Assembly: GCF_029392075.1 (NCBI RefSeq)
Contig: NZ_CP113929.1
Span: 1,984,001-2,048,000 of the forward strand
Source of the DNA: Bifidobacterium sp. ESL0704
GTDB lineage: Bacteria; Actinomycetota; Actinomycetes; Actinomycetales; Bifidobacteriaceae
Direction: 5' to 3'
Length of the DNA stretch: 64,000 nucleotides
Under the pieces are notes generated by a model. It saw only the letters and a list, made by a program, of their open reading frames with translations, was not told the origin of the DNA and did not search any database. Shown here piece after piece: positions 1-64,000 of the stretch (position 1 is its first letter; each line of letters opens with the position of its first letter). Position numbers and translations under genes: made by a program.

Positions 1-1002
1 GGTGGCCCACGCGCCGTTGTCGCGGTCCATCATCGGATGGCAATCCGCACCGAACCAAGCGGGCATGCCCTGCTCGCTCAGGATGCGACGCACGCAGTCC
101 TTCATGAACTGGTTGGGGACGTTCAGATATTCGGTCGCGTCACCGCCTACCACGTTGCCCAAGTGCTCGATGCCGATCTTCTTGCCCTTGGCATGCTCGG
201 CACGCGGATCGTCGACGAGACAGACATAATCCTCAAGATGCGCCGGACCGACGTACTTCTTCCAGAACTCGACCGGCGTGATCTCGCCATCGCGATGGAA
301 CTCGCCGTCCTTGTCGGTCCACTCCCAATCGAAGCTCTTCGGCGGCTCGCCCAAGTGGATGGTGAGCATACGATGACCGGCCTCAACGCCCTCGTCAACG
401 ATCTTGTCAATCGCTGCCGGATCGGCGTACATATGTGCCACAGCGGTGTGCAGCATACGACGCAGCTGCGTGTTCATCTCGCCGGTGTTCTTCGAGGAGG
501 CCGTCTCCGGGAAGAAATCCTTGGGCACGGCGCCGTATTTCTTGTAGACGTTCATCGCCATCGTCCACTGTCCGCCGTCGCCCATCACGTCGGCGAGCAG
601 ATGCTGCATGAGCTGGGAATCCGCAGGCTCCCCTGCCCGCACCAGATCCGCGACGTCACGCAGGAAGTAATTGATGCGCTCAAGCTTGTCGAAGTACATC
701 GCATAGTTCTGCGAGAACTCGAACTGCTCGAGGTTGAGGTTCTGCTTGGCCACGAAACGCGCGACGTTCAATGAGCTGAAGAGCCAGCAGCGCCCGGAAC
801 GATTCTGGTTGGTGACCTCACCGTTGTCGACGGTCACGGAGAAACGGCGCTGAAGCCTGCGGGCCCTGTCATAATTGTGCGCGACCGGATTGATACCGGA
901 AGTGGTGACGGCGTTCATGGCCAGCGTGTTGACGGGTTTCGCTTCGAAATCGTCCTGCAACTGCCCCAGACGCTCGGTACTCAGCGGCTTCATTTCACTC
1001 AT
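1..1002 (-). CDS. pepC: Aminopeptidase C (bleomycin hydrolase family, C1), 3' end cut by window
   Basis: This is a cytoplasmic papain-fold cysteine aminopeptidase that removes N-terminal residues from peptides. The visible 334 residues start MSEMKPLSTERL and contain the active-site segment NRSGRCWLFSS, with the nucleophile at about Cys72. This matches the family's QxxGRCW signature. The catalytic His and Asn lie further downstream, beyond base 1, so completeness cannot be judged. The ATG at 1002 is preceded by AAAGGAG at a 9-nt spacing, which fixes the start. It sits alone on the minus strand, 188 bp beyond the end of the coiled-coil gene. The family assignment is firm. The real C-terminus is outside the window. 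Confidence 0.93.
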   Translation of the reverse strand, partial: MSEMKPLSTERLGQLQDDFEAKPVNTLAMNAVTTSGINPVAHNYDRARRLQRRFSVTVDNGEVTNQNRSGRCWLFSSLNVARFVAKQNLNLEQFEFSQNYAMYFDKLERINYFLRDVADLVRAGEPADSQLMQHLLADVMGDGGQWTMAMNVYKKYGAVPKDFFPETASSKNTGEMNTQLRRMLHTAVAHMYADPAAIDKIVDEGVEAGHRMLTIHLGEPPKSFDWEWTDKDGEFHRDGEITPVEFWKKYVGPAHLEDYVCLVDDPRAEHAKGKKIGIEHLGNVVGGDATEYLNVPNQFMKDCVRRILSEQGMPAWFGADCHPMMDRDNGAWAT

Positions 1003-1189
1003 TAGACAATGCTCCTTTACTTGGTTTACTTTCCACCATATTCCATACACAGTATCCGACACGCAGATTGGAATCCGCGGCGTCGCAAAGCCTCGGAATC
1101 AAGGCATATCAACGGATACGACAAAATACGAAAGCGCGCCATGGCGAAATCGCCACAGCGCACACAATCGTTATGCAAACCGGTAATGC

Positions 1190-2974
1190 TTACCGGTCCA
1201 CAGGGGCCCCACCAGCGGGCTCGCCGCCTTCAGGGAAAATGATGTTGTTGCTATTGATACGGCTCTGGTTATTGGCCGCAAACCTCGCGTTGGCAGGGAC
1301 TCCTCCGTTGACCGGAGCGTTCGGCGAAGGAGCAGCGGCATTACCGGCCGGAGAATTCTTTTTCGAAGTGTGATTCACCAGATTGGAAAGCTGCCGCATA
1401 CCGCTCTTGGAAGCGGCATCCTGCCCGGATTCCGAACCGTTCTGCGCCTGGGCCTGTGCCCTGTCATGGTGTTGGGGAGCCTGAACCGGTTGCGGCGCCG
1501 GAGCTTTGGCGGCATGGTTGCTTGGCGCGTAGGAGGCTGGCATCTGGGAAGCCGCAGCGGGAGCCTGGCTTGCAGAGGCAGCAGCACCTTGGCCCTGAGC
1601 CCCGCCCTTATCTTCGGGCTCGCGCTTTTCATCTTTTTGCTTGTCCGCTTGCGCGGCATCATCGAGATCATTGGCCACGGCATTAACCACCGGCACGTTG
1701 ATCTCGGACCGCTTGTCATCGGCAAAACCGAATCCGGAGAACGCATTGGTGAACATCGCACGCAGCTCGGTGACGCGTTGGGTAATAGTAGATTCGCGCT
1801 CCTGGAGATCCTTGATACGCTTCTGGAGCCCATCAAGCTCGCCCTGCGCGGCCTTGCGGCGCTCTTCGACGCGGGCCTCGGCATCCTTCTTGGCCTTGGC
1901 CACGATCTCTTCGGCCTGCGCATCGGCTTCCTGACGCTTTGAAACCGCATAGTTGTCGGCCTCGTCCCTCAGGTCCTTTGCCTTGGAGACCAGGCTGTCC
2001 GCTTCCTTCTTCGCGGCGGAACGGCTCTCCTCCAACTGCTTGAGCAAATCGTTGACCTTGCTGGTCGCCTCTTCCTGCTGCTTGGAGATGTCGGTGCGAA
2101 TCTGCTCGACCTCGGCATTGACCTGGCTCATGGTCTTGGTGCGCTGAACTTCGGCGTCATCGGCGATGCCCTGGGCCTTGGCCTTCGCATCATCGGTGAT
2201 CTCCGTAGCCTTGCGCTGCGCCTCGGTGGTCATGCGCGAAACCTGCTCACGCACGTTGGCGAGTTTCTTGTTGGCCTCGGCCAGCGCGGTCTCGATCTGA
2301 TCGCTGGCATCGCTTTTGAGTTTGGCGACCTCATCGTTCGCGGCTTTGCGCTGTTCGGCGACCTGCTGAGTGGCCTTGGCCTTGAGCTCGGCGATCTCGC
2401 GGTCCTGCTTGGCCTTTTCGCTGGCGAGACGCTTATTGTGCTCCTCGCGTGAATTGGTCAATTCGATTTCGATGGTGTCGCGCTGCTCGGTGACTTTCTT
2501 GGCGGTCTCCTCACGGAGTCTGGTGGCATCCTGGCGAGCGGAAGTCGTAATCGATTCGGACTCGGTCTGCGCTTTGGCCAGAATGGTGGCCGCCTTCGAA
2601 TTGGCCTCGTCGGTGATATGCTGCGCATCAAGCTTCGTATTGTTGATCAGGGTTTCCGCCTGATGCTGGGCCGCTGAACGGGTGCTGGCGGCATCCTGCT
2701 TGGCACGGTTGACCAGTTCCGTACTGGTCTGTTCGGCGCTGGCGAGCATCTGCTGGGCGTTGGCTCCCAACGAAGCGAATGAATTGCCCTGCGACGCCTT
2801 CCTGGCATTTTTCTTTTCCTCTTCGAGCTGCGCACGCAATTGCAGAATCGTCTGGTCGCTGGAATTGACCTGCGCACGCATACGATTGAGCGTCTGCTGC
2901 AACGAAGCCAGCTCCTGGTCTACCTGCTCCTTGTTATACCCGCGCAATTCTGTCGTGAAGCGGTCATCCGCCAT
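1190..2974 (-). CDS. DivIVA-like large coiled-coil protein
   Basis: This 594-residue cytoplasmic protein has a short N-terminal DivIVA-like motif (FTTELRGYNKEQVDQEL). An almost uninterrupted coiled coil of about 400 residues follows, rich in Ala, Glu, Lys and Arg. The last ~150 residues are Pro/Gln/Ala-rich and probably disordered. No membrane segment is visible. The ATG is preceded by AAAGGA at a good spacing. By analogy with actinobacterial DivIVA/Wag31 and polar scaffolds such as Scy and FilP, a role in cell shape, pole or septum organisation is likely, but this is inference. It is much longer than classical DivIVA (about 200-350 residues), so it is probably not the main DivIVA of the cell. 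Confidence 0.75.
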   Translation of the reverse strand: MADDRFTTELRGYNKEQVDQELASLQQTLNRMRAQVNSSDQTILQLRAQLEEEKKNARKASQGNSFASLGANAQQMLASAEQTSTELVNRAKQDAASTRSAAQHQAETLINNTKLDAQHITDEANSKAATILAKAQTESESITTSARQDATRLREETAKKVTEQRDTIEIELTNSREEHNKRLASEKAKQDREIAELKAKATQQVAEQRKAANDEVAKLKSDASDQIETALAEANKKLANVREQVSRMTTEAQRKATEITDDAKAKAQGIADDAEVQRTKTMSQVNAEVEQIRTDISKQQEEATSKVNDLLKQLEESRSAAKKEADSLVSKAKDLRDEADNYAVSKRQEADAQAEEIVAKAKKDAEARVEERRKAAQGELDGLQKRIKDLQERESTITQRVTELRAMFTNAFSGFGFADDKRSEINVPVVNAVANDLDDAAQADKQKDEKREPEDKGGAQGQGAAASASQAPAAASQMPASYAPSNHAAKAPAPQPVQAPQHHDRAQAQAQNGSESGQDAASKSGMRQLSNLVNHTSKKNSPAGNAAAPSPNAPVNGGVPANARFAANNQSRINSNNIIFPEGGEPAGGAPVDR

Positions 2975-3170
2975 AGTGATTCCTTTCGCCTTGCGACATC
3001 GGTCGCAGTTTCTGAAAGCCGATACATACTATTGCCTCATTGTAGTGTATTTTTCAAGCGTTCTATGCCGAAATGCGTCTAATCCACACAGACACCACGC
3101 GATTCGGAGTGTCCCTTCCCTAACGTTTGCCGAGAAGGGCGAACCTGCAGCTTTGCAAGGCGCCCGACCT

Positions 3171-3884
3171 TCAGGCGATGAGGATGTTCGACGACGTCGG
3201 TTCGAGGAAGTAACGGGCGGTCTGGCGCACCACCACACGGCATGCCTCCACCTGCTGATCCAGCGTCAAACCATGCTGCGGATGCGGCTGTTCGTTGATC
3301 ATCGGCAGGCTGACGAATCCGGAAAGCACTTTATTCTGGCCGGCCGTCCATCTCATCAGATTGTAGAACAGAGAATTGCAGACGAACGTGCCCGCGTCCG
3401 AACTCAAAGCCGAGGGAATCTCCTGTGAGGCAAAATCATCGAGGATGGAACGCAGAGGAAGCCTCGTCCAAAAAGCGGCGGGACCGTTCGAAGCGATTGG
3501 TTTACGCGCGGCCTCATCGGGAAGTTCAACGGCAACGCCGGTCATCTCACCGGAAATCGCCGTACGGGTGGTGTCGATGATGTTATTGGCGCAACGTTCC
3601 AGAAGAATCCCGCGGGCCGCGGCTTTAAGCCCCGTGGCAATGACGATGTCGGGATGTGTGGCTTCCAGCGTTTCCTTGAGCAGAGGCCAGCACTCGTCGA
3701 CGCTCACCGGCAAATCGACGGCGTTGATCGACACATCCGCATCCCTTAAGAGATCATCGCTTTCAAGGTCGGAAGCATCGCCGAGGCCAGCATCAGCGAG
3801 CGCATGCGGCACCACATGCGAAGGATTGTTCGAGATGCCCTCGTAGGGATCGAACCCGGAGATGACGACATTCAAATGTTCCAT
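3171..3884 (-). CDS. pcp: Pyroglutamyl-peptidase I family protein (catalytic His position changed)
   Basis: This 237-residue member of peptidase family C15 would remove N-terminal pyroglutamate from peptides in the cytoplasm. Visible family motifs are the N-terminal SGFDPYEG, the Glu-bearing segment RGILLER (Glu96) and the nucleophile segment AGTFVCNSLFY (Cys169). The third catalytic residue normally lies in a FIHxPYxPEQ motif. Here that segment reads GFVSLPMINEQ, so Ser192 replaces His. Nearby histidines (EQPHPQHG) could compensate, or activity may be reduced. The protein is about 20 residues longer than typical Pcp. A TAGACT box lies 6 nt before the ATG and no Shine-Dalgarno sequence is seen, suggesting a leaderless mRNA. 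Confidence 0.82.
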   Translation of the reverse strand: MEHLNVVISGFDPYEGISNNPSHVVPHALADAGLGDASDLESDDLLRDADVSINAVDLPVSVDECWPLLKETLEATHPDIVIATGLKAAARGILLERCANNIIDTTRTAISGEMTGVAVELPDEAARKPIASNGPAAFWTRLPLRSILDDFASQEIPSALSSDAGTFVCNSLFYNLMRWTAGQNKVLSGFVSLPMINEQPHPQHGLTLDQQVEACRVVVRQTARYFLEPTSSNILIA

Positions 3885-3890
3885 GATTCC

Positions 3891-3896
3891 AGTCTA
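3891..3896 (-). promoter_or_regulatory. Candidate -10 box (TAGACT) for leaderless pcp
   Basis: TAGACT on the minus strand ends exactly 6 nt before the pcp ATG, with no ribosome binding site between. That spacing would place the transcription start at or beside the start codon. The same arrangement recurs at several genes in this window. Confidence 0.5.
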
Positions 3897-3931
3897 GCGC
3901 GGAATGCGGCTCTGGTTGGCCGTATACGCTT

Positions 3932-5119
3932 TTATTCCCGTACAATCAGGGCGAGCAGGCGGCCTTCATGCTCTTTGTGGCCGAGACTTGCACGACGATG
4001 CGAGTAGAAAAGCGGGTTTTCCAACGTGCAGAGGCTGTGGCGCACCTCGCCGATACGCTCGGAGAGATTGGGACTACCTTCGCCGTCGGCGGCGCACAAA
4101 TCGGCAAGTTCCGCATCCTGATCGAGGTATTGTGTGGCGGCGCCGACACGTGGGGTCGAGCTGATGACATTGTCTGCCGGTATGCCAGCCTTGGCGAGTT
4201 CCTGCAGCGCGGCCTTGGCGATATCGATGCCGGGGCCTCCGAAACGGGTCAGGGTAAAGGTTGCCGGGAATTGCGCATCGAATTCGTCGGCGATCTGATC
4301 ACCGACCTCGTAGCAGTCGCCGCAGATGCAGGGGCCGAGCGTGGCCACGATACGATTCGGCTTCGCGCCTTTGGCCACCATCAGATCGACCGCAGACCCG
4401 ATGACCCCACGCTGCAACCCCTTCCGGCCGCAATGCGCCGCGCCGATCACACCCGCCTGCGCATCGGCCAGCAGCACCGGCAGGCAATCGGCCGCGAACA
4501 TGCCAAGCGCGATGCCGGTTTGCGCCGTGACCTCGGCGTCCGCTTCGAGGCGCGGATAGGCAGTCGGAGAGCCCGCATCGGCTTGGGACTGATTCGAAGA
4601 GGATTCATCGTTTTCGGTCGTGCCGGATTCGCTGATACTGATACGCGTATCGGTCTTGGTGATTGCAGTTCCGTCTGCGCCCTCGATCTCCTCGACATCA
4701 CGCTGTACCGCTATTGCATCGGTTTCTCCGGTCGCCGCACCATCACGCCGAGTTTGCGAACCGATAACCGTACCGGAACAATCGCAACCGTATGGTGCGT
4801 TGTACTCGAAGAACGTATCCACGTCAATGGCCTTGCCGGAATGGACCTGAGCCACCAAGGAAAGCGGAGCGCCCACTGCTTTGGCCAGCCCCATGCGATT
4901 GGCGACGACGGCAGCCGGGTCGTCACCTGACTTGCCGCCCAGATTGAGATTGCCCCAATCGTCGGTGCTTGAGCCGCCGAGCCGCGTGGTGTAGACGACC
5001 TTGACACCTGGCGCCAGGTCGATGGGAATCGTGACGGGAATGGGATTGCCGAATGTATCCGTCGATGGAATGGCATTGCTATTGAGAATCATGCCATCTT
5101 GGTTTGCAGTTTCACTCAT
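3932..5119 (-). CDS. YfiH/LACC1-family (polyphenol oxidase-like, purine nucleoside phosphorylase) protein
   Basis: This 395-residue protein belongs to the DUF152/YfiH family. Members have been described as multicopper-oxidase-like proteins and, more recently, as zinc-dependent purine nucleoside phosphorylase/adenosine deaminases. The metal-ligand motifs are visible: QVHSGKAID (His), AADCLPVLLAD (Cys), GAAHCGRKG (His), and the late GPCICGDCYEVG segment. Typical members have about 250 residues. The excess comes mainly from an acidic, Ser/Thr-rich insertion of about 75 residues (roughly 112-187) just before the conserved core. The ATG is preceded by AAGGTGG, which also reads as TAAGGT 6 nt upstream, so leadered and leaderless starts are both possible. 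The precise substrate is unknown. Confidence 0.8.
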   Translation of the reverse strand: MSETANQDGMILNSNAIPSTDTFGNPIPVTIPIDLAPGVKVVYTTRLGGSSTDDWGNLNLGGKSGDDPAAVVANRMGLAKAVGAPLSLVAQVHSGKAIDVDTFFEYNAPYGCDCSGTVIGSQTRRDGAATGETDAIAVQRDVEEIEGADGTAITKTDTRISISESGTTENDESSSNQSQADAGSPTAYPRLEADAEVTAQTGIALGMFAADCLPVLLADAQAGVIGAAHCGRKGLQRGVIGSAVDLMVAKGAKPNRIVATLGPCICGDCYEVGDQIADEFDAQFPATFTLTRFGGPGIDIAKAALQELAKAGIPADNVISSTPRVGAATQYLDQDAELADLCAADGEGSPNLSERIGEVRHSLCTLENPLFYSHRRASLGHKEHEGRLLALIVRE

Positions 5120-5223
5120 GCCGCCACCTTATCGCAAGACACACTCCGATATCAATGCAGTTGAAATCCAACCTCACGGTCCCCCTTATGAATGTCACCA
5201 CTCAATCGCCCCATTTTGACCAT

Positions 5224-5423
5224 CTTGGTGCACCAAGACACCCCAAACGAGTGGAAAAGTGTGAATTCTCCCTTAAAAGGTCATCTTGGTGCACCAAGAT
5301 GCCCCAAATGAACGGAAAAATGTGAATTTCCCCCTTAAAGACCCATCTTGGTGCACCAAGATACGAATATTCGAGAGAATTGATATCATATTGCCCCAAA
5401 ACCGGCAACTTGGTGGCACCAAC
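5224..5423. repeat. Array A: four ~62-bp-spaced palindromes (CTTGGTGCACCAAG)
   Basis: Three perfect 14-bp palindromes CTTGGTGCACCAAG lie at 5224-5237, 5285-5298 and 5347-5360. A 15-bp variant CTTGGTGGCACCAAC lies at 5409-5423. The three spacers are 47, 48 and 48 bp, and the first two resemble each other. The array fills the gap between the 3' end of the U32 gene and the 5' end of the YfiH-family gene, both on the minus strand. The same element forms arrays at 41.5 kb and 57.2 kb. No coding region is seen in 5120-5501. Confidence 0.9.
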
Positions 5424-5501
5424 ATAGCCAATAAGGAGGGTTAAGCGTTCATTACGGTGTCAGCGGCACACGTTAGTGACAGCCAGAGAAGAAGAAAACC
5501 T

Positions 5502-7067
5502 CTATTCAGCCTTGAGCGTGCGCTGCTTGGCACGCGACCGAATCATCGAGTGCTCGGCAATCGCGAATGGCAACGGCATCGAAAAGACATGCGCGGGGTT
5601 GTTGATTTCCTCGACGCTCTGACCGTCGGCGTCTTGCATGCCGCCTGCCGCGACCGTATAGTCAATCGGCTCGCGTCCCGGAATCAGGAACTCGATGAGC
5701 TGACCGGGTTCGATCTTGTTGCGGCTCATCAGGGTGAGACGTTGTGTCGCCTCGTCATAGCCGATGACCTCGCCGACCACGAGCCAGTCGCGGAAATAAC
5801 CGCCGCGATCGGTGTTCTGGCCGGCCTTGTGCTCCGGGTAGTAGAAACCGGTGGAATAATCACGGTGCGAAACCTTGTAGGGTTCGTCCTTAAGCCATTG
5901 GGGCAGCTCGACATGCTTTGGTTCAGCGTTCTGGGCTTTCGTGGCCTCGGCACCCACCAACGCCGGGACGCTCGCGGAAATCGTCGCCTTGGCCGCGGCC
6001 TCGGCGCCCGCATTCTGCACGCCACGGAAACCAATGGATCCGCTGGATTCAAGCTCCCCTACAGCGCGGGTCGCCCGCACGACGTCGGAACGACGCACCA
6101 TGTCGTGCAACGGCTTCAAGTGATTGCCGTCCGCATCCTCGAATCCGCGCTGCACCATATATTCATTGACCGCGCACTTGTAGGCGTTGGTGATCGCCGC
6201 AACATAGTACGCGCTTTTTGCCCGTCCTTCGATCTTGAGGCTTGAAGCGCCGGCGTCGATCATGTCGTCGATGTGTTCGAGCATGCACATGTCCTGCGAG
6301 TTGAAGAGGAAGGTGCCCTCGTCGTTTTCCTCGACCGGGAAGAACTGTCCGGGACGCTTCTGCTCGACGACGCTGTACTTCCAGCGACAGGGCTGCGAGC
6401 ACTCGCCGTGGTTGGCGTCGCGCCCGTTCATGTAGTTGGAGATGAGGCAGCGGCCGGAGAACGCCATGCACATCGAGCCGTGCACGAAGGTCTCGATATC
6501 CATGTCCTCGGGGATGTTGGCGCGGATGTCGGCAATCGCCTGCAGATCGAGTTCACGGGCCAGCACCACACGCCTCGCCCCCAGTTCGTAGAGGGCGTTG
6601 GCGGCAAGATAATTGGTCACGCCCGCCTGGGTGGAAACGTGCAATTCCAGTTGCGGGGCGATGGAATGAGCGGCCATCAGCACACCGATGTCGGTGATGA
6701 TCAGCGCGTCGATGCCTGTGGCGGCGAGGTGGGCAATGTAGGTCTTGATATCCTCGACCTCATCATTGTGCGGCAGGACGTTGCAGGTCACATACACCCT
6801 TGCCCCGCGCTCGTGGGCGTAGGCGGCGCCAACCTTCAGATCATCCATCGAAAGGTTCTTCGGCGCCGAACGCATGCCGAATTCCTTGCCACCGCAGTAG
6901 ACGGCGTCCGCGCCGAAATCGATGGCCGTCTTGAGGCTTCGTAAGCTGCCCGCAGGCGCCAACACCTCGGGCCTGCGCCGCCGTACCATCTTCGTCTGAA
7001 TCGGCTTGTTTTCGCTGCTTTCGGCCATCATTTCACCTTGATTGTTCTTGTATCCGCCCGTTTGCAC
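5502..7067 (-). CDS. U32 family peptidase-like protein (TrhP/YegQ type)
   Basis: This 521-residue protein belongs to the U32 family. Its N-terminal TIM-barrel part has the motifs EVLAPAGSLRSLKTAIDFGADAV (shown here only in part: LAPAGS and GADAVYCGG), HGSMCMAFSGRC and GECSQPCRWKY. The cysteines in these segments are conserved in the TrhP/RlhA branch, which takes part in prephenate-dependent hydroxylation of tRNA or rRNA. A tRNA-modification role is therefore likelier than proteolysis, but it is inferred. An Ala-rich stretch around residues 340-385 looks like an insertion before the C-terminal β-domain. The GTG at 7067 follows TAGACT by 6 nt (leaderless type). An internal ATG pair about 36 nt later, with AAGGTG upstream, is an alternative start. 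Confidence 0.85.
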   Translation of the reverse strand: MQTGGYKNNQGEMMAESSENKPIQTKMVRRRRPEVLAPAGSLRSLKTAIDFGADAVYCGGKEFGMRSAPKNLSMDDLKVGAAYAHERGARVYVTCNVLPHNDEVEDIKTYIAHLAATGIDALIITDIGVLMAAHSIAPQLELHVSTQAGVTNYLAANALYELGARRVVLARELDLQAIADIRANIPEDMDIETFVHGSMCMAFSGRCLISNYMNGRDANHGECSQPCRWKYSVVEQKRPGQFFPVEENDEGTFLFNSQDMCMLEHIDDMIDAGASSLKIEGRAKSAYYVAAITNAYKCAVNEYMVQRGFEDADGNHLKPLHDMVRRSDVVRATRAVGELESSGSIGFRGVQNAGAEAAAKATISASVPALVGAEATKAQNAEPKHVELPQWLKDEPYKVSHRDYSTGFYYPEHKAGQNTDRGGYFRDWLVVGEVIGYDEATQRLTLMSRNKIEPGQLIEFLIPGREPIDYTVAAGGMQDADGQSVEEINNPAHVFSMPLPFAIAEHSMIRSRAKQRTLKAE

Positions 7068-7073
7068 CGTTCC

Positions 7074-7079
7074 AGTCTA
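7074..7079 (-). promoter_or_regulatory. Candidate -10 box (TAGACT) for leaderless U32 gene
   Basis: TAGACT ends 6 nt before the GTG start on the minus strand, with no Shine-Dalgarno sequence. The geometry matches that at pcp. Confidence 0.45.
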
Positions 7080-7300
7080 GCCCCGATACGGTCTAGACAG
7101 CACAACACCGCCACCAAACCAAAAACGAAAAGACACACGAATACGGAACACATCCCGCACGACCGGCTTATGCCACAAATCGGTCATTAGCTCCCCACAA
7201 CGTAGATTTTTAGACTCCAAAACCTACATCAAGCGGCACTAATGGCAGGTCTGTGGCAGGATTGACCGGTTGAAGACAGAAGAGAGGATGGGCTGGGCAC

Positions 7301-7337
7301 GCCAAGACCGCGCACTGAGTAAGTATCCGGTCTTGGC
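7301..7337 (-). terminator. Hairpin downstream of the aldo/keto reductase gene
   Basis: GCCAAGACCG (7301-7310) and CGGTCTTGGC (7328-7337) form 10-bp perfect arms around a 17-nt loop, 33 bp past the reductase stop codon. There is no U-tract, so it may be a factor-assisted terminator or a stabilising 3' hairpin. I see nothing else in the 302-bp gap 7068-7369. Confidence 0.4.
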
Positions 7338-7369
7338 AACCCTAGATGAGTAACGTGCACCATCTCCAC

Positions 7370-8242
7370 TCAGGCGTTGAGCTTGGCGAGCTCCTCGGCG
7401 CTGAGCTTCAGATCGCCGGCCTTGAGGCTGTCGAGAATCGTTTCAGGGCGATGGGCGCCGGGGATGACGAAGACGTGACGCCCAAGGCTCAGCTCCCAGG
7501 CGAGCACGACCTGCTGGTGGCTCACCCCATGGGCCTGCCCGACCTCGCGGAACGGGTCGTACTTGGTCTCGTCCTTGGCCTTGCGGTAGCCGCCGAGCGG
7601 GCTCCAGCAGACGAACGGCAGCCCCAGCTTCTCGCAATAATCCAGCGTGTCACGGGTGGACTGGTAGGTCGGCGAGAACTGGTTCTGCACCGCCACCAGC
7701 TTGTCGCCCAAAATGCCACGGGCGATGTCGATCTGTTCGATCGAAGCGTTGGAGATTCCGGCGACCTTGGCCACGCCTTCATCCAGCAGCTGCTTGATGG
7801 CTTCGACGGACTCGTTATAGGGCACCTGTGGATCCGGACGGTGCAGATAGAGCAGATCGATGGTGTCGACGCCGAGTGCGAGCGCCGACTGCTTGCCGGC
7901 CTCAATCAGGTGCTCGGGCTGTCCGTTGACGCCCCAGGTCGGGGTCGTGCCGTCGTCGGCGAAATTGCGGAAATGACCGACTTTGGTGGCGATGGTCACC
8001 TCGTCCTTCGGCCCGTCCCAGCTGGCCATGGCACGGCGCACCAGCTTTTCGCCGGTCTGCTCCTCGCCGCCGGAGCAGTAATAGGACCATGCGGTGTCGA
8101 TGTGGCGGCATCCGGCGTCGAGCGCGGCGTGGATGGTTTCGATGCCTTTGGCCTCGCCCAGGTTGTTTTCGATGGTCAGCGGCATCTCGCCCAAACCGAT
8201 GGCGGTGGTGTCGAACGGGCCGAGATTACGATGTAATACCAT
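7370..8242 (-). CDS. Aldo/keto reductase
   Basis: This 290-residue cytoplasmic NAD(P)H-dependent oxidoreductase has the aldo/keto reductase (β/α)8 fold. The catalytic tetrad can be placed: Asp in CRHIDTAWSYY, Tyr in the same segment, Lys in IATKVGHF and His in LLYLHRPD. The C-terminal GAHRPETILDSL resembles the cofactor-phosphate and adenine-binding stretch. It belongs to the 'general stress/YdhF-like' broad group, and the substrate cannot be predicted. The ATG is preceded by AAAGGAG at 5-6 nt. It is transcribed divergently from the kinase gene, across a 327-bp gap carrying hairpin repeats. Confidence 0.88.
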   Translation of the reverse strand: MVLHRNLGPFDTTAIGLGEMPLTIENNLGEAKGIETIHAALDAGCRHIDTAWSYYCSGGEEQTGEKLVRRAMASWDGPKDEVTIATKVGHFRNFADDGTTPTWGVNGQPEHLIEAGKQSALALGVDTIDLLYLHRPDPQVPYNESVEAIKQLLDEGVAKVAGISNASIEQIDIARGILGDKLVAVQNQFSPTYQSTRDTLDYCEKLGLPFVCWSPLGGYRKAKDETKYDPFREVGQAHGVSHQQVVLAWELSLGRHVFVIPGAHRPETILDSLKAGDLKLSAEELAKLNA

Positions 8243-8326
8243 GTTGCTCCTTTGTCAGCGCTGTAACTACCAATGCTCCCAGCCTACGGAACCAAGCGGA
8301 TTTTCTCCACCCCATTGTCATCAAGA

Positions 8327-8452
8327 CACTTTGCTGCTGGCAGACGGCACGTAAGCCACGCTCATATGCAGTTTGCCAGCAGCAAAGTGCGAAACGAAAA
8401 CCTGATGCTGGTAAACAGCATCCAACAGACAACGAAACGCCGTTTACCAGCA
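8327..8452. repeat. Two hairpin-forming TGCTGG elements in the divergent gap
   Basis: The first element has perfect 16-bp arms, CACTTTGCTGCTGGCA (8327-8342) and its complement (8374-8389). The second has TGCTGGTAAAC (8406-8416) and GTTTACCAGCA (8442-8452), and also a small internal hairpin GATGCTG/CAGCATC. Related elements occur upstream of the HMG-CoA synthase gene at 43.6 kb. They lie between the divergent reductase and kinase genes, so they cannot be simple read-through terminators for both. Confidence 0.7.
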
Positions 8453-8569
8453 ACAAAAAAGCGAGCCGCTTCTCCAACGAGCAATAAATGATCGCCCCCT
8501 GTAAAGTTCGCCATACAGAGTAAAATACAGACAGTTTCTTAGCGAGGGTTGGATAGGAGAAGAGTCACG

Positions 8570-10027
8570 ATGGCGCCAATGATACCAGATTGTGATTTCA
8601 TCCGTGAACTGGGCTCAGGCTCCACCGCCGACGTGTATCTCTATCGTCAGCATAATCTCAATCGCGAGGTCGCCGTCAAAGTAGGAAAGGCGAGGCAGGA
8701 CCGCGACTTCGATGAAGCCTTCGAAAAAGAAGCGAAGATCATGGCCCAGTTTTCGACCCACCCCTACATCGTTTCCATTTACGGATCGGGACTAACCCCC
8801 CAAAGCCGCCTGCCGTATCTTGTCCTTGAGTACGCCCCGCATGGCTCTTACAAGGACATCATGCGTAGCCGCAGGCTCACCGTCGCCGAAATGCTTGACC
8901 TCGGCGTCAAGCTCACAGCAGCCTTGCAGACCGCGCATCGTCACGGCATCATCCACCGCGATATCAAACCGGCCAATATCCTTATCACTTCCGCCAACCA
9001 GCCCGCCCTTTCCGATTTCGGCATCTCGACAAGCATCTACGAGTCGAAATCACGCACCGGCTTCTCCGTGCCCTGGGCGCCCCCGGAAGTGCTGACCGGC
9101 AAAAGCGGCGGCAGCGAAACCTCCGACATCTATTCGCTCGCTGCCACGCTTTATGGCCTCCTGGTCGGCAAATCGCCGTTCGAATACATCTTCCACCCCC
9201 ATACGCAAAACGAACTGGCGCAGCACATCGTCTCGGACCAATTGCCGAAAAACACCATCCCGGATGCGCCCAAGGAAATCGAGCAAATCCTTCTCAAGGC
9301 GATGAACAAGGATCCGGATGCCCGCTACCTTTCGGCGCAGCAATTCGGCAGAGCCTTGCAAACGGCACAGGAGGATTGCGGATACAACATGACACCATTC
9401 GTGGCGGAGGACTGCGACGAATTCCCTGCGCATCATACGTTGCCGCAATCCGGCAAGAGCCGTTTCGGTGCAAAAACAGTCACTCCCCAACGGAAACGCT
9501 CGAAGAAACCGCTCGTCATCACCCTTGCCGCACTAGCCGTCGTCGCAGCCGTCGCAGCCGTTTTCACCTTCGCGGTGATCCCTCGCATGGACAGCAAACA
9601 ATCAGGCAACCGCACGCAGATCAATGCGATGCAGACACCGCAGTCAGGGAATGCCCACTCCGGCAATGCCGGACAGCACAAGAGCCACGCCACCGGCCAA
9701 GACAACACCCAGAAGGATGACATCACCGCCGAGGACGCAGGGGCGGCGGTTCCGCAAGCCGCAAACCTTGTCGGCACTTCGAACGGGCAAAGCGTGACAT
9801 TCACCTGGACCAATCCCGCTCCAAAAGAGGGAGACACCTACGCCTGGTCGGAAGTCCAGAACGGATCGGCGGCGACCGGCGGCCAGACCTCAATCGTCAA
9901 AGCGCCTAAAGTCACCTTAAGTGTGACCAACAGCGAACCCCAGACCTGCATTCAAGTTAGTATCGTAAGAGCTGACGGGCATATGTCTGCAAATCCTACG
10001 ATGGCTTGCGCGACAACGTTGCAATGA
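8570..10027 (+). CDS. pkb2: Transmembrane Ser/Thr protein kinase (PFNA cluster Pkb2)
   Basis: This 485-residue Hanks-type kinase has its catalytic domain in the cytoplasm. Key residues are the glycine loop GSGSTADVY (15-23), the ATP-binding Lys37, HRDIKPAN (129-136), DFG (149-151) and the WAPPEVL segment. A single membrane helix lies at about 313-338. It is followed by a Ser/Gln-rich linker and an FN3-like extracellular domain (residues ~395-485). The ATG at 8570 is chosen because AGGAGA lies 8-9 nt upstream; an in-frame TTG 21 nt earlier lacks a site. It heads a co-directional cluster (fn3, MoxR, DUF58, transglutaminase-like, prpC), the PFNA arrangement described in bifidobacteria. The extracellular domain may sense envelope or host ligands, but that is inference. 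Confidence 0.9.
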   Translation: MAPMIPDCDFIRELGSGSTADVYLYRQHNLNREVAVKVGKARQDRDFDEAFEKEAKIMAQFSTHPYIVSIYGSGLTPQSRLPYLVLEYAPHGSYKDIMRSRRLTVAEMLDLGVKLTAALQTAHRHGIIHRDIKPANILITSANQPALSDFGISTSIYESKSRTGFSVPWAPPEVLTGKSGGSETSDIYSLAATLYGLLVGKSPFEYIFHPHTQNELAQHIVSDQLPKNTIPDAPKEIEQILLKAMNKDPDARYLSAQQFGRALQTAQEDCGYNMTPFVAEDCDEFPAHHTLPQSGKSRFGAKTVTPQRKRSKKPLVITLAALAVVAAVAAVFTFAVIPRMDSKQSGNRTQINAMQTPQSGNAHSGNAGQHKSHATGQDNTQKDDITAEDAGAAVPQAANLVGTSNGQSVTFTWTNPAPKEGDTYAWSEVQNGSAATGGQTSIVKAPKVTLSVTNSEPQTCIQVSIVRADGHMSANPTMACATTLQ

Positions 10028-10113
10028 CGAACAGACGAACCATCGAACGACAACAAGAAAAGATTTTGGGCCAGCCATTTGAGGCCACCTGAAAAGAAGT
10101 AAGGAAGCAACTG

Positions 10114-13100
10114 ATGAAGGCATCTGGCAAACCACAGGGTGAGCGTAGCGTCCGTCTCGCCTTGAGACGCCTGAATTCGCAGACCAACCGCCGCTGGCTC
10201 ACCCCGGTACTCGTGCTGCTCCTGCTGCTGGGCATCGTGGCCGGAGCCATCATCATCAACACCCTGACCCGCACCCACGTCCATCTCGATGATGGCACGG
10301 TCTGGGTCACCTCACTCAAGGACCGCAAGGCCGCACGTTTCAACGTCAAACTCCAGCAGGCCAACGGGGCGGTCGCGCCGACCACTGCGACCTTCGACGT
10401 CAGCCAGCACAATGATGACGTGATCCTGTCCGACGGAGCAAAGGCGCAAGGCATCGTGGCTTCGAATCTCGGCATCCACGGCAAAGCCGAAATCAGAAAC
10501 TCCACTTCGACCTTCATCGGCGGTAACTCTGCGGCGTTCCTCAACCATAAAACCGGCAACGTATGGGTCGGGGATTCAGGCAATCTCGATTCCATCACCC
10601 CCAAGACCTCGGCCCCGCAGATGCAGCTCGGAACCCATGGCCTGCTTGCTCTCGACCGCAACGGAGCAGTCTACGGATATCGCCCGGCAGACGGAGCCGT
10701 GCTCAAGATGGACGATGCGCACAGCGCGCCGAAGACGCTCAAATCCATCACCGGAGGCAAAGAGACCAACGCCGACAGCTTCACCGTCATCGGCGACCGC
10801 CCGGTCATCGCCGTCAAGCAACGCATCATGTGGCAGGGCGGAAGCGCGCAGATCGACTCACGAGGCCCGGTGACCCTGCAAGCCCCGTCCACCGACAACG
10901 CCCAAGGCGACTGGTTGGCGGCCAGTGCACGCAATGGCATCTTCACCGTTGATTTCAAGCACGGCGACAAAACCGCCGCGTTCATGAACAAGGGCATGGC
11001 CGAGGACGCGCAGCCGGTCTCATCCAAGGGCTGCGTATATGCCGCCTGGTCACAGCAGGCACACAACTATATCCGCCTGTGCTCCGCCGACGGCGCCGCC
11101 AATGCCGATCAGGGCAAAGACGACAACACCCAGGCGCAATGGCAGAGCCTGCAGTCCATCTCGCCGACCTCGCAGCTCGTATTCCGCACCAATCACCGGC
11201 TCGTGGTCTTGAACGACGTGACCAACGGCAACGTCTGGAACCCCGATCAGTCCAACAAGGTCATCAAAATCCAATGGCGCCAGATTCAGACGAAGAAGAC
11301 CACCAACCAGCAGAAGAACTCCGATTCCGCCAACAACCAGACCCAGTTCAAGCCGACCTGCTCCGCCAAATCCGGCGAGATCAAGGCCGAAGATGACAAC
11401 TTCGGCGCGCGCGTGGGCGGTCAGCAGATCCTCGACGTGCTGCGCAACGACGAACAGAGCGATTGCTCGGTGCTGCACATCAGCAAAGTGGGGCCGGTCT
11501 CAGGCGGCGGCATCACCGTCTCTCCCATCTATTCCGGCCGTTACCTGCAACTTGACACCACCGGCGCCGCTGCCGGCAAAACGAGTTTCACCTACGAGAT
11601 CAATGACGGACGCGGGCAATCCAGCAGCGCGACGGTCAACCTCGACATCATCGGCGACACCACCAACCGACCCCCCGCTCAGGTCGACACCCCTCCCGAA
11701 TACGATGTCGAACAAGGAGCCACCTTCACGCTCAACGCCTTGGGCAGCTTCGCCGACCCCGAAGGCGACCCGATGACGCTGGTCTCCGCCGTGGCGCAGA
11801 ACAACAACCAGGTCGCCATCTCCACCCGCGCCGACGGCCAGCTCGTCTTCAACACCGGCTCCCTGACCGGTGGCCGCGTAGGCGTGGAAGTCACGGTCTC
11901 CGATGGCCAGCATAGCGGCAACGGCCTCATCTACTTCTCGGTGCGTCCGGCGAACACGTTGCCGGCGACGATCGACGCCGTGACCAAGAACACCACTCCC
12001 GACACCTCCACCACCGTTGAGCTCAAGCAATACGTTCACGGCACCAGCGCACAACCGCCGGTACTTTCCTCGGTCAATACCCCGAACGGCGCCACCACCG
12101 CAACCAATTCCGCCGACCTCTCCTTCACCTTCAAGGCCAGCAATCCAGGCACCTATTACGTCCCCTACACCATCAGCCAAGGCAGCATCGAGGCACAGGG
12201 CCTGGCGCGCATGGAAGTGCAGCCGGTCGCAGGCGATTCCGCCAAACCCGTAGCAGCCAACGATGTGGCGCTTCTGGGAGCCGACCGCACCGCCATCGTG
12301 GAGCCGCTGAACAACGACACCGATCCGATGGGCGGCGTCCTTTCCGTCACTTCGGTCAACGTCGATCCAAAACTCGGCATCAAAACCGGTCTGGTGGCCC
12401 ACAAGCGCGTCTATATGACCGCCCGGCAGATTCCGACCAAACCGGTGCGTCTCACCTATACCGTCACCAACGCGGCAGGCTCGACCCGTGGCGCGATCAT
12501 CCTTCAACCGCCGGCTTTGACCACGGCCAACGCAGCGCCCAAAGCCACCAACATCACCGCAAACGTGCGTACGGGCGGCATCGTCAGCGTCGATGTGATC
12601 GACCACGTCTCCCATGCCGACGGCACGACGGTGAAGCTGCAGAACACCCTTCAGTTCAGCAAGAAGACCTTCAAGGGCCTGGTCTTCGTCTCCGGAGACG
12701 AAGTGCGTTACCAAGCTTCGAACACCCCCGGCGTCTACCCGGTGACCTACACCGTGCGCGACAATCTCGGCAACGCGGCCTCCGGCATCATCACCATCAC
12801 GGTGCACGCCAAGGACGCCAACAACAAGCCGGCCCCCACCCCGCAGGACGCGCAGGCACAGGTGGCGGCCGGCCAGAAAGTCCGTATCCCGATCACCCTG
12901 ACGGGCATCGACACCGACGGCGACGACGACACCCTGCTCGGCCTTGGCGACAAGTCGCCGAAGATGGGACGCATCGACGAGGTCGGCGCGAACTACATGG
13001 TCTATGAGGCCTATGGCGATTCGTCAGGAACCGATACCTTCTCCTACGCCGTCGAGGATTGGACCGGCCAGCGGGCCCAGGCCCAGATCCGCGTGGGCGT

Positions 13101-16100
13101 CTACAAAGGCACCTCGGATTCCGGCGTGTACGCACGCGACGACCAGGTGACGCTACGACCCAACACCGAGGCGACCGTGCCGGTGGCGCAAAACGACATC
13201 TCCGGCGACAACACCGACCTCGTCGTCGACAAGAACCTACAGATGCAAGGCATCACCGGGGCCAGCGTCGCCGACAACATGATCTCCTTCAAGACTCCGG
13301 CTTCAGCAGGAACGTCCTACATCGTGTATTGCGTGAAAGACAAGGCGGGACTTTCCGACACGGCCACGCTGAGCGTGACCACCGATCCGAACGCGCCCAT
13401 CGAGCCGCCGACCGCCTACGATTACCGCGTGCCTTCCGCGGCGACGCTCGACAAGAAATCCGTCGACGTCGACCTCTCGCAATGGATCGCGAACCCCTCC
13501 GGCACCGCCCAGGAGCTCACGGTCGGCATCGATCCGACCGCCGCCAACCATGCTCGAGTCAAGGGCGGGGCGAAATCCACCACGGTGACCGTCGATCTGA
13601 CCGGCGAAGCCAGAAGCGTGCCTTACACGGTGACGAACACCACCTATCACGTGACCTCCACGGCCTTCGTGCAGGTGCCGCAGTATGGCGTGTTCCCGCC
13701 GACGCTGCGCCCGAAGGCCCCTGCGATCAAGGTCAACGCGAAACGCAGCGTCAATATCAACCTTGCCGATTATGTGCGCGTCGGACCGGGCAAGACCGCG
13801 TACGTCGACAAGGATTCGATCAGCGCCACCAAAAGCGCCGATTCGGATTATTATGTCAACGACCAGACCCTGAAGTTCACCGCGCCCAAGGACTATGCGG
13901 GCCCGGCCTCCATCACGTTCACGGTCTCGGACGGCAAACGGGACGACAACAGCAAGGACAAGAACGGATCGAAACAGGCCAAGATCATCAACTCTTCGGT
14001 GCTGACGTTGCCGATCACCGTCATCGGCCGCAACGTGCCGCCACCGACCTTCTCCGCCTCCACCATCAGCGTCGCGGCCGGCGAGGACGCCAAGACGATC
14101 GATTTGACAGCCCTGACCCACGCGCCAAGCGGCCTGGACGAAGACGAAAAGGAATACACCTATTCCGGAGGCCAGGCTTCCGGCGCGATCGAATCGCACC
14201 TCACTTCAAACGGCAAGCTGACCGTGAAGGCACCGACCGATGCCGCCGTGGGATCGATGTCGAGCATCCCCATCACCATCAAATATTCCGCCGGCTCAGT
14301 TTCGGCGGGACTGACGGCACAAGTGGTGCAATCGACACGCCCGCTCGCCAAAATCTCCGGAGTGAACAAGAAGATGAACGCCGGGGATTCCACCACCGTG
14401 GATATCCTCTCCGGGGCGTTCAACCCCTTCCCCGATTCGTCGCTTACCGTGGTGAGCTGCCAGGCCGACGATACCTCGAAACTCAAGGTCGACTGCGGCT
14501 CGAAAGGCTCCATAGGCATCCACGCAGCCGCCGACATCGGCGCATCGTCGAACACCGTGGTCGTCAACGTCCAGGACGCCACCAAGACCAAGGAACGCGA
14601 AGTCAGCGCCACCATCACCGTCTCGATCATCGACAAGCCCGACCCGCCGCTGCTCTCTCCGGTGGCCGGCCTTCCCGCCGACAGCGCGGTCAACCTGAGC
14701 TGGACGCCCGGCCCGGCCAACGGCAGCCCCATCAGCGAATACGTTGTGGAGTATGACGGCCAGAGCAAGTCGTGCGGTGCCGTCACCACCTGCAACGTGA
14801 CGGGCCTGACGAACGGCAAGACCTACAGTTTCACCGTCAAGGCGAAGAACGAGGCCGGCTGGTCGAAGTCCTCGAACAGCGTGGAGAGCATGCCCGACAA
14901 GGTGCCCGACGCACCCAGCGGCATCAAGGTCGACGGCGATTACCAGAAGGTCACCGTCAGCTGGGACGCCGCAAGCTACATCGGCACCAAGCCCGACGAC
15001 TATCTCGTGACATTGAGCGATGGCCAGTCGAAGCACACCAATGGCACCAGCCAAAGCATCTCGTTTTCCATCAGCAACGGAGCCATCAGCGACGGCACCA
15101 CCATCAGTGCAAAGGTTCGCGGCCACAACCGGGCCGGCGATGGACTGGTAGGCGATTCCTCGAACTCCGGTACACCTTGGGGCGATCCCGATCCGCCCAG
15201 CGTCACCTTGAGCCAGCAGGATGAGAACACGATGAAGGTAAGCGCCGAGGCCAACAATATGCGCAACTCCGGCTGCCGCAGCATCGATATCGACGGTCAC
15301 GGATCCTTCGATTGCAGGAATGCCAGCACAACGTTCGAATTGAACGACAGCGACTACGGCCACCCGATGATCGCCACAGCCACACTCGTGCCGGATAAGG
15401 GCGGTGCCGCCAAGTCCTCCGCCAACAGCAAACCCGTCACCCCGGGCTATAACGTCAAGACTCCGACCAACGTCATTTTGCAATTAGCCGGTAACTCCTG
15501 CAAGGTAAGCTGGCAGCCCAATGGAAGGCACTCCGGATTCACGATTTCAGGATCCAGCAAAGCCACGGTCGGCAAGAACGACACCTCATATGCATACACC
15601 ATCGGCAACTGGCAAAACTGCGGTTCTGTGAGCGTGGCGCAGACGCTCAACGATTCAACCGGATCGCCGGTTCAAGCCACAGGTTCCGGCAACCTCACCT
15701 ATAAGGTTCGGGCGAAATTCAACAACATCGCATTGACCTGGGGAGCGGATCACGACCATATCATCGTTACCGGGTCGGTCGACCTCTTCGGGCAGAGCGG
15801 TACGACACAGATCCATATCTGGTCGGACGACACGGAAAAGATATATGACTGGCCGGCGACCGGTTCGCTGGACGTGTCCGATCTACCGGATGCTTTATCA
15901 GGGTATACCTGGCAGGTAGTGGTGACCGGCACAGATTCCGCATTGAACAACGACACAGGCGATCATAGCCAGCATCCCGTCAGCGGGGCAGGGAGACAGC
16001 AAGCGACGTTGCCGTCAAACACGGGGACCGGCGATGAGGGCCAAGACCAATCGTCCGAATCGCAAAGCCTCGTCGACCGCTTCCCCACCCTGCAGAAAAG

Positions 16101-16155
16101 AATCATGCAACGCGATCTCGCCGCCGCGGCCAAACAACAGGGAGCGGCGCGATGA
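10114..16155 (+). CDS. fn3: Giant membrane-anchored Ig-like/fibronectin type III protein (PFNA cluster FN3)
   Basis: This 2013-residue protein has a short basic cytoplasmic N-terminus and one hydrophobic helix at about 30-50 (WLTPVLVLLLLLGIVAGAII). Everything after that is predicted outside the cell. Residues ~60-420 look like a β-propeller or beta-rich region. From ~420 to ~1500 there are many Ig/cadherin-like repeats with motifs such as AND and NDTDPMGG. At ~1510-1690 lie two recognisable FN3 domains (NLSWTPGPANGSPISEYVV, VTVSWDA). The start is supported by AAGGA at 9 nt. The gene is 86 bp after the kinase and overlaps the next small ORF by ATGA. The FN3 part has been proposed to bind host cytokines in bifidobacteria. 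Substrate and ligand here are unknown. Confidence 0.88.
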   Translation: MKASGKPQGERSVRLALRRLNSQTNRRWLTPVLVLLLLLGIVAGAIIINTLTRTHVHLDDGTVWVTSLKDRKAARFNVKLQQANGAVAPTTATFDVSQHNDDVILSDGAKAQGIVASNLGIHGKAEIRNSTSTFIGGNSAAFLNHKTGNVWVGDSGNLDSITPKTSAPQMQLGTHGLLALDRNGAVYGYRPADGAVLKMDDAHSAPKTLKSITGGKETNADSFTVIGDRPVIAVKQRIMWQGGSAQIDSRGPVTLQAPSTDNAQGDWLAASARNGIFTVDFKHGDKTAAFMNKGMAEDAQPVSSKGCVYAAWSQQAHNYIRLCSADGAANADQGKDDNTQAQWQSLQSISPTSQLVFRTNHRLVVLNDVTNGNVWNPDQSNKVIKIQWRQIQTKKTTNQQKNSDSANNQTQFKPTCSAKSGEIKAEDDNFGARVGGQQILDVLRNDEQSDCSVLHISKVGPVSGGGITVSPIYSGRYLQLDTTGAAAGKTSFTYEINDGRGQSSSATVNLDIIGDTTNRPPAQVDTPPEYDVEQGATFTLNALGSFADPEGDPMTLVSAVAQNNNQVAISTRADGQLVFNTGSLTGGRVGVEVTVSDGQHSGNGLIYFSVRPANTLPATIDAVTKNTTPDTSTTVELKQYVHGTSAQPPVLSSVNTPNGATTATNSADLSFTFKASNPGTYYVPYTISQGSIEAQGLARMEVQPVAGDSAKPVAANDVALLGADRTAIVEPLNNDTDPMGGVLSVTSVNVDPKLGIKTGLVAHKRVYMTARQIPTKPVRLTYTVTNAAGSTRGAIILQPPALTTANAAPKATNITANVRTGGIVSVDVIDHVSHADGTTVKLQNTLQFSKKTFKGLVFVSGDEVRYQASNTPGVYPVTYTVRDNLGNAASGIITITVHAKDANNKPAPTPQDAQAQVAAGQKVRIPITLTGIDTDGDDDTLLGLGDKSPKMGRIDEVGANYMVYEAYGDSSGTDTFSYAVEDWTGQRAQAQIRVGVYKGTSDSGVYARDDQVTLRPNTEATVPVAQNDISGDNTDLVVDKNLQMQGITGASVADNMISFKTPASAGTSYIVYCVKDKAGLSDTATLSVTTDPNAPIEPPTAYDYRVPSAATLDKKSVDVDLSQWIANPSGTAQELTVGIDPTAANHARVKGGAKSTTVTVDLTGEARSVPYTVTNTTYHVTSTAFVQVPQYGVFPPTLRPKAPAIKVNAKRSVNINLADYVRVGPGKTAYVDKDSISATKSADSDYYVNDQTLKFTAPKDYAGPASITFTVSDGKRDDNSKDKNGSKQAKIINSSVLTLPITVIGRNVPPPTFSASTISVAAGEDAKTIDLTALTHAPSGLDEDEKEYTYSGGQASGAIESHLTSNGKLTVKAPTDAAVGSMSSIPITIKYSAGSVSAGLTAQVVQSTRPLAKISGVNKKMNAGDSTTVDILSGAFNPFPDSSLTVVSCQADDTSKLKVDCGSKGSIGIHAAADIGASSNTVVVNVQDATKTKEREVSATITVSIIDKPDPPLLSPVAGLPADSAVNLSWTPGPANGSPISEYVVEYDGQSKSCGAVTTCNVTGLTNGKTYSFTVKAKNEAGWSKSSNSVESMPDKVPDAPSGIKVDGDYQKVTVSWDAASYIGTKPDDYLVTLSDGQSKHTNGTSQSISFSISNGAISDGTTISAKVRGHNRAGDGLVGDSSNSGTPWGDPDPPSVTLSQQDENTMKVSAEANNMRNSGCRSIDIDGHGSFDCRNASTTFELNDSDYGHPMIATATLVPDKGGAAKSSANSKPVTPGYNVKTPTNVILQLAGNSCKVSWQPNGRHSGFTISGSSKATVGKNDTSYAYTIGNWQNCGSVSVAQTLNDSTGSPVQATGSGNLTYKVRAKFNNIALTWGADHDHIIVTGSVDLFGQSGTTQIHIWSDDTEKIYDWPATGSLDVSDLPDALSGYTWQVVVTGTDSALNNDTGDHSQHPVSGAGRQQATLPSNTGTGDEGQDQSSESQSLVDRFPTLQKRIMQRDLAAAAKQQGAAR

Positions 16156-16307
16156 TGACGACTACGACAACGAACGATGCCGCCGTCACCACGGCCATGC
16201 CCTTCTACGACGGCATCCGCGCGTCCGAGAGGCGCAGCGACCAAAGCAGTCTATACAGCAGCAACCATCAATCGGCTCATCAAGCAATCATAAAGGAGAA
16301 TCTATGA
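16152..16307 (+). CDS. Small ORF coupled between fn3 and the MoxR gene
   Basis: This open frame of 51 codons begins MMTTTTTNDAAVTTAMPFYD and ends QAIIKENL. Its ATG overlaps the fn3 stop (ATGA at 16152-16155). Its stop overlaps the next ATG (ATGA at 16304-16307). GGGAG lies 7-8 nt upstream. The fit on both sides suggests translational coupling. The peptide is Thr-rich at the N-terminus and hydrophilic, with no membrane helix. I recognise no family. Several rarer codons (CTA, ATA, AGG) weaken the case. It may be a genuine micro-protein or merely a ribosome-relay frame that feeds the MoxR start. Confidence 0.4.
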   Translation: MMTTTTTNDAAVTTAMPFYDGIRASERRSDQSSLYSSNHQSAHQAIIKENL

Positions 16308-17971
16308 GCACGCACAAGGCAGACCCGTCAAACGATGAGACGCAGATCTCGGATGCCACACACATCTCCGATACCACCCATCAGTCGAGATTCAACAATA
16401 ACGACGACACCATGAACAGCCATCACAGCGCGTTCCCCTCGTTGCCGGAACGCTCCAGGTCCGAAGGCAAGTCGGAGTCCCAACATACCGGCGATCTCAG
16501 CGACGACAGCACCGTGCTCGGGTCCATCCACGGCGCAGGTGTCGACGATCCCGTCTCGGAAGAGACCGTACTGAGCACCTCGATGCCAAATGTCGGCAAC
16601 GACCCCATCTCAGAGGAAACCGTACTGAGCACCTCGATGCCAAACATCGGCAACGACCCCATCTCGGAAGAGACCGTACTGAGCACCTCGATGCCGAATG
16701 TCGGCAACGATTCATTTGCCCGTCCCGCCGAACAGCCATCGGACGCCTCCCTGGACGGTCCAACCGCGAACAGCCATGTCTCCACTCCGGCCACGACCGC
16801 CGCAACAGCCCCGACCACGACCGCCGCTACGGCTACGTCCACCGCCAACCCGGCAACACCTGCCAGCACTACGGCGAACACGGCGCAGAACGGATATCAG
16901 GCACCGGCCGGCAACACGAACCCGCAGGTCTCCCCCAAACCCGCCGACGCCAGCGTGGATTCGCTCTCGGCTCCCTACGCCTCGGCCTCCCCGGTTTCAG
17001 GCATCATCCAACCCCCGAAGGATTCCATCCTCGATTTCAAGCGTTCCTTCGACGCCTTGGTCGACAACATCGGCAAGGTCGTCGTCGGCAAGAGCGAGCC
17101 CATCAAACTGTGCGTCACGGCCCTGATGGTCGGCGGCCACGTGCTGCTGGAAGACAACCCAGGCACCGGCAAGACCCAGCTCGCCCGAGGCCTGGCCAAT
17201 TCCATCGCCACCTCGTTCAAACGCATCCAGTTCACCCCCGATCTGCTCCCGAGCGACGTGGTCGGCGTGACCTTCTACGACCAGAAATCCAGCGAATTCG
17301 AGTTCCGTCAGGGCCCGATCTTCGCCTCCATCGTCCTGGCCGACGAGATCAACCGCGCCTCGCCGAAGACTCAGTCCGCACTGCTGGAGGTCATGGAAGA
17401 GCAGAAGACCACCGTTGACGGCAAGACCTACCAGATGCCACAGCCGTTCATCGTCATCGCCACCCAGAACCCGCTGGAACAGCTTGGCACCTACAAGCTG
17501 CCCGAGGCCCAGATGGACCGCTTCCTGATCAAGACCTCCGTCGGCGCCCCCGGCCACGACGTATCAATCCGTATCTTGAAGGACATCGATATCACCGATC
17601 GCGCCGACACCGTTTCCGCAGTTTTGAGCGGCGACGACATCGTCAGGCTGCGCAAAACCGCCAAGGACGTACGCGTCGACGAACGCATCCTCGAATACAT
17701 CGAACGCCTGATCGAGGCCACCAGACTGAGCGAGAAACTCCGCGTCGGTTCCTCCATGCGCGGGGCCTTGGCGCTGACCCGCTGCGCCCGCATCTGGGCC
17801 GCCGCCGACGCACGCGACTACGTGCTTCCCGACGACGTGCAAGACCTCGCCGTACCAGTGCTCGCCCACCGCATCATTCTCAACGCCGAAACCGCGTTCA
17901 AGGGCGAAACGGCCGAACAGGTCGTCGCAGAAATCGTCGATTCCGTCCCGGCACCTGCCATGGGGGCCTGA
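16304..17971 (+). CDS. MoxR-type AAA+ ATPase with disordered repeat-bearing N-terminus (PFNA cluster)
   Basis: This 555-residue protein is AAA+ over its last ~320 residues: Walker [10 protein letters not shown], Walker [11 protein letters not shown], sensor IATQNPLEQ and the C-terminal lid. MoxR ATPases act as chaperones for metal-insertion or VWA-type partners and are usually paired with DUF58 proteins, as here. The first ~235 residues are low-complexity and unlike standard MoxR. They hold three perfect 18-residue repeats and one degenerate copy, each with a TVL motif, then a Thr/Ala/Pro-rich stretch. The ATG at 16304 has AAAGGAG 6 nt upstream. Upstream in-frame extension would cross the fn3 C-terminus in another frame and is not supported. 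The tail is a plausible substrate for the neighbouring kinase (inference). Confidence 0.9.
16559..16720 (+). repeat. Three tandem 54-bp coding repeats in the MoxR gene
   Basis: Three consecutive 54-bp units each encode 18 residues, starting [11 protein letters not shown] and ending GNDPIS or GNDSFA. A degenerate fourth unit (DDSTVLGS) precedes them. DNA identity between units is high, with mostly synonymous or conservative changes, which suggests recent tandem expansion. Copy number may vary between strains. Confidence 0.9.
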
Positions 17972-17981
17972 AAGCAACGCC

Positions 17982-19343
17982 ATGCACAACTCCCAAACCC
18001 AACACCAAACGCCCACAACGCCACCCGGTTCCCCCGCTTTTCGCCGCAACGGGGCCATGGCGGCAAGTACCAACGGCCGAAAAGGCCTTCGAGGACTCAA
18101 GGGCCGCAAACCCAGTTTGATACAGGGCAATACCCGCCTTGCGCTGTTATCGCTCAAGGTGCGACACCATCTGGTTGTCTTGCGCAGGAAACTGCCCGAA
18201 TGGCTTACCGCGTACGTTTCGCCGCTTGGTTGGTCGGTGACGGGCATGGCAGTGGTCTGCCTCGTGGCATTCCCTGCGTTGGGATGGCATGAGCTGCTGG
18301 TCTGCGGCATCATCGGACTGGTCATGCTGGCACTCGGCATCGCGATGTCACTTGGCAATACAAAATTCCATGCGGCGTTGTCCGTTTCCGACAACCGCAT
18401 CACCGTCGGCGACTCGGTCAGGGTCGACGTCAATATCGCCAACCCCGGCAAAAGCCCGACGGTAAGCGTTCAGGGCGACCTGCCGATGGGCGAGATGCAC
18501 CAGCACTTCCGCATCCCCGCCTTGATGCCCGGCAAATCCAGGGACGAACAGGTCGAGTTCCGCGCCACTTCACGCGCGATTCTCCCGGTCGGCCCGCTGA
18601 AAATCAGCAAGGGCGATCCTTTCGGCATCGTACGTCACGAACAGTCGCTTTCCGAGTCGGTGCAGGTCTTCATCCATCCGAAAACCGTCTTCCTCAACAC
18701 CCTCGATTCGGGCATCTTCCGAGACCTTGAGGGCAGTCCTTCCGGCCAGGTGGTCGACGATGACCTCGATTTCTACGGGTTACGCGAATACCGGCCTGGC
18801 GATGACATGCGTAACGTCCACTGGCTTTCGTCGGCGAAAACCGGCACGTTGATGGTCCGCCAATACGAAGCGACCAAACGCACCGATACCTCCATCACCC
18901 TTGGCGTCAACCCTACGGACTATACGACCGAAGACGAATTCGAGCTGGCCGTCAGCACCGCCGCCTCTATCGGCACCGAATGCCTGGTCGAAGGCCGTCC
19001 GCTGGCCGTACAAGCCTCCTCCGATTCCCTGATTGCGCGTGGGGCCATGCCGTTCCTCGATTGGATGAGCGGGGTCAAGCCGGATATGGACGAAAACCCG
19101 AATCTCGCGCTCACCACGTTGAAGACAAGCCCTGCGGCCTCGTTCTATTTCTTCGTGGTCGGTTCCGGCGCCAGACTCGAACGCCTCCGCCGTATCGCGG
19201 CCGCACTGAACCGGGAATCCATCTGCGTCATGCTGCAAATCGACCCCATAGCCGGCAATGCCATCCATCAATACGATGATTTCACCCTGGCCACGCTTTC
19301 AGCACTAGACGACCTTCCGGTGATTATGGAGGCGCTGAAATGA
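17982..19343 (+). CDS. DUF58 membrane protein (PFNA cluster)
   Basis: This 453-residue protein has two adjacent membrane helices at about 78-125, then a cytoplasmic or peripheral β-rich segment. The DUF58 signature [17 protein letters not shown] lies near residue 265, followed by a VWA-like domain. DUF58 proteins are the usual partners of MoxR ATPases. The gene lies 10 bp after the MoxR stop. No strong Shine-Dalgarno sequence precedes the ATG, so translation is probably coupled. A later start at an internal Met (around residue 26) cannot be excluded. It overlaps the next gene by ATGA. Function is unknown; an assembly or folding role with the MoxR ATPase is inferred. Confidence 0.88.
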
Positions 19344-22123
19344 GCGGCACCAATCCTATACGCAATGCTTTCAATGCGGCAAGCCGGTCGAAAACCCCCG
19401 ATCGGACTTCCCTTCCCGATTTCACCGGCACCACCGGCACATGGGCGAGCACGACCCGGGCACCGATCGCGCTGACCGCCACCGGCAACGGCCAACGTCA
19501 GATATTCGTCACCGTTCATCGTCCTTGGACCACCGCCTCCATCGGCGCCCTGCTTGTCCTGGTCGCCGTGTGTCTCAATGCCGCCAATCTCATCGATGTC
19601 TACGGCAACATCCCGGTCTGGGCGATGGCGGCGGTCCCGGCAGCGGCACTTGGCGTGTTGATCGCCTTGGCCGGTGTCAATCCGGCGCTGAAGCTCTGGT
19701 GGCAAATCGTCTTTCTGACCCTTGCCCAGTTCCTCGTCGGCCCTGTCGTCGCACTCAACGGCACCACCATCGGCCATATCGTGCCGAGCCTGCAGACCTT
19801 GAGCCAAGGACTAACGCAGACCTTCGGCTCGTTCAAATATGTCATCGCCGTGGTCCCTCCGCTCGGAAGCGCCAACGGCAGCCTGATGGCTCTGTGGACG
19901 CTCAATCTGTGGACGGCGTTCCTCGCGGGCGTTTTCGCGGTTTCAGAAAGCCAGCGCATCAACCTCATCACCGTTTTCCCGCTGGCGTTGAACCTCGCGG
20001 TCAGCGCGCTGTTGGGAACCGCCTACGGCACGTTGCGCCCTGCTTGCGCGATCGTCGCCATGCTGGCGCTGGTCATCTGGCTGGCCTGGCGCTGGCAGTC
20101 GCTGGACATCCATCGTGCAATAAGCATGGCCATCATCATCCTTCTTGCCATCGCTCTCGCCTTCGGCGCTACCCTCATCGTCCCCCAGCACCGCCTCACC
20201 CTGCGCGACCGTTACAACCCGCCGCTCGACCCGCACCAATACACCAGTCCTTTAAGCGGCATGCGATCCTACGTCAAATACCACAAGAAGGAAACACTGC
20301 TTTCGGTTTCCGGGCTTCCTGCGGGCACGCCGGTGCGTCTTGCCGTCATGGACCGCTTCGACGGCAATGTCTGGAACCTTTCGGATTCCACCGACGCCAG
20401 CGATTCCTCCGATTACCGCAAGGTCGGCAGCGCCATCGCCAACACGACCCAGGGCGAACATTTCAAGGCCACCTTCACGATACGAAAAGGCTTCTCCGAA
20501 CAATGGCTGCCGTTGGCGGGTGATGCCTCGTCGATCAGTTTGAAAGGCCAGGATTTCTACTACAACACGGGAACCCATTCCGCCATCGTTGCCAATACCC
20601 CACTTGGCGGGCAGACCTACACCGAATCCGGCGTCATCGCCGATATGCCCACCCAACAGCAGATCACCCACGCCCAGGCCCAACGCATTACGCAACCAGA
20701 GGCGAAGGACATCCCCGACAGCGCCAGCAAACTTGCGCCGTCACTGACCGGCAAACAGTCCAGCGACGGCGCGACCGCACAGACGCTGGCCACCGCATTG
20801 AAGACCAAAGGCTGGTTCTCGCACGGCCTCGCCGGCGATTATCCTTCGCTGCCCGGCCACGGCAATTTCCGCATCGATTCCATGCTCGGCGGCACGGCGA
20901 TGGTCGGCGACAGCGAGCAGTATGCTTCGGCGATGGCGATGATGGCCCGGGAGCTGAACCTTCCCTCCCGCGTGGTGCTTGGTTTCATCCCGAAAGACAA
21001 GGACGGCAACATCTCCAAGTCCCGCACCTCGCACGGCAGGAACAGTGCTACACAGACCGATTTCACCGGCAACGACATCGAGGCCTGGGTCGAGATCAAC
21101 TTCAAGGATTACGGCTGGGTTCCTTTCTATCCCACACCGAAGGAAACCAAGACCCCGAACAAGAACCAAGATCTGACGCCGCCGAACCCGAAGACACTCG
21201 TCCGCCAGCCGCCGGTACCGCTCGTCGACCCTCTGCACGACCAGAACCAGGCCCGCGACCAGTCCTCGCTTGACGGTGCGGATGCAGGCGACAAGAACGG
21301 CAATGCCACACTGATGAAAATTCTCATGGTGGCGCAAAAGGTAGCCGTCTACGGCAGTCCGCTGTGGATCATCCTTATCCTCTGCGGGCTGATTCTGCTC
21401 ATCAAAGCCATCCAACTGGCCGTCATGGCCCGTCGGGGCAGTTCCACTCAGCGCATCGCCTCCGGCTGGAAGGCCATCGATATGCTCGCCGACCAGAGCG
21501 GTATCAAGACCTCCGGCACCCGCAGGCATCAGGCGGCCCAGATCGACGAGGCCCTGAAGGCCGCGCTGCAGGGCACGAATGCCACAAGTCCGGCGACGGC
21601 AGCCATCACGGACTCGACGTCGGGGCCGGCCACGACCCACAAGGAAAGCAAAGCCGCCCAAAAAGCAGCCAGGAAAGCAAACGGACCGAAAAAGAAGAAG
21701 ACCTCCAACGCACGCCCCATCGATCTCGAAGCGTTGAGACTGCTCTCGCGCGAGGCCGATTGGGTCGCCTTCTCCGGCAAGCAACCGGAAGAGGCCGCCA
21801 GTAAGGATTATTGGAAGCGGGTCAAGGCCATGCGCAAGGCAATCCTTGCCGATCAGCCCCGTATGCGCCGCCTGCGCACCCGGCTTTCGCTCAAGGGCGT
21901 CTTCCAAGTGCCGCACTTCAGTCTCCAGCGTTTCAAAAGGTCGGGTTCCGCCGGTTCGGCAGGTCCTACAGGTGCCGGCGCGGCAAATCCCAAAACAGGG
22001 AAAAGCGCGAAAAACAGCAGGAAAAAGCCTCGCAAAACCATGAAAAGCAATACAACGAAAGACAAGTCTATACTGACTAATGTGCATGCAAAACGCAAAT
22101 CCACCGCACGGAAAGGTCGTTGA
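19340..22123 (+). CDS. Transglutaminase-like membrane protein lacking the catalytic triad (PFNA cluster Tgm)
   Basis: This 927-residue protein has a TgpA-like layout. About seven N-terminal membrane helices (~55-290) are followed by an extracytoplasmic region, a transglutaminase-core fold at ~510-600, one more helix near 675 and a basic cytoplasmic tail. The core aligns well (SRVVLGFIP, AWVEINF, GWVPFYPTP), but the catalytic positions differ from the canonical Cys-His-Asp. DCEQF becomes GDSEQY (Ser525), the His before AW becomes Glu581, and the Asp before PT becomes Tyr597. It is therefore probably a pseudoenzyme or has changed chemistry. It starts within the DUF58 stop (ATGA overlap) and is followed 2 bp later by prpC. 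Confidence 0.87.
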   Translation: MSGTNPIRNAFNAASRSKTPDRTSLPDFTGTTGTWASTTRAPIALTATGNGQRQIFVTVHRPWTTASIGALLVLVAVCLNAANLIDVYGNIPVWAMAAVPAAALGVLIALAGVNPALKLWWQIVFLTLAQFLVGPVVALNGTTIGHIVPSLQTLSQGLTQTFGSFKYVIAVVPPLGSANGSLMALWTLNLWTAFLAGVFAVSESQRINLITVFPLALNLAVSALLGTAYGTLRPACAIVAMLALVIWLAWRWQSLDIHRAISMAIIILLAIALAFGATLIVPQHRLTLRDRYNPPLDPHQYTSPLSGMRSYVKYHKKETLLSVSGLPAGTPVRLAVMDRFDGNVWNLSDSTDASDSSDYRKVGSAIANTTQGEHFKATFTIRKGFSEQWLPLAGDASSISLKGQDFYYNTGTHSAIVANTPLGGQTYTESGVIADMPTQQQITHAQAQRITQPEAKDIPDSASKLAPSLTGKQSSDGATAQTLATALKTKGWFSHGLAGDYPSLPGHGNFRIDSMLGGTAMVGDSEQYASAMAMMARELNLPSRVVLGFIPKDKDGNISKSRTSHGRNSATQTDFTGNDIEAWVEINFKDYGWVPFYPTPKETKTPNKNQDLTPPNPKTLVRQPPVPLVDPLHDQNQARDQSSLDGADAGDKNGNATLMKILMVAQKVAVYGSPLWIILILCGLILLIKAIQLAVMARRGSSTQRIASGWKAIDMLADQSGIKTSGTRRHQAAQIDEALKAALQGTNATSPATAAITDSTSGPATTHKESKAAQKAARKANGPKKKKTSNARPIDLEALRLLSREADWVAFSGKQPEEAASKDYWKRVKAMRKAILADQPRMRRLRTRLSLKGVFQVPHFSLQRFKRSGSAGSAGPTGAGAANPKTGKSAKNSRKKPRKTMKSNTTKDKSILTNVHAKRKSTARKGR

Positions 22124-22125
22124 TA

Positions 22126-22983
22126 ATGTCTGATCATCCACACATTCGTGCGGCTATGGGTAGCGACATCGGCAGAAAGCGTCGCAACAACCAGGACACC
22201 GGAATCAATGAGCCCGGCGTCTACATGGTTTGCGACGGCATGGGCGGCGGTGTCGGCGGCGAACGTGCCAGCGCCCTGACCGCAGCGCACTTCAGGTCAG
22301 TCGCCAATGAACCGGTCAGGTCAAGGCACATCATCGAATCCGCACTGAATGCCTCCCAGCACGATGTCTGCGACCTGGGCCGGGAGCTGGGCGGTGTCGC
22401 CGGGACAACGGCCAACGGCATCATCCTCCCCTCCCGGCCCGGCAACAACGGCGACGAGCAGGCACCGCTATGGTATGTGATCAATGTCGGCGATTCCCGC
22501 ACCTATCATTTCGATATCGACACTGAGGGCCATGCCGTCGCCTCTTCGATCAGCCATGTCACCAAGGACCATTCCCAACGTCAACAGGCCATCGATACCG
22601 GGCTGATGTCTCCGCAAATGGCCAACGCGACCATTCCGCGCAACGTCATCACCCAGTGCATCGGCGCCCCGCAGGGCATCAGGCCGGATTTCTACGCGGT
22701 GGTGCCGACCGGTCGGTTCATCGTATGCTCCGACGGGCTGTATTCCGAGGTCTCGGACAAGAAAATCGCAGCGATCAGCCAGGCGAACCCCGACCCGCAA
22801 CTTGCCGTTGAAGCATTGATTCGTGCCGCTCTGCACGCCGGCGGAAGCGACAACATCACGATCATCGTCGTCGACGTGTGGCCCGGTACTCCATACGACG
22901 AGCCTTGGCACGCCAGCAAACTCGACAACGGAGAGGAACTGGAGACCATCGGAGACGTCACACTCGACAGTCTGCATACATAA
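22126..22983 (+). CDS. prpC: PP2C-family Ser/Thr protein phosphatase (PFNA cluster PrpC)
   Basis: This 285-residue cytoplasmic, metal-dependent phosphatase is the likely counterpart of the kinase at the head of the cluster. The metal-binding Asp motifs are present: SDIGRKRRNNQD (the usual NED is NQD here), VCDGMGGG, SDGLYSEVSD and GGSDNITIIVVD. No membrane segment is present. The ATG at 22126 is two bases after the transglutaminase-like stop, with GAAAGG upstream. It would dephosphorylate Pkb2 and its substrates, possibly the TVL-bearing MoxR tail and the FHA protein (inference). Confidence 0.92.
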   Translation: MSDHPHIRAAMGSDIGRKRRNNQDTGINEPGVYMVCDGMGGGVGGERASALTAAHFRSVANEPVRSRHIIESALNASQHDVCDLGRELGGVAGTTANGIILPSRPGNNGDEQAPLWYVINVGDSRTYHFDIDTEGHAVASSISHVTKDHSQRQQAIDTGLMSPQMANATIPRNVITQCIGAPQGIRPDFYAVVPTGRFIVCSDGLYSEVSDKKIAAISQANPDPQLAVEALIRAALHAGGSDNITIIVVDVWPGTPYDEPWHASKLDNGEELETIGDVTLDSLHT

Positions 22984-23145
22984 ATCGCGTCAATTTCCCG
23001 TTTCCGTTTCATCCGTGTAATGCCGGCGAGACATAACGGGAACCAACCGATATAATCGTTACGTTGGCTCATGCAATAGTAAATAATCGATACCCAAACG
23101 ATGAACGTCGAGCGATTCATCCAATAAGAAAGAGAAGTGAAGCAG

Positions 23146-23799
23146 ATGGTTGATTATGACACCGCCGTCGCCATTGTTCAGGATTCCGAAGCGGATCCGG
23201 TCATGCTGGCGAAAGTCGCTTACGAAAACCCCGATTTTGGTGCGAACGTGGCTGCAAACCCACGCGCCTATCCTGGGCTGAAGCGCTGGCTGGCACAGTT
23301 CGGCGATGACCGCGCCCGCGAAACCCTCAAGTCCATGGGCTTCGAGGTTCCCGATCAGGGTGTCGAGCCCCAAGAGGCGCAGACACAGCAGGCTACGGAA
23401 CAGGCATCAACACCTTATATCGCCGACCAGCAGACGGCAGCAGACGGCCAGTACACCACCATTGCCACTACTGCCAATCAGTACGCGACGCAACAGACGG
23501 CCACCACAGACGGCCAGTACACCGCTGCCACCACCAATCAGTACGCGGCGCAACAGCAATCGGCCACTTCCCAGAACTACAACCAGCAGATGCCCGTCGC
23601 CACGAACGCCTACGGCTACACCGCCGAGCAGGCACTGGACCCGAACACCGACCAGATGACCATCGCCAGCATCGCCCAGTATGCCCCCGAGCTGCGTCCA
23701 TGCCTCGCACGCAACCCCAACACCTACCCGGAGCTTCTGAACTGGCTGGCCCAGCTGCACGACCCGGCCATTGACGCAGCCCTTGCCACGCGGCAATAG
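23146..23799 (+). CDS. Variant leucine-rich-repeat protein with Gln/Thr-rich linker
   Basis: This 217-residue cytoplasmic protein is built from two similar helical modules, at about 15-60 (ANPRAYPGLKRWLAQFG) and 170-217 (RNPNTYPELLNWLAQLHD). These match the variant leucine-rich-repeat domain often found in bifidobacterial proteins. The ~100 residues between are Gln/Thr/Ala-rich with near-repeats (ADGQYTT, TDGQYTA). GAAAGAGAAG precedes the ATG at 23146; an in-frame GTG 9 nt earlier would leave no room for it. It follows prpC by 162 bp and is convergent with the FHA gene. A role as adaptor in the same signalling module is inferred only from position. Confidence 0.75.
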   Translation: MVDYDTAVAIVQDSEADPVMLAKVAYENPDFGANVAANPRAYPGLKRWLAQFGDDRARETLKSMGFEVPDQGVEPQEAQTQQATEQASTPYIADQQTAADGQYTTIATTANQYATQQTATTDGQYTAATTNQYAAQQQSATSQNYNQQMPVATNAYGYTAEQALDPNTDQMTIASIAQYAPELRPCLARNPNTYPELLNWLAQLHDPAIDAALATRQ

Positions 23800-23933
23800 G
23801 CACAGTCGCAACAGCGCCAATATCGCCGTTATTATCGGCTGATGAGCTGGCTTGGTTGTCACGAGCCGATCGGCCTCGCCTGCGATAACCGAATCGGCTC
23901 ATCACCGCTATAGCGTAAAACATATAGCGTAAA

Positions 23934-23979
23934 AACATGTCCCGCTATCTTGCCTTTTGGCCGGATAGCGGGACATGTT
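23934..23979 (-). terminator. Strong hairpin terminator of the FHA gene
   Basis: Perfect 16-bp arms (AACATGTCCCGCTATC at 23934-23949, its complement at 23964-23979) enclose a 14-nt loop. On the minus strand the stem runs into TTTTT. The T-tract orientation favours the FHA gene, but the stem could also stop plus-strand transcripts from the repeat protein gene. Confidence 0.8.
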
Positions 23980-24034
23980 GTTACTGGATGTCTCTTCACT
24001 TTCAGAGACCTGTTTCATGCTGCCAGGGCACAAA

Positions 24035-24643
24035 TCATCCTTTGTCTTCGGTGAGCTTGAAGAACTGGTCGCCGATACGCAACGTCACCGGAGCCGAAAG
24101 CTGAACCGGGCTGTTCTTGACTTGCTGCTCGTGGTCGCCAGCGATGATATACGTGCCGTTGAGTGAACCATAGTCCTCAAGCCACAACGTGCCGTCCTTG
24201 TCATAGCTGATGGCCGCATGGTTGCGTGAAACCGTGCGCGTCGGATCGGCGAGCCTGATGGACATCGCGCCTTCAGGCACAGTGGCCGAAACATTGCGGC
24301 CGAGCAGGGCGCTCTTGTCAAGCAGGATATCCTGACCGGTGGCGTCGTTGTGCAGCCGATAGCGTTTCTTGGGCTTTTCGGACATGAACGCGGCGGATAA
24401 CACCGTGCCGTCCCAGTCCTCGATATCGCCATCGCTGTTGGTCTGCGGGGCGGCCGAAGTCCAGGAACTGTCCACAGCAGGCTTCTGTGTCCCCATAGCC
24501 CCGTCCACTAGCGACTGTGGAGTACGGGCCGTTTCTGAATCCCGTGCGAGTTCATCGGCCACGGTCTGGTTTGCGGATACAACTGTGGTGTCATCATCAT
24601 ACCAACCGAGCTCTGGTGCCGGTGGAAAAGGCAAAGTACTCAT
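24035..24643 (-). CDS. FHA domain protein
   Basis: This 202-residue cytoplasmic protein has an acidic, disordered N-terminus and a C-terminal FHA domain (~95-198). The signature residues are LLGRN, TVSRNHAAI and DYGSLNGTY. FHA domains bind phosphothreonine peptides. The N-terminus holds two TV-type motifs, DDDTTVVS and DWDGTVLS, that resemble the repeated TVL motif of the MoxR protein. They also recall the GarA/OdhI logic, where phosphorylation of an N-terminal Thr lets the domain bind its own tail. It sits next to the kinase/phosphatase cluster on the opposite strand. TAATAT ends 6 nt before the ATG, with no Shine-Dalgarno sequence (leaderless type). Confidence 0.9.
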   Translation of the reverse strand: MSTLPFPPAPELGWYDDDTTVVSANQTVADELARDSETARTPQSLVDGAMGTQKPAVDSSWTSAAPQTNSDGDIEDWDGTVLSAAFMSEKPKKRYRLHNDATGQDILLDKSALLGRNVSATVPEGAMSIRLADPTRTVSRNHAAISYDKDGTLWLEDYGSLNGTYIIAGDHEQQVKNSPVQLSAPVTLRIGDQFFKLTEDKG

Positions 24644-24649
24644 GGTTTC

Positions 24650-24655
24650 ATATTA
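24650..24655 (-). promoter_or_regulatory. Candidate -10 box (TAATAT) for leaderless FHA gene
   Basis: TAATAT on the minus strand is separated from the ATG by exactly 6 nt. It is close to the -10 consensus and no ribosome binding site is present. Confidence 0.5.
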
Positions 24656-25137
24656 CATCAGAACCGCAACATTACCGGCAAGGTTTCCTTGGAAGCGCGG
24701 TTTCTTTAACGCTCAGCAGACTTGCACCTTTACCGCTCATTCAATATATACAGATGGCGCTAAATCAATGATCAACAAGATGATGATGGATGGCATTGTC
24801 TGCTTCAGATACGCCAGAGACGGCAATGATGTGCTTGGCCGGCAATGCTTCAACGACTCGCTTGGCCTTGGCTTCTATCCGGGTCATACCGTAAGCAGAA
24901 CGGTCGCCGATGGTTTGCATCCCTGACACAAAATCATCATCGAGGTTTGCCGACAGCCATGGCAGCTGCGGTCATCGCTTGAATGACGATCATGCTCAAT
25001 GCCCTTTATTCCGGCTCACAGGCTGCAACAAGTCCGATCTTTTTAAGACAAGCTCGGCCGTATATGAAAATGTCTTGTTCCCCTACCGACTTGCAACAAT
25101 GGCAAGCGGTAAAAGAACAAGACATTTTTAAACGACC
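24656..25137. other. Non-coding gap between rpoC and the FHA gene, with a long inverted repeat
   Basis: No convincing gene is seen in this ~480 bp; frames here have no family features or good start sites. It contains an inverted repeat AAAATGTCTTGTTC (25067-25080) and its complement (25115-25128), with perfect 14-bp arms and a 34-nt loop. It lies just beyond the rpoC terminator hairpin. It may be a second terminator or belong to a small RNA. Confidence 0.45.
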
Positions 25138-25171
25138 TGTCGGGAAAGCCGGTCACCGAACTTTCCCGACA
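25138..25171 (-). terminator. rpoC downstream hairpin
   Basis: TGTCGGGAAAG (25138-25148) pairs with CTTTCCCGACA (25161-25171) over 11 bp with a 12-nt loop, starting about 10 bp past the rpoC stop. The downstream minus-strand sequence has only a short T-run. It is the probable end of the rpoBC transcript. Confidence 0.65.
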
Positions 25172-25181
25172 TCGATATCAA

Positions 25182-28100
25182 TCAGACCTGTGAAGCCGAA
25201 TCGTCCGAACCGTTCGTGCCGAAATCGGTGTCGCCGTTCAGGTCGCTGGCTCCGCCCTGATCGTTGAGGAAGTCATCGGGATTGAAATCATCGCCGAGCT
25301 TCAGATCGCCGAAGTCGATATTGGAGAAGTCCATATCGTCCATGCCGCCGTCGCCGAACTCGGAGGACGCGTCCCCACCCAAGCCGAAGTTCGGGTAGAT
25401 GGTGTCGCGGATGGCCTTGTCGGGCTCGACCGTCGCGTTGCGATAACGCGCCAGGCCGGTGCCGGCAGGGATGAGCTTGCCGATGATGACGTTCTCCTTC
25501 AAGCCCTTGAGCTCGTCGGACTTCTGCTCCAGCGCGGCCTCCGTAAGCACGCGGGTGGTCTCCTGGAACGAAGCGGCGGAAAGCCAGGAATCGGTGGCCA
25601 GCGAGGCCTTGGTGATGCCGAGCATCTCGGGACGGCCGGCAGCGGGCTTGCCGCCCTCCTTGACCGCCTGCATGTTGGCGTCACGGAACTTCGCCTGATC
25701 GACCAGCTGTCCGGGCAGCAGATTGGTGGTGCCTGAATCGATCACCGTGATGCGGCGAAGCATCTGGTGGACGATGACCTCGAGGTGCTTGTCGTGAATA
25801 TCCACGCCCTGGGAGCGGTACACATCGTGCACGCCCTCGACGATACTGACCTGAGCCGCACGGGGGCCGAGGATGCGAAGGATCTTCTTCGGGTCGACGG
25901 AGCCTTCGATCAGCTGGGTGCCGACCTCGACGTGGTCGCCGTCCTTGACCAGCAGCGGAGCGCGACGGGTCACCGGGTAGGTGATCGGCTCGATGCTGGT
26001 ATCGTCCGGGGTCAGCGTAACCGTACGGCCGTGGTCGGAATCCTCGACCTTGACGGTGCCCGGGTACTCCGTGATCGGCGCCTCGCCCTTAGGCGTACGC
26101 GCCTCGAAAAGCTCGGTGACACGGGGAAGACCCTGGGTGATGTCGGAAGCGGAAGCGACACCGCCGGAGTGGAAGGAACGAAGCGTGAGCTGCGTACCAG
26201 GCTCGCCGATGGACTGTGCCGCGACGACGCCGACGGCCTCGCCGACATCCACCAGGCGATTGGTGGCCAGCGACCAGCCGTAGCACTTCGCGCATACGCC
26301 GCGCTTGGACTCGCAGGTCAAAACGCTGCGCGCCTTGACCTCTTCGACACCGTGGGCGACCATATCGCGCAACACGTCCATGCTCATGGCGTCTCCACGC
26401 TTGTAGAGCACGGTCTTGCCGTCCTTGGGATCGATGACGTCATCGGCCAACAGACGCGAATACGGGCCACCATCGGCGGCCTTAACGAGTACGAGATTAC
26501 CGTCTTCGTCGCGGTCGGCGATCTTGATCGGCAGTCCGCGCTTGGTGCCGCAATCCTCTTCGCGTACGATGACCTCCTGAGCCACGTCGACGAGACGACG
26601 GGTGAGGTAGCCGGATTCCGCGGTACGAAGTGCGGTATCGGCCAGACCCTTGCGGGCGCCGTGCTGGGAGATGAAGTACTCCAAGACGGACAGGCCTTCG
26701 CGGTAGTTGGACTTGACCGGGCGGGAGATGATCTCGCCCTTCGGGTTCGCCACAAGTCCACGCATACCGGAGATCTGGCGGATCTGCATCCAGTTGCCTC
26801 GGGCTCCGGACTGGACCATGATGTTGACGTTGTTGTCGTCCTTGAAGTTGTCACGCATGGCGTCCGCGACCTTGTCGGTGCATTCGGTCCACAGGTTGAT
26901 GAGCTCCTGACGGCGTTCCTCTTCGGTCAACAGACCCATGTCGTACTGGTCGTTGACCTTGTCGGCCTGGCCTTCGTAGTCATGGATGATCGAAAGACGC
27001 TCCGGCGGCTCGACGATATCGGAGAAGGACATGGTGACGCCCGACCAAGGGGCGCGGGTGAAGCCGAGATCCTTCAGGGCATCCAGCGTCGCGGCCACCT
27101 GGGCGGTGGAGTAACGCGTGGCGATGTCGTCGACGATCGTGGAGAGCTTGCCCTTGGCGACCTGCTCGTTGATGAACGGGTAGTCGACAGGCAGGGTCTG
27201 GTTGAACTTCAAGCGGCCGTAGGAAGTGGCGAAGAGGACGGTTCCGTCCTTGAAACGCTCTTCCTTAACCACGTCGGGGCTGCCTGGCTCGGGGTCAACG
27301 ACCTTGAGCTCGGCCGGCTCCCAATCCTTGGGAAGCACGAAGTCCTCGGGCAGGCGCACGAGCACCTTGGCCTGCACGTCGACATCATGACGGTCGACGG
27401 CCATGCGCAGTTCCTCGGGAGAACCGAGCACGCGGCCCTGTCCCTTGGCGCCGTCCACGACGGTGGAGAGGAAGTAGAGACCCAGAATCATATCCTGAGA
27501 AGGCATCGTGACGGTGTGGCCGTCCGCCGGCTTCAGGATGTTGTCGGAAGCCATCATCAAAGAACGGGCCTCGGCCTGCGCCTCGACGCTCAGCGGCAGG
27601 TGGACTGCCATCTGGTCGCCATCGAAGTCCGCGTTGAACGCGGCGCAAGCGAGCGGCGGCAGGTGGATGGCCTTGCCCTCGACCAGAATCGGTTCGAAGG
27701 CCTGGATGCCGAGCCTGTGCAGGGTAGGCGCACGGTTGAGGAGCACCGGATGCTCGCTGATGACGTCTTCAAGCACATCCCAGACGGATGAATCCTGACG
27801 GTCGACCAGACGCTTCGCGCTCTTCATGTTCTGCGCGTAGTTCTGGTCCACGAGCTTCTTGATGACGAAGGGCTTGAAGAGCTCCAGGGCCATCGGCTTG
27901 GGCAGACCGCACTGGTGCATGCGCAGCGACGGACCGACGACGATCACGGAACGGCCGGAATAATCGACACGCTTGCCCAGCAGGTTCTGACGGAAACGGC
28001 CCTGCTTGCCCTTGAGCATGTCGCTCAGGGACTTCAGCGGACGGTTGGAAGCGCCGGTGACCGGCCGTCCTCGACGGCCGTTGTCGAACAGGGAGTCGAC

Positions 28101-29234
28101 GGCTTCCTGCAGCATGCGCTTCTCGTTGTTGAGCATGATCTCGGGGGCGCCGAGCTCGATGAGCCTCTTCAAACGGTTGTTGCGGTTGATCACGCGGCGA
28201 TAGAGGTCGTTCAAGTCGGAGGTGGCGAAACGGCCGCCGTCGAGCTGCACCATCGGGCGCAGATCCGGAGGGATGACCGGGATGGCCTCAAGCACCATCG
28301 CCTCGGGCTTGTTGTCCGTAGTAAGGAAGGCGTTGACGACCTTCAGGCGCTTCAGGGCACGGGCCTTGCGCTGGCCGGAGCCGGTGTCGATCTCTTCACG
28401 AAGCTGCTTGGCGGCACCTTCGAGGTCAAAGTCACGCAAACGCTTCTGAATGGCTTCGGCACCCATGGAGCCTTCGAAATAGTCGCCGTAGCGGTCGCAC
28501 ATTTCCTGCCACAGGTCGACGTCGCCTTCCATGTCGCCGGGCTTCAAGGTCTTGAAGCGGTCGAACACGGCGGCGAGACGCTGGGCTTGATCGTCGTAAC
28601 GCTGGCGAATGGCCGCCATCTCACGCTCGGCGGAGTTGCGCATCTTGGATTTGGCGCTGCCCTTGGCTTCGCCGCTCGCCTCGAGCTCGGCCATATCAGC
28701 CTCAAGCTTCTTGGCGCGTTCCTCGATCTCGTTGTCGCGGCGCTTGGAAAGCTGCGCGATCTCGGTGTCGAATTCGTCCTGCAGATCCGGCAGATCCTGC
28801 TGGCGCTGCGCCTCATCGACGCTCGTGACCATATAGGCCGCGAAGTAGATGACCTTCTCCAGATCCTTCGGCGCGATGTCGAGCAAATAGCCCAAGCGGC
28901 TCGGCACACCCTTGAAGAACCAGATGTGGGTGACCGGCGCGGCCAGCTCGATGTGGCCCATGCGCTCACGGCGGACGCGGGATTTGGTGACCTCCACGCC
29001 GCAGCGTTCGCAGACGATGCCCTTGAAACGCACGCGCTTGTATTTGCCGCAGGCGCACTCCCAGTCGCGGGTCGGTCCGAAGATCTGCTCTCCGAACAGG
29101 CCGTCCTTCTCGGGCTTCAAAGTTCTATAGTTGATGGTTTCCGGCTTCTTGACTTCGCCGTAGCTCCACTTGTGGATGTCCTCGGTAGTGGCGAGTCCGA
29201 TCCTCAGTTTGTCAAATGCGTTGACGTCCAGCAC
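25182..29234 (-). CDS. rpoC: DNA-directed RNA polymerase subunit beta'
   Basis: This is the 1350-residue largest subunit of RNA polymerase. It shows the N-terminal zinc site ([20 protein letters not shown]), the active-site NADFDGD with its three catalytic aspartates, and the second zinc-binding cysteine group ([13 protein letters not shown]). The GTG at 29234 ([14 protein letters not shown]) is chosen because AGGA lies 7 nt upstream and homologues start there; an in-frame TTG 30 nt earlier has no such support. The C-terminal tail is acidic ([12 protein letters not shown] and after). It is co-transcribed with rpoB, 118 bp upstream. Confidence 0.98.
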
Positions 29235-29289
29235 TATGTTGTCCTGTCTTCCAATTGATAACAATCACGATTATTTTTCTCCGGCTTGC

Positions 29290-29322
29290 CGTGGCTTGGC
29301 GCTTTTCGTTCGTCAAGCCACG
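29290..29322 (-). promoter_or_regulatory. Hairpin between rpoB and rpoC
   Basis: CGTGGCTTG (29290-29298) and CAAGCCACG (29314-29322) form 9-bp arms with a 15-nt loop in the rpoB-rpoC spacer. No T-tract follows. It is more likely a processing or stability element than a full terminator. Confidence 0.4.
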
Positions 29323-29352
29323 CTCTTAAAGCCGTTGGTTGAAGCGTTGCCT

Positions 29353-32919
<3,567 letters not shown>

Positions 32920-33376
32920 TGGACGTTCCTTATCGCTCGCTTGATCTTTGTCTATTCTTTTACGAGGAAACGCACCGCAAACGGCTACACTACGCGGGCG
33001 CTTCATCGTTAGAGCATGCCCGCAATATGACACACCTTATGCAAAGTATCTATTATACACGGCGAGGAGACCAGATAACCGGCATATGGGGCAGTGGATT
33101 CTTGGGACCGCATCAGAACGAAGCTCGACAATCCGACGTCGACCACTTCGCCGAACACGCCCCGAGCAATCGAATCCCGACCATCGACCGTCGTAAGCGC
33201 AGACGCGGTGCCGAACCCCGAAGACGGTACGCGGATCTTTTTGTATACAACCTATACATATAATCCCTATATGATAAAGCGATGGTGCACAGTACGGCAG
33301 TCTTGGCAACTTCACATATCATAGTATGATTAGATTTAATATCGGATTACAATTCTAGATTGCATCGGAAGAGCTC
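32920..33376. other. Divergent control region of rpoB and the NDH-2-like gene
   Basis: This 457-bp gap has no supported gene. It carries an AT-rich stretch at about 33240-33275 with the 10-bp palindrome TTGTATACAA (33241-33250) and a TATAAT box at 33259-33264 on the plus strand. That box is a candidate -10 for the flavoprotein gene. The rpoB leader is long (over 200 nt likely), but I recognise no riboswitch. Confidence 0.4.
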
Positions 33377-34543
33377 ATGAGAAGAATCATGGTACTTGGC
33401 GCAGGCTATGCGGGCTTACATGCCGTAAAGCAGCTCGTCGCCCAGAACCCCGACGCGGAAATAATGCTGATCAACAAGGACGTTTACCATTATGACACCG
33501 CACGGCTTCATGAAGTGGCCGTCGGCAGAACCGACCCATCCGAAATCAGCTTCAACCTGCGCGAAAAGATCAATCCGGGCGTCACCCTCGTCATCGATGA
33601 GGTGGTGCGAATCGACCACGACATACGCGCCGTCGAGCTGCGCAAGAACGGACTGATTTTCTACGACTACCTGATCAACGCACTGGGCGGCGCTTCCTCC
33701 ACGCCCGACGTTCCGGGAGCCACCGGCAACGTCCTGCCCCTGATTACCCTTGACGACGCGATGCGCGCACGGAGCCATGTCGAACAGGTACTGACGGATT
33801 ATCGACTCAGCCAGAACCCCTACGATCTGCGCGTCGCCGTGTGCGGAGACGGATTCTCGGCCGTTGCGTTCATGGCCGCACTGATGCACGAGATCCCGGC
33901 GCTGGCGAAAAAATTCGACGTGCCTGCAAAAAAAATGGAAGTCCATTGCTTCGCCTCCAACCCTAGGCCCCTCTACCGTTTTGACCCCAAACTCACCGAA
34001 TGGATCATGGAGGATCTGGGCGGCAGCGGCGTCATTTTCCATGGTTCTTCGCGCGTGACGAGGATCGAGCCGGGCACGGTATTCATCGGCAACCAGACTT
34101 TCCACGCCAACACCATCGTCTGGGCGACGGGAATCCGCGGCAGCCGGGTCGTTCCTGTTTCCGGCTATGTTCAGAAATTCAACCGCGTCATTGTCAACGA
34201 TGACCTTTCGGTCGTGGAGGCCGATGGCGGGTGGCCACGGGAATTCGTGATCGGGGACGTTTCCGCCGTCGCAAATCCCGAAACCGGCCGCGTCTACCCG
34301 GCAAGCGCCCAGCTCGCGATCCAACAGGCGGATTGTGCCGTCAGCAATGTTCTCTCGCTGCTGCATGGCGGACGCACGTTCAGGTTCGTCTTCAAACCGT
34401 ATGGCACGATTCTGCCGCTCGGCCCGCATTCGGGCGTCGCCCAGCTTGAGAATTCCAAGGGCAAATACACCCGGCTCAAAGGTGCCAAGGTACGGCTGCT
34501 GATCAGCAGGATGAACAAATACTTCAGAGAAGCCATCATCTAG
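33377..34543 (+). CDS. Type II NADH dehydrogenase-like FAD-dependent oxidoreductase
   Basis: This 388-residue two-dinucleotide-fold flavoprotein resembles NDH-2. The N-terminal FAD motif is VLGAGYAGLHA, and a second FAD contact appears as EFVIGDVSAV. The C-terminus ends in a basic amphipathic segment (LLISRMNKYFREA) that could touch the membrane. The usual second glycine motif (GGGxTGVE) reads CGDGFSAVAF here and lacks the acidic residue. Cofactor choice may therefore differ from classical NDH-2. GGAAGAG lies 4 nt before the ATG. Possible roles are oxidation of NADH to a quinone or oxygen, or an unknown acceptor. Other window genes give no complete respiratory chain. Confidence 0.8.
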   Translation: MRRIMVLGAGYAGLHAVKQLVAQNPDAEIMLINKDVYHYDTARLHEVAVGRTDPSEISFNLREKINPGVTLVIDEVVRIDHDIRAVELRKNGLIFYDYLINALGGASSTPDVPGATGNVLPLITLDDAMRARSHVEQVLTDYRLSQNPYDLRVAVCGDGFSAVAFMAALMHEIPALAKKFDVPAKKMEVHCFASNPRPLYRFDPKLTEWIMEDLGGSGVIFHGSSRVTRIEPGTVFIGNQTFHANTIVWATGIRGSRVVPVSGYVQKFNRVIVNDDLSVVEADGGWPREFVIGDVSAVANPETGRVYPASAQLAIQQADCAVSNVLSLLHGGRTFRFVFKPYGTILPLGPHSGVAQLENSKGKYTRLKGAKVRLLISRMNKYFREAII

Positions 34544-34559
34544 GGATGAGTGAAGGCCG

Positions 34560-34735
34560 GGTTACAGCCCCATCTGGTAACGGCCTGATTTGGTTACGGC
34601 CCGATCTGGTGACAACCTAATCTGGTCACAGCCCGATCCGGTTACAGCCCGATCCGGTTACAGCCCGATCCGGTGACAACCTAATCTGGTCACAGCCTGA
34701 TCCGGTTACAGCCCGATCCGGCTACGACCCGAGAC
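34560..34735. repeat. Eleven-copy 16-bp tandem repeat with a 64-bp higher-order period
   Basis: Eleven consecutive 16-bp units of the type GGTTACAGCCCGATCC lie immediately after the flavoprotein stop. Units 4-7 and 8-11 form a duplicated 64-bp block. Units 4 and 8 are identical variants (GGTGACAACCTAATCT) and units 5 and 9 differ at one base. No open frame uses the array. Confidence 0.92.
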
Positions 34736-34800
34736 GAAATTCAGGATTCCCGAATCTCGAAGACACCGCACTCCCGCAATGATTCGATGTGCGGCTGCGC

Positions 34801-35658
34801 CTACTTGACGGTAATCGGAACTTTTTCGCTTTTCACGTTTGGATGGTCTTTGAGGCTCAGCTGGGCCAGATAGACACCGCGCTTCACGCGAGGAAGCTGT
34901 TCGTCGGGCACGCAGGTGGATCCGGTCTTGTCGGCCGGCCAAGTGATTTTCTGCGCATCCTTGTCACCCTTGGCCATCAACAGCTTGCGCGAATCCGCCG
35001 GGCATACCGCCGAACTCCAGATGGTGTCGCCAGTTTGCCGGCCGGAAGACGCGTCCGCATCATCGCCGGAAGCAGAACCGGAATCAGCATCCGACGATGC
35101 CCCCGACTTGGCATCGGAACCGGATTTCGTGCCGGAACCGGACTGGGAAGACGAGCCTGCATCGGCATTCGAGCCCGAATCGGAAGCCGAATCGCCATCC
35201 GGAATCGAATAAATCGTCAGGATACGCGAGGCGTTGGAGGCGTCGACCAGGCAGGAATCATTGCCTTCGTAGCGTATGGTCGCCTTGAAATCGAGCGATC
35301 CGCCGAGTTCTACGCTTGACGTCGCGGGGCTCAGTTCCAGCTTCACGTCCTTGGCGCCGCATGCTTTGACCGTGCTTTGGTTGGCTTTATCATTCTTGCC
35401 TGCGTTGTCGGATGTGCCGGATTTCTTGGAAGCCGCGGCCCTCTTGCCACTCGGAGCAGAGCTTGAAGATGCCGAACCGCCATGCCCCCCATAAGTGGCC
35501 ATGACCTTGGTGGCGAGCGCATAAATGCCGAGCCCAATCAACGCGAGAAGCGCCAACGCAATCACGCCCACGACAATGCGGCGACGCAGATAGACGCGCT
35601 GCATCTCTTTGCCGGGCTTGCGCTTTCCCTGTCGCTTCTGCGGTTGCTGAGAGGTCAT
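34801..35658 (-). CDS. Membrane-anchored protein with Ser/Asp-rich extracellular domain
   Basis: This 285-residue protein has a basic N-terminus, one membrane helix at about 27-50 (RIVVGVIALALLALIGLGIY), a Ser/Lys-rich linker and then a β-sandwich-like domain. That domain contains Cys-bearing segments (ACGAKDVKLEL, DSCLVDAS, SAVCPADS, STCVPDEQLP) that could form disulfides outside the cell. It is interrupted by a ~60-residue Ser/Asp/Gly-rich segment. The shape is common for bifidobacterial surface proteins of unknown function. I recognise no enzyme. The ATG at 35658 has only a weak GGTTGG upstream; an upstream extension to 35808 has no homology. Confidence 0.65.
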   Translation of the reverse strand: MTSQQPQKRQGKRKPGKEMQRVYLRRRIVVGVIALALLALIGLGIYALATKVMATYGGHGGSASSSSAPSGKRAAASKKSGTSDNAGKNDKANQSTVKACGAKDVKLELSPATSSVELGGSLDFKATIRYEGNDSCLVDASNASRILTIYSIPDGDSASDSGSNADAGSSSQSGSGTKSGSDAKSGASSDADSGSASGDDADASSGRQTGDTIWSSAVCPADSRKLLMAKGDKDAQKITWPADKTGSTCVPDEQLPRVKRGVYLAQLSLKDHPNVKSEKVPITVK

Positions 35659-35775
35659 ACCAACCAAGTGTAAACGACTTGGCTGAATTTGACGGCCACC
35701 ACGCCGACTTGGCCTGCTGCCGCCAATCGGAATTCCGTGAGGAACCTGCCGGTTTTGCATGCCTTCAGCAATGAA

Positions 35776-35972
35776 AACGTACCTGTTTTGGCAATATTCG
35801 CAAACCAATGACAGTTGGAGGTGCTACATGGACATTCCTCTGCACAATTCTCAAACCAATGACACTTGGATGACGCAAATGGACGTATCTGTGCAATATT
35901 CTCGAGTTAGTGACAGCTGACGCGGTTAAACGTACCTGTTTGAGCAATATTCGCAGAATAATGACAGAACAG
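35776..35972. repeat. Degenerate ~50-bp tandem repeat (about four copies)
   Basis: Four diverged copies share the order GTACCTGTT, GCAATATTCGCAAACC and AATGACAG. Copy length is about 47-57 bp. A further direct repeat with GCCGAACAAAT follows at about 35990-36035. The array occupies the gap between the surface-protein gene and mutY (35659-36111). No gene is supported there. Confidence 0.65.
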
Positions 35973-36111
35973 TATGGCATTGGTGCAATGGCCGAACAAA
36001 TATGATGGTGTTGGCGCAATAGCCGAACAAATTCGATAACCCAATACGACAACCCAATCGAGGATGCTGGGCGACCTCACCGCTTTCGTCACATTTCCAA
36101 CGTCATTGGCT

Positions 36112-37188
36112 TCAGGCGGGCAGACGCAGCGAACCGTCCGGGGCGATTTCGATCAGACCGTCCTCATCGAGGCTGGCGATGCAGGCGTCGAGCTGGATGT
36201 GGTCGGGCCAGAGCTTTTCGACATCGGCGCGCGACAGATATGGCGACGTTGCCCGCTCTGAGCCGTGAGCATGTTGCGCCGCCGAACAATCGGCTCCCCC
36301 GTTGCCCGATTTATTCGCATGAGGCACTGAAAGCATGGAAGCAGCCAAGTCAGAATCGTTTTCAGCCGGTGTTGGCTCGGAAGGCGCGACCGCGAGTCCA
36401 CGTAGCGCATTCAGGATAATACCGCGTACCTGACGGTTCGTGCCCTTGAAACTCTGGCGCGGACGGGTGCGTTTTTGGCCCATCCCCGGGCAACCGGCTG
36501 CGTAGAAACGGCTGTACGAGGCCCACGGATCCTCGTCGATCTTCGGGTTCTTGGCGGTGCACACCAGCGCGCCCAACTCAATCAGCGCCTCGTTCCAGAT
36601 CACGCTTTCCCTGGCATCCTGCGGCAAGACCGCGTTCGCCAGTCGCCGTTCCTCCGGCTTGGTCGCGCCGCCGAAGGATTCCTCGCCCTTGAACGTACGC
36701 CAAAGCACACGGCGAACGTTGGTGTCGAGCACGGCGATACGACGCCCGAACGCAAAGCTCATCACCGCGCTGGCCGTGTAGTCGCCGATGCCGGGCAGGG
36801 CCACGAGTTCATCGTATGTTTTCGGAAGTTCATTGCGGTACTGCTCGGCGACGACCTTGGCACATTCCTGAAGGCGCAACGCACGACGCGGGTAGCCGAG
36901 CCTGCCCCATGCGGTGATGACCTCGGCGGCGCTCGCCTCTGCGAGACTTGCGGCATCCGGCCAGACGCCCATCCAGTTGTTCCAGTATTGCACCACGCGG
37001 CTCATCTGCGTCTGCTGGCTCATCACCTCGGAAACGAGAATTCCCCATGGCGTCGTGCGGCCGTTGCGCCATGGCAGGTCGCGCGCGTTTTCGTCCCACC
37101 ATGCGAACAGCTCCTGCTTCATCGTTTCGAGCTCCGCCGAGCTGAAGCCTTCCGCCGATTCGGATGAGCCTGTGCCGGATTTCTTCAT
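36112..37188 (-). CDS. mutY: Adenine DNA glycosylase MutY lacking the Fe-S cysteine set
   Basis: This 358-residue glycosylase would remove A paired with 8-oxoG. The helix-hairpin-helix core is intact: SEVMSQQTQ with catalytic Glu54, LPGIGDYTASAV, and VLDTNVRR with catalytic Asp155. The iron-sulfur motif C-x6-C-x2-C-x5-C reads Cys210, Ile217, Asp220, Ser226, so three of four ligands are gone with the spacing preserved. Clusterless MutY proteins are known elsewhere, so activity is still possible. The C-terminal part carries a hydrophilic insertion of ~50 residues (~268-320), and no clear NUDIX-like 8-oxoG domain is seen. The ATG at 37188 has GAGGA 7 nt upstream; an ATG 21 nt earlier is an alternative. 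Confidence 0.9.
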   Translation of the reverse strand: MKKSGTGSSESAEGFSSAELETMKQELFAWWDENARDLPWRNGRTTPWGILVSEVMSQQTQMSRVVQYWNNWMGVWPDAASLAEASAAEVITAWGRLGYPRRALRLQECAKVVAEQYRNELPKTYDELVALPGIGDYTASAVMSFAFGRRIAVLDTNVRRVLWRTFKGEESFGGATKPEERRLANAVLPQDARESVIWNEALIELGALVCTAKNPKIDEDPWASYSRFYAAGCPGMGQKRTRPRQSFKGTNRQVRGIILNALRGLAVAPSEPTPAENDSDLAASMLSVPHANKSGNGGADCSAAQHAHGSERATSPYLSRADVEKLWPDHIQLDACIASLDEDGLIEIAPDGSLRLPA

Positions 37189-37289
37189 ATCCTTATCCTC
37201 GTGAACCATCCGACCATTCTGCCCTGACGTCGATACAGCCCGGCCTTCACACTCCGTTAACGCTCACATGTCGAACGAGAATCAGGCAT

Positions 37290-37295
37290 TATAAT
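37290..37295 (+). promoter_or_regulatory. -10 box (TATAAT) of fucO
   Basis: A consensus TATAAT lies 45 bp upstream of the fucO ATG and 8 bp upstream of the GlxR-type palindrome. No good -35 is seen at 16-18 bp. Confidence 0.55.
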
Positions 37296-37303
37296 GACAA
37301 TTG

Positions 37304-37321
37304 TTGTGAGCTATATCACAA
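37304..37321. promoter_or_regulatory. Perfect GlxR/Crp-type operator upstream of fucO
   Basis: TTGTGAgctataTCACAA is an exact match to TGTGANNTANNTCACA, the consensus of actinobacterial GlxR. It lies just downstream of the TATAAT box, over or immediately after the expected transcription start. Binding there should repress. A GlxR-like regulator with the matching recognition helix is encoded at 53103-53816. Confidence 0.8.
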
Positions 37322-37339
37322 AACATAAAGGAGTGAACA

Positions 37340-38497
37340 ATGGTGTATCGTATGATCTTCAACCAGGAAGCCTATTTCGGGCGTGGCGCAATCAAGGAAA
37401 TCCCGAATGCCGCCAAGGCGCACGGCTTTACCAAGGCTTTCATCGTCACCGATCCGGTGCTCTTGAAGACAGGAACGGTCAAGAAGGTCACCGACGTGCT
37501 CGATAGCGCCAGCATCCCCTACGAAATCTTCGACAACGTCAAGCCGAATCCGCCGGTGGAGTGCATCCAGGACGGTGTGGCGAAGTTCAAGAACGCAGGC
37601 GCCGACTTCCTGATCGGCCTAGGCGGAGGCTCACCGCAAGATACCTGCAAGGGCATCGGCATCATCACCGCGAATCCCGAATTCGCCGATGTGCTTTCCC
37701 TGGAAGGCACCGCCGCCACCAAGAACCCGTCCATCCCGATCTTCGGCGTACCCACCACCGCTGGAACCGCATCCGAAACGACCATCAACTACGTGGTCAC
37801 CGACACCGCCAAGAAGCGCAAGTTCGTGGCCGTCGACCCGCACGACATCCCGCTGGTCGCCTTCATCGACCCGGACATGACCGACACCATGCCGCGCAGC
37901 CTGAAGGTCGCCACCGGCCTCGACGCGCTGACCCACGCCATCGAAGGCTTCGTCACCCCGGGCGCCTGGGAGCTTTCGGATTGCCTCTCGCTGCAGACGA
38001 TCCGCATGATCGCCCACAATCTCGCCAAGTCCGCCGACGGCGACGTCGAGGCGGGCGAGCAGATGGCCTATGCCTCCTACATCACCGGCATGGCGTATTC
38101 CAACGTCGGGCTGGGACTCGTTCACGGCATGGCCCACGCGCTGGGCGGTCTGCTCGGCGTCGCGCACGGTGTGGCGAACGGCATTCTGCTCGCGCCCGTC
38201 ATGGAATACAACAAGGACTATACCGGCGAGAAATACCGTGCCATCGCCCACGCCTTCGGCGACCAGAATTCCTATAATCCCGACCGTTCGATCGAGGAGG
38301 TGCGCGAAGAGGCCGTGCACAAGATCCACCAGCTCACCGTCGACCTCGGCAACCCGACCACCATCAGCGAGGTCGGCGCCAAAGAAAGCGACATCGACGG
38401 GCTGACCGACAACGCCTTCAAGGACGTCTGCACCGGCGGCAACCCGCGCAAGCCCACGCGCGAGGAGATCCACGCGATCTACGAGAGCCTGATGTAA
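37340..38497 (+). CDS. fucO: Iron-dependent lactaldehyde reductase / 1,2-propanediol oxidoreductase
   Basis: This 385-residue group III alcohol dehydrogenase reduces lactaldehyde from fucose or rhamnose breakdown to 1,2-propanediol with NADH. The NAD-binding GLGGGSPQDTCKGIG and the metal ligands are in place: DALTHAIEGF gives Asp and His, and LVHGMAHALGG and VAHGVANGI give two His. Length matches the E. coli enzyme (about 383). AAAGGAG precedes the ATG at 7 nt. No fucose transporter or aldolase lies beside it. A perfect GlxR-type site upstream suggests control by a Crp-family regulator. Confidence 0.93.
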   Translation: MVYRMIFNQEAYFGRGAIKEIPNAAKAHGFTKAFIVTDPVLLKTGTVKKVTDVLDSASIPYEIFDNVKPNPPVECIQDGVAKFKNAGADFLIGLGGGSPQDTCKGIGIITANPEFADVLSLEGTAATKNPSIPIFGVPTTAGTASETTINYVVTDTAKKRKFVAVDPHDIPLVAFIDPDMTDTMPRSLKVATGLDALTHAIEGFVTPGAWELSDCLSLQTIRMIAHNLAKSADGDVEAGEQMAYASYITGMAYSNVGLGLVHGMAHALGGLLGVAHGVANGILLAPVMEYNKDYTGEKYRAIAHAFGDQNSYNPDRSIEEVREEAVHKIHQLTVDLGNPTTISEVGAKESDIDGLTDNAFKDVCTGGNPRKPTREEIHAIYESLM

Positions 38498-38566
38498 GGT
38501 TTCGCCGAAGAGACGCAAGCCGATTCCGTCGACGCGTAAAGACGCGCGAACACATCGGTTGCTGCC

Positions 38567-38600
38567 GCGAAAGCCCGTCGACTTTTCGGCGGGCTTTCGC
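38567..38600 (+). terminator. fucO terminator hairpin
   Basis: GCGAAAGCCCG (38567-38577) and CGGGCTTTCGC (38590-38600) form perfect 11-bp arms with a 12-nt T-containing loop, 70 bp past the fucO stop. The U-tract after the stem is poor. Confidence 0.65.
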
Positions 38601-38621
38601 TATGCCGCCATTCCCTTACCC

Positions 38622-38901
38622 CACGTCGCACGTCGCACGCCACATCGCACGTCGCACGTCGCACGTCGCACGCCACACGCCACATCGCACGTCGCACGTC
38701 GCACGTCGCACGCCACACGCCACACGCCACACGCCACATCGCACGTCGCACGTCGCACGCCACACGCCACATCGCACGTCGCACGTCGCACGTCGCACGT
38801 CGCACGCCACACGCCACGTCGCACGTCGCACGTCGCACGCCACACGCCACACGCCACACGCCACACCACACACGCCACACCACACACGCCACACCACACC
38901 C
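38622..38901. repeat. 280-bp microsatellite of CACGTCG / CACGCCA heptamers
   Basis: The block consists almost wholly of 7-nt units CACGTCG and CACGCCA with occasional 5-nt CATCG units, and ends in a CACACC-rich stretch. It leaves all frames open on both strands, giving spurious repetitive ORFs. It lies between the fucO terminator and trmL and is expected to be length-variable. The remaining bases to 39168 hold no supported gene. Confidence 0.95.
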
Positions 38902-39168
38902 AACATCGAGAGAACGGCCAGAACGCGGTATGAGACGGGTTCCAACGTATTGCGCCATGTAAGGCATAAAACCGTTCAAAACCAGAATCGTGGATTCGAA
39001 CCACGTCTTTCGATCATCACCCACGCTCAGAGCCAATTCTCAGGCACACACGCTGTTCACGCCCTCTCATATTGTCATGCATTCGGCAGAGAGCACAAGA
39101 CGGCGCCGGCATCATGCTTGGCGCATCCACCAAAACGTTCGAGCGCGACCGGTGTCGCTTCACGGGGA

Positions 39169-39174
39169 TAGTTT
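39169..39174 (+). promoter_or_regulatory. Candidate -10 box (TAGTTT) for leaderless trmL
   Basis: TAGTTT is followed by 6 nt and then the trmL ATG. GGGGATAG overlaps it, so a weak leadered start is also possible. Confidence 0.4.
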
Positions 39175-39180
39175 TGAATC

Positions 39181-39840
39181 ATGACAGACGCAGCGCAAAC
39201 GGCGGAAAACGCCGGAAATCCCGAGAACAAAGTCACCGACATGTACGAATACGGCTACCGCAAGTCCAATTACGGGCCGGACGAGCTTGTGACCGACGCA
39301 CACGGCAACCCGATCAGCGTGGTCGACGCGATGATGAGCGCCAAAGACGCCAGTGAGGCCGAAACGGTGACGCCGCATCTGTGCTACTACTCTCCGCGTA
39401 TTCCCGGCAACACGGGATCGGCCATCCGCCTGTGCGCCGTGACCGGCACGATCCTGCACCTGATCGAGCCGCTCGGCTTCAACCTCAAAGACACGAAACT
39501 GCGCCGCGCCGGGCTGGATTACCACGATATGGCACACGTTGTGCTTCATCCCGATTTCGATGACTTGGTGAAATCGATGCCCAACTCCCGCATCATCGCC
39601 TTCACCGCCCATGCCACCAAGCTTTACACGGATATCGAATACAAGCCGACCGACATCCTGCTTTTCGGCCCGGAGCCAGGCAATATCCCCGATCCGATGG
39701 ACATCATGGAAGGCCCGCACGTCGCTGAGCAGGTGCGCCTGCCGATGCGTCCGAGCCTGCGCAGCCTCAATCTCACCAACTGCGCCTCCATTGCCATCTA
39801 CGAAGCCTGGCGTCAGCTCGGCTTCAAGGGCGGAGAGTAA
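39181..39840 (+). CDS. trmL: tRNA (cytidine/uridine-34-2'-O)-methyltransferase (SPOUT, TrmL type)
   Basis: This 219-residue protein has an extra ~65-residue hydrophilic N-terminus, then the SPOUT methyltransferase core. Motifs include SPRIPGNTGSAIRLCAVTGT, LIEPLGFNLKDTKLRRAGLDY and LLFGPEPGNIP, and the C-terminal trefoil-knot motif LRSLNLTNCASIAIYEAWRQ (20 residues). TrmL methylates the wobble ribose of certain leucine tRNAs using SAM. Typical TrmL is ~155 residues, so the N-terminal extension is unusual. The gene stands alone and ends before a GC-rich hairpin. Confidence 0.9.
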   Translation: MTDAAQTAENAGNPENKVTDMYEYGYRKSNYGPDELVTDAHGNPISVVDAMMSAKDASEAETVTPHLCYYSPRIPGNTGSAIRLCAVTGTILHLIEPLGFNLKDTKLRRAGLDYHDMAHVVLHPDFDDLVKSMPNSRIIAFTAHATKLYTDIEYKPTDILLFGPEPGNIPDPMDIMEGPHVAEQVRLPMRPSLRSLNLTNCASIAIYEAWRQLGFKGGE

Positions 39841-39880
39841 CCCTTCCACTACCCGCCCCTCAAGCAGCCCCGGTCTTACA

Positions 39881-39902
39881 GGCAACCCCCGGCCCGGTTG
39901 CC
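39881..39902 (+). terminator. trmL downstream hairpin
   Basis: GGCAACC (39881-39887) and GGTTGCC (39896-39902) form 7-bp arms with an 8-nt GC loop, 41 bp past trmL. No T-tract follows. Confidence 0.45.
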
Positions 39903-40058
39903 TAATGCCCAGGCCCTCATTCCAATTTTGCGCCATCAATAAGCCGTTGACCATCAACCACCGGCCCACGGCGTAATTTTATATTTGAGCCACATTTAAG
40001 CCACTTACAGTTTCTTAGTTGCTTATTTATGGCGTGAACGGATGCGATGTTTGGGCAC

Positions 40059-41423
40059 TCAGTTCTTGAAACTGTGTATCGGAGCGGGGATGCGGCCGCC
40101 GCGGGTGACGAAGGCCTCGCAGGAGGTCTGATTGACGGGAATGATCGGCGCGTAGCCCATCAGCCCGCCGAAGTTGGCCACCTCGCCGACATCTTTGCCG
40201 TAGACCGGAATGACACGCACGGCGGTGGTCTTTTGGTTGACCATGCCGATGGCGGCCTCGTCGGCGATCATGCCCGAGATTGTGGATGCCGTGGTGACGC
40301 CCGGGATGGCAATCATGTCAAGGCCGACCGAGCAGACGCAGGTCATCGCCTCAAGCTTTTCGATCTTCAGGCAGCCGGACGCGGCCGCATCGATCATGTT
40401 CTTGTCTTCGGAGACCGGAATGAACGCGCCGGAAAGACCGCCGACGTAGGAGGAGGCCATGATGCCGCCCTTCTTGACCTGGTCGTTCAACATCGCGAGC
40501 GCCGCGGTGGTGCCGGGAGCGCCGACCTGTTCGAGCCCGATCTTCTCCAAGACCTCACCCACCGAGTCCCCGACGGCCGCCGTCGGAGCCAGCGACAAAT
40601 CGATGATGCCGAATGGCACGCCGAGCCGCCTCGAGGCTTCCTGCGCGACCAACTGGCCGACGCGGGTGATTTTGAAGGCGGTGCGTTTGATGGTCTCGCA
40701 CAAAAACTCGAAATCCTTGCCTTTTGCGGCATCGAGCGCACGCGAGACCACGCCCGGCCCGGAAACGCCGACGTTGACGACCACGTCTCCTTCGGTCACC
40801 CCGTGGAAACCGCCGGCCATGAACGGGTTGTCATCGGGGGCGTTGCAGAACGCCACGAATTTGGTGCACCCGTCGCTGTCGGTCTCCCGAGTGGCATAGG
40901 CGGTGTCCTTGATGACATGGCCAAGCAGCTCAACGGCATCCATGTCGATGCCGGTTTTGGTCGAACCGACGTTGACCGAGGAACAGACGATATCAGTTTG
41001 CGATAACGCCTGCGGAATCGACTCGATGAGCATGCGTTCCGCCGGAGTCATCGACTTGGAGACCAATGCCGAGTATCCACCGATAAGGTCGACGCCGACC
41101 TCCTTGGCCGCACGGTCGAGCGCGTGGGCGATTTTGACGAAATCAGCGGGCGAATGGCAGGAGCTGGCCCCTACAAGCGCGATCGGGGTGACGGTGATGC
41201 GCTTGTTGACGATGGGGATGCCGAAATCACGTTCGATGGCCTTGCCGACCTTCACGAGGTCGCGCGCTTTGTCGGTAATTTTGCGGTAGATGTTGTCGCA
41301 GACCGCCTCCACATCAGCCGCCGCACAGTCAAGCAGCGAAATACCCATGGTAATCGTACGCACGTCGAGCTTTTCCTGCTCGATCATCGCATTGGTCTCG
41401 CGGACCTCCATAATATTCAGCAT
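40059..41423 (-). CDS. UPF0210 (PFL/DUF711) family protein
   Basis: This 454-residue cytoplasmic protein belongs to UPF0210, distantly related to glycyl-radical (pyruvate formate-lyase-like) folds. No activity is established. Segments such as [24 protein letters not shown] and [13 protein letters not shown] fit the family. It is nearly always encoded next to a small ACT-domain protein, as here. The ATG at 41423 is chosen because AGAGG lies 7 nt upstream and the length then matches family members; an in-frame GTG 30 nt earlier is less likely. The ACT gene lies 246 bp upstream across palindrome array B and a large hairpin. Confidence 0.9.
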
Positions 41424-41474
41424 TTGCTTGCCTCTTTCATACGCTTCTGACACAAATCTCTCGTTATGATGTCT

Positions 41475-41614
41475 GTTGGTGCCACCAAGCAGGCCATTTT
41501 TCCGAGAATCATACCCAATTCATTCGTTTTTATGGGGTCTTGTTGCACCAAGACCACCTAAAACACCACAATCACATCCCATTTATGGATAATCACGCTG
41601 CTTGGTGCACCAAG
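41475..41614. repeat. Array B: three ~62-bp-spaced TTGGTGCACCAA palindromes
   Basis: Cores lie at 41475-41489 (15-bp form GTTGGTGCCACCAAG), 41539-41552 (CTTGTTGCACCAAG, one mismatch) and 41601-41614 (perfect). Spacers are 49 and 48 bp. The array lies between the ACT gene's 3' end and the UPF0210 gene's 5' end, co-directional as with arrays A and C. Confidence 0.88.
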
Positions 41615-41626
41615 ACCCCATAAAAA
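41527..41626 (-). promoter_or_regulatory. Long inverted repeat spanning two array-B palindromes
   Basis: The 26-bp segments 41527-41552 and 41601-41626 are inverted copies with one mismatch (outer parts TTTTTATGGGGT and ACCCCATAAAAA, inner parts the palindromes). In RNA they would form a long stem with a 48-nt loop in the spacer after the ACT gene. It could act as attenuator, terminator or processing site. Confidence 0.6.
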
Positions 41627-41669
41627 TGAAGAATGAAGGAGATAACTGTCACATCAAGAATATCTTTAT

Positions 41670-41942
41670 TCAGATCCGATGCATACTCGTGAAGATTTCC
41701 TCGCGCTGACAGCGAATACGTACGCCGATCTTGTCGCCGAGCGCCTCGAGTCCGTCGACCAATGCCGAGAATTCTTCATCGGACTTGGAGTAATCGACAA
41801 TCATCATCATGTTGAAGAATCCGTCGATGATGGTCTGCGAAATATCAAGAACGTTGACCTTGTGCTCGGAAAGATAGGTGCAGACCTGCGCGATAATGCC
41901 GACCGCGTCCTGTCCGACCACCGTAATGACCGCTTTATCCAT
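41670..41942 (-). CDS. ACT-domain protein (UPF0237)
   Basis: This 90-residue protein is a single ACT fold (AVITVVGQDAVGIIAQVCTYL, here given as its two halves AVITVVGQDAVG and IIAQVCTYL). It is of the GcvR-like type, probably a small-ligand (amino acid) sensing dimer. AAGGGG precedes the ATG at 5 nt. It is the usual partner of UPF0210 proteins; together they may form a ligand-regulated enzyme, but no substrate is known. Confidence 0.9.
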   Translation of the reverse strand: MDKAVITVVGQDAVGIIAQVCTYLSEHKVNVLDISQTIIDGFFNMMMIVDYSKSDEEFSALVDGLEALGDKIGVRIRCQREEIFTSMHRI

Positions 41943-41951
41943 ATCAACCCC

Positions 41952-42194
41952 TTAACCGTTGTTGAAAACACGATGGCCGACCGATGCCATTCCGAATCCA
42001 AGTATAAATGCAATGTGCGCGATGAAGCCATCAGCGTCCGGAATGCCGACAGATGCCGCCGCATATCGGTCGTTCAGGAGTTTTATCGCCGACCAAACAG
42101 CAAATCGGGCCATCATCCGGACAGCCAGCCGGATATCGCTGAATACCGGCCCATCCACGCTATCGGCCGAACAGCCAACCGTATTACCGACCAA
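41952..42194 (-). CDS. Possible small ORF upstream of the ACT gene
   Basis: An 80-codon frame starts at TTG and its stop sits inside the ACT gene's ribosome binding site, as expected in an operon. It has two mildly hydrophobic stretches (RFAVWSAIKLL and IAHIAFILGFGMA). GAGG lies only 4 nt before the TTG. Its codon use is less GC-biased than neighbours and I recognise no family. It may be a decayed fragment or chance. The rest of the 41943-42341 gap shows nothing else. Confidence 0.22.
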   Translation of the reverse strand: MVGNTVGCSADSVDGPVFSDIRLAVRMMARFAVWSAIKLLNDRYAAASVGIPDADGFIAHIAFILGFGMASVGHRVFNNG

Positions 42195-42341
42195 TAGTCC
42201 TCACTCGCTGAGCGTTGATGCCCGAACCAAATACGCATTCCTCCATATTCGCTCATTTCGCCAGTTAACAAGCGATTCAAGAAAGCTCAGCCATCTTCAA
42301 CACCCGGTTCCCTCGCCGCCAACCTTGCCGACCGCGCGGTT

Positions 42342-43538
42342 TCAGCGATACCGGCGCTCGTGCTTTTTCATGCCTGCCAGATAGTGAGAGGCCCCTGCGG
42401 CCGAGTCGCTGCGTTCAAGATTCTGCTCGGAGCCGTCCGTCACCAGTTGGGCGCTGAACATCGCCTCGTAGTCGGGTATGCTCAAACGCTCGCGTGCATC
42501 GAGCAAGGCGCGGTGGCCCTGCGCATCCAAACGATTTCGGTAACCGGGCTGCAGCGTGCCGAAATAGAGTTCCGCCACAGAGCCGGACCCGTAGGAAAAC
42601 AGGCCGATGCGGTCGCCCGCCTGGAGGGTTTCGTCATTGTCGAGCAACGAAAGCAGGGCGAGGTAAATCGAGCCGGTGTAGATGTTGCCGACCTCCTTGC
42701 CATAGACGATGCTCTGTTCGAAGCGCTCGGTCAGCCGGTTGTAATTAGCCTCGGAAATCTTGCCATTGCCCAGCGTTCGCAGGCCCTTGCGCCCCATTTT
42801 CGAAAACGGGATGTGGAAGAGCAGCGCCTGCAGATGTTCCGGATCGGCCAAGCCCTGCTGCCGGGCCTTGTCCCAAAGATCGGAGAACATGCCGACATAG
42901 ACTTCCTCGGAGAATTTGCCGCGGGCGAAAGCCTCGGTGGAATAGTTGGGACGCCAGAAATCGCCGGTGCTGCGGCTTGCGTACAGCGATTCCGGCTCAA
43001 TGGCAAGGATGCCGGGGTCACGCGTGACAAGCATCGCCACCGCTCCTGCCCCCTGCGTCACCTCGCCAGGCGTATCAAGACCGTAACGCGCGATGTCGGA
43101 GGCAATGACCAGAACCTTGCGCCCGGGATGACAGCGCACATAATCACACGCGAGCTGGATGCCGGCGGTCGCGCCGTAGCAGGCTTCCTTGATTTCGATG
43201 GCACGAAGATCGGCGGTTAATCCCAGCAGATCCTGAACGAAAAGCGCCGCAGCCTTGGACTGGTCAATGCTGCTTTCCGTGGCGACAATCAGCATGCCGA
43301 TTTCCTGCCGATCGTCATCGGAAAGTATCGGCTCGGCGGCGTTGGCGGCCATGGCGACGACGTCCTGGTCGAGCGCGGCCACCGACATCCTGTTCTGCCC
43401 GATGCCGATGAGGTATTTGTTGGGATCCACGCCGCGGGCTTCGGCCAGATCGACCAAGTCAAGATAGTGGTTGGGCGTGTAGAAGTTGATTTTATCAATA
43501 CCGGCCTTGACGCTATCGGTTTTGTCGATTTTTTGCAT
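42342..43538 (-). CDS. mvaS: Hydroxymethylglutaryl-CoA synthase
   Basis: This 398-residue enzyme condenses acetyl-CoA with acetoacetyl-CoA to HMG-CoA, the second step of the mevalonate pathway. The catalytic residues are visible: Glu in VATESSIDQSKAAA, nucleophile Cys in IKEACYGATAG and His in LFHIPFSKMG. Length matches bacterial HMGS. The ATG at 43538 has AGGAG 9 nt upstream. It follows the reductase gene by 244 bp, across a pair of TGCTGG repeats, so it may have its own promoter. Confidence 0.95.
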   Translation of the reverse strand: MQKIDKTDSVKAGIDKINFYTPNHYLDLVDLAEARGVDPNKYLIGIGQNRMSVAALDQDVVAMAANAAEPILSDDDRQEIGMLIVATESSIDQSKAAALFVQDLLGLTADLRAIEIKEACYGATAGIQLACDYVRCHPGRKVLVIASDIARYGLDTPGEVTQGAGAVAMLVTRDPGILAIEPESLYASRSTGDFWRPNYSTEAFARGKFSEEVYVGMFSDLWDKARQQGLADPEHLQALLFHIPFSKMGRKGLRTLGNGKISEANYNRLTERFEQSIVYGKEVGNIYTGSIYLALLSLLDNDETLQAGDRIGLFSYGSGSVAELYFGTLQPGYRNRLDAQGHRALLDARERLSIPDYEAMFSAQLVTDGSEQNLERSDSAAGASHYLAGMKKHERRYR

Positions 43539-43617
43539 CCTGTACTGCTCCTGTCTCATTGTTCGATATCCATTGCATTCGTATCGATACATTCCATTCC
43601 TGCCGTTCCGGCAGCAG

Positions 43618-43740
43618 TGCTGGAAAACGGACTCTTAACAACCGGCAAAGTCCGCTTACCAGCAGCAACCCAACAAACAGACACCTTAATGCTGGAAAAC
43701 GGCACCTTAGACATCGGCAAAGTCCGTTCACCAGCAGCAA
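43618..43740. repeat. Two 51-bp TGCTGG imperfect-palindrome elements upstream of mvaS
   Basis: Copies at 43618-43668 and 43690-43740 both begin TGCTGGAAAACGG and end ACCAGCAGCAA, with GGCAAAGTCCG inside. Each can fold on itself. They resemble the elements at 8.3-8.45 kb, so this is a dispersed family. Confidence 0.8.
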
Positions 43741-43782
43741 TATGCACGTTGGAGCCGGAACAGTCCGTATAGGTAGGTTCCC

Positions 43783-45297
43783 TCAGCATGGATCCAAGCC
43801 CTTACGCAGACGGCCCAGCAGCCGTTGAGCGGTCTGCAGATCGGCTTTGGCCGGATCGGCACGAAGCCCAGACACCACTTGCGCAAGCTCCTCCGGCCTC
43901 GCTCCTGCGGACATCGCAAGGCTTTTGAACTGAAGATTCATATGACCTTCCTGAATGCCTCGGGTCACCAGCGCCCGCATCGCCGAAAGGTTAGAAGCCA
44001 GACCGACGCTGGCGACGATACCCATGAGCCGCGATGCATCAGGCTGGTGCAGCAGTTTCAGGCTCAGCTTGGCCATCGGCAACGTTGACATCGCGCCGCC
44101 GACGCTGCCCAAGGGCAATGGAATATCGATACGTCCGACCAGTTGATGACGTTCTTCGTCGACAGACCATTGCGTCCAGGTCCTGCGTTGGTCATTCAGA
44201 TCGGCATAGGCCGCGGCGTTGATGTTTCTGGTGTCGTTGCCGGTGGCGAGCACCACCGCGTTGATGCCGTTCATGATGCCTTTGTTGTGCGTGGCCGCTC
44301 GCAACGGCGAGATTTCGGCGAAACGGGCTGCCGCAACGATACGCCGGGCGACCTCTGAGCCATCCATATCGCGGGTCGCCAAGTCGTCGAAATCGATACG
44401 CGCCTGCGCCCGCGCACGCTGGTTTCGGGTATCGTTGGAAAGGATGGCCATCAAGAGGTCGAGCCCGTCAAGCCGCTTGACACAATACTTTGCGACCGCT
44501 TCGGCAATGGTGTTGACCACGTTCGCGCCCATCGCATCGCCCGGGTCGATCAGCAAATCGATTTCGGAAAAACCCTCCGCCGACACCGAAACACTGATGT
44601 TGCGCAACCCTCCCCCATACGTTTGCAGACTGGGGTGTGCGTCGTGCGCGACCTTGCGGATTTCCGCCTCGTGCCTTCGCACAAACGTTGCAAGACGGCT
44701 AGCCTCATCGAATTTCGGAGCATTATCACTCGGCGGCACCGAGACCATGGAATCAGCAGCTTCGTCACCTTTGATGTCATACGTTTCAGAAGTACCAGTG
44801 TCCTCTGGACCATCCTTCCTGCCGTTCGAATAGCCGCCATTGGGCTCACAAAGCCTGCCGGGCTTACCGGAATGGGTCGCCCTATCATATACGGAATCTG
44901 GCGATCTATCAGCAGCACATTCAAAACGTTTGTCATACGTCCGTGAAGAACCGCTTTCCATAAACACGATCTGGGCGGTGATGCCATCTCGACGCACCGA
45001 CGTACGGAAACCTCCGGCTCGCGCGATGCGATGGGCGGCATTGCCTGCGGCCGCAATGACGGAAGGCTCCTCGACGGCCATCGGCACCCGCAACGCCTCG
45101 CCATCGATGACGAAATGATCGGCCAGACCGAGCGGAACGGGGAAATTGCCGATCTGGTTTTCGACCATATTGGCGGCCACACCAGTCGGCAGCGCCGGCT
45201 CGTCGGTCAACACCGGCAAATCATCGTCGTCGATCGCACCTTCGTCGCGTAGTTGCGCAAGCCGCTCGGCTGTGGAAAGCTCATAGAATTTCGTCAT
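43783..45297 (-). CDS. mvaA: Hydroxymethylglutaryl-CoA reductase, class II type, with insertion
   Basis: This 504-residue enzyme reduces HMG-CoA to mevalonate. Class II motifs are clear: ENQIGNFPVPLGLA, catalytic Glu in AVEEPSVIAAAG, GDAMGANVVNTIAEAV, catalytic Lys in THNKGIMNG, catalytic Asp in ATGNDTRNINA, and the His in EGHMNLQFKSLA. Typical class II enzymes have about 430 residues. The excess is a hydrophilic insertion at ~112-200 in the small/NAD-binding part. The ATG overlaps the thiolase stop (ATGA) and has GGAG 8 nt upstream, so the two are co-translated. Confidence 0.95.
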   Translation of the reverse strand: MTKFYELSTAERLAQLRDEGAIDDDDLPVLTDEPALPTGVAANMVENQIGNFPVPLGLADHFVIDGEALRVPMAVEEPSVIAAAGNAAHRIARAGGFRTSVRRDGITAQIVFMESGSSRTYDKRFECAADRSPDSVYDRATHSGKPGRLCEPNGGYSNGRKDGPEDTGTSETYDIKGDEAADSMVSVPPSDNAPKFDEASRLATFVRRHEAEIRKVAHDAHPSLQTYGGGLRNISVSVSAEGFSEIDLLIDPGDAMGANVVNTIAEAVAKYCVKRLDGLDLLMAILSNDTRNQRARAQARIDFDDLATRDMDGSEVARRIVAAARFAEISPLRAATHNKGIMNGINAVVLATGNDTRNINAAAYADLNDQRRTWTQWSVDEERHQLVGRIDIPLPLGSVGGAMSTLPMAKLSLKLLHQPDASRLMGIVASVGLASNLSAMRALVTRGIQEGHMNLQFKSLAMSAGARPEELAQVVSGLRADPAKADLQTAQRLLGRLRKGLDPC

Positions 45298-46469
45298 CGT
45301 ATATTCTCCACTTCCATGGCCACGCCTTGCCCGCCGCCTACGCACAGCGCCGCGATGCCGAAACGCTTGCCTGTGCGACGCAGGTTATGCACCAGTGTAG
45401 TCAAGATCCTGGCGCCGCTCGCCCCGAGCGCATGCCCCAGCGCGAGCGCCCCACCGGAGATGTTGTAACGCCCGGGGTCGATGCCCAGCACTTCGCGCGT
45501 CAGCCACGCCTGGGTGGCGAACGCCTCGTTGACTTCATACAAATCGATGTCGGAAACCTCTTGCCCGCAGCGTTCCAGCAGTTTTTCGATGGCCGGAATC
45601 GTGGCGTAGCCCATCTGATCGGGCCGATAACCGACCTCGGCGTACCCTCGAATCACCGCTTGCGCCGTCAGGCCGAGTTCGTGTGCCTTCCCAGCCGTAG
45701 TGACCACCGTCACCGCTGCCCCGTCGCTCAACGGAGAAGCATTGCCCGCGGTGACCATGCCATCCGAGCGATACACCGGCCTGAGTTTGGCGAGCCCCTC
45801 GAGGGTCGTGCCGGGTCGCATGGTCTCGTCGCGCTCCAGCCCTCCGACCGGCAGCACTTCGCCGTCGAAACAGCCGGCGTTCCAAGCCACATCGGCCTTG
45901 CGCTGCGAGTCGAACGCGTAGCGGTCGAGTTCGTCCCGCCTTACGCCGAAATGTTGCGCGAGGTTTTCGGCGGTGACCCCCATCGCGTAATCGCCGAAGG
46001 CGTCGTTGAGCGCGTCATAGTGCAAGGTGTCATGCCAATGGTCGACGTCGAATTCATTCTTGCCGATCCGACGTGCGAAGGCGGCCGCGTTCGACATGCT
46101 TTCAGTGCCCCCCGCCAGCACCACGTCCGCATCGCCCATCATAACGGCGCTCTGGGCCAGACGAACGGCCTTGAGCCCGGAACCGCAGACCTGATTGACG
46201 GTCATGGCCGTGCCGGACATCGGCATGCCTGCGCCGAGCTGCACCTGCCGCGCGACGTTCTGTTTTAAGCCGGTGCCGAGCACGTTGCCCAGAATCACCT
46301 GATCGAAGATGTCGGCGGACAGACCGGAACGCCGCAATCCTCGCTTGGTCAGGTCGGTGGCCATATCCACCGCGCTCATATCGCTTAACGCGCCGCGGAA
46401 TCTTCCGGTTGCCGTACGCCACGAAGCGGCGATGACCACGTCATTGCCTCGAAGCCGCGCCCCGTTCAT
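45294..46469 (-). CDS. Acetyl-CoA acetyltransferase (thiolase)
   Basis: This 391-residue biosynthetic thiolase makes acetoacetyl-CoA from two acetyl-CoA. The nucleophile Cys lies in [11 protein letters not shown]; the other residues are in [25 protein letters not shown] (His) and the proton-donor Cys in LCVGGGQG. The ATG at 46469 has GGGGTGG upstream and gives the standard length; an ATG 57 nt earlier is less likely. It heads the thiolase-HMGR pair and supplies HMG-CoA synthase. No lower mevalonate genes (kinases, decarboxylase) lie in the window. Confidence 0.94.
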
Positions 46470-46596
46470 CGGCCCACCCCGACAAATCCGAGAATCACGG
46501 CACCCGTACTCCGAACCAAACCCCAATCACACAAGCACATACGCACAATCCTCCCTAGCGCTTGCCAGACTAAGTGAGGACCATACGGATACGAAA

Positions 46597-46634
46597 GGAG
46601 CTGTGACGCTATCTCCACCAGCGTTCACAGCCCC
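46597..46634 (-). terminator. galK terminator hairpin
   Basis: GGAGCTGTGACGC (46597-46609) pairs with GCGTTCACAGCCCC (46621-46634) with one bulge, followed on the minus strand by TTTCG. It lies 110 bp past galK. In the 46470-46744 gap I see no gene. Confidence 0.55.
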
Positions 46635-46744
46635 TTTACCGATATCGCAAGTTCATCACAACTTCGGCGTCATCATTCTCGTTTATCCGTCAAAAGTCGT
46701 TTCATGCTTGCAATATCATTACAATTTGATTTCGATTCTCGTAT

Positions 46745-48019
46745 TTATGACTCCTTATGTGCCGAATCGGAAGCCACGGCCGCCAGAGCACGCGGAGCAT
46801 GGAAACCACGATGCGCGAACTCGTCAGCGATGGCCTGAGCTACCGCACGGCCCTGGCCCTTGTCGACCAGCGCGATGATGGATCCGCCGAAACCGCCGCC
46901 GGTCATGCGGGCACCGTACGCACCGTGTTTGCGGGCGACGTCGACCGCCACATCCAACTCGGGGACGGTGACCTCATAGTCTTGGGCCAGTGAATCGTGC
47001 GAGGCGTTGAACAGGCGTCCGGCCTCCTTGACATCCCCTGCCGCGAAGGCATGCACGAATTGAGGCACACGCCAGATTTCGGTAACGACGTGGCACACGC
47101 GCTTCTTCATCGTCTCGTCGCCGAGCTTGCCCAGCACATCGCGCAACGCGGCCTGAGCGGCATCGGCGTCATCACCGGCATCTTGCGAGATACGGTCGGC
47201 GATCACCCGCAGGTTTTCAACACCAAGCGCTTTCGCGGCTTCTTCGCACATACTGCGACGCGCCTCGTACTGGCCGTCGTTGAGCTGGTGCTTGGCCTGG
47301 GTGTCGACCACGAGCAGCTCAAGCCCGAGCGATTCAAGGTCGAACGGCTGCTGCGAGACGCTGTGCAGAGCGTCAAGCTCCGGACGGCAATCCAGAAGCA
47401 GCGCATGGTCGGGGGTGCAACGCATGGAAGCGTTCTGATCAAGACCGCCGGTCGAGGCTCCGGCCATGTCGTTTTCGGCTTTCATCGCGGCCTGGATCAG
47501 CGTGACGCGGCCTTCGTCGCTTCCGCCGAAGCCGAGATGGTAAATGTCATCGAGTGCGAGCGCGGTACAACAGGTCATCGCGGCCGACGAGCTCAGCCCG
47601 CCACCGACGGGAACGCAGGAGACGAACGCGGCATCGAAGCCTTTCACCGCGTCGAATCTGGCCTCGCGCAGCGCCCAAGCCACACCGATCGGATAGGCCG
47701 CCCAACCCTTGACATCCCGGGCTTTGAGCCCATCAAGGTCGACGGCGACGGGCTTGCGGTCGCCGAAGCTGGAGACGACGCGCACCACGCCGCTTTCCTT
47801 GGGAGCCACGGCGATGAACGTGCGGTGCGGCAGGGCGATGGGCAGGCAGAGCCCGGCGTTGTAGTCGGTATGCTCGCCGATCAGGTTCACGCGCCCGGGC
47901 GCGCTCCACACGCCAGCGGGGGCCTCGCCGAACGTGTCGACAAAGAGCTCGGCGACTTCGCCGACAGCCTCCTTGGCATCAAACGGCTCAAGGTATTGGA
48001 CGTCTCTGATAGTGCTCAT
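46745..48019 (-). CDS. galK: Galactokinase
   Basis: This 424-residue GHMP kinase phosphorylates galactose at C1. Motifs: the galactose signature GRVNLIGEHTDYNAG, the ATP loop PVGGGLSSSAA and the C-terminal MTGGGFGGSIIAL. GGAGG precedes the ATG at 48019 by 7 nt. It follows galT by 94 bp in the same direction, forming a Leloir operon. Confidence 0.97.
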   Translation of the reverse strand: MSTIRDVQYLEPFDAKEAVGEVAELFVDTFGEAPAGVWSAPGRVNLIGEHTDYNAGLCLPIALPHRTFIAVAPKESGVVRVVSSFGDRKPVAVDLDGLKARDVKGWAAYPIGVAWALREARFDAVKGFDAAFVSCVPVGGGLSSSAAMTCCTALALDDIYHLGFGGSDEGRVTLIQAAMKAENDMAGASTGGLDQNASMRCTPDHALLLDCRPELDALHSVSQQPFDLESLGLELLVVDTQAKHQLNDGQYEARRSMCEEAAKALGVENLRVIADRISQDAGDDADAAQAALRDVLGKLGDETMKKRVCHVVTEIWRVPQFVHAFAAGDVKEAGRLFNASHDSLAQDYEVTVPELDVAVDVARKHGAYGARMTGGGFGGSIIALVDKGQGRAVAQAIADEFAHRGFHAPRALAAVASDSAHKES

Positions 48020-48113
48020 TTGATTTCCTCCATGGAATGAATATGACGGAGATGATGGCGGTAACGATGGTAACGATACTGAAGGCGGCGCGGCAGCAGC
48101 GAAGCCGGCCGGC

Positions 48114-49367
48114 TCAGTCGATATCGATCGGACCGAGCTCGTGGAAGCGGGCGGCGATGCGTTCCGGCGTCGTGTCGCTGACCCACGCGGCCATGCCCGA
48201 TTCGCTTCCGGCCAGGTACTTGATCTTGTTGGCGGCGCGGCGGAAGGAGAAGAACTGCAGGTTGAGCCGGTAGTTCTCGCGGCGCTTGTCGTGAATCGGC
48301 GCCTGATGCCAGGCGGAAATGTAGGGTAGGTCCATGCCCTTGCCGTCGCCGGTATCGAAGAAGGCGTTGCCACGGCGCAGCAGATGCGAATACATCGAGG
48401 CCAAGTCCCAGCGTTCCTGATCATTGAGCTCGTCGAGGGTCAAGACATCGCGCACCGGGGCGACGTGCACTTCCAATGGCCAGCGCGCGGCGGCCGGCAC
48501 ATAGGCGACCCAACTGGAATTGCGCATCACCACGCGGGTGCCGGCCTCAAGCTCAGCGTTCATGATATCGCGCAGCAGGTTGCCGCCGTTCTTTTCGTGG
48601 TAGGCCTGCGTGTGTTGCAGCTCGGTTTCCATCTTCGGCGGGATGAACGGGTAGCAATAGACCTGGCCGTGCGGGTGCGCCAGCGAGACGCCGATTTCGG
48701 CGCCGTGGTTCTCAAAGGGGAAGATCTGCTCGATGCCGTCCATATGCGAAATCTCGGAAGTACGGAAGGCCCACGCCTCCACGACGGTGCGCAGGCGGGA
48801 GACCGGCAGGTCGGCCGGCAGTCCGTTTTCGTTGGGGTCGAAGCAGATGACCTCGCAACGCCCGGACGCAGGCTTCTGCTGCCACAGCGCATTGCCGTCG
48901 ACGTCGGTGACCACGTCCGGCACGCCGGGTACCTGCACCATCGAAGGGAAACGGTTTTCGAAGATGACCACGTCGTAATCGGTGTCGGGCACTTCCCCGT
49001 CTTGATAGGGGTCGCCGGGCTTGCGTGCGGCCAGTGGGTTGCCTTTGGCCGTGGCCCCCGGTCCGGCGGTGATCGGCCGGTTCATGCGTGCCGCGGCCAT
49101 CGGAATCCAGTCTCCGGTCAGCGGGTCGCGGCGCATGATCGGCTCGGCGTACGGCACTTCGTTGCCGTCGGCGTCAAGATGCGGGGCGAACCGGTCGGCC
49201 AGCGGCCGCGGATCGACGAGCTCACGGGTCTTGGCTCCGGAAACATATTCCGGGTCGTCATCCAGATAGAAGAAATCGCGCCCGTCCGCCAGTGTGGTGG
49301 GTGTGATGCGGATATGCTCACACGCATATGTTCCGGGACGATAATACTTGAATTGTTCCTGCTTCAT
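48114..49367 (-). CDS. galT: Galactose-1-phosphate uridylyltransferase
   Basis: This 417-residue enzyme swaps UMP between UDP-glucose and galactose-1-phosphate. The active-site triad segment SLAHPHGQVYCYPF contains the nucleophilic His. Zinc-site residues are probably in the CEHIRITP and ENHGAEIG regions. AAGGAACAG lies just before the ATG. It is first in the galT-galK operon, downstream of the DeoR-type regulator gene on the same strand. Confidence 0.96.
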   Translation of the reverse strand: MKQEQFKYYRPGTYACEHIRITPTTLADGRDFFYLDDDPEYVSGAKTRELVDPRPLADRFAPHLDADGNEVPYAEPIMRRDPLTGDWIPMAAARMNRPITAGPGATAKGNPLAARKPGDPYQDGEVPDTDYDVVIFENRFPSMVQVPGVPDVVTDVDGNALWQQKPASGRCEVICFDPNENGLPADLPVSRLRTVVEAWAFRTSEISHMDGIEQIFPFENHGAEIGVSLAHPHGQVYCYPFIPPKMETELQHTQAYHEKNGGNLLRDIMNAELEAGTRVVMRNSSWVAYVPAAARWPLEVHVAPVRDVLTLDELNDQERWDLASMYSHLLRRGNAFFDTGDGKGMDLPYISAWHQAPIHDKRRENYRLNLQFFSFRRAANKIKYLAGSESGMAAWVSDTTPERIAARFHELGPIDID

Positions 49368-49539
49368 TGCTGTTCCTTTGTATGGGTTTCCATATCATCA
49401 AGCCTTCGGTTTCCGCCGTTCGCGACGTTTGCCGTCGACCTCGCGTTTTGCCAGAACCTGCCAGACGATTGCCGCCATGCTTCTTTTGCAACCTTGCAGC
49501 TTGTTGCTTGCGACATATCGACCGGCCGATCACGGCCAT

Positions 49540-50337
49540 TCAGTCCTCGACTTGCCCCGGGCCTTTGGTCAGGATCAGGTGTTTGACCAACTTGCGCGTC
49601 TCCTCTGCCGAAGTCGGGTCGAGCCCGTCGTCGGTGATGAGGGTGTCGACCTGGTCGAAACGCGCGAAGAGGGAAAGCGAGGTGCAGCTCCATTTGGTGT
49701 GGTCGGTCAAGATGATGGTCTTGTCGGCGATATCCATCATGGCCATGTCCGTGGCGGCCTCGAGCGAATTCGGCATCAGGAAACCGCGTGGCACCGAGAC
49801 GGAATGCGTGCCCAGGAATACGGTGTTGACACGAAGCGATTCGATGACCTTGTCGGAAATCGGGCCGACCAGGGAGTTCGAACGGGTGATCACGCCGCCG
49901 GTGACGATGACCTCGACGTCCTTGCTTTCCAGCGCCTGCACCAGTTCCGCCACCGGTATGGAGTTGGTGAGGATGGTGATATTGCTCGCGCGTTGGCTTT
50001 CCAGCAGATGCTGGGCGAAGATATATGACGTCGTACCGCCGCCGATGGCGATGACGTCACCGGGCGAGACGTATTTGACGGCTTCCTGCGCGATCGAGTC
50101 CTTGAGCCCGATATCCATCTGCGATTTGACGGAGAACAGAGGTTCGCTCAGCAGAGTGCTCGTAGTCACCGCCCCACCATGGACGCGCTTGAGCAACCCC
50201 TTGTCGGCGAGGTCGGCGATATCACGACGCACCGTCATGGCCGAGACGCCGAGCTCCTTGGAAAGGGCGGTGATACGTACAGCGCCTCGGGTGCGAAGCC
50301 TGCTTAAAATCAAATGCTGCCGTTGTGACGAAATCAT
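49540..50337 (-). CDS. DeoR-family transcriptional regulator next to galTK
   Basis: This 265-residue repressor has an N-terminal winged HTH (RLRTRGAVRITALSKELG, VSAMTVRRDIADL) and a DeoR sensor domain with GDVIAIGGGTTSY and TGGVITRSNSLVGP. Such domains bind phosphosugars. Its place just upstream of galT suggests it controls galactose genes in response to a sugar phosphate (inference). The ATG at 50337 follows a GATAAT box by 6 nt, with TTGTTT 17 bp further up, so it is likely leaderless. Confidence 0.9.
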   Translation of the reverse strand: MISSQRQHLILSRLRTRGAVRITALSKELGVSAMTVRRDIADLADKGLLKRVHGGAVTTSTLLSEPLFSVKSQMDIGLKDSIAQEAVKYVSPGDVIAIGGGTTSYIFAQHLLESQRASNITILTNSIPVAELVQALESKDVEVIVTGGVITRSNSLVGPISDKVIESLRVNTVFLGTHSVSVPRGFLMPNSLEAATDMAMMDIADKTIILTDHTKWSCTSLSLFARFDQVDTLITDDGLDPTSAEETRKLVKHLILTKGPGQVED

Positions 50338-50343
50338 ATGAAC

Positions 50344-50372
50344 ATTATCGCACAAATACGAGCATCAAACAA
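50344..50372 (-). promoter_or_regulatory. Promoter of the DeoR-type gene (TTGTTT-17-GATAAT), leaderless
   Basis: On the minus strand TTGTTT (50372-50367), a 17-bp spacer and GATAAT (50349-50344) are followed by 6 nt and the ATG. Further upstream to 50580 the sequence is AT-rich with several AAAATA/TTTTGAT stretches, possibly operators. No gene is seen there. Confidence 0.55.
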
Positions 50373-50599
50373 ACCAGCCTGAGCGTTTCATTCGGTCGTT
50401 TTACCAAAATCGAACATTTTAGATACAAAGAGCCTTGATTTTTCACCTAAAATAATCAAAAATATCCTAATTTGATAAAAGACGTGAGCCTTCAGCCTCT
50501 TGAGATGCATTCATCTTCGCCAGCGTTGGAATACCACGCCATGACGCATACAACAGACGTTACCGACTCCCGGTAGCGCGCCCGAAACACATGAAAAAA

Positions 50600-52912
50600 C
50601 TATTGCCCGTCATCGCCCGAATCCAGAAACTCATTCTGGTCGGCATCGGGATTCTGCTGCTCTTCGACTTGGGGCTGCTGCTGGTCCTGGGCTTCGGACT
50701 GCCGGTACGCATCACGCCGGTACTGGTTGCCGGAATTGCCCTGACTGCTGGCATCGGCGGAAACGCTGGCACCGCCCATGTACTTCGGGTCCGGGTTGCC
50801 GTAGCTGTTGTCGATCGGCGCGTTGATGTCCGCAAGGTACTTGTTCATGAACTCCGTCCACGCCGGGGTGGCGATGTCGGCGCCGTACCAGTAGCCGTGG
50901 GAGCGGCCGTTGATGGTCTTACCGGAGAAGGAGACGTTGTATTCCGCGTTGCCCACGGAGACGAAGGTCGCCACCTGGCCCGGAATGAAGCCGGAAGTGA
51001 GCATACGCGTCTGCTCGTTGGTGCCGGTCTTGGCGAAGGTCTTGCGTCCGTTGTCGAGCTGAGCCTTCTTGGCCTGGCCGTCGGAACGGATGACGCCTTG
51101 GTTCATCGCGTAGGCCGTGGTCTGTGCGATGGCCGGTTCGATGGCCTGATGGCAGTTGGCGCTGGGCACCTTCAAGGACTTGCCCTGTTTGTTGATGACC
51201 TTCTTCAGGGCGATCGGCGTGCACTCCACGCCGTTGGCCGCGATGGTGGCATACACGTTGGCCATGGTCAGCGGGGAGGCCGCGACCGTGCCGATGATCA
51301 GCGGGCCGGGCCAGTTCTTGGAGGAGAACAACGTGTCCCCGACCGGTGCCTGATGATAGCCCACGGTCTTCGCAGCATCGATGACCGGGCACATCCCGAT
51401 CTGATCGATCATGGCCGCCTGTGTGGTGTTGTGCGAATGGACAAGGCCGTCGAGCACGGATTCCGAGCCTCCGACACCGCCCTCCGAATTCTTTGGAGAC
51501 CAGCCGTTGGCAGTGCCGGAATAGCCCGGGCATGCGAAGGAATGTTTGGGATAAAGGCCCTTGGGATGCACGATGTCGGTGATGGACCGGCCTTGCTGCA
51601 TCCACGCCACCATGTTGATGGGCTTCCATGTCGAACCGACTTCCCAGCCGGCACCACCCCCGTCTTTCTGATCGACGGCATAGTTGATGGCCGTGCGTGT
51701 GGGGTCGCTTTTCGCGGCATCGGTGGGGTCATAAGTGCGGTTGATGCCGAAGCCGAGCACCTCGCCGGTTCCCGGTTTGATGGCGGCTATCGAGACCTCG
51801 AAGCCGCTGGGGTCTGCCGGCGGAATCGTGTCGCGCGCGGCCTGCATGGCGTCGGCATTGGCGTGAATGTCCATCGTGGTGTAAATGCTGAGCCCGCCTT
51901 CGTTCAGAAGCTTGGTGCGCTCCTTGGCGGTTTTGCCGAACTCCTTGGAGTTGAGAATCTGCTTGGTAGCGTAATCGCAGAAGAACCCCGCATCACCGGC
52001 GGCCTGGCAGCCGACCTGCGTGGAGTTGTTCTGCAGGTTCAGCGTGCTGGCTATGGGCTGGGCGCGGAATTTGTCGTGGTCGGACTGCGAGATGAAATGC
52101 TGCTGCAGCATCAGATCGAGGACGATGTTGCGCTGTTTCTGCGCTTCGGGCTGGTTCTGGGCCACCGAAGGATCGTACCTCGCCGGGTTTTTGGTGATGG
52201 CCGCGATGGTGGCCGCCTGGCCGATGTTGAGGTTGGAGGCGGAGACGTTGAAGTAGCGCTTCGCCGCGGTTTCGACGCCGTACAGGTTGTTGCGCCCGAA
52301 CTGGGCGATGTTCAAGTATCCCTGCAGAATCTCGGCCTTGCTGTATTGCTTCTCCATCTGTACGGCGATCAGCATCTCGCGTACCTTACGGGCGATGGTG
52401 TCTTCCGAAGCGTGGTATTCGGCGATGGGATCGTTCTTTTCCTTCGCCTGGATAAGCAGTACGTTCTTGACATACTGCTGCGTCAGCGATGAACCACCCT
52501 GCGTATCGCCGTGCTTGATGAATGTCTGGACGAAGGCTCGAAGCACGCCCTGCATATCCACGCCCGCATGCTCGAAGAAACGGCGGTCCTCACGGGCGAC
52601 CACGGCCTGTTGCATGGGCTGCGATACCTGGCGCAACGGGACTACGGTGCGGTTCTGCGCGTAGAAGGAGGCGATGACAGTTTTTCCGTCTGACGCGTAG
52701 ATGGTGGATTTCTGCGGCAGGCTGGTGACATCGAAATCGATGTCCTCGGTTTTCAGCGTCGGTGCGACGGTACGGGCCATGCCGTTGAGTCCAAGCACTC
52801 CGGGGATGAAGAACATACCACCGACGACGCCACCGGCGATGCAAAGGGTCACATAGGTCAACAGCAAAGCAATCACGCGCCTCACCGTGAGGTTGTTCTT
52901 CATTTCAGGCAT
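50600..52912 (-). CDS. Bifunctional class A penicillin-binding protein
   Basis: This ~770-residue peptidoglycan synthase has a short cytoplasmic tail, one membrane helix (~12-35) and an extracellular GT51 glycosyltransferase with EDRRFFEHAGVD and GGSSLTQQYVKN. The transpeptidase domain follows, with SxxK (GSTWKP), SxN (SHN) and KTG (AKTGTNEQT) boxes. The C-terminus is a Gln/Asp-rich tail without PASTA domains. A TAGAAT box lies 7 nt before the ATG at 52912, so this start is favoured over the ATG at 52921 that overlaps the box. It links to wall synthesis together with the L,D-transpeptidase at 62 kb. Confidence 0.94.
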   Translation of the reverse strand: MPEMKNNLTVRRVIALLLTYVTLCIAGGVVGGMFFIPGVLGLNGMARTVAPTLKTEDIDFDVTSLPQKSTIYASDGKTVIASFYAQNRTVVPLRQVSQPMQQAVVAREDRRFFEHAGVDMQGVLRAFVQTFIKHGDTQGGSSLTQQYVKNVLLIQAKEKNDPIAEYHASEDTIARKVREMLIAVQMEKQYSKAEILQGYLNIAQFGRNNLYGVETAAKRYFNVSASNLNIGQAATIAAITKNPARYDPSVAQNQPEAQKQRNIVLDLMLQQHFISQSDHDKFRAQPIASTLNLQNNSTQVGCQAAGDAGFFCDYATKQILNSKEFGKTAKERTKLLNEGGLSIYTTMDIHANADAMQAARDTIPPADPSGFEVSIAAIKPGTGEVLGFGINRTYDPTDAAKSDPTRTAINYAVDQKDGGGAGWEVGSTWKPINMVAWMQQGRSITDIVHPKGLYPKHSFACPGYSGTANGWSPKNSEGGVGGSESVLDGLVHSHNTTQAAMIDQIGMCPVIDAAKTVGYHQAPVGDTLFSSKNWPGPLIIGTVAASPLTMANVYATIAANGVECTPIALKKVINKQGKSLKVPSANCHQAIEPAIAQTTAYAMNQGVIRSDGQAKKAQLDNGRKTFAKTGTNEQTRMLTSGFIPGQVATFVSVGNAEYNVSFSGKTINGRSHGYWYGADIATPAWTEFMNKYLADINAPIDNSYGNPDPKYMGGASVSADASSQGNSGNQYRRDAYRQSEAQDQQQPQVEEQQNPDADQNEFLDSGDDGQ

Positions 52913-52919
52913 GGTGTTC

Positions 52920-52925
52920 ATTCTA
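52920..52925 (-). promoter_or_regulatory. Candidate -10 box (TAGAAT) for leaderless PBP gene
   Basis: TAGAAT ends 7 nt before the ATG at 52912. It overlaps the alternative upstream ATG, which favours the inner start. Confidence 0.5.
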
Positions 52926-53030
52926 GGATATCGCCTCTACCGAAACGGCCAATTGCGTAGCCTTATCGCCTATTGCGTACTTCATCCGGGAGAGTCTGGG
53001 AGATTGCGGAAAATCGGCCGAACGAACCAT

Positions 53031-53070
53031 AAAAAAATCGCGGCTCGAAACCATGAGGCAACGAGCCGCG
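53031..53070 (-). terminator. Rho-independent terminator of the GlxR-like gene
   Basis: CGCGGCTCG (53039-53047) and CGAGCCGCG (53062-53070) make a 9-bp GC-rich stem with a 14-nt loop. On the minus strand it is followed by a run of seven T. It lies 33 bp past the regulator stop. Confidence 0.92.
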
Positions 53071-53102
53071 ACATATATCTCAGAACTATTACGAAGCGAT
53101 GA

Positions 53103-53816
53103 TCAATGACGGGAACGACGAATCAGCGCACCGGGCTGGTAGATGATGATGGCGCGGCCTTCGCGGGCGATCCATCCGCGATTGGCGAAGTCCATCAGCG
53201 CCTTGTTGACCGTCTCACGCGAGGAACCGACCAGCTGGGCCATCTCTTCCTGCGTCAGGTCGTGCGGCACCTTCACGCCGGATTCCACGGGCTCGCCGAA
53301 ACGCGAAGCCAGATCGAGCAGCGTCTTGGCCAGTCGCGCGGGAACATCCATGAATACAAGGTCGGAAATCTGCTCGTTGTTCGCGCGCATGCGGTTGGCC
53401 ATCACCTGCAGCATATCCACAGCCACGCGCGGATACTTGTTGAGCCACGCGAAGAGGGTGTCATGCTCGAGCCAGCCAACCTGCGTGCCGTTGTTCATCG
53501 CGATGGCCGAAGCCGTGCGAGGGCCGCCGGCGGGATCGAAAACCGGAATCTCTCCCAAAATCTCGCCGCGGGTATGGATGCTCAACAGCTGCACACGATT
53601 GTCACTGGCCTCACGGGTGAGCTTTACTTTCCCGCTTTCCAGCAGATACATGCGCTGATCGGTGGAACCTTCATGAAAGATGTAATCACCCTTCTCGAAT
53701 TCCGCGCGCTTCATGAATGGCATGAGCTCCTCCGCATTGGCGTGAGAGACATGCTTGAACAATGTCGTTTGCAGAAGTTCATTGTCCGCTTCATTTGCCC
53801 CATTCGGACTTGCCAC
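53103..53816 (-). CDS. Crp/Fnr-family regulator of the GlxR type
   Basis: This 237-residue regulator has an N-terminal cyclic-nucleotide-binding fold (LLSIHTRGEILGEIPVF, PRTASAIA), a dimer helix and a C-terminal winged HTH. The recognition segment GSSRETVNKALMDFANRGW is almost the GlxR helix, which reads TGTGANNTANNTCACA. No Fnr-type cysteines are present. The start is GTG, with GGAGG 9 nt upstream. It is probably a global regulator. One exact target site in the window lies upstream of fucO. Confidence 0.9.
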   Translation of the reverse strand: MASPNGANEADNELLQTTLFKHVSHANAEELMPFMKRAEFEKGDYIFHEGSTDQRMYLLESGKVKLTREASDNRVQLLSIHTRGEILGEIPVFDPAGGPRTASAIAMNNGTQVGWLEHDTLFAWLNKYPRVAVDMLQVMANRMRANNEQISDLVFMDVPARLAKTLLDLASRFGEPVESGVKVPHDLTQEEMAQLVGSSRETVNKALMDFANRGWIAREGRAIIIYQPGALIRRSRH

Positions 53817-53897
53817 GAGAATGCACCTCCAAAAAAATATTAACCGTCGTATTACCAGAAACTCATTGCCTTGAAACTGGTCGAACTCAAATCTATC

Positions 53898-54971
53898 TCA
53901 ATTGTAGCTCAGTTTGGCATACGTTTCGAGGTAAGAGAAAAGTGTTTCAAATGGAATATTTTTTTGCCGTTTGATAGGCGCAACACGTTTGACGGCCGAT
54001 TTGACGGATTTATCACTCATCTTTTCCGAAGAGGTTTTGAGTATCCTTCCCATTTTCTCCTCATCGATGTCGTAGGCAAGGGTGACATGGTGCAGCAATG
54101 CCCCCGGCCCGCCGCCGACCGGAGGGAAGAGGCGCTGTGCCGCGCCACCGATCTTGCCCTGTGCCGAAGCGATGTCGTTGGTGCCGCTGAAAAACGCGTC
54201 AATGCCGAGATCCCGAAGCGCATCGACCAGCCATTGGTCGCACAAACGGAACGATTCATCGACGGGGAGACTCGCGACAAACCCCTTGGGCGCATAGAGA
54301 GAATAGGTGATGGCGTCACCCGGTTTAATGAACATCGCACCACCGCCCGTGCTGCGACGGACGATGTCAAAACCCTCCTGCCGCGCGGCTCGTATGTCCA
54401 CCTCACGCTCGATGGATTGGAACCTGCCAACCACGACTGCCGGCCCCGCCCAATGCCAAAACCGCAACGTCGCGGGTCGTGCGCCGCTCGCCACTTCTCG
54501 AGCCCAGCCCTCGTCCGTTTTCATCTGTTCGGCGGGACTGCGTGCAACGTCATGCACCACCAACGGACGCAATTCACCCCAACGTTTTTGATAGAGTTGA
54601 TGGAAAACGTCATCATTTGACGTCAAATTGTCTGAGACGTCAACAACTCCAACCTTTGCACGAATTGAACTTCCCTTTTCGTCTGAAGCACTGTTTTGCC
54701 GTTTGTGCAAAGCCCGTCGGTAGGCGGTGGATATCGCGGTATCGTCGAGACCCACTAATTTCAGCGACGAATAGCGCGAAAAGACATCGGTCAACGGTCT
54801 ACCGGCGATCAGCGAATCGGCAAGCTCGGCGAGCATGGCGTGGACGGCGCTGTCGTCACCGGAAACGAAAAAATCACCATCAATCGAGCAGGAAACCGGT
54901 TGGCCGGATTTGTCGACAACGACCTCGACCCCGACCAGCTTGCCTCCGGGGGTCTTGTATTCACCTCGCAT
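53898..54971 (-). CDS. lplA: Lipoate-protein ligase family protein, N-terminal accessory domain
   Basis: This 357-residue protein attaches lipoate to lipoyl domains. The catalytic biotin/lipoate-ligase core spans ~125-330, with RRSTGGGAMF, the loop TNDIASAQGKIGGAAQR containing the Lys, and a C-terminal segment. The first ~100 residues (YKTPGGKLVGVEV, CSIDGDFFVSGDD) resemble the accessory domain that lies C-terminal in E. coli LplA, so domain order is swapped. A hydrophilic linker joins them. The ATG has no clear Shine-Dalgarno sequence. The only lipoyl acceptor visible in the window is GcvH at 61.4 kb. Confidence 0.87.
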   Translation of the reverse strand: MRGEYKTPGGKLVGVEVVVDKSGQPVSCSIDGDFFVSGDDSAVHAMLAELADSLIAGRPLTDVFSRYSSLKLVGLDDTAISTAYRRALHKRQNSASDEKGSSIRAKVGVVDVSDNLTSNDDVFHQLYQKRWGELRPLVVHDVARSPAEQMKTDEGWAREVASGARPATLRFWHWAGPAVVVGRFQSIEREVDIRAARQEGFDIVRRSTGGGAMFIKPGDAITYSLYAPKGFVASLPVDESFRLCDQWLVDALRDLGIDAFFSGTNDIASAQGKIGGAAQRLFPPVGGGPGALLHHVTLAYDIDEEKMGRILKTSSEKMSDKSVKSAVKRVAPIKRQKNIPFETLFSYLETYAKLSYN

Positions 54972-55120
54972 AACACATCACCATATCAAAGCGCGGCGCG
55001 AAAACGTCATGAACGTTTCCCCGCCGCATCAAAACAACGTATCCACTCGCAGGCTCCGAGGTGGAGCAAACTCGTCCCATCCCGTTGCGCCCCGTGCCCT
55101 ATTGCAAGGCCGTATCCCTG

Positions 55121-55813
55121 CTATTCCAGCAGTTCCATTCCTTTGGCGTCCCTGTGCCAAGGCGAACCGTAGTTTGAACTGAGGATCAGCACGCCTTCGA
55201 TCAGCCCCCAGATGAAGGCCGCGATGGGACCGAGCCCGAAGAGTATCCAACCGATCAGGGTCAACAGCAGCTGGGCGATGGCCTTGCCATAGAAACCGAG
55301 ATAGAAATTATGGACGCCCAACCATCCCAGGAAAATGCCCAACAGTCCCGCAGCCATCTTGCTTCTGGGCTGGTAGCCGTAAGGCAGCGGCTCCGGCTGG
55401 CCATATTGCGGGGCATAAGGCTGACCTTGCGGGTAGGCGTTCTGGTTCTGCGCAGAATACGGCTGGTTGTAATTGCCAGACGCATAGCCGTAGCCGGGTT
55501 GGTAAGCCGGTCCGGCCTGGGGCTGAGCATAACCGGGTTGGCCGTAATTCGGCTGGGAATACCCTGGCTGGCCATAATTCGGCTGCTGCGGCTGCCCGTA
55601 ATTCGGCTGCGGATTGGATTGCGTGCCGCCGGCCTGTCCATAGTCAGGCTGGGCATACTGCCCGCCTTGCCCCTGAGTCTGCCCGTAGGTCCCGCCGTAC
55701 TGGGCTTGCTGCCCCGGCTGGTTTTGCGCGGCATTGAAACTCTGGTGATCGCCGGAACCCTGCGGAGCCTGTGCTCCGGGCTGCCCACCTTGTGGATCTG
55801 GTGTATCGTTCAT
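55121..55813 (-). CDS. TM2-domain protein with Gln/Tyr/Pro-rich N-terminus
   Basis: This 230-residue protein has a long disordered N-terminus made of NYGQPGYxQP-like repeats (~30-150). A TM2 domain follows: two membrane helices joined by a short turn (AGLLGIFLGWLGVHNFYLGF, exactly 20 residues, then FGLGPIAAFIWGLIEG). TM2 proteins are small membrane proteins of unclear role. A TAGACT box stands 7 nt before the ATG and no ribosome binding site is seen. Confidence 0.88.
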   Translation of the reverse strand: MNDTPDPQGGQPGAQAPQGSGDHQSFNAAQNQPGQQAQYGGTYGQTQGQGGQYAQPDYGQAGGTQSNPQPNYGQPQQPNYGQPGYSQPNYGQPGYAQPQAGPAYQPGYGYASGNYNQPYSAQNQNAYPQGQPYAPQYGQPEPLPYGYQPRSKMAAGLLGIFLGWLGVHNFYLGFYGKAIAQLLLTLIGWILFGLGPIAAFIWGLIEGVLILSSNYGSPWHRDAKGMELLE

Positions 55814-55820
55814 GTTTTCA

Positions 55821-55826
55821 AGTCTA
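55821..55826 (-). promoter_or_regulatory. Candidate -10 box (TAGACT) for leaderless TM2 gene
   Basis: TAGACT ends 7 nt before the ATG on the minus strand. It is the same hexamer as at pcp and the U32 gene. Confidence 0.5.
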
Positions 55827-55906
55827 GTCCAAACGGTCGAGACAACCGTGTGAAAACGCTGACAACCAGCTGGAAATCCAGAAATCGTCATCTGCTTTCA
55901 GAAAGC

Positions 55907-55940
55907 AAAATCGGGTGCCTTCGCCCGCGAAAAGCACCCG
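55907..55940 (-). terminator. leuB terminator
   Basis: CGGGTGC (55912-55918) pairs with GCACCCG (55934-55940), followed on the minus strand by TTTT. A second, weaker pair, GGACGGCA/TGCCGTCC at 55956-55995, lies closer to the leuB stop. Confidence 0.65.
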
Positions 55941-56027
55941 GAACACACAACAATCGGACGGCAACATATTTCTTTTATATTATGGTCTGCCGTCCAACGT
56001 CGTGCACAACCTCACAGCTTCACAGTC

Positions 56028-57071
56028 TCACAGCCGCGCCAGAATATCCCGTCCGACTTCGGCGGTGGTGCGCGTCTTCTGTGCGTTTTCGGCGATATCG
56101 TCCTCAACGACCGTTTCGATACGCGCGGCGGGCTCATCCATGCCAAGGTGACGCAGCAGCATCGCAGTGGAAAGGATGGTCGCGGTCGGGTTGGCGATGC
56201 CCTTGCCGGCGATGTCAGGGGCGGAGCCGTGGATCGGCTCGAACATCGAGGGGTACTCGTTGGTTGCGTTGATGCAGCCGGACGCCGAATAGCCGACGCC
56301 GCCGACCACGCTACCGGCCTCGTCGGTGATGATGTCGCCGAAGAGGTTGTCGGTCAGGATCACGTCGAAGCGGGACGGCTCGGTGACCATGAAGATGGTG
56401 GTCGCATCGATGTGCAGGTAATCGTGGCTGACCTCGGGGTATTCCTCGCCCACCTTGTCAACGATGCGCTGCCACATATCGCCGGCGTTGATCAGCACGT
56501 TCTTCTTGTGCACCAGCGTGACGTGCTTCTTGCGTTTCATCGCCAGGTCGAAGGCGTAACGCACCACGCGCTCGACGCCGTAGGCCGTGTTGATGGAGAC
56601 CTCGGTGGCCACCTCGTGGGGCGTACCCTTGCGGATCGCGCCGCCTGCGCCGCAATAGAGGCCTTCGGTGCCTTCGCGCACCACGACGAAATCGATGTCG
56701 CCCGGGTTCTTCAACGGGGACTCGACACCTTTGTAGAGCTTGGACGGGCGCAGGTTGACATACTGGTCAAGATCGAAACGCAGTTTCAACAGCAAACCAC
56801 GTTCAAGTAAGCCGGCCGGTACGTCAAGCCGAGGGTCGCCAATGGCCCCCAACAGAATGGCGTCGGTTTTCTTGATACGCTCGAGGTCCTCGTCAGGCAG
56901 CACAGCCCCATCACGCACATAACGCTGGGAGCCGAGGTCGAAGTCCTCATACTCGAAATCGGCCACACCCTGCATAGCCTTCTCCATGACCTGCTGGGCA
57001 GGAGGAATGATTTCCTTGCCAATGCCGTCGCCTGGAATGACGGCGATATGATATGTTTTTTTAGTGCTCAT
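56028..57071 (-). CDS. leuB: 3-isopropylmalate dehydrogenase
   Basis: This 347-residue NAD-dependent enzyme performs the oxidative decarboxylation step of leucine synthesis. Motifs: [13 protein letters not shown], the substrate-loop [30 protein letters not shown], the metal-binding aspartates in [13 protein letters not shown], and [14 protein letters not shown]. It is the short actinobacterial type. TAACGT lies 7 nt before the ATG at 57071 and no Shine-Dalgarno sequence is seen. Other leucine genes are not adjacent. Confidence 0.93.
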
Positions 57072-57078
57072 AGCCGCG

Positions 57079-57084
57079 ACGTTA
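57079..57084 (-). promoter_or_regulatory. Candidate -10 box (TAACGT) for leaderless leuB
   Basis: TAACGT fits TAnnnT and ends 7 nt before the ATG. On its own it is weak; the recurrence at other genes gives it weight. Confidence 0.35.
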
Positions 57085-57164
57085 GTACCGAATTCGGCAC
57101 TGTCCACTATATGGTCCAGCAAATGGACATCACCGATTCCGCGATTTCTTCCGTTTTGAAGGCT

Positions 57165-57428
57165 CTTGGTGCCACCAAGTAGGCCAAAATTCAAAGAATC
57201 AACACCCATTCTCAAAATTCCGGGCAACTTGGTGCACCAAGCAGGCCAAAATACGGAGATTCAACACCAAAAGACACATTTCCACCCATCTTGGTGCACC
57301 AAGTAGGCCAAAATACGGAGATTCAACACCTAAAGACACATTTCCACCCAACTTGGTGCACCAAGCAGGCCAAAATACGGAGATTCAACCCCTATTCTCA
57401 AAATTTCGGACAACTTGGTGCCACCAAG
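57165..57428. repeat. Array C: five ~62-bp-spaced palindromes (CTTGGTGCACCAAG)
   Basis: Perfect 14-bp palindromes lie at 57228-57241, 57290-57303 and 57352-57365. Each end carries the 15-bp form CTTGGTGCCACCAAG (57165-57179 and 57414-57428). All four spacers are exactly 48 bp and highly similar (AGGCCAAAATACGGAGATTC inside). The array fills the gap between the oligopeptidase 3' end and the leuB 5' end, both minus-strand. No cas genes are near. Confidence 0.95.
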
Positions 57429-57460
57429 AAAGTGATATGAGAGCAAATAAGGGTATCTCG

Positions 57461-59986
57461 CTACTCTTCGATTCCCATGGTATGAAGACACCAGGCGTTT
57501 TCGTCGCTGACTTCCTGCCACTGCTTGTAGCGCCCGGAAGTCCCACCGTGACCGGCCTCGACCTCGATGCGCGCGATGGCGTCGACGCCCTGCGATTGCA
57601 GACGGGCGATCCATTTCAGCGGTTCGACGTAGAGCACACGGGTATCGTTCAGCGAAGTGGTGGCGAAAATCTTCGGATAGTACGAGGCAGCGGAATCGGA
57701 GACATGGCCACCATCAGCATCCTGCTTTCCGAAGGCACGCTTTTCAGTAATCCGATCCGATTGCCAGGGTTCCGAATCCCCCTGCCAATGGCCGAACGGC
57801 GCGTTTTCGTAAGGGGAATACGACTTCATATAGTCATAGACGGCCTTGTCGTGAAGCGGATCGCCCCACTCGTCCCATTCGGTGACCGTCAGGGGCAGCG
57901 ACGGGTCGAGAATCGAGGTGAGCGCGTCCACAAACGGCACGTCGGCCTCGATGCCCGCATAGCATTCCGGAGCCATATTCGCCACGGCACCCATCAAGAG
58001 GCCTCCCGCTGAACCACCATTGGCGACGCTGCGTTTCGGATCGGCAAGTCCCGCCCGCTGCAAGGCTTTGGTAGCATCCACGAAATCATTGAACGTATTA
58101 CGTTTATGAAGCCTTCGCCCTTGCTCGTACCAGGCACGGCCCATCTCGCCGCCGCCACGCACATGCACCACGGCGTAGAGCACACCACGGTCGAGCATAC
58201 TCACTCGCGCCACGGAAAAACCGGGGTCGCTGTCTGCCTCGTAGGCCCCGTAACCGGTGATGAACATCGGCGAGGCAGACACCAAAGACGCCACAGAGTG
58301 AGGATTCTCAGACCTGTCATTTGCACCATCAAGCAGGTCGATACCGCTGAAATCCTCGCCCAGCGCGCCCATGGCCGTGCAGCAATCCTGCCTCCAGACC
58401 AGGGAGACCGGCACGAGCTCGCCGTCACGCACCCGCACCCAGATACGGCGCTCGCGATAGTTCGCGGCGTCGAAACCGCCGTGCACTTTCGCACGCTTCA
58501 GAAGCCTGCTGGTGCCGGTGGCCACGTCCAACTCGCGCAGCTGCCCGGGTTGCGTATAGCTTGCGAACGAGTAGCGGAGCCGCGGCACATTGTAGGAGGG
58601 ATTGCCGCCGGCCCCGATGGAATAGAGATGCCGGTTGCTGCCGTTCTCGTCTGGTTTGAGCTCGCGGAAGTGCCACGGACGATGAGCCAGGAAATCCTGC
58701 AACGCTTCGTCTTTTCTCATCACCGCGATATGGGGCAGGCTGTTGTTGCGATAACTCAGCACAACGAAATTGCGGTACATCGCGATGCCCTCGATACCCA
58801 GCCCGCGAGCGCCGCGCAGGATGTCAGGGTTGTCGAGATTGCTATACGGCGTATTGACCGGTAGTCCGCTCGCCCCCGACTCGACCTCATCGCCGCGCTC
58901 GCAACCGTAAGGCGAACCCTGCGCCACGATTACACCTTCGCCCAGCGCATACGGCGGTTCATGGGCATTCAAGTCGACTACATCAACCTCGAAATTCGGG
59001 TTGTTCGCGTTGTGATAGACCAGTGCCAGCGGGATATCGGCCCCGCCAACGCCCGCGCCTTCGAAGCTGGCGAAACTGACATCGTATTCGACGCCTTCCT
59101 GCCGCGGGATGAACGCCCGGAACTCGCCTTCCGGGTCGCTGACCGGCAGCATCAGCACCTCGCTGGTGGTCTTGGACGAGCAGCCGATGACCATGTTGCG
59201 TTCGTCGAAGCTCAGCCCGACGCTGATCCAGAAGTGTTCGTCGGATTCGCGGAACACCTCAACGTCATCATCGACAGGCGTGCCGACCCGGTGCCGGCAA
59301 ACCGCATATGGCCGCCAGGATTGATCGAGCATCGTGTAGAACACCCACTTGCCGTCGGGTGTGAAGCAGGCCTCGGCAATACCCTTGAAAATTTCGGGCA
59401 GCTCGTGGCCGTCCTCGAGGCTGCGGATGCGGTAATCATAGCGTTCGCTGCCTACGGTGTCGGTGCCGTAGAGCAGCCAACGGCCGTCGCGGGTCAGGTC
59501 AAGCCCTCCCAGACGGAAGAAATCGTGGCCTTTTGCCTCGACGTTCGGATCGAAAACGACCTGCTCCCCCGGATTCGCCCCCGGAGCGTCGCCGGCCTTG
59601 ATTTGCGGCGGATCCCAATCATCCGGCCCTGCGATCGGCAGGCGGCACTGCACTCCGTATTGTTTGCCTTCCTGGGTGCGCACGAAATACCAATAGCCAT
59701 CCATCCGCGTCGGCACGGACATGTCCGTCTCGTCGACCCGTGACTTGAGCTCTTCGAATAGGCGGCGTTTCAGTCCGTCGAAACCGGCCGTGCGGGCCTG
59801 GTAATATTCGTTTTCCTCACGCACAAATCGTTGCAATTCCGGTGAATTCTTGTCGCGCATCCACTCATAGGGGTCAATGAACGTATCGCCGTGAACGCTA
59901 CGCGCGTGCGGTCTGCACAAGGCATGCGGAACAGCGGGGGTATCGGCGTGCCGCGTCGAGGCCGCCATGTTCGTTTCATCAGTCAT
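57461..59986 (-). CDS. Prolyl oligopeptidase family (oligopeptidase B-like, S9A)
   Basis: This ~841-residue cytoplasmic serine peptidase has an N-terminal β-propeller (~70-480) and a C-terminal α/β-hydrolase. The triad is Ser in NGGSAGGLLMG, Asp in LNDTRVLYVEP and His in EAGHGGTSGR. Near the catalytic Asp it has an insertion of ~35 residues (from FGHWQGDSEPW to SDSAAS) not seen in typical members. The start is uncertain: ATG at 59986 (MTDETNMAAS) or 59992, both just after TAGGCT. It follows the APP1-type gene by 39 bp on the same strand, so co-transcription is possible. Confidence 0.9.
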   Translation of the reverse strand: MTDETNMAASTRHADTPAVPHALCRPHARSVHGDTFIDPYEWMRDKNSPELQRFVREENEYYQARTAGFDGLKRRLFEELKSRVDETDMSVPTRMDGYWYFVRTQEGKQYGVQCRLPIAGPDDWDPPQIKAGDAPGANPGEQVVFDPNVEAKGHDFFRLGGLDLTRDGRWLLYGTDTVGSERYDYRIRSLEDGHELPEIFKGIAEACFTPDGKWVFYTMLDQSWRPYAVCRHRVGTPVDDDVEVFRESDEHFWISVGLSFDERNMVIGCSSKTTSEVLMLPVSDPEGEFRAFIPRQEGVEYDVSFASFEGAGVGGADIPLALVYHNANNPNFEVDVVDLNAHEPPYALGEGVIVAQGSPYGCERGDEVESGASGLPVNTPYSNLDNPDILRGARGLGIEGIAMYRNFVVLSYRNNSLPHIAVMRKDEALQDFLAHRPWHFRELKPDENGSNRHLYSIGAGGNPSYNVPRLRYSFASYTQPGQLRELDVATGTSRLLKRAKVHGGFDAANYRERRIWVRVRDGELVPVSLVWRQDCCTAMGALGEDFSGIDLLDGANDRSENPHSVASLVSASPMFITGYGAYEADSDPGFSVARVSMLDRGVLYAVVHVRGGGEMGRAWYEQGRRLHKRNTFNDFVDATKALQRAGLADPKRSVANGGSAGGLLMGAVANMAPECYAGIEADVPFVDALTSILDPSLPLTVTEWDEWGDPLHDKAVYDYMKSYSPYENAPFGHWQGDSEPWQSDRITEKRAFGKQDADGGHVSDSAASYYPKIFATTSLNDTRVLYVEPLKWIARLQSQGVDAIARIEVEAGHGGTSGRYKQWQEVSDENAWCLHTMGIEE

Positions 59987-60025
59987 AAGCATCAAGCCTA
60001 TAACTCATCGAACGAACGGCAAAAT

Positions 60026-61258
60026 CTAGCGGATGCCCAATATCTGGCGCAAGTACGGCAGCATCGTCTTCATGATGTTGGCCCCTGTGGTGCCGATGAA
60101 AACGGGAACGTCGGTAACCGGCATCGGCTGTGTAGCCGTGAATCCCGCGATTTGCTCCAACGCCGAAGACTCGCTCGGGCTCAACTCGCGGATGGCGATG
60201 GCCAGCACCCTGCCGGGATGGCGTCGTGCGATTGTGGCGTAGGTCATCGGGTCCTTCTGCCCGTCGTCACCGATGAGGATGAATTTCATATCCGGAAAAT
60301 CCTCCATCAGCTGCTCGGCGAACTGAAGCTTGTGCTCGACGCCGGAGGGAACGAAGGTCTTGGGCCGCGGGTCGAGGTCGCGCAACAGCAACGGACCGGC
60401 CGGATAGCCCTGCTCGGCGATGAAATTGCGAATCGAACTTTCGATGTTCCACGGCGAGGTCGACAGATAGAAGAACGGCGCATCCGGCATCATGTCGGCC
60501 AGCCGCGTGAACAGCGCGCTCATTCCCGGCACGGTGCTGCGTTTCGCGGGGTTGATCAAGAACAGATTATAGGCCGCTTTCATCGGGCTTGGGGCCTGAG
60601 TGACCATGATGGTATCGTCGACATCGGTGATGATGCCTACTTTTGTGCCGGAAGGCACCACAAAAAGCTCCGACGTGACTTTTTTGCGGCCGGCGACCTC
60701 ATAGGAGACCACATGAACGCCCGGGGTGTTGCCGCGCTCGGCCACCAGATCAAGATATCCGGAACTGTCGGAAACGGCGTATACCGAGCTTGTTTCCCGG
60801 GAGGAATCGTATCGGTCGTATATCTCGGAAACCCCGACCTGCACCTGATTGACCGGCACACCGTCGATTTCGATCTTGACGCGCACCTTGGCTGCCGGCA
60901 CCGCAAACATGCCTCGGATACCACGTATCAGCTCGCCGGAACGCGAACCGCCGGGTGCCATCACCGTCCGGCAGACGAGCCTGGCATAGTCATCGGTGCC
61001 GTAGCCGGCGTAGGGTTCGACCTTCGGATACCAACCCAACCTGCGAACCAGACCGGTCGAAAATCGCGTCCACGCGCCGAAGCCTTTCGTGGCGACCTTC
61101 CGACCACACCAGACCAAGGGCTCGCCGAATCGATGGGAGGCGCCGACGGCTTTCGGAGAATCAAACGAACTGGAAGCACGATGCACCTCAATCGGTACAG
61201 TCATCATCTGGTTGACCTGCGCCGAGCTGTCGCTGTGTTTCGCTCGTTTGCGTGCCAT
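60026..61258 (-). CDS. APP1/DUF2183 phosphatase-domain protein
   Basis: This 410-residue protein has a C-terminal HAD-like domain of the APP1 (phosphatidate phosphatase) family. The DxDxT motif is ITDVDDTIM, and FYLSTSPWNI and FILIGDDGQKDP are further motifs. Residues ~100-200 form a β-rich domain. In yeast APP1 hydrolyses phosphatidate, but bacterial substrates are not established. GGAAACC lies just before the ATG. The upstream gap (61259-61382) holds an 18-bp perfect palindrome that may be its operator. Confidence 0.88.
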   Translation of the reverse strand: MARKRAKHSDSSAQVNQMMTVPIEVHRASSSFDSPKAVGASHRFGEPLVWCGRKVATKGFGAWTRFSTGLVRRLGWYPKVEPYAGYGTDDYARLVCRTVMAPGGSRSGELIRGIRGMFAVPAAKVRVKIEIDGVPVNQVQVGVSEIYDRYDSSRETSSVYAVSDSSGYLDLVAERGNTPGVHVVSYEVAGRKKVTSELFVVPSGTKVGIITDVDDTIMVTQAPSPMKAAYNLFLINPAKRSTVPGMSALFTRLADMMPDAPFFYLSTSPWNIESSIRNFIAEQGYPAGPLLLRDLDPRPKTFVPSGVEHKLQFAEQLMEDFPDMKFILIGDDGQKDPMTYATIARRHPGRVLAIAIRELSPSESSALEQIAGFTATQPMPVTDVPVFIGTTGANIMKTMLPYLRQILGIR

Positions 61259-61318
61259 TGGTTTCCGTTCGTTTACGATAGGTGTGTGTTTGCTTTATTA
61301 GTATAAGTTGTCAGTTAT

Positions 61319-61336
61319 TGACTAATATATTAGTCA
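61319..61336. promoter_or_regulatory. 18-bp perfect palindrome (TGACTAATATATTAGTCA) upstream of the APP1 gene
   Basis: The palindrome lies 61 bp upstream of the APP1-type start and 47 bp past the gcvH stop. It sits above a TATACT box (61305-61300, minus strand), where an operator would be expected. I do not recognise the regulator. Confidence 0.5.
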
Positions 61337-61382
61337 TCAATACTCAATTATTCTAAATCATTATTTGGTGTCGACTGTGCGA

Positions 61383-61874
61383 TTACTCCGCGCGACGGAC
61401 CATGGCGACGTACTGGTCCGCATCCATCAACTCCGGCTCGTCGTCATCCATTTCGATTTTCAGAATCCAGCCTTCGCCGTACGGGTCGTTGGTGATGACC
61501 TGAGGATCGTCGGAGACAGCCTGGTTGACGTATTTGATGGTGCCTTCGACCGGCGAGATGAGGTTTTGCACGGTTTTCGCGCTTTCCATTTCCGCGATTT
61601 CGTCGCCGGCACGCACCGGGGTGTCCGCCTCGGGCAGATCGACATAGACGATTTCACCCATCTGCGAGGCCGCGTATTCGGTCAGTCCGATGACGGCGAG
61701 ACCGTCGACATCCTCGACCCATACGTGATCGGCGGAATATTGCAGGTGATCGGGCACATCCAAAGCAGGGGCCGGGGATTGGAAAGAAGCGCCGGCCACC
61801 GCCGAATCGGAGGCTCCGGTGGCGGTGTCGACGTCTTTGGTTTGGTCAAAATCATTCATAACGTTTTCGTTCAT
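61383..61874 (-). CDS. gcvH: Glycine cleavage H-like lipoyl protein
   Basis: This 163-residue protein has a ~40-residue hydrophilic N-terminal extension, then a GcvH lipoyl domain. The signature is HVWVEDVDGLAVIGLTEYA (19 residues), the lipoylated Lys is in AEMESAKTVQNLISP, and the tail has PYGEGWILKIE. Lipoate is attached by a ligase such as the one at 54 kb. No other glycine-cleavage gene (gcvT, gcvP) is in the window, so it may serve in lipoyl relay or another role. TAGTCT lies 6 nt before the ATG (leaderless type); an inner ATG at 61859 is possible. Confidence 0.9.
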   Translation of the reverse strand: MNENVMNDFDQTKDVDTATGASDSAVAGASFQSPAPALDVPDHLQYSADHVWVEDVDGLAVIGLTEYAASQMGEIVYVDLPEADTPVRAGDEIAEMESAKTVQNLISPVEGTIKYVNQAVSDDPQVITNDPYGEGWILKIEMDDDEPELMDADQYVAMVRRAE

Positions 61875-61880
61875 ATACTC

Positions 61881-61886
61881 AGACTA
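61881..61886 (-). promoter_or_regulatory. Candidate -10 box (TAGTCT) for leaderless gcvH
   Basis: TAGTCT ends 6 nt before the ATG at 61874, with no ribosome binding site. Confidence 0.45.
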
Positions 61887-62041
61887 CCGCATTACCCACG
61901 TCAGTTCCATATGTCGTGAAACAGCTGTCCCGGCTTTCGGCCTTCACGCAGACCGCCTCATCTTTGCTCGAAAGCGTCGGACACATTCTGTCCGGTGTCC
62001 TCACCTTGACGGCAACGTTACGGCACTGATTGAAATACATT

Positions 62042-62075
62042 GGACGCCCCGTTCACACAGCTCAACAGGGCGTCC
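62042..62075 (-). terminator. Hairpin downstream of the L,D-transpeptidase gene
   Basis: GGACGCCC (62042-62049) and GGGCGTCC (62068-62075) form 8-bp arms with an 18-nt loop, 28 bp past the stop. No strong T-tract follows. Confidence 0.5.
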
Positions 62076-62102
62076 GTAATTGAAAGCTGGCTGATGACGC
62101 GT

Positions 62103-63632
62103 TTACCGCACCGGACCGCCAGGCTGAGCACCCACGACCTGGACCAGCGTGCCCTGCGGGCAGTTGTCGAAGATCCACTTGGCATCCGAGATGTTCATGT
62201 TGACGCAGCCGTGCGAACCGTGGCCGGCCGGGTCACCCGTGCCGATGCCCGTAGGATTCCAAGGGGCGCCATGGAAGCCCTGCCCGCCGTTGAAGTAGCT
62301 GACCCACTGCACGTTGGGAGTGACGTAACCCGGCCCGCGCATGGTCTGCACGGTGTAGCGCACGTTGATGACGTAGTTGCCCAGGCTGGTCTCATGGCCC
62401 GGTTTACCCGTGCATACGGGGAAGGACTGCACCTGCTGGTCGTCCTTGTAGATGGTCGCGGTCTGGGTGGAGCGATCGACGACGATGCGCATTTCGGACT
62501 TGGTCTGCTTGACATCGAATTTGGTGATGTCCGCCGCCGCCTGGATGGTGGCCGGCTGACCGCTGGTCATGGCGTTGTAGACCTGATCGGCCACAGCACC
62601 GCCGTCCTTGACCTTGACGCCGTCGACGCCTTTGGACATGGTCACGAGCACGTTGCCCGAGCCGTCGACGATGTCCTGCTGGCTGACCATGTCCTGGTTG
62701 AGCTGCTTGGGCATCTCGGTGTTCATGTAATTGACGATCGCGTTCTTGTCGATGTCGAGTTTGATGGATCCCTTCTCCAAATCGGCGTCAGGCTTGATCC
62801 ACGCAGCGAGCTGCGAGACCGGCACTTCGAACTTGCCGGCATCGCCGTTGCCGATGACGATCTTGTTGGCAAGGATCTTGTTGGCGGACTCCGCAGCACT
62901 CTGGGCCGTGGCCTGCGTGATGGGGGTGTCGATGGTCTTGTAGGAAATCTTGACGGACTCGGTCTGCCCCGGGTCGGCGATCAGGGTATTGACGGAATTC
63001 TTGACACCGCTCATTTCCGGCGAGCGCCCGCCATGCCCCGCATTGGCCACGAAGGCGTTGGAGTTGGCGTCGAAGACGACGCTGGAAGGCACGGCCTTGT
63101 CGTGGTCCTTGACAAACGTGTTGGTCAGATACGTGTCAATCGGCAGATCGGTGACATTCGCGGCAAGCTTGACGTCGGCCTTCTGGAAGGGAACGACGCG
63201 ACCCGCGCCCTCGCCCTTGGCCGCCAGCAGGTCCTGCACCGTCCTGTCGGTGTCGACCTTCACGCCCAGGTCCTTGAAAGAGGCGGAGGCTTTCTTGCCT
63301 TGTCCGTCGGCGATGATGACCTTCGAGTTGTTCACCTGCTGGTCAACGGTCTTTTCCAGCTGGGCTGCGTTCTGACCGGCCACGGCCACGTTACCGAGAC
63401 GGACTCCCGGAGCCGCCTTATCCTTGTAATACCAACGTGCACCGAAGAACGATGCCACCACAGCAATGACCAGCACCGCAAGAACCACGGCGGCGATGAT
63501 GATCGCCAGACGGTGCTTCCCCTGCTTCTTGGGTTGCACACGAGCCTCGATACCCAGCGCGGCGATATCAGCTTGACTCATTTCGCTCGTCAAGGCCTCA
63601 GGCTCGTTACCGTAGTTGTTCACGTTGTTCAT
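62103..63632 (-). CDS. L,D-transpeptidase (YkuD) with peptidoglycan-binding-like domains
   Basis: This 509-residue membrane-anchored wall enzyme has an N-terminal cytoplasmic stretch, one helix at ~44-66 (LAIIIAAVVLAVLVIAVVAS, 20 residues) and two PG-binding-4-like domains (~70-370). The C-terminal YkuD domain carries the nucleophile in HGSHGCVNMN and the upstream FHGAPW. It makes 3-3 or anchoring cross-links in peptidoglycan, complementing the PBP. GGAGG lies 5 nt before the ATG at 63632; upstream frame extension lacks support. Confidence 0.93.
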   Translation of the reverse strand: MNNVNNYGNEPEALTSEMSQADIAALGIEARVQPKKQGKHRLAIIIAAVVLAVLVIAVVASFFGARWYYKDKAAPGVRLGNVAVAGQNAAQLEKTVDQQVNNSKVIIADGQGKKASASFKDLGVKVDTDRTVQDLLAAKGEGAGRVVPFQKADVKLAANVTDLPIDTYLTNTFVKDHDKAVPSSVVFDANSNAFVANAGHGGRSPEMSGVKNSVNTLIADPGQTESVKISYKTIDTPITQATAQSAAESANKILANKIVIGNGDAGKFEVPVSQLAAWIKPDADLEKGSIKLDIDKNAIVNYMNTEMPKQLNQDMVSQQDIVDGSGNVLVTMSKGVDGVKVKDGGAVADQVYNAMTSGQPATIQAAADITKFDVKQTKSEMRIVVDRSTQTATIYKDDQQVQSFPVCTGKPGHETSLGNYVINVRYTVQTMRGPGYVTPNVQWVSYFNGGQGFHGAPWNPTGIGTGDPAGHGSHGCVNMNISDAKWIFDNCPQGTLVQVVGAQPGGPVR

Positions 63633-63823
63633 TACTTCCTCCACATACCCCTTCTCAGCGTACTGAAGTACAAGATTATCCCAGAGATATGACGTCCCGG
63701 TATTGCGCAAAGCGCGAAACGAAGCCACTCGCCATATCGCGAAAACAAAACGTCTCAACAGATAGCCGAAAGACGTCTCAATATTGAAAATAGTGAATGT
63801 GAGGGGAACAACCAATTTCGGCA

Positions 63824-64000
63824 CTACAATTCCCGTCCGTACCACTCCTCGATCATATAGCGGGCGACGGTCGCCTTGCCCGGAGCCGCCATCGTGCCTT
63901 GGGCCAGCGCTTCGGTGAATTCGTCTCTGGTCAGGAAACGGGCGTCGAGCGTCTCGCATCCGTCCACCTTGACATCCGTGCCAAGGGCCCTCGCCTTGAA
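63824..64000 (-). CDS. C-terminal end of a NudC-like NAD(+) diphosphatase (cut by window edge)
   Basis: The 58 visible C-terminal codons end ...ARYMIEEWYGREL before TAG. The segment ARFLTRDEF followed by PGKATVARYMIEEWYG fits the C-terminus of NudC-type Nudix hydrolases, where (W/R)F(S/T)RDE and SIAxxLIxxW(Y/F)G are typical. The Nudix box itself lies beyond base 64000, so identity is tentative. It lies upstream of the L,D-transpeptidase on the same strand, 191 bp away. Confidence 0.6.
   Translation of the reverse strand, partial: FKARALGTDVKVDGCETLDARFLTRDEFTEALAQGTMAAPGKATVARYMIEEWYGREL

Follow-up and report, generated by a model that had tools for sequence, protein, structure and literature searches.

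Phased arrays of 62-bp palindromic modules with predicted curvature form a dispersed, terminus-avoiding family in Bifidobacterium sp. ESL0704 and related species

Introduction

The described systems closest to the arrays reported here are the chromosomal binding sites of Noc and SlmA. Noc-binding sites in Bacillus subtilis and its relatives are described as about 70 palindromes of 14 bp that are scattered over the chromosome and absent from or underrepresented in the terminus (PMC4726725, PMC4331003). For Escherichia coli, 24 to 52 palindromic SlmA-binding sites are reported, underrepresented in Ter, to which SlmA binds as a dimer of dimers, distorting the flanking DNA (PMC4726725). Site arrays for Noc or SlmA that are added in Ter are reported to delay division (PMC4726725, PMC4331003). 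Actinobacteria are described as having none of the canonical Z-ring regulators of the E. coli kind (PMC7118173). A-tracts phased at 10 to 11 bp are reported from prokaryote genomes (PMC3940949).

The arrays described here resemble the sites of Noc, a ParB paralogue that inhibits division over the DNA it binds, in their palindromic cores of about 14 bp, in their number per chromosome (90 cores in 28 arrays), and in their depletion from the terminus, with none found between 987 and 1683 kb. They differ in standing in rows of at least three, in their 62-bp phasing, and in the conserved, predictedly curved DNA between cores; no array-specific ParB-domain paralogue was found. Similarly, they are like the sites of SlmA, a TetR-family protein that binds FtsZ, in number, palindromic core and terminus avoidance, but unlike them in forming phased multi-module arrays and, it seems, in having another core. 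In the ParB-parS system the site is TGTTTCACGTGAAACA, from which the arrays differ, and they lie elsewhere than near the origin. Seven canonical parS sites (TGTTTCACGTGAAACA) are present within 4.2 kb near dnaA and parB (L033:1328-5510).

REPs are sequence-related copies with hairpin potential. The arrays share with REP and BIME elements a dispersed, intergenic, palindromic and grouped character, but they differ from REPs, BIMEs and MITEs in lacking full-length homology (the maximum similarity between arrays lies within the permuted range, and the mean slightly above it), in lacking hairpin potential, and in loci that are fixed between species. CRISPR arrays, which have unrelated spacers, cas genes and a repeat of at least 23 bp, are alike in their short palindromic repeat and regular spacing. 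The present arrays are not CRISPR, as an earlier note on this DNA had already concluded. The repeat is 14 to 15 bp, the spacers bear a motif, and the anatomy is conserved between species. No cas domain occurs among the annotated flanking genes. Genomic A-tract signals share the 10- to 11-bp phasing, whereas the arrays are a discrete landmark of fixed length with a sequence-specific core. We know of no counterpart to a fixed three-module curved architecture. Within an open-access subset of the literature, TTGGTGCACCAA was not found, 17 of the 18 papers containing TTGGCGCGCCAA seem, to judge by title, to concern cloning or primers, and nothing relevant stood among the papers listed for Bifidobacterium palindromic or REP repeats.

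Results

Three arrays in the window belong to a genome-wide family

The window is a 64-kb stretch (1,984,001-2,048,000) of the Bifidobacterium sp. ESL0704 genome, which is one contig of 2,415,815 bp (G000 in our genome surveys). The earlier note had placed three arrays in it, each a row of palindromic cores with 47- to 49-bp spacers. Core places and spacer lengths are as claimed: 47/48/48 in array A, 49/48 in array B, whose middle core is the mismatched form CTTGTTGCACCAAG, and 48 four times in array C. The features, in window coordinates, are as follows.

57165..57428, no strand: array C, five cores, four 48-bp spacers
57165-57179 (15-bp), 57228-57241, 57290-57303, 57352-57365, 57414-57428 (15-bp): array C cores
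57141..57164, no strand: left outer half-module of array C, from its sequence and the profile of 56 outer flanks
57429..57452, no strand: right outer half-module of array C, on the same basis
56028..57164, minus strand: leuB-like gene (Iso_dh, PF00180), adjoining array C
57461..59995, minus strand: prolyl oligopeptidase gene (Peptidase_S9), on the opposite side of array C
5224..5423, no strand: array A, four cores, spacers 47/48/48
5224-5237, 5285-5298, 5347-5360, 5409-5423 (15-bp): array A cores
3932..5119, minus strand: laccase-type gene (Cu-oxidase_4), flanking array A
5502..7067, minus strand: peptidase U32 gene, flanking array A
41475..41614, no strand: array B, three cores, spacers 49/48
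41475-41489 (15-bp), 41539-41552 (CTTGTTGCACCAAG), 41601-41614: array B cores
40059..41453, minus strand: DUF711 gene, flanking array B
41670..41942, minus strand: 90-aa ORF upstream of DUF711, array B lying between them

The conserved N-terminus of the leuB-like product suggests that the true start lies about 93 bp inside the ORF at 56028..57164. We take the 90-aa ORF at 41670..41942 to encode an ACT-domain-like protein. Elsewhere in the window (10114-22123), a gene for a 2013-aa Big_9/fn3 repeat protein is followed by genes for MoxR-type AAA, DUF58 and transglutaminase proteins; together they may form an operon with a surface or secretion-related role.

Genome-wide, TTGGTGCACCAA occurs in 49 copies and TTGGTG N{0,1} CACCAA in 81, versus 0 for the reversed control in each case. 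All 81 exact cores (12- and 13-bp forms) lie inside 28 arrays at steps of 61 to 63 bp; a 126-bp step in array B is 2 x 63 and spans the mismatched middle core, and the arrays at 987137 and 1683072 have one exact core each, with in-phase degenerate cores beside it. With in-phase degenerate cores included, there are 90 cores and 62 spacers in the 28 arrays. No array has fewer than three cores: 23 have three, 4 have four, and array C has five. The spacer is 48 bp in 58 of 62 cases, 49 bp in three and 47 bp in one.

The phased palindrome arrays are a real family that is not confined to the window. Random spacing of the core had been set beforehand as refuting the idea of phased arrays, as had a single recent duplication as the source of the 48-bp spacing; neither is the case, and the exact core never occurs outside an array in G000. 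Searching the full genome and other Bifidobacterium genomes for the core, as had been proposed, revealed arrays far beyond the window. The 15-bp form, noticed in the window as tending toward array ends, is indeed an end feature (37/56 terminal versus 3/34 internal cores; Fisher p = 6e-8), and 19 of the 56 array ends carry GTTGGTG, with G replacing the outermost C. The earlier note had not remarked on the tracts within the spacers, the minimum of three modules, the array-free terminus region or the variation of the core between species.

The array unit is a symmetric 62-bp module with phased A/T tracts

Read outwards from the core edge, spacers follow the pattern W-N-S-S-C-Y-N-WWWW...AWT at fixed distance (58 spacers). 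The four-W tract is 95-100% A/T over 116 half-spacers, and in the A-W-T triplet at positions 18-20 of the same half-spacers the three letters are found in 93%, 99% and 82% of cases, respectively. The half-pattern is present but weaker in the outer flanks (n = 56; tract 75-96% and triplet 82-100% A/T), and no pattern is seen in these 56 flanks past about 24 bp. The repeating unit is therefore a two-fold symmetric module of 62 bp with the core at its centre, and at least three of these make up an array. At array C, the left outer half-module (57141..57164) has, read outwards, the tract AAAA in the expected place and an A-rich AAAT near the triplet place; on the right (57429..57452) the triplet AAT is in place and the tract, TATG, is A/T in part only.

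TpA occurs in 21 of the 106 all-W tracts versus about 69% expected for random A/T, indicating that the tracts are A-tract-like (A4/T4-like). Tract centres lie 16 bp and triplet centres 25.5 bp from the core centre, distances close to half-integral turns for a 10.33-bp repeat (62/6). The earlier suggestion that the period equals about six helical turns is borne out by the power of W content at 10.33 bp, which reaches 69.9 where 2000 shuffles give at most 1.4; at 10 bp it is 76.6. A wedge model gives a median contour/end-to-end ratio of 1.72 for the arrays, compared to 1.08 for shuffled sequences and 1.05 for 264 nearby stretches, and places all 28 arrays above the 95th percentile of those stretches. 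The arrays are predicted to be strongly curved, and under this model the bending appears to be encoded in the sequence of the array itself. Comparable sequence regularity is associated with nucleosome-positioning DNA.

Spacer sequences differ between arrays, as the three arrays of the window had indicated. The best pair agrees at 33/48 positions, inside the column-permuted range (mean of maxima 31.7, highest 36 of 48), and the mean between-array similarity, at 21.99, exceeds the permuted 21.54 (sd 0.06) by a small but clear margin. The spacers of array C are homologous, also as first described, with up to 45/48 identical positions; this is unusual in view of a median of 25/48 inside arrays, and near-copy neighbouring modules occur in some arrays (C and those at 2,080,814 and 938,224). 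Further, we compared columns between G000 and its close, array-bearing relative G086 over 14 arrays with an alignment spanning the element, using 14-bp cores only (48 cells per column). Differences in the tract and triplet columns number 4 in 336 cells, each a W-to-W exchange, versus 66 in 816 cells of the remaining non-core columns (Fisher p = 1e-6), and the core columns are 98-100% identical. At the level of these alignments, the comparison shows tract and triplet columns under constraint.

Arrays avoid the terminus region

With dnaA at 2,414.8 kb, the origin lies near 0, and in the samples taken GC skew changes sign, positive to negative, between 1,285 and 1,330 kb. Array positions, tabulated against ori and ter as the earlier note had advised, avoid the terminus region: G000 arrays lie at 143-987 kb and 1,683-2,349 kb, on either side of an array-free zone of 696 kb (987-1683 kb) centred at 1,335 kb, on the skew switch. 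Under random placement of 26 loci, close pairs being merged, the probability of so large a gap is 0.005, falling to 0.0002 when its centre must also be no more than 40 kb from the switch. Among the matches listed, G090 is free of arrays at 876-1,609 kb (switch at about 1.2 Mb), and G086 at 395-1,062 kb bar one degenerate array at 855 kb (switch at about 0.7-0.8 Mb). These deserts are not independent of that in G000, since array loci are inherited, and amount to one ancestral pattern.

Young DNA in a less conserved terminus zone could be the cause of the desert. In a rough test with predicted positions, 4 of 15 terminus-zone samples of G000 were at least 60% covered in G086 versus 3 of 5 flanking samples. 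The G086 array near 855 kb (L051), the only one seen inside any terminus zone, has two of its three cores damaged and is perhaps decaying because of its place there.

The array set is shared by a few Bifidobacterium species

We surveyed other genomes with a degenerate, two-site core pattern. Six of 112 genomes of the genus match, with 57 forward matches in G000, 51 each in G086 and G090, 41 in G092, 29 in G082 and one in G083. At the order level (396 genomes, including G000 and G086), five match, and the three others do so once each, in spacers that by eye have no A/T tracts. The strict core has 0 matches in the genome_contigs set, which perhaps does not include genomes near that of the window. 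The degenerate core matches there in the Bifidobacterium MAG B-bin1 (16 of 17 stretches) and once in Atopobacter. B-bin1 was taken as G082, as the array sequences are identical; the Atopobacter match, the sole non-bifidobacterial one in genome_contigs, lies inside an apparent real CRISPR array, was put down to chance and was left out of the G082 set. A viral origin of the arrays was rejected on 0 matches of the degenerate two-site pattern in viral_contigs.

Across the five Bifidobacterium genomes with many matches, the core ranges from CTTGGTGCACCAAG to CTTGGCGCGCCAAG. Among the exact 12-bp cores of the loci retrieved, TGCA forms the centre of 49/49 in G000 and 27/29 in G086, and CGCG that of 39/44 in G082. 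G090 (12 TGCA, 29 mixed, 13 CGCG) and G092 (4 TGCA, 5 mixed, 9 CGCG) have mixtures; the core change is not strictly set-wide. The core differences between species are C/T changes at CpG steps (CGCG, CGCA/TGCG, TGCA). Methylation-driven deamination, instead of protein co-evolution, might lie behind the shift. The 15-bp form is found in 21/50 cores of G086, 2/56 of G090, 0/44 of G082 and 0/18 of G092. The spacer tract anatomy is alike in all five (G000, G086, G090, G092 and B-bin1/G082).

Judged by flanking genes, loci orthologous to G000 array loci account for 18 of the 18 array-bearing loci fetched from G090, 14 of 15 in G086, 14 of 16 in G082 and 5 of 5 in G092, two of these via one flank only. 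Locus L042 of G090, a lone core within a gene and inside the terminus zone, was left out of the array count, and three of the 19 G090 arrays have two strict cores only. Since the loci are orthologous in deeply diverged species, present movement of the arrays seems unlikely. G083 has a single array with a CGCG core between trmD and rimM (L193, 2,191,500-2,196,500), possibly the last survivor of a lost set.

In a three-gene tree, array-bearing branches interleave with array-free ones: G092 is earliest, G082 and G090 are sister to G084 and G089, and G000 and G086 are sister to G091 and G083. Single-gene trees disagree with each other. The distribution suggests one gain and two losses of the array set within the genus. 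At the two loci examined in array-free relatives, leuB (upstream regions compared by eye) and dapB, the intergenic DNA is without cores. Given that two sister lineages do without the set, the function of the arrays is not essential.

Neighbouring genes share no pathway

Gene orientations were taken from simple mechanical ORF calls, with three of the neighbours being small ORFs without a family. The earlier description of the arrays as lying between co-directional genes holds for A, B and C but not for the family (18 co-directional, 6 divergent, 4 convergent). A position just upstream of a 5' end does not hold for the family either: four of the 28 arrays have convergent 3' ends on both sides, and some are placed within what look like operons (rimM-trmD and ACT-DUF711 among them). 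The neighbours include biosynthetic genes (LeuA, LeuB-like, DapB, HisD, EPSP-synthase-family of AroA or MurA type, thymidylate synthase) as well as RimM/TrmD, glycerol-3-phosphate dehydrogenase, trigger factor, chloride channel, adenylosuccinate synthetase, RNase E/G, DNA polymerase III alpha, aconitase, P-type ATPases and transporters. No pathway is common to the annotated flanking genes.

Discussion

The earlier reading of the arrays as sites for a dimeric DNA-binding protein is supported by the phased symmetric modules. We propose that they are chromosome-wide binding arrays of a putative DNA-wrapping protein, with a part in chromosome architecture or division timing more likely than regulation of neighbours; we see this proposal as evenly poised between right and wrong. 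A dimeric or larger symmetric protein would recognise the core CTTGGYGCRCCAAG in each module and track the DNA outwards via narrow minor grooves, those of the A/T-tracts at 16 bp and of the AWT triplets at 25.5 bp from the core centre; pre-bent DNA, which extends some 27 bp on either side, would assist it. The 186-bp array would thereby wrap or bend sharply, with cooperation between adjacent complexes that share one face of the DNA, and at least three complexes would be needed. The arrays are fixed landmarks over the chromosome, the terminus excepted, and our guess at their cellular role is a nucleoid-occlusion-like or nucleoid-structuring one. The terminal 15-bp form and outermost G fit an end module whose outer half-site matters less in the G000 lineage. 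The core change between species and the near-complete absence in two sister lineages would fit one trans-acting factor.

A Noc-type ParB paralogue was rejected as that factor. A PF02195 search of 16 genomes matched in all, G000, G086, G090 and G092 have one parB and no further ParB-domain paralogue, and the extra ParB-domain genes of G082, G083, G087 and G098 do not track the arrays. In a bolder form of the proposal, which we consider doubtful, the array is a nucleosome-like wrapping element programmed by its sequence: at some 28 fixed addresses, none near the terminus, a dedicated protein would fold at least three consecutive 62-bp modules into a near-circular particle. Some bifidobacteria would thus have a nucleoid-occlusion or chromosome-folding system of a type undescribed in Actinobacteria in the papers searched, gained once and lost at least twice within the genus. 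For Actinobacteria, described as lacking canonical Z-ring regulators, a terminus-avoiding fixed array set offers a concrete handle. The array can serve as bait for the putative binding protein, and natural gain and loss between close relatives is a built-in genetic comparison.

The main rival takes the arrays to be operators of a DNA-wrapping global regulator, for example of the Lrp/AsnC (feast/famine) kind, that controls the neighbouring genes. By mechanical ORF calls, 24 of 28 arrays have a gene start on one side or both, the LeuA, LeuB-like, DapB, HisD, EPSP-synthase-family and thymidylate synthase genes are among the neighbours, and the predicted curved DNA fits a wrapping regulator. However, a high share of 5' ends is expected of intergenic regions in general, the four arrays between convergent 3' ends and those within apparent operons (rimM-trmD, ACT-DUF711) sit poorly with operators, and the remaining neighbours are unrelated (chloride channel, trigger factor, RNase E/G, DNA polymerase III alpha, P-type ATPases); we think such a regulator unlikely. 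The palindromic core and intergenic position might also suit an RNA-level element, with the arrays as hairpin rows, terminators or processing sites in transcripts. Arm complementarity around the cores is 0.370 versus 0.383 shuffled, so that the arms are without covariation, and A-runs and T-runs are interchangeable on either side of the core, which together point to DNA structure, not RNA. In the 5 of 24 array-bearing G000 sources scanned, all outside the window, only a tRNA exceeded the Rfam gathering score, and we give an RNA-level role hardly any credence.

Next after the regulator comes a past mobile element. On this view a non-coding, REP/BIME/MITE-like element, mobile or recombinogenic, would have had a single episode of spread in an ancestor, and the arrays would be what is left of it, handed down passively. 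The arrays are intergenic and discrete, the array-free relatives examined lack them at leuB and dapB, and their mean similarity slightly exceeds the column-permuted level. In addition, pairs of arrays bracket other DNA at two loci. At dapB, two arrays bracket a nuclease-like gene in G000, G086, G090 and G092, and at leuB in G092, arrays stand at both ends of about 2.1 kb between leuB and the S9 peptidase gene.

L019:2787-3764 (genome 647,289-648,263): nuclease-fold gene (MTES_1575/DUF559-like), PF18741 match below cut-off
L076:2634-2771 and L046:1928-2065 (about 1,408.0-1,410.5 kb): G092 bracketing arrays, where G000 has one array

The bracketed genes hint at insertion or recombination at arrays, which may mark insertion points. 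Against a mobile remnant, there is no strong homology between arrays beyond the motif, the motif columns are under constraint, the loci are fixed across species with no sign of movement now, and a passive relic would hardly have retained 90 phased cores; we regard this origin as decidedly unlikely. Could the nuclease-fold gene itself encode a dedicated array-binding factor? Besides its place between arrays, its orthologues (57-98% identical) occur only in these 4 of 18 genomes searched, and none is found in 8 array-free or array-poor close relatives. Yet G082 keeps its arrays with only paralogues of about 28% identity and no such gene within 1.5 kb of dapB, and shared inheritance of one locus explains the association. 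The gene is probably not the factor, given its absence from G082, and we rate its candidacy as very unlikely. At the DNA level it is 97% identical between G000 and G086 and about 65% identical to G090 and G092, unlike its neighbours. The ORFs in the G092 stretch of about 2.1 kb are presumably ABC-transporter-like.
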